A stretch of DNA of 26,837 bases from a virus, in IMG/VR virus record IMGVR_UViG_3300021962_004920, positions 1 through 26,837 of that record; one strand, written 5' to 3'. Below, one piece after another: positions 1 to 26,837 of the stretch (the first letter of the stretch is position 1; every line of letters starts with the position of its first letter). The notes below the pieces were generated by a model that was given only the letters and a program-made list of their open reading frames with translations, was not told the origin of the DNA and did not search any database. The position numbers were made by a program, and so were the translations under genes.

Positions 1-3
1 ATT

Positions 4-2358
4 ATGGGATTAAATATTGGATCAGGATTAACATTTACTAGTGGAATTTCATTAACACTACCACCGACAGCACCTGATGCACCAACTATAGGCACAGCAA
101 CAGCAACCAGTGCAACAACAGCTACGGTAACATTTACTGCTCCAGTTAATAATGGCGGAGCCACAATTACATCATATACAGCGACAAGTAGTCCTGGTAA
201 TTTAACCGGTACAGTAAATCAAGCTGGATCTGGAACAATTACAATATCCGGATTAACACAAAATACAAGTTATACATTTACAGTAACTGCAACTAATAGT
301 ATAGGTACAAGTAGTGCAAGTGCATCAAGTAATAGCATTACTACACCCTCAGCAACAACTCCGCCGGTTAACACAGTAGCACCAGTTGTTAGTGGGACTG
401 CAAGTTTTGGTTCAACATTGTCAACTACTGATGGTACATGGACTGGCACAGCTACAATAACATTTACATATCAATGGCAACGAAATGGATCTAATATATC
501 ATCAGCTACAAATAGTACATATACACTAGTAGCAGCCGATGTGGGTAATCCAATTAGATGCGTAGTAACTGGTACAAATGGTATTGGTAATTCATCTGCT
601 AATTCTAATGCTACCTCTAATGTATCTGCTATCGCTCCGAGTGCACCAACAATTGGCACAGCAACAGCAACTGGTTTAACAACTGCTACAGTAGCATTTA
701 CAGCACCTGCTAGTGATGGCGGAGCCACAATTACAAGTTATACGGCAACAAGTAGTCCGGATAATATAACTGGCACACTAAATCAATCGGGCAGTGGTAC
801 TATTAATATGACTGGACTAACATCCGGTACCAGCTATACATTTACAGTAACTGCTACTAATAGTATTGGTACAGGTAATGCAAGTGCGGCAAGCAATAGC
901 ATAACAACATTTACAATACCAGCTAATACAGTAGCACCAGTTGTTAGTGGAACTGCTAGTTTTGGTTCAACATTGTCAACTACTGACGGTACTTGGACTG
1001 GTACAGCTACAATAACATTTACATATCAATGGCAAAGAAATGGTATTGACATAGGGTCTGCAACAGCAAGCACTTATACATTAGTTGCAGCCGACATTGG
1101 TAATCCTATTCGTTGTGTAGTAACTGGCACTAATAGTTATGGTAATTCATCTGCTAATTCTAATGCTACGGCTAATGTAGTAGCTGTAGTACCAGGAGCT
1201 CCAACTATTGGTTCTGCTACGGCAACAGGTGAAACAACCGCAACTGTAGCATTTACCGCACCAGCAAGTGATGGCGGTGCTACAATCACAACTTATACAG
1301 CAACAAGTAGTCCTGGAGGGATTACCGGTACACTAAGTCAAGCAGGTAGTGGTACTATTACAGTTACCGGATTAACAGGAGCCACTACTTATACATTTAC
1401 TGTAACTGCCACTAACAGTGTAGGTACAGGTAGCGCAAGTGAGGCAAGTAATAGTATCACCACTAATACACCTCTATTCACACCTAGAAAAGCTATATTT
1501 GGATATGGTAGAAATGCATCAGTATTAAGTATGACCAACTTAGTATCTGATACAGGTGTAGTCGCCGCAGATACTACAGGTGTAGGTACTGCTAGAATGG
1601 AATTAGCGGCAGCAGGATACGGAACAGATAAAGCTATATTTGCGTATGGGTTTACTGACACACAAGGTAGTGGTCCGGTTAATACAACTAACCTAGTATC
1701 AAATACAGGTGTAGTTGCTAACAATTCTACTGGAGCCGGTACATCAAGAGGTTTGTTAGCGGCCGCAACATATGGAACAGATAAAGCTATATTTGGATAT
1801 GGATTTACTTCTAGTAGCACTTCAGTAACCAATTTAGTAAGTAATACCGGTGTAGTTGCTACTAATACTGCAGGAGTTGGTACTGTAAGAATGGCCCTAG
1901 CAGCCGCAGCCTACGGGACAGATAAAGCTCTATTTGGTTATGGCTTCATTACTTCTACCAGTAATTACACAGCAGTAACCAACCTAATATCAAACACAGG
2001 TGTAGTTTCAGGTGACACAACAGGTGTAGGTACTATTAGAGGATATCTTGCGGCAGCAGGTTATGGTGGTGATAAGGCTATATTTGGATATGGTGGTAAT
2101 CCTAATACTGCGGTTACAAACCTAGTTTCAAACACCGGTGTAGTTGCTACCAACACCACTGGTGTAGGAACTGCTAGAAGTACTCTTGCAGCCTCAACAT
2201 ATGGCGCTGATAAAGCTATATTTGGATATGGAGTTTCAGGGGTTACTCGTTTATCAATGACCAACTTAGTGTCAAATACGGGTGTAGTTGCTACAGATAC
2301 TACAGGTGTAGGTACTGCAAGAAGTGCCTTGGCAGCCGCAGGGTATTCGTTGACATAA
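4..2358 (+). CDS. Large modular virion protein with FN3/Ig-like modules and six GYG repeats (tail fibre or adhesin candidate)
   Basis: A 784-residue Thr/Ser/Gly-rich protein without signal peptide or membrane segment. Modules alternate: FN3-like at about 22-115, 211-303 and 397-490 (each with TATVxFTAP and SYTFTVTATNS-type strands) and Ig-like at about 120-207 and 305-395 (YQWQRNG core). Residues 496-784 hold six repeats of 46-51 residues, each opening with KAIFGYG and containing TNLVSNTGVV and GVGTAR. FN3 and Ig-like modules are common decorations of phage fibres and capsids, usually binding surface glycans; a surface-exposed virion role is inferred. The ATG at position 4 is so close to the window edge that its ribosome site cannot be seen, so a longer protein is possible, although MGLNIGSGLTF looks like a natural N-terminus. 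A terminator follows the stop. Virion location is likely; the exact structure is unknown. Confidence 0.75.
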   Translation: MGLNIGSGLTFTSGISLTLPPTAPDAPTIGTATATSATTATVTFTAPVNNGGATITSYTATSSPGNLTGTVNQAGSGTITISGLTQNTSYTFTVTATNSIGTSSASASSNSITTPSATTPPVNTVAPVVSGTASFGSTLSTTDGTWTGTATITFTYQWQRNGSNISSATNSTYTLVAADVGNPIRCVVTGTNGIGNSSANSNATSNVSAIAPSAPTIGTATATGLTTATVAFTAPASDGGATITSYTATSSPDNITGTLNQSGSGTINMTGLTSGTSYTFTVTATNSIGTGNASAASNSITTFTIPANTVAPVVSGTASFGSTLSTTDGTWTGTATITFTYQWQRNGIDIGSATASTYTLVAADIGNPIRCVVTGTNSYGNSSANSNATANVVAVVPGAPTIGSATATGETTATVAFTAPASDGGATITTYTATSSPGGITGTLSQAGSGTITVTGLTGATTYTFTVTATNSVGTGSASEASNSITTNTPLFTPRKAIFGYGRNASVLSMTNLVSDTGVVAADTTGVGTARMELAAAGYGTDKAIFAYGFTDTQGSGPVNTTNLVSNTGVVANNSTGAGTSRGLLAAATYGTDKAIFGYGFTSSSTSVTNLVSNTGVVATNTAGVGTVRMALAAAAYGTDKALFGYGFITSTSNYTAVTNLISNTGVVSGDTTGVGTIRGYLAAAGYGGDKAIFGYGGNPNTAVTNLVSNTGVVATNTTGVGTARSTLAASTYGADKAIFGYGVSGVTRLSMTNLVSNTGVVATDTTGVGTARSALAAAGYSLT
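64..1470 (+). repeat. Tandem FN3-Ig module repeat, about 560 bp unit
   Basis: The order FN3-Ig-FN3-Ig-FN3 is visible in protein and DNA. FN3 openings lie near 76, 640 and 1197. The Ig cores 367-488 and 922-1043 are the most similar part: 122 aligned bases with 8 differences by eye. Confidence 0.85.
1486..2358 (+). repeat. Six in-frame ~48-codon repeats (KAIFGYG...TNLVSNTGVV...GVGTAR)
   Basis: KAIFGYG-type codons begin at 1489, 1630, 1783, 1924, 2074 and 2212, spaced 141, 153, 141, 150 and 138 bases. Variation in spacing falls in the short segment after GYG, where the residues differ most; the TNLVSNTGVV and GVGTAR segments are nearly constant. The pattern suggests a beta-propeller or solenoid made of equal blades. 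Confidence 0.85.
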
Positions 2359-2378
2359 AATTGTATAAACATACAAAC

Positions 2379-2402
2379 AAAAGGCTCTTAGGAGCCTTTT
2401 TT
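2379..2402 (+). terminator. Rho-independent terminator after the fibre-like gene
   Basis: A 9-bp stem (2379-2387 with 2392-2400, AAAAGGCTC/GAGCCTTTT) has a TTAG loop and is followed by T residues to 2402. It ends transcription of the 4-2358 gene just before a new promoter. Confidence 0.9.
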
Positions 2403-2403
2403 G

Positions 2404-2432
2404 TTGACATAAATACCATACTATGTTATAGT
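2404..2432 (+). promoter_or_regulatory. Sigma70-type promoter P1
   Basis: TTGACA (2404-2409), 17-bp spacer, TATAGT (2427-2432). The start point is predicted near 2439, which is the first base of the downstream ATG. The spacer begins with TAAATA, so a late-like ATAAATA (2409-2415) overlaps the -35 box. Confidence 0.85.
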
Positions 2433-2438
2433 ACTATT

Positions 2439-2693
2439 ATGAAAATACAACGTGCATTAGATTGGAATCAAGTTAGTAGCAACTTAAGTAGTCAAATGAA
2501 TGGCATTGGTTACAATCCAGACCTACATCGTATGTACAAAAACATTGACAAAATGGTATCAGAACTAAGCAAACTAGAAGTGAATTTACGTAGAACGGGC
2601 AAATACGAAATGCTTGATGACAAAGTTGCCGATATCAATAACGCTATTAATCACTTAGAGAAGCTAGTATTGATGGCTAATCTAATGAAGTAA
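2439..2693 (+). CDS. Small helical protein of unknown function, probably leaderless
   Basis: 84 residues, starting MKIQRALDWNQ. No recognised family. The sequence is largely helical with heptad-like spacing of hydrophobics from about residue 33 to 81, suggesting a short coiled coil or helical hairpin. The ATG at 2439 is chosen because the longer reading frame back to a TTG at 2361 would run through the terminator and the promoter. No Shine-Dalgarno sequence precedes 2439, and the -10 box ends only 6 bases before it, so the mRNA should begin at or very near the AUG. The gene stands alone between P1 and P2. Its function is unknown; an early regulatory or adaptor role would fit the promoter but is only a guess. 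Confidence 0.7.
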   Translation: MKIQRALDWNQVSSNLSSQMNGIGYNPDLHRMYKNIDKMVSELSKLEVNLRRTGKYEMLDDKVADINNAINHLEKLVLMANLMK

Positions 2694-2694
2694 T

Positions 2695-2723
2695 TTGACA
2701 ATAAATCCAATCAATGATACAAT
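2695..2723 (+). promoter_or_regulatory. Sigma70-type promoter P2
   Basis: TTGACA (2695-2700), 17-bp spacer, TACAAT (2718-2723). It overlaps the stop region of the 84-residue gene and would give a leader of about 130 bases before the AAA+ gene. It shares TTGACAATAAATC with P3. Confidence 0.85.
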
Positions 2724-2795
2724 ACTCATATTGAAGCTAGAAAACTATCTGTTTATCAACATACAATCTGTTGTAAATAAACAACAACACAAAAT

Positions 2796-2824
2796 TTGAC
2801 AATAAATCAGTTTTATACTATACT
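2796..2824 (+). promoter_or_regulatory. Sigma70-type promoter P3, in tandem with P2
   Basis: TTGACA (2796-2801), 17-bp spacer, TATACT (2819-2824). Predicted start near 2831, with AGGAG (2848-2852) before the ATG at 2859. The tandem P2/P3 arrangement suggests strong or layered early expression. The rest of 2694-2858 is AT-rich leader with no further gene seen. Confidence 0.88.
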
Positions 2825-2858
2825 TCATACATATTAAATTTTTCAACAGGAGCACTTA

Positions 2859-3959
2859 ATGGCATCAGTATCAGACAATCTCACTATCACTAGTGTACAA
2901 ACTCGCAAAGCAATGCTTAAAGCATTCAAAGCTAAACGCCCGCTTTTCTTGTGGGGCCCTCCCGGCATCGGTAAATCAGAAGTCGTAGCAGAAGTTACTG
3001 AGGAACTAGGTGGTCACATGATTGACTTGCGTATGGCACAAATGGAGCCTACAGATATTCGCGGTATCCCATTCTTTAATAAAGATATTAATAAAATGGA
3101 CTGGGCGGCACCTGTTGACTTGCCTGACGAGGACCTAGCAAGCAAGTACCCGATCGTTGTTCTATTCTTAGATGAAATGAATTCAGCAAGTCCCGCAGTA
3201 CAAGCGGCCGGCTATCAATTGATTTTGAATCGTAGAGTTGGTAAGTATGTACTACCCGATAACGTTGTTATTGTTGCGGCAGGTAATCGTGATAGTGACA
3301 AAGGTGTTACATATCGTATGCCGATGCCCCTCGCTAATCGTTTCTTACACTTAGAAATGAGAGCAGATTTTACTTCATGGCAGAACTGGGCTGTTAACAA
3401 AGGCATTCACAAAGACGTTGTGGGTTACTTGAGTTTTGCTAAACAAGATTTGTACGATTTTGATGCTAAATCAGCAAGTAGAGCATTTGCTACACCTCGT
3501 ACATGGTGTTTCGTTAGTGACTTGTTGAATGATGAAGATGATACAGATAGTGATACATTGTTCAATTTGATTAGTGGTGCTGTTGGTGAAGGTCTTGCTG
3601 TTAAGTTTGCGGCACATCGTAAAGTAGCAGGCCGTATGCCCGAACCCTCAGATATTTTGTCAGGTAAAGTTAAGGACCTTGCAGTTAAAGAAATTTCTGC
3701 TATGTACTCACTTACAATTTCAATGTGTTATGAATTGCGTGATGCATTAGAAACAAAGAAAGTTTCTAGCAAGGAGTTTCACACAATGGCTGATAATTTC
3801 TTCAGTTACATTATGGCAAACTTTGAGACTGAACTAGTTGTTATGGGTGCAAAGATTGCACTTAAGACATACAAGTTACCGATTGAACCTAGTCAGTTGA
3901 AGAACTTCGATGAGTTTCATAAGAAATACGGCAAGTATATTGTAGACGCAGGTAATTAA
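2859..3959 (+). CDS. MoxR-type AAA+ ATPase
   Basis: 366 residues. Walker A GPPGIGKS is at 33-40, Walker B VVLFLDEMN at 100-108 (D105, E106), sensor-1 AGN at 141-143 and a candidate arginine finger in PLANRF (R161). This is the core of MoxR/RavA-like AAA+ ATPases, which use ATP to remodel or activate a partner, commonly one with a von Willebrand A domain. The partner is probably the protein at 4183-5460, separated only by a 54-codon gene. The C-terminal third has no motif I recognise and may be the partner-specific lid. It starts at an ATG with AGGAG 6 bases upstream and is driven by P2 and P3. The ATPase family is secure; the biological role in the phage is unknown. Confidence 0.9.
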   Translation: MASVSDNLTITSVQTRKAMLKAFKAKRPLFLWGPPGIGKSEVVAEVTEELGGHMIDLRMAQMEPTDIRGIPFFNKDINKMDWAAPVDLPDEDLASKYPIVVLFLDEMNSASPAVQAAGYQLILNRRVGKYVLPDNVVIVAAGNRDSDKGVTYRMPMPLANRFLHLEMRADFTSWQNWAVNKGIHKDVVGYLSFAKQDLYDFDAKSASRAFATPRTWCFVSDLLNDEDDTDSDTLFNLISGAVGEGLAVKFAAHRKVAGRMPEPSDILSGKVKDLAVKEISAMYSLTISMCYELRDALETKKVSSKEFHTMADNFFSYIMANFETELVVMGAKIALKTYKLPIEPSQLKNFDEFHKKYGKYIVDAGN

Positions 3960-3960
3960 T

Positions 3961-4125
3961 ATGGCAACAAAGATTTTAACTGGCAAGAAGTATTTCTACG
4001 CAATGGGTCAAAGTGCCCGAGATCGTGGATTGAACAAAAGTGAAGCCGAGGAACTGTACACTAAAGGTGCGGATCCTTACGCAAGGATTTACTTTGATAA
4101 AGGTTATCGCAAACTATCAATGTAA
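3961..4125 (+). CDS. 54-residue protein of unknown function between the AAA+ and VWA genes
   Basis: It begins one base after the AAA+ stop and ends just before promoter P4, starting MATKILTGKKYFYAMG. The protein is basic and soluble-looking, with no cysteine or membrane segment. Open reading throughout, immediate spacing and ordinary codon use support it; the upstream CAGG is a weak ribosome site, so translational coupling to the ATPase is likely. No family recognised. Its place between a MoxR ATPase and its putative VWA partner makes a small accessory or adaptor subunit plausible, but that is inferred from position only. Confidence 0.65.
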   Translation: MATKILTGKKYFYAMGQSARDRGLNKSEAEELYTKGADPYARIYFDKGYRKLSM

Positions 4126-4127
4126 TT

Positions 4128-4156
4128 TTGACAGTAAATCACAAGTGTGTTACAAT
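4128..4156 (+). promoter_or_regulatory. Sigma70-type promoter P4
   Basis: TTGACA (4128-4133), 17-bp spacer, TACAAT (4151-4156). It overlaps the end of the 54-codon gene. Predicted start near 4163, followed by AAAGGA and the ATG at 4183. Like P2 and P3, TAAATC follows the -35 box. Confidence 0.87.
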
Positions 4157-4182
4157 ACATACATAACTAACAAAGGACCAAT

Positions 4183-5460
4183 ATGAGTGAAGTGATTAAT
4201 CCCAGTAAGAAACGTAGTCGTAGTAAGAAATTTGAGAATCTTGTAGGACCTACAGATAGCAAAATTGACTATCAAGCACGTGAAAAATTAGTTACTGCAC
4301 GTATTGGTCTATTGTTGCGTCATAGCTTTTTCGGCAATCTTGCTACACGTATGCAATTGATTAATGCTGATTTATGGTGTAGTACAGCGGCAACTGATGG
4401 CTTGAAGTTCTATTACAATAGTCGTTTCATTATGATGTTGAAACCCAAAGAAGTTGAATTCTTAGTTGGGCATGAAGTGTTACACGTTGTGTACGATCAT
4501 ATGGGTCGTAGAGGTAATCGTGATCCCGAAATCTGGAACATTGCTGATGACTATGCTGTCAACGCTGATTTGAAACGTCATAAAGTAGGTGAGTTTATTA
4601 AGACAGTACCTTGCTTGTATGAGCAGAAGTATGATGGTAAAGCCGCAGAAGAAATATATGATGATTTGATGAAGAATGTTCAGAAAATCTCTATTGATGA
4701 TTTACTTGACCAAATGATTGACGACCACATGGATGATGAAGGTGATGGTGACGGTGATCAAGAAGGTGAAGGTAACAAACAAGGTAAGCGTCCCTCAATG
4801 AGTCCTGAAGAACGTGAACGTGTGCGTCAGGAAGTTAAGCAAGCAATTATCAATGCCGCAAGTAGTGCTGAAGCAGGTTCATTGCCCTTAGGTGTTGAGC
4901 GTTTGATTAAACAACATACTAACCCAGTTATGCCCTGGCGTGAACTGATTCAAACTAATTTGACAAGTGCTATTCGTACTGATTATAGTTGGATGCGTCC
5001 CTCACGTAGAGGTTGGCATATGGATGCTATTATGCCCGGCATGAATCCCGGTGAAGAAATTGATGTTGTTGTAGCAATTGACATGTCAGGTTCTATCAGT
5101 AACAAACAAGCACAACAATTCTTAGGTGAAATTGGTGGCATGATGAATAGTTTTGATGGCTACAAGGTCCACGTATTCTGTTTTGATACTGAAACTTATA
5201 ATCCAAAAGACTTCAGTAGTGAGAATATGGATTTGATTGAAGAATATGAGCCAATGGGCGGTGGTGGTACTGACTTTGATTGTATTTTTCAATATTTGAA
5301 AGATAATGCAATTGATCCAAAACGATTGATTGTATTTACAGATGGATATCCTTTTGGTAGTTGGGGTGATGCTGACTATTGTGATACTACATGGATCATT
5401 CACGGTGATAAGAATCCCAATCCCCCATTCGGCACTTATGCAATTTATGATGAAAAATAA
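4183..5460 (+). CDS. Zincin-like plus VWA-domain protein (DUF2201-type), MoxR partner
   Basis: 425 residues in two parts. The N-terminal part has GHEVLHVVYDH (H97, E98, H101, possibly H106), an HExxH zinc-metallopeptidase signature, followed by NIADDYAVN as in DUF2201-like putative metallopeptidases. An acidic Gly/Asp/Glu-rich linker lies at about 182-200. The C-terminal part is a VWA-like domain with an intact MIDAS: DMSGS (D300, S302, S304), T363 in GGGGTDF and D387 in FTDG. Such proteins are typically encoded beside MoxR ATPases, as here; the pair may form an ATP-driven metal-dependent remodelling or proteolytic machine. No signal peptide or membrane helix, so cytoplasmic. AAAGGA lies upstream of the start. 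The fold assignments are confident; protease activity is not shown. Confidence 0.85.
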   Translation: MSEVINPSKKRSRSKKFENLVGPTDSKIDYQAREKLVTARIGLLLRHSFFGNLATRMQLINADLWCSTAATDGLKFYYNSRFIMMLKPKEVEFLVGHEVLHVVYDHMGRRGNRDPEIWNIADDYAVNADLKRHKVGEFIKTVPCLYEQKYDGKAAEEIYDDLMKNVQKISIDDLLDQMIDDHMDDEGDGDGDQEGEGNKQGKRPSMSPEERERVRQEVKQAIINAASSAEAGSLPLGVERLIKQHTNPVMPWRELIQTNLTSAIRTDYSWMRPSRRGWHMDAIMPGMNPGEEIDVVVAIDMSGSISNKQAQQFLGEIGGMMNSFDGYKVHVFCFDTETYNPKDFSSENMDLIEEYEPMGGGGTDFDCIFQYLKDNAIDPKRLIVFTDGYPFGSWGDADYCDTTWIIHGDKNPNPPFGTYAIYDEK

Positions 5461-5570
5461 TGAGCTGGCTTGACTATATTATAATTTCAATACTTATATT
5501 GGGTTTATGTTGGCTTTTTGTTATTGCCTTAGTTAGATTCTTGGGAATGATAAAAGATGTCGATGATTAA
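5460..5570 (+). CDS. 36-residue single-span membrane microprotein
   Basis: It starts at an ATG sharing a base with the TAA of the VWA gene (TAATG), so it is probably translated by re-initiation. The product is MSWLDY, then a hydrophobic stretch at about residues 7-30, then a short charged tail ending KDVDD. This is one membrane span. The next gene begins inside its last codons. No family recognised. Proximity suggests a membrane anchor or effector for the AAA+/VWA pair, or an unrelated small phage membrane protein. Confidence 0.6.
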   Translation: MSWLDYIIISILILGLCWLFVIALVRFLGMIKDVDD

Positions 5571-5805
5571 GTCTAGTGAGGAAATAATTATTTACGAAAG
5601 CCCAGATGGCGGCAAAACGGTCTACTCACGTAAGAGTGGATCGTTGGACCGCATAATGATTAAAGAAGACACTTCCCAACATTACGTAACAAAATGGTAT
5701 GAGTGGAAAGAAATTCTTAAACTTGCAGAAACAGAACCTTCATTAGCAAACGCAATTAACAAAGCAGAAATGTTATATGTCATCCTTAAGAAAGAAAAAA
5801 ACTAA
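5557..5805 (+). CDS. 82-residue protein of unknown function
   Basis: The start overlaps the microprotein by 14 bases; an ATG two codons later (5563) is an alternative. It carries ESPDGGKTVYSRKSG near the N-terminus, which reads as a beta-hairpin, then WYEW and a helical C-terminus. Similar short DGGKTVY-type proteins occur in T4-like phages, but I know of no function. It is coupled to the next gene by a 29-base overlap. No cysteine or membrane segment. Confidence 0.7.
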   Translation: MSMIKSSEEIIIYESPDGGKTVYSRKSGSLDRIMIKEDTSQHYVTKWYEWKEILKLAETEPSLANAINKAEMLYVILKKEKN

Positions 5806-6151
5806 ACACTATCTTGCAATGTGGGATTCCCAAGGTCTTGAATGCTTGTTTGATGTTGGTTTTTATATGGATCAATACAATGAATGGGAAAAACAAAAAG
5901 TTATTTCCATCCTTAAAGAAGAACGTACTCCTAATCAACCACAAGGTGTTCCATTGCAAATGATGATCCTTCGTGCTAAATTTAATAGCCAACGTGCGTA
6001 TGAGATTTATGAATTCAATAGTACTTTAAAGTATAAAGAACTCACCGAAGCATTTAATGATAATCCTCAACCTATTGTAGAATGGATTAGAGAGAACGGC
6101 AAGAAAGTTTATAGTGACTATGTTAAACAAACTAGAAAAATGATTGTATGA
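5777..6151 (+). CDS. 124-residue conserved-looking phage protein of unknown function
   Basis: Starts MSSLRKKKTKHYLAMWDSQG, followed by LECLFDV. The YLAMWD...LECLFD pattern resembles a protein I associate with cyanophage-like T4 relatives, without known function. It overlaps the previous gene by 29 bases; an ATG at 5819 (MWDSQG) is possible but would cut into the conserved-looking N-terminus. Mixed alpha/beta composition, no membrane segment. The stop overlaps the next start by ATGA. Confidence 0.72.
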   Translation: MSSLRKKKTKHYLAMWDSQGLECLFDVGFYMDQYNEWEKQKVISILKEERTPNQPQGVPLQMMILRAKFNSQRAYEIYEFNSTLKYKELTEAFNDNPQPIVEWIRENGKKVYSDYVKQTRKMIV

Positions 6152-6579
6152 TGTATATTGGTACTAGTCTTGGTGGTTGCTTAGTTAGTCTTATGCACAA
6201 CGAAGTGTCCGAGGATGAGGTTATGTTCATTGTAACACGTACATTATGTCCCGATTATGATACTTTTATGCAAGTAGTAGAACAATATTACGCTGAAGGC
6301 AACCCTTATCAACGGCGTTCTACTCTAGATGAATTAGGTACGTATGATTTGACCAAAGTAAAAGCATTAGCAACCAGATTATATTACTCAGGTAGGATAC
6401 ACCAACCTAGAGTATTTGATGATGCAGGTCGCAAAGCTGGACATAGTTATTCGTATAATCATCCAGCTAAATTGGGTCAAGGATTGTGGATGCAAGTTGT
6501 ACCAACTAACGATAACTCAACACCTGCGGTAGTAGAGGCTTGGGAGAAATATAAAATGTTGGATAATTTAACAAAATGA
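6148..6579 (+). CDS. 143-residue protein of unknown function
   Basis: ATGA overlap with the upstream gene and again with the downstream gene, so translation is coupled on both sides. The N-terminus (MYIGTSLGGCLVSLM) is mildly hydrophobic but too short and glycine-rich for a clear membrane helix. Two cysteines, at about positions 11 and 30. The C-terminal half is rich in aromatic and polar residues. No family recognised; no catalytic motif seen. It is part of the run of small genes after the VWA gene. Confidence 0.7.
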   Translation: MMYIGTSLGGCLVSLMHNEVSEDEVMFIVTRTLCPDYDTFMQVVEQYYAEGNPYQRRSTLDELGTYDLTKVKALATRLYYSGRIHQPRVFDDAGRKAGHSYSYNHPAKLGQGLWMQVVPTNDNSTPAVVEAWEKYKMLDNLTK

Positions 6580-6833
6580 TTGAATATAAGTTAGATCCTA
6601 TTACTTGGTTTAGCGAGAGAGAACTAACATATACTCCTAAACATTTTGTCATAACATCACATCACTGTACAGAAGAATCCAAACAATGGGTATTAGATAA
6701 ACTTAATGGTAGGTTTAGTGTAACATATCCTACATTAAGTAATAATAACAATTTAATTGAACTGCTTACCCCTAGTTGTATAGCGTTTGAAGATCCGCAA
6801 GAAGCAATATTTTATGAATTAAAATGGTCATAA
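6576..6833 (+). CDS. 85-residue protein of unknown function
   Basis: Joined to the previous gene by an ATGA overlap. Contains ITSHHCTEESKQWVLDKLNGRF followed by an asparagine-rich loop (NNNN) and a C-terminal IAFEDPQEAIFYELKW segment that resembles a small alpha/beta fold ending in a strand. No motif of known function. It is followed by 74 bases without a gene, holding a strong ribosome site for the next one. Confidence 0.65.
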   Translation: MIEYKLDPITWFSERELTYTPKHFVITSHHCTEESKQWVLDKLNGRFSVTYPTLSNNNNLIELLTPSCIAFEDPQEAIFYELKWS

Positions 6834-6907
6834 ATGGGTATATGGAAATTTTGTAGAGAACAAATTTCTTATTAAATAACTTTAGCATATTACAAGGAGA
6901 ACATAAT

Positions 6908-7624
6908 ATGAGTTTTACAAGACACGTAGGGAAACACGGGGACAGAAAAGTAGCTGTAATTTTCCGAGAAGTACCAGGCGAGCCTCATATGTGCTTGGTA
7001 ACATATACCGAAACAATTAATAAAAATATACATGATTCATTAATTCGTTGCATTGAGAGTGACATTGGTCAAAATAGTGAAAATTTAGCTGATGCATTAA
7101 ACAGAAGCTACACACAAGATGGCAGACCAATACTACAAGTTTTACATATTGAAGGTCAATTAAAGAAAGTCAATACAGAAATGATTGTAATGACACCTGC
7201 ACCAAACACACGTATTAAGTTAAATGAACTTAATAAAATTTTAGATGAAATGAAATTAGGTGAAGATGCAGTCAAACGTATGGCTGAATTGGATCAAAGT
7301 CGTGGATTACAAGATCCGGCTGATGTAGCACGTAGAATGCGTGGCCCTCAAGGTAATCAACCACCAGTAGTAGCACCCTCAGGTGATGCATTAGGTGACG
7401 CTTCATTAGCTAAACAACGGTTAGAACAAGCACAAAAAATGGAACGTGAAGCTAAAGGATTATTAGCAGAAGCACAACGTTTAACAGAAGAAGCACAATC
7501 ATTAGATCCTTCATTAGCTCCTAAACCAGCTAAGGTATCTAAAGCTAAAAAAGCCGTGGTTGTTGCTGAAGTAGCTACACCTGCAAAAAAGAAAACTACA
7601 AAAAAAGTAACTAATGTCGCCTGA
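6908..7624 (+). CDS. 238-residue phage protein with coiled coil and lysine/alanine-rich tail
   Basis: The globular N-terminal part (1-115) contains KVAVIFREVPGEPHMCLVTY and ends in ILDEMKLGEDAVKRMAELD. A Pro/Gly linker follows, then a charged coiled coil at about 168-200 and a tail rich in Lys and Ala (205-238) resembling histone-H1-like tails. The N-terminal block resembles an uncharacterised protein of cyanophage-type T4 relatives. The tail suggests contact with nucleic acid or an acidic partner. The start has AAGGAG at about 6895, much stronger than the preceding coupled genes, and TTAAATA (6872-6878) may be a late-type promoter variant. An 11-base overlap joins it to the next gene. Confidence 0.75.
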   Translation: MSFTRHVGKHGDRKVAVIFREVPGEPHMCLVTYTETINKNIHDSLIRCIESDIGQNSENLADALNRSYTQDGRPILQVLHIEGQLKKVNTEMIVMTPAPNTRIKLNELNKILDEMKLGEDAVKRMAELDQSRGLQDPADVARRMRGPQGNQPPVVAPSGDALGDASLAKQRLEQAQKMEREAKGLLAEAQRLTEEAQSLDPSLAPKPAKVSKAKKAVVVAEVATPAKKKTTKKVTNVA

Positions 7625-7910
7625 TTTTATCGATAAATGGGAACACATCCTTGAAGATGTTGAGAAAAACAAAATACCAGTTGAATTTATTAAGAAATTA
7701 ATTATTAAACTAGAAGGTAAGAAGCAACAAACGATTAATATTCAGAAGTTACTTCAACAAGGATTGGATCCAGATCAAGTAGAAGATGCGGTAAGCAGAA
7801 AACTACATGAACTAGAAGATTTAATAGTTAGTGTAGAATTTGTACTTAACGTACAAAGTATTGCTGAAACAGTACAACCTGAAACAGATAGACTTTTAGG
7901 GAAACTTTAA
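7614..7910 (+). CDS. 98-residue helical protein of unknown function
   Basis: Starts inside the end of the 238-residue gene. All-helical and charged: WEHILEDVEKNKIPVEFIKK, then a Gln-rich segment (QQTINIQKLLQQGLDPDQVE) and a C-terminal ETDRLLGKL. It seems to be a conserved partner of the upstream gene in T4-like marine phages, but I know no function. It is followed directly by a terminator, so it is the last gene of the early-type unit starting at P2. Confidence 0.72.
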   Translation: MSPDFIDKWEHILEDVEKNKIPVEFIKKLIIKLEGKKQQTINIQKLLQQGLDPDQVEDAVSRKLHELEDLIVSVEFVLNVQSIAETVQPETDRLLGKL

Positions 7911-7918
7911 CTATTTAA

Positions 7919-7943
7919 AAAAGCCCTGATCATCGGGGCTTTT
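7919..7943 (+). terminator. Rho-independent terminator closing the AAA+/VWA unit
   Basis: AAAAGCCC (7919-7926) pairs with GGGCTTTT (7936-7943), with an additional T-G pair possible inside. The ending T's complete an intrinsic terminator. The A-rich 5' side may also let it act on opposing transcripts. Confidence 0.88.
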
Positions 7944-7953
7944 CTTATTAACA

Positions 7954-7962
7954 TGTTACAAT
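7954..7962 (+). promoter_or_regulatory. Extended -10 promoter for thymidylate synthase
   Basis: TGTTACAAT is an extended -10 element (TGn plus TACAAT at 7957-7962). No TTGACA is present: at 17-bp spacing the -35 position falls in the terminator arm. The predicted start is near 7968-7970, which is the ATG, and there is no Shine-Dalgarno sequence. Confidence 0.6.
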
Positions 7963-7967
7963 AATTT

Positions 7968-8867
7968 ATGAAACAATATTTAGATTTACTACAAGATATT
8001 TTAGATAACGGAGAGATTAAAGATGACAGAACTGGTATTGGCACTCATAGTGTGTTTGGACGTCATATTCGCTTTGATTTGCGTCGGGGCTTTCCCGCAG
8101 TCACTACTAAGAAACTTGCTTGGAAAGCTTGCGTTGGTGAGCTTCTCTGGTTCATTGAAGGATCTAGTGATGAGCGTAGATTGGCAGAACTTACCCACGG
8201 TAGTAGCGAAGGAAAGGTTACTATCTGGACGCCAAACGCAGAGGCATCGTATTGGAAACCAAAAGCGAAATTCGAAGGCGATCTTGGCCGCGTCTATGGT
8301 GTACAGTGGAGACACTGGAATAAGTATCGCACAGAGAAAGACATGGGTGCGGCACACAAAGGTGGCACACGCCTCGCAGTTGACAAGATTGAAGTCGACC
8401 AATTGGCAAATCTCATTAAAGGATTAACTGAAGATCCTAATGGGCGCAGGCATATATTAAGTGCCTGGAACGTGAGCGAGTTAGACGAAATGGCATTGCC
8501 CCCTTGTCACGTTATGAGTCAATTCTATGTCAACAAAAATAAAGAACTATCTTGCCATATGTATCAAAGATCAGTGGATGTTTTTTTAGGCCTCCCCTTC
8601 AATATTTCTAGTTACGCATTACTTACACATCTATTGGCACATCACTGTAATCTAAAAGTAGGTGAACTTGTAATCAGCACAGGTGATACACATATTTACA
8701 AAGACCACATTGAACAAGTCAAAGAACAATTAACACGTGAACCTTATCCATTGCCTACATTGATGTTAAATGCTTCAAAGACAAACATTTTTGAGATAAC
8801 AATGGCAGATATACATTTGGAGAACTATCAAAGTGATGGCCCTATCAAAGCAACAATGGCAGTCTAA
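7968..8867 (+). CDS. thyA: Thymidylate synthase (ThyA type)
   Basis: 299 residues; converts dUMP and methylene-tetrahydrofolate to dTMP and dihydrofolate, feeding phage DNA synthesis. Visible signatures: DDRTGIGT (R21), the phosphate-binding arginine pair R160-R161 in GRRHILSAWN, the nucleophile C180 in LPPCH, and YQRSVDVFLGLPFNI. E. coli ThyA is about 264 residues; the extra length is mainly an insert after RVYGVQWRHW (about residues 117-140). The equivalent T4 gene is td. All key residues are present, so it should be active. The first two thirds are richer in G+C than the last third. It appears to start its own transcript with no leader. Confidence 0.97.
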   Translation: MKQYLDLLQDILDNGEIKDDRTGIGTHSVFGRHIRFDLRRGFPAVTTKKLAWKACVGELLWFIEGSSDERRLAELTHGSSEGKVTIWTPNAEASYWKPKAKFEGDLGRVYGVQWRHWNKYRTEKDMGAAHKGGTRLAVDKIEVDQLANLIKGLTEDPNGRRHILSAWNVSELDEMALPPCHVMSQFYVNKNKELSCHMYQRSVDVFLGLPFNISSYALLTHLLAHHCNLKVGELVISTGDTHIYKDHIEQVKEQLTREPYPLPTLMLNASKTNIFEITMADIHLENYQSDGPIKATMAV

Positions 8868-9168
8868 AGACGAATTTACTAGACCTAAGTATCAGGTACA
8901 AGTGTCTGATACCGGGGAAGAATCAGTATCTATTACTCAAGTAGTTCATACTATTAGAATGGGTGATGTTGAAGATCCTGACTTATTTGTAGCACAACCT
9001 ATATATGAGTGGCAACAAACAGAAGCTGGTAAGTGGATAATGGAAAACTCTAATCCTGCACCTAGTTGGCATCGTAACAATGATCTATACGATTACAGTT
9101 ATGTATATCATATTAGAGCATATCTAACACACAAACAATTAACATTTTGGAAATTAAAATATGAGTAG
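8836..9168 (+). CDS. 110-residue protein of unknown function
   Basis: Starts at the ATG at 8836, 32 bases inside thyA; a GTG immediately before it is less likely. Sequence highlights are YQVQVSDTGEESVSITQVVH, EWQQTEAGKWIMEN and a C-terminal aromatic region (YDYSYVYHIRAYL). Such W/Y-rich short proteins occur in T4-like phages without assigned role. It overlaps the following sugar-enzyme gene by 8 bases, tying it to that cassette. Function unknown. Confidence 0.7.
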   Translation: MALSKQQWQSKDEFTRPKYQVQVSDTGEESVSITQVVHTIRMGDVEDPDLFVAQPIYEWQQTEAGKWIMENSNPAPSWHRNNDLYDYSYVYHIRAYLTHKQLTFWKLKYE

Positions 9169-10129
9169 TATACTAGTTACAGGTGGATTAGGACTTATAG
9201 GACATAACGTAGTAGATAGATTACAACGTATGGGGCACCGTGTTGCTATTACCGATATACGAACTAACTATGGTATCATCCCACAAGATGAAATTGACTA
9301 TCTAATGACAGAACGGTTGAAGAAAATTCAACCCGGCAGTATTCATGCTATTGATATTTCTAGTGAAAGTATTGATTGGTTATTTGGTCGATACAAGTTT
9401 GATATTGTAATTCATATGGCTAGCTTTCCAAGACAAAAAGTTGTTAATGCTAATCCAACTATGGGAGCAAAAACAATGATGGAAGGACTATTGAATTTGT
9501 GTGAAGTTAGTAAGAAACATAAAATAAAGAAGTTTGTTTATATCAGTAGTTCAATGGTATATGGTGATTTCACAGATGATGTAACAGAAGATTATAACTG
9601 TAAACCACAAGGTCAATATGGTATTATGAAATTAGCCGGAGAACGATTGGTTGAAGATTATAGCCGCCGTAAATGCTTTAGTCATACTATCATTCGTCCT
9701 AGTGCTGTGTATGGTGAATTAGATGTTGAAGATAGAGTTATTGCTAAGTTTATGTTAACAGCTATGCGTGGTGGAACATTAAATGTTAATGGTGCAAATG
9801 AAACATTAGACTTTACGTATGTTGAAGATGCAGCTGATGGTATTGTTGCTGCCTCATTAAGTGATAACACAGAAAACAAGACATATAATATTACTAAGAG
9901 TCACAGTCGTACATTGTTAGAAGCCGCACAACTTTCATTAAAATTAGCTGGCGGTGGGACATTAGTAGTTAAAGATAAAGATGTTGATTTCCCAAGTCGT
10001 GGTGCATTGAATATCGATGCGGCACGTAGAGATTTTGGATACGATCCTAAAGTAGATGTAGAAGAAGGATTTCAAAAATATTATGATTGGCTTAGCACAT
10101 CAAGTTACTGGCAGGATAAAGTAAAATGA
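9161..10129 (+). CDS. Extended short-chain dehydrogenase, nucleotide-sugar epimerase/dehydratase family
   Basis: 322 residues. The Rossmann signature TGGLGLIG (7-14) binds NAD(P). The active-site set is S130/S131 in YISSSMVYG and the YxxxK pair Y153/K157 in QYGIMK. A hallmark RPSAVYGE lies at about 179-186 and the C-terminal half is substrate-specific. The closest class is UDP-glucose 4-epimerase/dTDP-sugar dehydratase; I cannot decide between epimerase, dehydratase and reductase. Overlaps on both sides (8 bases upstream, ATGA downstream) place it with an aminotransferase and a radical SAM enzyme, consistent with making an amino sugar in the infected cell. Confidence 0.9.
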   Translation: MSSILVTGGLGLIGHNVVDRLQRMGHRVAITDIRTNYGIIPQDEIDYLMTERLKKIQPGSIHAIDISSESIDWLFGRYKFDIVIHMASFPRQKVVNANPTMGAKTMMEGLLNLCEVSKKHKIKKFVYISSSMVYGDFTDDVTEDYNCKPQGQYGIMKLAGERLVEDYSRRKCFSHTIIRPSAVYGELDVEDRVIAKFMLTAMRGGTLNVNGANETLDFTYVEDAADGIVAASLSDNTENKTYNITKSHSRTLLEAAQLSLKLAGGGTLVVKDKDVDFPSRGALNIDAARRDFGYDPKVDVEEGFQKYYDWLSTSSYWQDKVK

Positions 10130-10338
10130 ATGCATTAGAAACTGCATTGAAGGTGCACGATTGGACTTTAGATGGATATAAATCCAGAGTCAATATAGAC
10201 AAGTTGATGAAAGAAAATACGGAACAATCAAATGCGTTATGGGAACAATATTGTCCGTGGTCTGTTACTAACGGCGGCTATATAGAATGGACAAAAAATG
10301 CAAATCCCTCACTTCGGTCTAAAAAGACAGTACAGTAA
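10126..10338 (+). CDS. 70-residue protein of unknown function embedded in the sugar cassette
   Basis: ATGA overlap with the SDR gene, and its last 41 bases overlap the aminotransferase in another frame. The protein is mixed charged, with helical N-terminal part (MNALETALKVHDWTLDGYKS) and LWEQYCPWSVTNGGYIEW near the C-terminus. No family recognised. A small partner or chaperone of the cassette is possible. Since a radical SAM protein is encoded nearby, a peptide substrate was considered but the sequence has no typical leader/core division. Confidence 0.6.
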   Translation: MNALETALKVHDWTLDGYKSRVNIDKLMKENTEQSNALWEQYCPWSVTNGGYIEWTKNANPSLRSKKTVQ

Positions 10339-11356
10339 TTTAAGAGATGAATTACTAGATGCCACAGACCGTGCTCTTAAAGACGGACAGTTAGTTGGTG
10401 GTCATTATACACGGTCATTTGAAGAATGGCTTAAACACCGCACTAAAACAAAATATGCTATAACTGTACATAGTGGTACACAAGCATTAGAGATTATTGC
10501 TCGTTGGAAAAAGATTAAACATAGTAATACTATGGAGGGCAATCCTATAATTCGTATTCCTAACTTAACTTATCCTGCTACCTTAAATGCCTTTCTGACA
10601 GCTGGATGGGATGTTGAATTAGCTGATACTGATAAGAATGGTGTTATTCAACTTGAGACAGGTAGAAGCGGTATATATGATTGTGTAATGGGCTTTGCCG
10701 GCCGTAAGCCATGGCCTAATGCTAGTTATTCAACTGCGTATGGTGTAATAGTTGACGGAGCACAACATTGGTTAGCATGTGAAGGCGATATAGGTAGTGG
10801 TATGTCAATTAGTTTTGATCCCACAAAGAATTTACCTAGTTCAGGTAACGGTGGTGCAATTGTAACTAATGACGAAAAGTTATATCTATATGCGTCAAGT
10901 TATAGAGATAATAATAAACCTTATTTTTATGATGTAGGTACTAATAGTAAAATGAGCGAACAAGATTGTGCTCAAATATTAGTCAGAGCAAATTATATAG
11001 ATGAGTGGCAAAAGCGTAGAAGTGTTATAGCAAAATATTGGTGTGATAAATTCAAAGAATTGCCATTAACTTGTTTATCTGATACAAAAGAACCTCATGC
11101 TCATCAAAAGTTTGTAATGTACCTAGCCGATCGTAATAGTTTACATACACATTTATTGTCTGACGGAATTGATAGTAAGATTCATTATGAGTATGTATTG
11201 GGTGATTTACCAATTGGTAAGGATTTACCTAAACCTGATTTGTTAAGTAATAGCGTTTTGTTATCCAGGGGAGTATTAAGTTTACCTATGTATCCTGAAT
11301 TGACTGACCAAGAAGTAGAATATATTGCAAGTAAGGTTATTAATTTCTATAAATAG
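10298..11356 (+). CDS. DegT/DnrJ/EryC1-family PLP aminotransferase (sugar aminotransferase)
   Basis: 352 residues. Begins in family style with IPHFGLKRQYSNLRDEL. Cofactor contacts are visible: HSGTQAL (59-64 region), VDGAQHW (D153, Q156) and the PLP-binding lysine K177 in SFDPTKNLP, followed by GNGGAIVTND. These enzymes move an amino group from glutamate to a keto-sugar nucleotide. The upstream SDR could supply the keto sugar. The start at 10298 lies 41 bases inside the preceding gene; the match of the N-terminus to the family supports it. The length is close to normal (about 370). The exact perfect match to the T4 late core at its end (11348-11355) is probably the Tyr-Lys-stop codons. Confidence 0.9.
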   Translation: MQIPHFGLKRQYSNLRDELLDATDRALKDGQLVGGHYTRSFEEWLKHRTKTKYAITVHSGTQALEIIARWKKIKHSNTMEGNPIIRIPNLTYPATLNAFLTAGWDVELADTDKNGVIQLETGRSGIYDCVMGFAGRKPWPNASYSTAYGVIVDGAQHWLACEGDIGSGMSISFDPTKNLPSSGNGGAIVTNDEKLYLYASSYRDNNKPYFYDVGTNSKMSEQDCAQILVRANYIDEWQKRRSVIAKYWCDKFKELPLTCLSDTKEPHAHQKFVMYLADRNSLHTHLLSDGIDSKIHYEYVLGDLPIGKDLPKPDLLSNSVLLSRGVLSLPMYPELTDQEVEYIASKVINFYK

Positions 11357-12343
11357 ATGATGAAAATATTTCCAATCAAAGTAGAAAAAGCAACCCAAGT
11401 AGATTATAAATTCATTGAATGGAAAATACATAATGTGTGTAACCATAATTGTAGTTTTTGTGGTAGTCAACATAAAGACGGAAGTCAACGATGGTTTAGC
11501 TTAGAAAAATATAAAGAATATACTGATAAATTAGTTGAAGCCTGCGGAGATAGTCCATTTTGGATACAAATTACAGGTGGTGAACCTACACTATATCCCG
11601 ATCTTATTCCTTTGTTAGCATATATGAAGTCTAAAGGGGCAATGATAAGTATGATATCAAATGGTTCACGGACTATCAGGTGGTGGAAAGAATTACAAGA
11701 AGAAAATATAATAGATTATTTGTTTTTAACATACCATAGTGAACAAACTGATAATTATCAACATATTGAAGAAGTTATAAATTTATTTCATAATCAACCC
11801 ACTGAAGTAATATGTTTGCTCACGCATGTATATGACACGTTAGATAAAGCATTTGAAGCACAAAAATATTTACTTGAAAATACCGGAGCAATTATAACAC
11901 TTAAGGCAATGATGATAGGAAATCAGGATATATATTCAAAATATACAACTGAAGAAATAACTAAATTGAAGTCTGAAAACTGGTTACCTGGAAAAAATAG
12001 AAATACTAAAGTAAAATCTTTAATAGACACCAAATGTCAAATAAATCATACCTTAAAAATAACATATAATAACGGACTTTCTTTTAATATTGATCCGCAG
12101 ATGTTGATGAAACAACAAAAAAACAAATTTTTAGGTTGGGATTGTAATATAGGATCATTTACTATGAGAATTGACCATGACGTTATATATCGAGGAGTAT
12201 GCGAACAGGGAGAAAAACGTAGTCTATATGATACCATATCATTTATTGATAACTATATACCCTGTAAAATTGAACAATGTTTTTGCGGAACTGATATGAT
12301 AGCCACCAAACTACTTCCTGAAATTAAGTATCCCCTGGCATAA
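11357..12343 (+). CDS. Radical SAM enzyme with C-terminal cysteine-rich (SPASM/twitch-like) region
   Basis: 328 residues. CNHNCSFC (C28, C32, C35) is the CX3CX2C [4Fe-4S] motif, followed by GGEP at 74-77 for SAM binding. The C-terminal part has five more cysteines (C263, C282, C303, C308, C310) in the pattern GWDC...YRGVC...CKIEQCFC, suggestive of an auxiliary iron-sulfur cluster as in SPASM or twitch domains. Such enzymes catalyse radical reactions on sugars, peptides or nucleosides. It directly abuts the aminotransferase (ATGATG after the stop), arguing for a sugar substrate; the comparable sugar pathway uses a radical SAM deaminase (DesII type). The start may be either ATG at 11357 or 11360. 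Substrate unknown. Confidence 0.88.
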   Translation: MMKIFPIKVEKATQVDYKFIEWKIHNVCNHNCSFCGSQHKDGSQRWFSLEKYKEYTDKLVEACGDSPFWIQITGGEPTLYPDLIPLLAYMKSKGAMISMISNGSRTIRWWKELQEENIIDYLFLTYHSEQTDNYQHIEEVINLFHNQPTEVICLLTHVYDTLDKAFEAQKYLLENTGAIITLKAMMIGNQDIYSKYTTEEITKLKSENWLPGKNRNTKVKSLIDTKCQINHTLKITYNNGLSFNIDPQMLMKQQKNKFLGWDCNIGSFTMRIDHDVIYRGVCEQGEKRSLYDTISFIDNYIPCKIEQCFCGTDMIATKLLPEIKYPLA

Positions 12344-12346
12344 ATA
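12340..12346 (+). promoter_or_regulatory. ATAAATA element before the spanin operon (late-promoter-like)
   Basis: CATAAATAAGG, 8 bases before the ATG at 12355. It matches the T4 late core apart from its first base. The expected start point is about 6 bases downstream, very close to the ATG, which would remove the AGGA ribosome site; read-through from upstream is then the alternative source of translatable mRNA. Confidence 0.45.
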
Positions 12347-12354
12347 AGGATACT

Positions 12355-12813
12355 ATGTGGATACTATCAATACTACCCGACGCCGCAATACATACAATCT
12401 TTGGATTGGGTATTTTGGGCACAATAGCAGGATTCGTCCTAGGATTCATTCCTTTTGTCAAAACCTATAAACTAGCAATTCAAGTAATTAGTTTACTTGT
12501 TCTAGTCTTGGGTGTATATCTTGAGGGTGGATTAGCCGACTATAAAGAATGGGAACTCAGAGTCAAAGAAATGGAAGCTAAAGTAGCAAAAGCTGAAGCT
12601 GAATCCGCCAACAAGAACGTAGAAATACAAGAAAAGATTGTTGAAAAGACCAAGGTTATCCGTGAAAAAGGTCGTGACATTATCAAGTACATTGATAAAG
12701 AAGTCATTAAAAAAGAGGAAGTTATCAAGTACATTGAAAACTGTCCTGTCCCTAAAGAATTCATAGACTTACACAATCAAGCCGCTGAATTGAACAAAGG
12801 AGCAACCAAATGA
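12355..12813 (+). CDS. i-spanin-like (Rz-like) membrane protein
   Basis: 152 residues with two hydrophobic segments at about 11-33 and 40-59, then a long charged coiled coil at about 64-125 and the C-terminal CPVPKEFIDLHNQAA (C130). This architecture and the CPVPxEF...LHxxAA ending fit Rz-type i-spanins, which span the inner membrane and project a periplasmic coiled coil that contacts an outer-membrane lipoprotein to fuse the membranes at lysis. Two membrane segments instead of the usual one are unusual. The stop overlaps the start of the next lipoprotein gene by ATGA, as expected for a spanin pair. Start preceded by AGGA. Confidence 0.82.
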   Translation: MWILSILPDAAIHTIFGLGILGTIAGFVLGFIPFVKTYKLAIQVISLLVLVLGVYLEGGLADYKEWELRVKEMEAKVAKAEAESANKNVEIQEKIVEKTKVIREKGRDIIKYIDKEVIKKEEVIKYIENCPVPKEFIDLHNQAAELNKGATK

Positions 12814-13073
12814 GATATCTCTTAATTGCTCTATTATTAGCAGGATGTTCTACTACAGTTCCTGTAACTCAGAAATTCCCCAACGCTACCCCTGAATTAA
12901 TGAAGAAGTGTGAAGACCTCAAGAAGATTGAGGGAGACAAAGTAGCTATTACTGAAATGATGAAAGTTATTGTACATAACTATTCATTGTACTGGGAATG
13001 CAGTGCAAAGGTAGATGGATGGCAAGATTGGTATAATGCACAGAAGAAAATTTATGATAGTATTGCAAAATAA
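12810..13073 (+). CDS. o-spanin-like (Rz1-like) outer-membrane lipoprotein
   Basis: 87 residues. A type II signal peptide, MRYLLIALLLAGC, ends at the lipobox cysteine C13. The mature part has Pro-containing segments (VPVTQKFPNATPELMKKC) and AKVDGWQDWYNAQKKIY, features I associate with a phage Rz1-type lipoprotein family. It has an ATGA overlap with the i-spanin-like gene and AAAGGAG upstream. The pair would bridge the inner and outer membranes in the last step of lysis. A third lipoprotein starts inside its 3' end. Confidence 0.8.
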   Translation: MRYLLIALLLAGCSTTVPVTQKFPNATPELMKKCEDLKKIEGDKVAITEMMKVIVHNYSLYWECSAKVDGWQDWYNAQKKIYDSIAK

Positions 13074-13329
13074 TAGCATATTATTAGCATTTTGTTTGTT
13101 ATTGACAGGTTGTGCAACAGTAGACAACTATCCAGTATACGTAGAAGCACAGAAGTCATTAAGTAGAGATGCTACTGTAGCTGAAGCCGCTAGAATAGCC
13201 GCCTTAACAGAGATGGTTAAGAGTTCAGACAATGAAGTAAAAATTCAGGCAATCAAAGCTTTGCAAGAAATCCAACGCAGTAAACGTCAAGTTATTATTC
13301 AACAACCCAAAGGTTGGCTAGGTAACTGA
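13054..13329 (+). CDS. Second small lipoprotein, overlapping the o-spanin-like gene
   Basis: 91 residues from the ATG at 13054 (20-base overlap). The signal sequence ends LLAFCLLLTGC with lipobox cysteine C20, followed by a helical, charged mature part ending in QVIIQQPKGWLGN. The reading frame extends back to ATGs at 13036 and 13015. The 13015 start has AAAGG 4 bases upstream but gives a signal peptide n-region of more than 20 residues; 13036 adds a basic MHRRKF. I prefer 13054 or 13036. No family recognised beyond lipoprotein; a second o-spanin-like or superinfection-related role is possible, from position only. Confidence 0.7.
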   Translation: MIVLQNNSILLAFCLLLTGCATVDNYPVYVEAQKSLSRDATVAEAARIAALTEMVKSSDNEVKIQAIKALQEIQRSKRQVIIQQPKGWLGN

Positions 13330-13335
13330 TAAATA
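13329..13335 (+). promoter_or_regulatory. ATAAATA late-promoter-like element
   Basis: GATAAATACTA at 13328-13338, about 21 bases upstream of the ATG at 13357. A start point about 6 bases on leaves room for the TAGGA ribosome site, so this is the most conventional of the late-type elements. It is upstream of a virion gene, as expected for late expression. Confidence 0.65.
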
Positions 13336-13356
13336 CTATATAGGGTAGGATTTAAT

Positions 13357-14205
13357 ATGACGCAGGAAATTATTGATACAGGTAGCGTACCAAACGACGG
13401 TAGTGGTGATCCATTACGTGAAGCCTTTAATAAAATTAATAACAACTTTGCTAATCTGTTTACGTTAACCGGAAGTAATACTGAATTAGTTGAAATAGTA
13501 AATCCATTTAATGAGACTACTGAATCTTCTGTTGGTAATACAAATACGCTTAACATTGGTAATGTTTATATTACTAATACATTTGATAGCAAATCAAGTC
13601 TTACTATCACTCCTACTAAGCCATTAAGTGTTCCTACTCCACTAGAGTTATCAACCGGACCATACGGTGAACAAGAATATATTAATATTGGTGCAACACC
13701 AAATGATGGTAATGGTGACCCATTACGTGTAGCATTTAATAAGATTAATAATAATTTCAGTAATTTATTTCTTACTGCTACTACTATATCTACGGCATAT
13801 ACTTTGGGAATTACATCAAATCAAGTTATATTTGAAATTCCCGCATCACAATTTTATCAGGGACAATTTCAAATTCGTTCAAGTGATCCGGGAACTCCCG
13901 ACATGCAGGATATTACACTTAGTTCATCTATCACTAATAATTTAGCCGGCGTTAGATTCAGTGGTCATTCAACTTTGTTTCAGGGAAATGCAATTTGTCG
14001 TTATGACATGGATGTAGTAGGTAGTAATGTTAGAGTATTAATTAATCCTCTAGTAAATACTGTATTAGAGCATTTTATTTCAGCAGTAATCACTTATCCA
14101 AACGTAGTCCCCCCAACCGGACTTGAGTTAGCGTTAGACGGATATGCAAATAATTATCTAATGGGTACTGAAACTAATTTAATATTGACAACGGAAACAG
14201 AATGA
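13357..14205 (+). CDS. Virion structural protein with duplicated N-terminal adhesion-type motif
   Basis: 282 residues. A motif of about 31 residues is present twice, at 5-35 and 108-138: IxxGxxPNDGxGDPLR, then AFNKINNNFxNLF. This motif is common in phage tail and baseplate fibre proteins and is thought to mediate attachment to the virion. The remainder is beta-rich with Thr/Ser/Gly and no coiled coil, membrane segment or signal peptide. A baseplate or short fibre component is likely. Preceded by a late-type element and TAGGA. Overlaps the next gene by ATGA. The two copies suggest two attachment points or an internal duplication. Confidence 0.75.
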   Translation: MTQEIIDTGSVPNDGSGDPLREAFNKINNNFANLFTLTGSNTELVEIVNPFNETTESSVGNTNTLNIGNVYITNTFDSKSSLTITPTKPLSVPTPLELSTGPYGEQEYINIGATPNDGNGDPLRVAFNKINNNFSNLFLTATTISTAYTLGITSNQVIFEIPASQFYQGQFQIRSSDPGTPDMQDITLSSSITNNLAGVRFSGHSTLFQGNAICRYDMDVVGSNVRVLINPLVNTVLEHFISAVITYPNVVPPTGLELALDGYANNYLMGTETNLILTTETE

Positions 14206-14606
14206 GAGCCAAAGAATTCATTACTGAAACAGCATTGAGTAAAGTACACGATGGATTAGATTTAGCATCTATGGCTCTTCCTAACACCTATGTTATTCCA
14301 GAGTTAAAGAATAATGATTTCTATGATTTATATCGTTTTGGTGTAGCGATTGCCGCAGTAAGAGGTGAAAGCGGAGACGATAATGTACAAAATGGTTATA
14401 AGCCTGATTTTAGAGCAGAAAGTAGTTGGGGAGAACATCAAGTAGTATCCTCTGAGTTCGACAAAGACATTGGTAACACTATTGACCAAGCATTAAAGAA
14501 AGTTGGAAAATCCGGTAAGAAAATGGTAAGTAATCATAAAAGTGGTGAGATGGATGATACATTAACGCAGTCACCGATTAAAGGATTCAAAGGATATAAA
14601 AGATGA
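14202..14606 (+). CDS. Small virion-internal protein candidate with capsid-targeting-like N-terminus (copy A)
   Basis: 134 residues. N-terminus MRAKEFITETALSK resembles the T4 internal-protein leader type (MKTYQEFIAE), which targets a protein into the prohead and is removed by the gp21 protease after I/L-x-E; here ITE would be the cleavage site, but the following residue is Thr. Remainder soluble, alpha/beta, ending SPIKGFKGYKR. It is a divergent paralogue of the next gene: DLYRFGVAIAA and AESSWGEH align with its DLNRLMMAVAS and AESWVGKH. ATGA overlaps both neighbours. Internal capsid role is inferred. Confidence 0.7.
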   Translation: MRAKEFITETALSKVHDGLDLASMALPNTYVIPELKNNDFYDLYRFGVAIAAVRGESGDDNVQNGYKPDFRAESSWGEHQVVSSEFDKDIGNTIDQALKKVGKSGKKMVSNHKSGEMDDTLTQSPIKGFKGYKR

Positions 14607-14980
14607 GAGCAAATGAATTTATATCCGAAACTAAGATGGGTAAAATATCCAAACGTCAGCAACAATCTACCCGCGGGTTAAATATTTTTTCAAAAAAAAT
14701 AGATAGCTATGATAGAAATTATGATTTAAATCGTTTAATGATGGCTGTCGCAAGTAGTGATGGTATAAATCCAATTGAAATGCCTGCAGAAAGTTGGGTA
14801 GGTAAACACAATACTACGCACCCCTACACTAAAGAAGAACAAGATATGCTTAAATTAGCATATAAAGCTGCCGGTTTAGCATATGTAGATTTAAATAAAG
14901 GTGATATGGATAGTGAAGAACTATCTGATACAAATGCTCAAAGCATAGTCAAACCCTTTAAAGGTTACAAAAGAAAATAA
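14603..14980 (+). CDS. Small virion-internal protein candidate with capsid-targeting-like N-terminus (copy B)
   Basis: 125 residues, N-terminus MRANEFISETKMGKISK with a potential I-S-E cleavage site. It shares with copy A the leader, an AESW segment and a C-terminal basic tail (SIVKPFKGYKRK). The sequence TRGLNIFSKKIDSYDRNYDL and PYTKEEQDMLKLAYKAAG are features I associate with a family common in environmental T4-like phages, of unknown function. A tandem duplicate followed by divergence explains the arrangement. Basic tail fits DNA contact in the capsid. 52 bases of AT-rich DNA separate it from the methyltransferase gene. Confidence 0.7.
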   Translation: MRANEFISETKMGKISKRQQQSTRGLNIFSKKIDSYDRNYDLNRLMMAVASSDGINPIEMPAESWVGKHNTTHPYTKEEQDMLKLAYKAAGLAYVDLNKGDMDSEELSDTNAQSIVKPFKGYKRK

Positions 14981-15032
14981 TTTAAGTCATATCAATCAGA
15001 ATAAGTAATAGTATCAAATTACAGGATTCTAA

Positions 15033-15728
15033 ATGATTGATATTAACAATACGCTTGACTTACTCAAATTAAAATTTTACAACGAATGGCTTTATCAAGC
15101 CCATATATATGAAGAAGGTGATAGTCAATTTCACAAAGTATTGACAGGTCAAGTACTTGAAAAATATATTGATCCATTAAATATTCCAAAAACTGCTAAA
15201 ATCTTAGATTTGGGATGCGGTCCTGGTTATTTCTTAGATGAAATGAAAACACGTGAATATACTGATGTAACAGGAGTTACTCTAAGTCCTGGTGATATTA
15301 AAATCTGTCAGGATAAAGGTCATACTATCAAAACATATGATTTAAGTTTCTTGCCACAAAAAGACGGATATTTTGATGAAAGTGTAGATTTCATTTTCTT
15401 ACGTCATGCGTTAGAACATAGTCCATATCCTATCTTTAGCTTGATGGAATATAATCGTATTTTAAAACAGGGTGGCAAAATTTACATTGAAGTTCCTGCA
15501 CCCGATGGTCAACGTAAACATGAGTACAACTTAAATCATTATAGTATTTTGGGTGAACAACAATTAGCCGCATTACTAGAACGTACTGGATTTACCATCA
15601 ATAAATTTGATAACTTTGAATTTGATTTAAATGCACCCGATCCAAATGACCCTGAGAAAAAGATAGAAATGAAAGAAAAATACTACTGTATAGTTGCTAC
15701 TAAAACTAGACCATTAGATATTAAATAA
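15033..15728 (+). CDS. Class I SAM-dependent methyltransferase
   Basis: 231 residues. Motif I ILDLGCGPGYF (57-67, core GCGPG), a second SAM contact in VTGVTLSP (79-86), DFIFLRHALEH (119-129) and motif LKQGGKIYIEVPAP (144-157) define a Methyltransf_11/23-like small-molecule or protein methyltransferase. No DNA-methylase (D/N)PPY motif is present, so DNA adenine or cytosine methylation is unlikely; sugar, quinone or protein methylation is more probable. A ribosome site AGGA precedes the ATG. It lies between virion genes, away from the sugar cassette, so its partner is unclear. A terminator follows 5 bases after the stop. Confidence 0.88.
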   Translation: MIDINNTLDLLKLKFYNEWLYQAHIYEEGDSQFHKVLTGQVLEKYIDPLNIPKTAKILDLGCGPGYFLDEMKTREYTDVTGVTLSPGDIKICQDKGHTIKTYDLSFLPQKDGYFDESVDFIFLRHALEHSPYPIFSLMEYNRILKQGGKIYIEVPAPDGQRKHEYNLNHYSILGEQQLAALLERTGFTINKFDNFEFDLNAPDPNDPEKKIEMKEKYYCIVATKTRPLDIK

Positions 15729-15731
15729 ACG

Positions 15732-15738
15732 ATAAATA
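15732..15738 (+). promoter_or_regulatory. ATAAATA late-promoter-like element inside a terminator stem
   Basis: GATAAATACT at 15731-15740. The -10-like core overlaps the 5' arm of the terminator (15734-15744). A start point about 6 bases downstream would fall in the hairpin loop or its edge, so a late transcript could not form the full hairpin. Confidence 0.6.
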
Positions 15739-15763
15739 CTCACTAACAAGTGAGTATTTTTTT
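15734..15763 (+). terminator. Rho-independent terminator directly before the 15764 start codon
   Basis: 11-bp stem (15734-15744 with 15749-15759), loop AACA, and T's at 15757-15763 running straight into the ATG at 15764. It should stop transcripts from the methyltransferase gene and block read-through into the virion gene. Confidence 0.88.
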
Positions 15764-17437
15764 ATGGCTACACCAGATCCAAGCAACGTTGCACCGTGGT
15801 ATTTACGCAACATCAATCAAGCGTTAGAACTCAATGAAACCACAGGGCAAGTATTTGTCCGTACTGGATTTGAAGGTAACATCATTATTACTGGTAATGT
15901 TACTATTCCTGGAAACGTAGACGCACATATTTCAGAGATTGGTACATCAGGTAACTTAACTGTACCTTGGATGCCAGTCAGTATTGATGGTAACAGTAGT
16001 GTTTCTATTTCAGGTGGTAATGTTAACGCCGCAGTTACAGGTACAGTAGCAGTAAGTTCTATCAATTCTAATGTCACAATTGTAGATGGTGGCGGTAGTA
16101 TCACTATTGATGGTAATGTAGGAGTTACTGGTAACGTTAATATTGGTACTATGCCGAACGTTAACGCAAACATCACAGGTGGTAATGTAACTGTTACTCA
16201 AGGAACAAGTCCATGGGTAGTATCAGGTAATGTAGGTGTAACCGGTACTGCTAATGTAGCACTTGGTGGAACAAATTTAGATGCATTTGGTCGTCTAAGA
16301 ATTAGTGAGCCATATACACTCTTTGATAGTCAAAACCGTTATATTGATGGTGAACAGTTTTCAAGTCTTACTGCAACTGGTGGTAACGTAGTTTATGTAG
16401 CAAACGAAAGTTCGTTTAATCTAAATGTTAGTTCAACTAGTGGTAGTAGCGTAATAAGACAAAGCAAAACAGTTCAAGCATATCAGCCGGGTAAAAGTTT
16501 ATTGACAATGAATACATTTGCTATGGCAACACTTAAAGCAAATTTAAGACAACGAGTGGGCTACTTCACTGAAGGCAATGGTATATATTTTGAAGCTAAT
16601 GGAACATCGTTATTTCTTGTTATTCGTAGTAGCACAACCGGTGTAGTAGTTGAAGAACGTATTGCTCAAGCAAGTTGGAATGGAGATACCTTAAATGGTG
16701 CTGGCTCAAGTGGTATAACATTAGATCCAACACTAACACAAATCTTTTGGAATGATATTGAATGGTTAGGTGTAGGCAATGTAAGAGCAGGATTTGTTAT
16801 TAACGGTCAGTTCATTGTATGTCACACATTCCAACACGCTAATCAGCCTGGTAACACCACTGTCTATATGACAACTGCTACATTAAATCCTCGTTATGAA
16901 ATTACCAATACTGCCGCTACCAGTGGTAATAGCACAATGAAACAAATTTGTAGCACTGTTATTAGTGAAGGTGGATTTACACCAAGCACTAAGATTGGAT
17001 ATGTTACTAACAATACAAGTGCTACAAGAGTAAGTTCATCAAATACTGTAACTTCATTATGTTCAATAAGATTGAATCCAGCATATCCAGACGCTGTTGT
17101 TATTCCTGCTCAAATTGATTTGTTATTACTTGATGTTCGCTATGGACAGTTTCAACTTATTGAAAACGCAACTATTGCAAATGCCTCATTTAGTAATATA
17201 GCAGGATCAGTAGTTCAAAGTGCTATTCATACTGATACTATCACTAATGGAACTGTAGTTTATGCAGGCTTGAATAGTAGTCGTGATGAAGTAGAAATCG
17301 GTGAAGATATTAAGAAAAGACTACAACTGTGGCGTTATGCTAATGGAACACCAAGCACACTAACACTTGCAGTTGCATATACTGCAACTAATGCAGATTT
17401 ATTGTATAAGTTTGGGTGGGAAGAACTTACAAACTAA
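15764..17437 (+). CDS. Virion structural protein, glycine/asparagine beta-repeat N-terminus
   Basis: 557 residues. Residues about 36-165 carry many GNV/GNVT-type short beta repeats (VTGNVNIGTM, VSGNVGVTG), likely a beta-solenoid or collagen-like stalk. LDAFGRLRI (172-180), followed by SEPYTLFDSQ, begins a conserved-looking globular domain found in several phage tail or capsid decoration proteins. No membrane segment, signal or coiled coil. A fibre or capsid accessory role is likely. The start codon directly follows a terminator T-run, with no good Shine-Dalgarno sequence, and the gene is probably transcribed from the late-type element at 15732. See the terminator entry. Confidence 0.75.
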   Translation: MATPDPSNVAPWYLRNINQALELNETTGQVFVRTGFEGNIIITGNVTIPGNVDAHISEIGTSGNLTVPWMPVSIDGNSSVSISGGNVNAAVTGTVAVSSINSNVTIVDGGGSITIDGNVGVTGNVNIGTMPNVNANITGGNVTVTQGTSPWVVSGNVGVTGTANVALGGTNLDAFGRLRISEPYTLFDSQNRYIDGEQFSSLTATGGNVVYVANESSFNLNVSSTSGSSVIRQSKTVQAYQPGKSLLTMNTFAMATLKANLRQRVGYFTEGNGIYFEANGTSLFLVIRSSTTGVVVEERIAQASWNGDTLNGAGSSGITLDPTLTQIFWNDIEWLGVGNVRAGFVINGQFIVCHTFQHANQPGNTTVYMTTATLNPRYEITNTAATSGNSTMKQICSTVISEGGFTPSTKIGYVTNNTSATRVSSSNTVTSLCSIRLNPAYPDAVVIPAQIDLLLLDVRYGQFQLIENATIANASFSNIAGSVVQSAIHTDTITNGTVVYAGLNSSRDEVEIGEDIKKRLQLWRYANGTPSTLTLAVAYTATNADLLYKFGWEELTN

Positions 17438-17448
17438 GTTTATCCAAA

Positions 17449-17455
17449 CTAAATA
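17449..17455 (+). promoter_or_regulatory. CTAAATA late-promoter-like element before terL
   Basis: CTAAATACTCTCT sits 6 bases before the terL ATG. The predicted start falls at or next to the AUG, so terL mRNA from here would be leaderless; no ribosome site is visible. It differs from ATAAATA only in the first base. Confidence 0.5.
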
Positions 17456-17461
17456 CTCTCT

Positions 17462-19009
17462 ATGAGTAATGCACCTTCACTAGTAAAGAATCCTTATACT
17501 AAAACAGTTTTCAAAACTGATAAAGAACTACAGGATTTTATCAAATGCTGTGATCCAGATACAGGTTATCTATACTTTATGGATAACTTCTTCTACATAC
17601 AACACCCTACAAAGGGCAGTATGGTATATCATCCATGGCCCTATCAAAAACGATTGATTGAAACATATCATAACTATCGTTATTCAATCAGCTTGATGCC
17701 ACGACAGTCAGGCAAATCAACTTCAGCGGCTGGTTATCTACTTTGGTATGCCATGTTTATTCCAGACAGTACTATCTTAGTTGCGGCACACAAGTATACA
17801 GGTGCTCAGGAGATTATGCAACGTATACGTTACGCATATGAGAACTGTCCCGATTACATTAAAGCAGGGGTAACAACATACAATAAAGGCTCATTAGACT
17901 TTGAAAACGGATCTCGCATTGTTTCAGCAACAACTACTGAAAACACTGGTCGTGGTATGTCTATTACACTATTATACTTAGATGAGTTTGCATTCGTTCG
18001 ACCAAGTATTGCCAAAGAATTCTGGACAGCTATTACTCCTACATTGTCAACTGGTGGTAAAGCAATTATCACAAGCACACCAAACAGTGATGAGGATCAA
18101 GTCGCTTATATTTGGAAAGGTGCTAACAAGACTGAAGATGATTTTGGCAACACTACTGAACTAGGTATAAACGGGTTTAGAGCATATAGAGCGCATTGGA
18201 GTGAACAACCCGGACGAGATCAACAGTGGGCTGATGAAATAAAAGCACAGCTTGGTGAGGATCGTTTCAACCGAGAGATTGGTTGCGAGTTCATTATTGC
18301 TGATGAGACATTGATTAATCCAAATACATTGATAGCTATGGAAGGTATAGAACCTATAAGTCGTATAGGACAAGTTCGGTGGTATGATAAACCAAAGAAA
18401 GGTAATATCTATTGTGTAGGATTGGATCCAAGTCTTGGTACAGGAGGAGATCCTGCTGCCATACAAATCTTTGAAGCAAACACCACTACACAAGTTGGTG
18501 AATGGAAACACAATAAAACTGATATTCCTAGCCAAATCAAACTATTAGCACAAATTAGCAAATATATAGCTGAATGTACTAACGAACCTAATAATATCTA
18601 TTATAGTATTGAATGCAATGGCATAGGAGAAGCCGCTATCATATCATTAAATGAATATGGGGAGAGTAATATCCCGGGTATTTTTATTAGCGAAGCAGGT
18701 AAAGGTCGTAGAGGCTTTAACACAACTAACAAGAGTAAATTAGCAAGCTGTGCAAAGTTCAAAACATTGGTAGAAAGTAAGAAAATGACTGTAAATAGTC
18801 GTAGTCTTATTAGTGAAATGAAAGCATTTGTAGCCCATGGTGGTAGTTATGCCGCTAAAATCGGGGATACAGACGATTTGATTATGGCTAGCCTGTTAGT
18901 GACACGCATGTTACAGCATTTAAGTGACTATCACGTTAATTTAGAGACACAGATACGTGACCACGATGAATACATAGCTCCGTTGCCCTTCTTTGCGGTC
19001 ATAAGCTAA
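17462..19009 (+). CDS. terL: Terminase large subunit (gp17-like)
   Basis: 515 residues; the ATPase/nuclease motor that cuts and packages the DNA. Walker A LMPRQSGKST (78-87), Walker B LLYLDEFAF (170-178, D174/E175) and coupling motif TSTP (204-207) are in the N-terminal half. The C-terminal RNase H-like nuclease has acidic residues D322 in GLDPSLG, E384 in SIECNG and D471/D472 in GDTDDLIMA, matching T4 gp17 D401, E458 and D542. T4 gp17 is about 610 residues, so this one is shorter, mainly at the termini. There is no ribosome site. A gp16-like small subunit is not recognised here. The gene is followed by large virion proteins rather than the T4 order. Confidence 0.96.
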   Translation: MSNAPSLVKNPYTKTVFKTDKELQDFIKCCDPDTGYLYFMDNFFYIQHPTKGSMVYHPWPYQKRLIETYHNYRYSISLMPRQSGKSTSAAGYLLWYAMFIPDSTILVAAHKYTGAQEIMQRIRYAYENCPDYIKAGVTTYNKGSLDFENGSRIVSATTTENTGRGMSITLLYLDEFAFVRPSIAKEFWTAITPTLSTGGKAIITSTPNSDEDQVAYIWKGANKTEDDFGNTTELGINGFRAYRAHWSEQPGRDQQWADEIKAQLGEDRFNREIGCEFIIADETLINPNTLIAMEGIEPISRIGQVRWYDKPKKGNIYCVGLDPSLGTGGDPAAIQIFEANTTTQVGEWKHNKTDIPSQIKLLAQISKYIAECTNEPNNIYYSIECNGIGEAAIISLNEYGESNIPGIFISEAGKGRRGFNTTNKSKLASCAKFKTLVESKKMTVNSRSLISEMKAFVAHGGSYAAKIGDTDDLIMASLLVTRMLQHLSDYHVNLETQIRDHDEYIAPLPFFAVIS

Positions 19010-19019
19010 GACAAAAAAG

Positions 19020-19026
19020 ATAAATA
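19020..19026 (+). promoter_or_regulatory. ATAAATA late-promoter-like element before the 19031 gene
   Basis: GATAAATACAAT lies 4 bases from the ATG at 19031. As a promoter it would start transcription at or beyond the first codon, so it would serve this gene only if leaderless. Its position just upstream of the ORF fits the pattern seen at 12340, 13329, 15732 and 17449. Confidence 0.4.
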
Positions 19027-19030
19027 CAAT

Positions 19031-20683
19031 ATGGCTAAAAATCAAGAATCAATCAACCGCTCATTATTTGAGCTATTACGTAGCAGAGGTTATGCCCCTA
19101 CATTATTAGATACTTCTGGTAAGGAAATTCCAGTCCCAGAAGAAGCGGAAGTCTTTCAGTTTAAATTTACTAAAGACGGGGAAGAATACGGTACAGTAAC
19201 AGCATCAATTGATGGATTACATAAGTTAATAATTTACTTTGGTGATGACGTTGCTAATAGTGAAAAAGAAAACAACGGTGGTGACGATTCATGGTACAAA
19301 TTATTGAATCATTTAAAACGTTTCTCACAGCAACACCAATTAAGTTTTGAAGTTAAAAACAGAGACCATTTAAAATATGATATGGCAAAAAGGGAACATA
19401 TGAAAAAGCAAGAAAGAATATCAGAAGGCTACTATCCAATGGGTAAGAAAGCTAGTTATAATGACAATATTCCAACAGTTAAAATTGTTATTGAACATAG
19501 TCGTACAATTGAAGAAGGCGAACAGCGTTATCGTAATGTAAACCGTATCTTCTTAGAGAATACACAAGGTGAAAGAATTCTTGCTCCTACGACAAAGCCG
19601 GGTGTTGCTCAGATATATGCCCGTCATTTAGCTGAAGGTGGTTTACCACACGATGACCGTTGGAATCATATTGTAGGTCTATGTGAAGAATATAACAAGA
19701 TGGGTGCTTTTGTTCGTGCCACACGTAATAATCAATTCAATGAATCAGCACAACAATTAGTTAATGAAGGTATTAACCACTATCAAAGTTTAAAAGAATC
19801 ATTAAGCAAGATGCGTGGTGCACGTGGTTACAATGCGTACTTTGAATCATACACTCCTCCATTAATGGAAGATGAGACAGAAGAAAACAACTTGAATGAG
19901 TTGTTTGTACAAGAGACATTAGACCCACGTATTGAAAGTGTAATGCCAATATTAAGTAAGTTACATAAAAAAGTAGCTGAGATGAAAGAAGTTAATGAAT
20001 TAAGCGAGTGGGCTGATAACTTAATTGACGAAGGTGCAGCCGTAGATGCATACATGGCAGGAAAGAGTCCGGCACTTGCTCATTTTGCTGACCAATTAGA
20101 CAAAGAAGTTGATGAAGGTATGTTTGATAAAGTTAAAGATGTTGTTAAAACAGGTGCCAAAGCACTTGACAAATTTGTTACCGGTGGCGACAAAGAAGAT
20201 TTACTAAAAGACTTGAAAGATAAAGCAGGTGTTCGTAATCCAGAAAATGGTAAACCAAGCATGGCATACAGTGATGTGGAGAAGCGTACTGATGAAGTTG
20301 ACATGGGTCAAGCTGACAGTTCATTAAGAAATGAACCAAAGCAAAACAATGATAAAATGGATCACTTTACTGCGTTGGGTAAGGCATCAAAGAAAATGGG
20401 ACATAACCATTTTATGGATGTACCTGATGACAAACTTGAAGCACTTAAAGCAATGGTTAAAAAATTCAGATCCGGCGAAGAAGTTGATGAAAGCGCACTA
20501 CAAGCGTCCTTCGGTATTAAGAAGTACGGTGAACCTGGCATGCTAGCACTACAAGACGCTGGTCGTAAAGGTGCTAGTGAGAAAACAAAGCAAAACATTC
20601 GTGCTGAGTTTAGCGATAAAGAAAAACCTGTAACAGAAGGTCAAGAAGAACTTGATTTTATTAAACATTTAATTCGTAAATAA
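19031..20683 (+). CDS. Large virion/prohead-associated protein with conserved C-terminal motif (unknown function)
   Basis: 550 residues, starting MAKNQESINRSLFELLRSRG. The N-terminal ~90 residues form an alpha/beta unit (VFQFKFTKDGEEYGTVTASI). The middle is helical. The sequence contains ISEGYY (I-S-E-G) and several other I/L-x-E-(G/A/S) sites like the T4 prohead protease consensus. The C-terminal region has KKYGEPGMLALQDAGRKGAS and ends in VTEGQEELDFIKHLIRK, a tail type shared with the next protein (SVAEGSEDLARILHIAGIKK). I associate this family with virion proteins of environmental T4-like phages, without known function. No membrane helix. The C-terminal similarity suggests both proteins share a partner or protease. 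Confidence 0.75.
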   Translation: MAKNQESINRSLFELLRSRGYAPTLLDTSGKEIPVPEEAEVFQFKFTKDGEEYGTVTASIDGLHKLIIYFGDDVANSEKENNGGDDSWYKLLNHLKRFSQQHQLSFEVKNRDHLKYDMAKREHMKKQERISEGYYPMGKKASYNDNIPTVKIVIEHSRTIEEGEQRYRNVNRIFLENTQGERILAPTTKPGVAQIYARHLAEGGLPHDDRWNHIVGLCEEYNKMGAFVRATRNNQFNESAQQLVNEGINHYQSLKESLSKMRGARGYNAYFESYTPPLMEDETEENNLNELFVQETLDPRIESVMPILSKLHKKVAEMKEVNELSEWADNLIDEGAAVDAYMAGKSPALAHFADQLDKEVDEGMFDKVKDVVKTGAKALDKFVTGGDKEDLLKDLKDKAGVRNPENGKPSMAYSDVEKRTDEVDMGQADSSLRNEPKQNNDKMDHFTALGKASKKMGHNHFMDVPDDKLEALKAMVKKFRSGEEVDESALQASFGIKKYGEPGMLALQDAGRKGASEKTKQNIRAEFSDKEKPVTEGQEELDFIKHLIRK

Positions 20684-20695
20684 GAGAAACACGAT

Positions 20696-23485
20696 ATGTT
20701 TAAAGAAAATTACACAAAACCTAAAGTAATGATTACTGAAACCCGCACCTATAAGTTGTGGGAAAGTGCTGGTCGTAAAATAGTTGAAGCACAATTAACA
20801 CCAGATCAAATCAAACAAATCTTTCAGTATGCACAAAACATTGAAACTGCAGGTGGTACTAATCGTACAATGATTGGTAAAGGCAAAGATGCCGCATCTG
20901 CTGTAGGTCAAGCTTGGGAAGAATTAAAAACTAAAGCACAGAATTCAAAACCTATTGATGGGTTTGAGAAAAAATATGATGCTATAGCACAACGATTAAA
21001 ACAAGCAACTGGTGGTGATCAGGGTGCAATGAAGTATGTACAGAAATACCGTGACTTTGCTAAGAAACATCCTATAGCACAAGGTGTAATATATGCCGCA
21101 CTTATTGCCGCAATTGGTCTAAGTGGTGCAGGCGTAGGTGGCGCGGCAGCATTAGGCTTATTTAAAATGACGGATAAGTTATTGCAAGGTGATAAATTTA
21201 CTAGCGCCGCTTATAGTGGTGCTAAGACTGGCGCATTGGCATATGGTGCAAGTCAACTTGCTCAGTATTTTCAAAATCCCAAAGCTCCTTTACCCGACAA
21301 TATTGATAGTGTCAAATTACCCAACGGTACTGACTACGTAGTTAAACAAGGTGACACACTAAGCCAAATTGCTCAAAAGTATGGAGTTAGTGTTGAAGAA
21401 TTAATGAAAGCCAATAATGGTGCAACAACGGTAACTCCTACTGGTCAGTCTATGACATGGAACGATCCTAATGCATTATCTGATGTTAACCCAATGGGTG
21501 ATGCAGTACCATCAGGTACTGGAGTGCAACAAGATTATGATGTAAAGACAGCACCTAAAGTTTCTAATCCAGATAGAATAAATGTTGGTCAAAAATTAAA
21601 TATACCCGGTGCAACTGGTTCAAGTCCATATCAAGGTGGTGTAGGCACCGCTGCCGATACATGGAACAAGATTGGCGCCGGCAAATATCCGTATGATCAG
21701 ATATCAGCTAATCAGGCTGCTAAATATGGAATTGATACCGGTGGTTTAGGTGATGCTAGTAAAGCTGGCGGTAAAATGGCATCTGATGCAGCAGGTTTGA
21801 GCCAAGCAGACATTAACCAAATGCGTAATCAGAATTTATTTAGAATGCAAGATCAAGCTGATGCCGCATACTATGCAGATAAACCTGACGATTTTGGAAT
21901 AAATCCGCGTAACAATGACGCAGTAGGAACTGGGATGCCAGGGTCAGCAAATACTACAGGACCTGCAGGAGCAAGTTATAATCCTGAGTATTTGAATAAA
22001 GTAATCAATGGTGAGATTTCTCGCCCTAAGATTAGCGTAGAAAAAGCACAAGCCGCATTAGATTGGCAATCACAGAATGGTGGACAAGTTAATACTAACG
22101 CACCTAGTGTAATGAACGGCGATGGCCCTGGAGGATTTAGTAAAGAATATCTTAAAAGGGCAGCAGACCCTGATCGTTTAGGTAGATATATGATTAGTCC
22201 TGAGAAAGCACAACAGCTATTGGGACAATTAAAAGAAAGTGTTCAACTATCTGAATCACAAATCTTTTTATTGATAGGTAAAATTGTTGAAAGACAAAGA
22301 CGTATTGATGAAGGTATCATGGATACTCTCAAAGGTGCAGCCGGCAAAACAGCAAATTGGGCTAGAACAAAAGGTCAAAATCTAACAACTAAAATTACTG
22401 CTGATAAGTTATTACAAGCATGGAAGAGAGCTGATAGTCCTACAGATAGTGATGCTGTTGCCAAAGTTATGATTGGTGCCGGTGTACCGCAAGAGACTGT
22501 TACTAATCTAATGAAGAACTTTGTACAAGGCCCGTCAGCTGGAACAAATACAAATGTTTGGCAAGGTGCTGATAGAAACATACCTGCTATTCAAAGAAAG
22601 CAACAAGGTCAATCATTTGCCGCTACACCTAACGCTTCAGGTCAAACTCTCCCACCGCAAGGTCAGACTCCCGAGCCTGCCCCTCAAAGTCAGACTCCCA
22701 CACCGCAAGGTCAGATTAACACTCCTGCACAAGATAATTTACCTTTAAGGTATTATGGTGCTGGCAATAAGTCCCCTACTGATTTTTGGGGTAGGAAGAG
22801 ACCAGTAAAACCAACTATGCAGTCTCAGCAACGACAAGCATCCTTAGACGCAGCCAATGCGGCAAAAATGACACCTACACCAACAACACCAACAACACCC
22901 GCACCACAAGGAACTACATATGATCCTTCTAAAGCCGCGGCAAATAGATTATCTAAAGGTCAAGCCGCCCAACAACAAGCACTAAAACAAATGGCTGCTA
23001 CAAGGCAAACAAATTCCCCCGTATCTCAACAATATTCAGCTATTAAAGCAGCCGCAGCCGCGGCAATGGCTAAACCGGGCTTTCAACAAACAGCGGCGGA
23101 TAAACTTGCTATTAAACAGGCAGCTGCCCTTGATAATACTATAACAATGCCTAGGAATACAACTCCAACTACAAAAGTAGCAGAAGGTGAATTTGCGGGT
23201 AAATATGCTACAGGTATAGCGGGTCAATGGCGCAACAAAGGTCCTAAGGCAAACAAGCCAGCAACGATTGGTGATCTAGTCGGTGAAGGGGAAGAGACTG
23301 ATATTACTAAGAAAAGAGTAGATAATCCTCCTATTAAAGGCACGCCAAACAAGGCCAAGACCGGATATTATCCTACTCAAAAACCTCCTGTTAAAAAATT
23401 AGATACACCTTATACTAAAGAATCAGTAGCTGAAGGTTCAGAGGATTTAGCAAGAATACTACATATTGCTGGAATTAAAAAATAA
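20696..23485 (+). CDS. Large LysM-containing virion protein with membrane-like segment
   Basis: 929 residues, the longest gene here. Order: N-terminal segment containing MITETRTYKLWESAGRK and IVEAQLTPDQ; helical region 60-125; hydrophobic, glycine/alanine-rich stretch 127-158 (AQGVIYAALIAAIGL); LysM half at 214-241 (YVVKQGDTLSQIAQKYGVS), a ~50-residue insertion, and the LysM end at 291-304 (RINVGQKLNIPG); then low-complexity Pro/Gln/Ala/Thr-rich region about 630-800, and a C-terminal SVAEGSEDLARILHIAGIKK. LysM binds peptidoglycan; with a membrane segment and possible protease sites (I-V-E-A near residue 29-32) this looks like an injected or prohead-internal protein acting at the cell envelope. 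Preceded by a weak GAGA-type ribosome site. Confidence 0.75.
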   Translation: MFKENYTKPKVMITETRTYKLWESAGRKIVEAQLTPDQIKQIFQYAQNIETAGGTNRTMIGKGKDAASAVGQAWEELKTKAQNSKPIDGFEKKYDAIAQRLKQATGGDQGAMKYVQKYRDFAKKHPIAQGVIYAALIAAIGLSGAGVGGAAALGLFKMTDKLLQGDKFTSAAYSGAKTGALAYGASQLAQYFQNPKAPLPDNIDSVKLPNGTDYVVKQGDTLSQIAQKYGVSVEELMKANNGATTVTPTGQSMTWNDPNALSDVNPMGDAVPSGTGVQQDYDVKTAPKVSNPDRINVGQKLNIPGATGSSPYQGGVGTAADTWNKIGAGKYPYDQISANQAAKYGIDTGGLGDASKAGGKMASDAAGLSQADINQMRNQNLFRMQDQADAAYYADKPDDFGINPRNNDAVGTGMPGSANTTGPAGASYNPEYLNKVINGEISRPKISVEKAQAALDWQSQNGGQVNTNAPSVMNGDGPGGFSKEYLKRAADPDRLGRYMISPEKAQQLLGQLKESVQLSESQIFLLIGKIVERQRRIDEGIMDTLKGAAGKTANWARTKGQNLTTKITADKLLQAWKRADSPTDSDAVAKVMIGAGVPQETVTNLMKNFVQGPSAGTNTNVWQGADRNIPAIQRKQQGQSFAATPNASGQTLPPQGQTPEPAPQSQTPTPQGQINTPAQDNLPLRYYGAGNKSPTDFWGRKRPVKPTMQSQQRQASLDAANAAKMTPTPTTPTTPAPQGTTYDPSKAAANRLSKGQAAQQQALKQMAATRQTNSPVSQQYSAIKAAAAAAMAKPGFQQTAADKLAIKQAAALDNTITMPRNTTPTTKVAEGEFAGKYATGIAGQWRNKGPKANKPATIGDLVGEGEETDITKKRVDNPPIKGTPNKAKTGYYPTQKPPVKKLDTPYTKESVAEGSEDLARILHIAGIKK

Positions 23486-23501
23486 GATTTGGATAGAACA
23501 C

Positions 23502-25097
23502 ATGAAGATTTCATCATTATTACGTGAAGCTGAAAAACCTGATCAGGGTACTGTTAAAGGGTTACCAGTTGATAAAGATTTAATATATCAAGCTAGGAAT
23601 AAATATCCTGGTTATGATAGCCAACAAGCATTGACATTGTATATTGCTGATCAAATGACCACTCAGGAAAAAACTGATTCAGTACAAAACAAATTAATTG
23701 ACACACAAAAGCGAGAGAATGAGCGCCTAAGAGGAGCTGTAGATTCATTGGGACAAGAACTACAAGATTTTGAACAGCAATCAATTGAGACCGACCGTGA
23801 AGTTGAAAGATTAAAACAATTAAGTAGCACACTAACTACTGGTGGTACAGATACTAAACGCAAAGCAAAATTAAGTGCAGATGATTTAGAAAAATTACAG
23901 GCAGATTTAGAAACATTAAAAACTAAACCTGGAATGGATCCAAAAAAGTTTCAACAACTAGAGCAACAAATTAAATTGATGGCTTCTAACCCATCAGTAG
24001 AAAATGCAGATATAGAAAAAATAAATTCTTTATTGAACACACTCAACAAACAAAAAACAATTGGCGATGATTTGTATAAAAAAGTTGAGGATCAATTAGT
24101 TGCCACACAACAAGAATTAGATAAAAAAGAGAATAGATTTAAAGGTTATATTGATAAGAAAAAGGGCGAAGTGGACGTTATACAAAAATCACACGCCCAA
24201 GAAATTCAAAAATATGCTGGCATAGTTCAAGGTTATCAAAAAGATATTGAAAAGTTTAATACAGAGGTACAAAAGCTAAACAAAGATAGAGAATTTATCA
24301 ATAATGAAAAACAAATTATATTAGATTTAAGAGGTGAGGTCCAACAAAATGCTCAAACTATTCAGCAAAATGCTGATAGTATTAACAAGGATGCGAAAGA
24401 AGCCGAAGTACTGTTAAAGGCGATTAAACTACTATATAGTAAAAATATTAAAGATGTAGATGATACCGAGAAAAATATAACACCTCCTGATCAGGAACCA
24501 GTAATTCCAGCAGAAGAACCAAAAGATAATGTTGTACAATTTCCAACTAAAGATCAATTAGCAGGTTTATACGCTGATAAAGATGGTAAAGGTGGTATTG
24601 TTAATATTAAAGATAAAGATGTTGACAGTGAAGAATTAGGGCCTGGTTATGATTCTCAAGGTAGACCTATAAAAACAGGTACAAATGAAAGTTTATTAGA
24701 ATACGAAAATCAACCATTTAAAATATACAAAAACTGGGGAGAGCCTAAATTCAATAAATGGATGAAAGATAATTTATCTATGTTAATTACATTGTTTAAA
24801 AATAAATTCAGAGAAGAATTATCAAATAAAGATCCTAAGTACAGTGATGGACAAATATCATATAGTATACAAGAAGAAGCTTGGTATCTCAAAGAAATAT
24901 TTGAAAGTAAAGATTCTACATTAACTAGAGAAAAAATGGATAGTTATTTAACTTTGGTTAAACGAACATTGTTTAGCCAACCATCGAACTCAACACTGTA
25001 TATGCAACCAAATGAATTATTCCACGAGGGTCTAGATAAAACATATGCACGTATGTTGGATAACATCATTGGCTTAGATTACATTAAAAAGGGTTAA
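23502..25097 (+). CDS. Coiled-coil virion/internal protein with capsid-targeting-like leader
   Basis: 531 residues from the ATG at 23502; a longer frame begins at 23466 inside the previous gene but its extra 12 residues do not fit the leader. MKISSLLREAEK has a leucine-x-Glu site (L-R-E|A) as in T4 gp21 substrates. Residues about 65-310 are a long, strongly charged coiled coil (KQLSS, KKENRFKGY, QEIQKYAGIVQGYQ). A Pro-rich linker leads to a C-terminal globular part (about 400-531, PKFNKWMKDNLSMLITLFKN). A long rod inside or at the edge of the capsid is likely; scaffold-like core proteins also look like this. No sequence family recognised. It is the last virion-type gene before the homing endonuclease. 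Confidence 0.72.
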   Translation: MKISSLLREAEKPDQGTVKGLPVDKDLIYQARNKYPGYDSQQALTLYIADQMTTQEKTDSVQNKLIDTQKRENERLRGAVDSLGQELQDFEQQSIETDREVERLKQLSSTLTTGGTDTKRKAKLSADDLEKLQADLETLKTKPGMDPKKFQQLEQQIKLMASNPSVENADIEKINSLLNTLNKQKTIGDDLYKKVEDQLVATQQELDKKENRFKGYIDKKKGEVDVIQKSHAQEIQKYAGIVQGYQKDIEKFNTEVQKLNKDREFINNEKQIILDLRGEVQQNAQTIQQNADSINKDAKEAEVLLKAIKLLYSKNIKDVDDTEKNITPPDQEPVIPAEEPKDNVVQFPTKDQLAGLYADKDGKGGIVNIKDKDVDSEELGPGYDSQGRPIKTGTNESLLEYENQPFKIYKNWGEPKFNKWMKDNLSMLITLFKNKFREELSNKDPKYSDGQISYSIQEEAWYLKEIFESKDSTLTREKMDSYLTLVKRTLFSQPSNSTLYMQPNELFHEGLDKTYARMLDNIIGLDYIKKG

Positions 25098-25102
25098 AAA
25101 GA

Positions 25103-25109
25103 ATAAATA
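25103..25109 (+). promoter_or_regulatory. ATAAATA element before the GIY-YIG gene leader
   Basis: GAATAAATATAAG just after the stop of the coiled-coil gene. A start near 25115 would leave a 55-base leader with hairpin 25115-25144 and AGGAG at 25157-25161. Confidence 0.45.
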
Positions 25110-25110
25110 T

Positions 25111-25154
25111 AAGTGTAGTTCGCGGAGGTCGAAATCCCAACTACTCTAACGCTT
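25111..25154 (+). promoter_or_regulatory. Structured leader with T-arm-like hairpin upstream of the homing endonuclease
   Basis: GTAGTT (25115-25120) pairs with AACTAC (25139-25144); outer AAGT (25111-25114) pairs with GCTT (25151-25154, one T-G pair) around a 6-base bulge. The loop carries GGAGGTCGAAATCC, which can make a GGA/TCC mini-stem and resembles a tRNA T-arm sequence. No other tRNA arms are present. The ribosome site AGGAG at 25157-25161 is just outside the hairpin. Confidence 0.4.
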
Positions 25155-25169
25155 ATAGGAGCATCAGCA

Positions 25170-25679
25170 ATGTTATTTAGTAGAAAAAATCCACCTTTGG
25201 GCTTTTATGTATATGCTTATCTCAGAGAAGATGGCACTCCTTATTATATTGGTAAAGGTAAGAACGCTAGGGCATGGGATAAGCATTCTATAACCGTACC
25301 TAATGAATTCACTAGAATACTAATTTGCGAATCTAATTTGACAGAACTAGGATCATTGGCATTAGAACGAAGATTGATCCAATGGTATGGTAGAAAAGAT
25401 ATAGGCACTGGAATATTGCGAAACCGCAATGAAGGGGGTTCAGGAGGCACAATCGGGCCCGCCGGAGACCAGCACTATATGTTTGGACGAAAAAGACCTG
25501 AACATACAGAATGGTTAAAACATAATAAAATATTACCCAATCTTACCGGAGTCAAAGGAGAACAGCATCCGCGATTTGGAGTTATTGACCCAAAAGAAAC
25601 ATGCCCACATTGTGGAACTATTGCTAGTAAAAAAATGTTAGCGAGATGGCACAATAACCGCTGTAAAAAATTGATTTAG
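25170..25679 (+). CDS. Freestanding GIY-YIG homing endonuclease (Seg-like)
   Basis: 169 residues. The GIY-YIG core is present: GFYVYAYL (11-18), YYIGKGK (25-31) with the catalytic-type R34 and H39, and E66 in [13 protein letters not shown] Gly/Asn-rich linker (NEGGSGG) leads to [16 protein letters not shown], a NUMOD-like DNA-binding element, and a C-terminal CPHCG...H...C (C145, C148, H161, C165) zinc-finger-like end. Such nucleases nick or cut at a specific site and spread into phages lacking them. It lies between two phage genes, next to gp32, with AGGAG upstream. All catalytic residues are seen, so probably active. Function of the zinc finger is site binding, by family. Confidence 0.9.
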
Positions 25680-25690
25680 GTAAAACTGGC

Positions 25691-25697
25691 ATAAATA
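25691..25697 (+). promoter_or_regulatory. ATAAATA element upstream of gp32 promoter
   Basis: CATAAATATATATTGACA: the element sits just upstream of and touches the P5 -35 region. It suggests a second, late-type transcript of gp32. Confidence 0.4.
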
Positions 25698-25701
25698 TAT
25701 A

Positions 25702-25730
25702 TTGACAAGGGTGTAAACATTTGCTATACT
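25702..25730 (+). promoter_or_regulatory. Sigma70-type promoter P5 for gp32
   Basis: TTGACA (25702-25707), 17-bp spacer, TATACT (25725-25730). Predicted start about 25737, giving a ~70-base leader. Strong promoter for an abundant replication protein. Confidence 0.88.
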
Positions 25731-25743
25731 TACATCTGTGTTA

Positions 25744-25786
25744 GTCACTAATAGGTAGTGGCGAATATTAAAAACGAGACCATCTC
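25744..25786 (+). promoter_or_regulatory. Candidate gp32 translational operator in the mRNA leader
   Basis: A 7-bp hairpin (25744-25750 with 25756-25762, loop ATAGG, one T-G pair) sits near the 5' end of the leader, and a small GAGA/TCTC hairpin at 25776-25786 follows. T4 gp32 represses its own translation by binding a structured leader and adjacent A/U-rich region. The hairpins here are about 30 and 7 bases before the AAGGA ribosome site at 25794-25798. No clear pseudoknot partner was seen. Confidence 0.45.
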
Positions 25787-25806
25787 AATTTATAAGGAAA
25801 TTTATC

Positions 25807-26811
25807 ATGGCATCATTAGCAGAGATTCGTGCCCGTATTGCGGCACAAGAAAACAAATCAACTTCTGGTTCAACACAGAAACAATCAGATAACTCTATCT
25901 ACCCCCACTGGAATATGGACGAAGGCACAACAGCCACATTGCGTCTATTGCCCGATGCAGATAGCAACAACCCGTACTTCTGGGTAGAACGACAAATTAT
26001 TAAACTCCCATTCAATGGAGTTAAAGGTGATCCTAACGTTAAACGTATTGAGGTTCAAGTACCTTGCGTTGAGATGTATGATCCAAAAGCACAATGCCCA
26101 ATACTAACTGAGGTTCGTCCTTGGTATAAAGATGAAACATTGAAAGAGTTAGCAAACAAATACTGGAAGAAACGCAGTTATTTGTTTCAAGGTTTTGTTC
26201 GTCAAAACCCAATCGGTGATGACAAGACACCAGCTAACCCAATTCGTAGATTCATTATTAGTCCACAAATCTTTACAATCATTAAAGCAAGTTTGATGGA
26301 TCCTGAGATGGAAGAATTGCCAACAGACTTTATGCGTGGTCTTGATTTGAATATTAAGAAAACAAGTAAAGGTGGCTATGCTGATTACTCAACAAGTAAT
26401 TGGGCACGTAAAGAGTCAGCATTGACTGAGGCAGAACAAGCCGCTATTGAAGCACATGGTTTGTACAATTTGGCAGAGTTCTTGCCAAAGCGTCCCGGCG
26501 AAGCAGAGTTGCGTGTAATCAAAGAAATGTTTGACGCAAGTGTAGACGGTCAACCATATGACTTAGAGCGTTGGGGTAGTTACTATCGTCCTTGGGGACT
26601 AGAAGCACCTGCAGGAGCAACCGCGGAAAAACAAACAGCTACTACTGAAACTAGAGCACCCGCAACAGCACCCGTAGCAGAAACTTCAGCACCATGGGAA
26701 GAAGATGCAATGGCTGCAGCCGAATCTATTAAGGTTCCTACAACACAACCTTCAAGTGACAAAGCACAAGACATTCTAGCAATGATTCGTGCTAGACAAA
26801 ACAAGTCTTAA
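25807..26811 (+). CDS. 32: Single-stranded DNA-binding protein (gp32-like)
   Basis: 334 residues, matching the gp32 group of T4-like phages: KELANKYWKKRSYLFQGFV (113-131) is the recognisable core, with FIISPQIFTIIKASL and GLDLNIKKTSKGGYADYSTS after it. It coats ssDNA at the replication fork and in recombination. Zinc-finger residues are reduced: C87 and C97 keep the T4 C77/C87 spacing, but the third cysteine and the histidine are not at their places. The N-terminal NKSTS may stand in for the T4 LAST (cooperativity) motif. The C-terminus (DKAQDILAMIRARQNKS) echoes the N-terminal AEIRARIAAQENKS. The acidic tail of T4 gp32 is weak. The start has AAGGA. Likely self-regulated. Confidence 0.93.
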   Translation: MASLAEIRARIAAQENKSTSGSTQKQSDNSIYPHWNMDEGTTATLRLLPDADSNNPYFWVERQIIKLPFNGVKGDPNVKRIEVQVPCVEMYDPKAQCPILTEVRPWYKDETLKELANKYWKKRSYLFQGFVRQNPIGDDKTPANPIRRFIISPQIFTIIKASLMDPEMEELPTDFMRGLDLNIKKTSKGGYADYSTSNWARKESALTEAEQAAIEAHGLYNLAEFLPKRPGEAELRVIKEMFDASVDGQPYDLERWGSYYRPWGLEAPAGATAEKQTATTETRAPATAPVAETSAPWEEDAMAAAESIKVPTTQPSSDKAQDILAMIRARQNKS

Positions 26812-26821
26812 AAGGTAATAG

Positions 26822-26837
26822 GGAGCAATATTGCTCC
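26822..26837 (+). terminator. Probable terminator hairpin after gp32, cut by the window edge
   Basis: GGAGCAATATTGCTCC is a perfect 16-base palindrome (6-bp stem, ATAT loop) 10 bases after the gp32 stop. The T-tract would lie beyond the window. Confidence 0.6.

Follow-up and report, generated by a model that had tools for sequence, protein, structure and literature searches.

Proteins that a phage injects are the first to face host defences; outside T4 and a few other model phages they are rarely recognisable by sequence. In T4, ten leader residues are enough for capsid targeting, gp21 cleaves after the motif L/I-x-E, and Alt and the internal proteins are ejected (PMC9026906). The T4 internal proteins Ip1-3 have the leader alone in common and are without homology to one another, and each inhibits different GmrSD variants (PMC12373910). 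Virion-packaged ARTs are a known strategy of myoviruses (PMC9503650). In phiKZ and SPN3US, head proteins are cut after Glu by gp21-related proteases of the gp175/gp245 type and are ejected (PMC9026906); the motif there is S/A-x-E, the phage lineage is another one, and that text describes no short shared leader. Short-leader capsid targeting is known from T4, and what appears to be new here is the leader variant MRAxEFIxE and the A/B protein family that bears it. Neither was described in the texts searched, a body of literature that most subscription papers and all bioRxiv preprints fall outside.

The virus record analysed here (the window) spans 26.8 kb (26,837 nucleotides) and is a fragment within which gp21 and gp23 do not lie. 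Its TerL (17462-19009) is closest to those of jumbo T4-related phages such as Phosso, PA5oct and GAP32 (43-50% identity). Upstream, on the plus strand, a gene with a T4 gp9/10-like N-terminal domain (13357-14205; PF07880, 6e-10) is followed by the genes for protein A (14202-14606, 134 aa) and protein B (14603-14980, 125 aa), both overlaps being ATGA (14202-14205 and 14603-14606). A and B thus lie between the gp9/10-like gene and a methyltransferase-like gene, with TerL 2.5 kb downstream. A late-promoter-like GATAAATA (13328-13335, plus strand; a consensus match only) precedes the operon formed by the gp9/10-like gene, A and B, and TAAATA was not clearly enriched before leader genes (25/98 against 258/1225 before other ORFs).

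Several other features of the window were recorded. The protein encoded at 4-2358 (784 aa) contains fibronectin type III domains as well as repeated FGYG...SNTGVV, and is probably a tail or surface adhesin. ORFs that by eye are epimerase-like, aminotransferase-like and radical-SAM-like (9161-12343) adjoin spanin-like and tail genes and suggest sugar modification. Two large proteins of 550 and 929 aa follow TerL (19031-20683 and 20696-23485), of which the latter contains a LysM domain; across relatives the TerL-following gene ranges from 550 to 1359 aa, E-G sites are numerous, and the two are possibly processed internal proteins. An ORF at 25170-25679 is GIY-YIG-like by eye and likely a homing endonuclease, with no match in Pfam; ORFs that look similar were found near gp21/gp23 in relatives. 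Downstream of TerL, a 531-aa ORF (23502-25097, plus strand) starts MKISSLLRE, and its start reads MKI(S/A/I/N)(S/A)LL(R/N/G)E in relatives. With lower confidence, it is possibly a third leader protein with a second leader type.

A preliminary description of this DNA had noted that both proteins begin MRA(K/N)EFI(T/S)ET, end in a basic GYKR tail and are paralogous, and these points hold. Protein A (MRAKEFITET...SPIKGFKGYKR) is a putative internal head protein with the leader MRAKEFITE (14202-14228) and the conserved tail SPIKGFKGYKR (14571-14603); B (MRANEFISET...KPFKGYKRK) has the leader MRANEFISE (14603-14629) and the tail KPFKGYKRK (14951-14977). In both leaders gp21 cleavage is predicted after Glu9. 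Basicity common to the two proteins is limited to the C-terminal tail: mature A (pI 6.3; family median net charge -2) is close to neutral, whereas mature B is basic (pI 9.3). By profile-profile comparison A and B are distant paralogs over their full length (E 7e-22), with most of the signal coming from leader and tail. Once these are removed the cores match weakly (score 24; highest shuffled score 18.9), but intermediate sequences, e.g. L333, match both cores (E 7e-5 and 3e-4). In alignments of the two families M-R-(A)-x-E-F and Glu9 are followed by a middle of moderate conservation, and S-(P/T/I)-x-K-x-F-K-G-Y-K terminates most members. Searches of A and B against Pfam and PHROGs gave nothing usable, with no enzyme domain and no tail-protein family matched, and PDB sequence searches gave matches at E>0.1 only. 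AlphaFold models of A and B, a step proposed in the preliminary description, were poor (mean pLDDT 58 and 55; pTM 0.45 and 0.38).

The preliminary description had also likened the leader to the T4 sequence MKTYQEFIAE, which was quoted correctly and begins T4 ipII and ipIII. As in IPI-III, the leader of A and B is short and N-terminal and has a hydrophobic-x-Glu end, and EFIxE is common to both (T4 positions 6, 7, 8 and 10; functional positions taken from PMC9026906). Compared with T4 it is one residue shorter, MRA replaces MKTY, and Tyr4 is not kept. Further likenesses to IPI-III are that unrelated mature parts share the leader, that the small genes are adjacent and that a gp21 protease occurs in the same genomes. 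Unlike IPI-III, A and B are universal in their clade and carry a conserved FKGYKR tail, and the mature parts have no homology to IPI, IPII or IPIII by PHROG, Pfam or tblastn searches. The T4 internal proteins themselves lack mutual homology (PMC12373910), so its absence here is not class-defining.

With one mismatch allowed, the leader pattern matches the window only at the starts of A and B; shuffles of the window gave a mean of 0.05 matches, and two matches in 0/100. A DNA-level scan of IMG/VR for MRAxEFIxE found at least 120 stretches and, among the matches listed, 129/146 were at ORF starts. When F and I were exchanged as a control, 23 stretches were found, 6/23 at ORF starts and several resembling leader variants, and a permuted control pattern found 17 stretches altogether. 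In whole IMG/VR records, selected because they matched the leader or its swapped variant, a looser leader pattern gave 43 matches against 0 for the reversed pattern; it was absent from Phosso, PA5oct, GAP32, Vibrio 2.275.O and T4. That only the A/B pair uses the leader was rejected, as the looser pattern and the IMG/VR scan reveal other users. A search for the leader across the phage group, also proposed at the outset, found it in common to the A/B superfamily and at least 51 other, unrelated mature clusters (blastp single linkage at 1e-5). Islands of leader genes resembling cargo loci were seen in G024 (14030-21726, five within 8 kb) and G020 (5892-10696), and one in G001, the record of L149 (61465-71142), has several genes with leader-like starts.

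Judged from the alignments, the boundary of leader conservation is Glu9, at a site of the T4 gp21 type (hydrophobic-x-E). At positions 10-14 no residue exceeds 20% when one representative is taken per mature cluster. Residues 7-9 in aligned A and B are mostly I-x-E and sometimes V/L/M-x-E, and one B has a shifted L-x-E. Of the 19 MRAxE(F/I) starts without Glu9, 10 carry (L/I/V)xE elsewhere in residues 7-16 (P=7e-6), where 2 are expected from the 10.6% background of other ORFs, although the ORF set behind this position-9 statistic was enriched by the leader-pattern scan and partly selected via the pattern itself. An example is MRAREFVSAVLSE, after which TTDAKISKRQQ follows the predicted site. 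Similarly, MRAQEFIIE followed by GAYQGGLRKWFK in one contig is matched by MRAEEFDE followed by AYQGGLRKWFK in another.

For these same phages the gp23 cleavage site is predicted, by alignment, to be hydrophobic-x-E with (S/N)(S/A)xxGxTxxGNIA after it; the main text of the phAPEC6 paper is silent on gp23 cleavage in virions of this lineage. Several tiny leader proteins (L157:5051, L283, L293 and L395:8201) read MRAxEF(I/V)xE and then xxSxGxTxxG(S/N)(I/V)A, like the segment after the gp23 site; this coincidence, found unsought, agrees with Glu9 as the predicted cut site. Moreover, gp21 (PF03420) was found in every tested leader-bearing record of at least 150 kb and in one of 116 kb, a weak test since T4-like phages have gp21 as a rule, and gp23 was present wherever searched among leader-bearing large sister records.

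The cargo behind the leader includes domains above the Pfam cut-off (ADPrib_exo_Tox, 9.5e-13; GNAT, 1.3e-6; LRV, 3.5e-13) and matches below it to ART-PolyVal, Kinase-PolyVal and ParB_N. In the comparison of genes with and without the leader, the counts for ADPrib_exo_Tox and ART-PolyVal were no match and one match, too few to be informative. Some leader cargo, with ADPrib_exo_Tox or weak ART-PolyVal or Kinase-PolyVal matches, resembles T4 Alt, packaged ARTs and polyvalent proteins (PMC9503650), unlike A and B themselves, which match no enzyme domain. A further likeness is to the T4-GC119 proteins of cyanophages (such as the S-B68 'structural protein' and syn9 gp114), whose modules occur singly behind MRAxEFIxE-type leaders in the jumbo phages and which contain the internal leader-like stretches KTFSDFIEE and LTFQQFQE. 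One module stands alone, in another cyanophage, and its start, MKTFKQFQE followed by GW, is intermediate between the T4 and MRAxEFIxE leaders. The T4-GC119 proteins differ in being fused and multi-module, in lacking the A/B core and, in those examined, in N-termini without an MRAxEFIxE leader. Fusions of this kind are L495, L496, L497 and L500, from the cyanophages S-B68, syn9, S-SSM5 and Syn19.

Scans of IMG/VR yielded, among the matches listed, 321 A-like and 207 B-like stretches. No relatives of A or B were found among isolate phages (50,697 records), even at E<=1, or at E<=10 with a consensus, and no B relatives were found in bacterial or archaeal genomes. When contigs were picked on TerL only and had 5 kb or more of sequence upstream, A and B accompanied TerL in synteny in 22/22, and two had an extra B. 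G001 differs in having B before A and another gene upstream.

The alleles at these loci vary in a distinctive way. In 342 genome pairs with TerL at 93-99% identity, which are non-independent observations, mature A was below 50% identity in 189 and at or above 70% in 139, whilst mature B was below 60% in 133 and at or above 80% in 130. All four combinations of similar and diverged A and B occurred, with leader and tail fixed, and the adjacent methyltransferase was never below 60%. Local DNA identity shifts at the A/B junction: against G005 the A core is at 47% and B at 77-88%, and against G003 A is at 76-89% and the B core at 50%. A and B alleles reassort independently. The strong divergence outside leader and tail that had been described at the outset is confirmed, and independent allele replacement accounts for part of it. 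We consider that this independent swapping, which is reminiscent of the T4 internal proteins Ip1-3 and their distinct GmrSD targets (PMC12373910), argues for a variable target, which would explain how loci that are always present can nevertheless carry diverged alleles swapped independently.

Taken together, we consider it quite probable that A and B are internal head proteins of a jumbo phage related to T4, targeted to the capsid, cleaved by gp21 and probably injected. Their packaging is likely, whilst we would give their action against host defences about an even chance. The preliminary reading of the leader as a capsid-targeting signal is indirectly but strongly supported by its modularity, its gp21-type end, its coexistence with gp21 and gp23 and its effector-type cargo; homology to IPI-III was not found and mature A is not basic. 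Also against capsid import are the leader's differences from that of T4 and its absence from every related isolate checked.

Their invariable presence also fits a structural role, and A and B might be prohead core or DNA-organising parts. They would then resemble T4 gp67/gp68 or the phiKZ inner body and, after import by the leader and cleavage, would serve assembly or packaging and not be injected against defences. Their synteny with TerL (22/22), the fixed basic tail of both, the basic mature B and the small size are what such parts could show. However, an assembly part would not usually swap strongly diverged alleles independently while TerL stays nearly constant, basic character is lacking in mature A, and ART and acetyltransferase domains bear the same leader, so we regard this explanation as unlikely. 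The pair lies upstream of TerL and far from gp20-gp21-gp23, which does not match the location of gp67/gp68 in the portal-gp21 interval; in relatives that interval holds another small protein, MKLFEMF....

Translational coupling to the gp9/10-like gene, seen in the ATGA overlaps, could mark A and B as accessory baseplate or tail-fibre proteins, and fibre genes vary among relatives too. This is very improbable given the B-A order and different upstream neighbour in G001, the leader on many genes elsewhere in the genomes and the lack of tail-protein family matches. Scarcely credible is that the shared N-terminus is another type of motif, e.g. for translation start or partner binding, and not a capsid tag. 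The Arg2 codon is AGA in 132/135, so conservation could be partly at the RNA level, but Ala3, Glu5, Phe6, Ile7 and Glu9 show synonymous codon variation and the leader is therefore conserved at the protein level. Moreover, conservation stops at the protease motif, which tends to shift when Glu9 is absent, and the gp23-like segment comes after the predicted site.

Under the favoured reading as internal head proteins, the operon with the gp9/10-like baseplate or fibre gene would express A and B, probably late. The nine-residue MRAxEF(I/V)xE would bring them into the prohead core, as T4 and the modularity of the leader suggest, where a gp21-type prohead protease would cut after Glu9 of the hydrophobic-x-Glu motif to leave a mature A of 125 aa and B of 116 aa. 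Both would remain in the DNA-filled head, exit with the DNA and meet a variable host target, most likely a defence system.

More broadly, we lean towards MRAxEF(I/V)xE being a general capsid-import tag for exchangeable effectors, with A and B as an invariant core cassette of reassorting alleles directed at a variable host target. If so, the injected repertoire of uncultivated T4-like jumbo phages would be readable from sequence through the tag alone, and nine residues would be enough to convert anonymous ORFs of uncultured jumbo phages into testable candidates for virion-packaged effectors. At the A/B loci, the naturally occurring range of reassorting alleles might indicate the defence systems that they counter.
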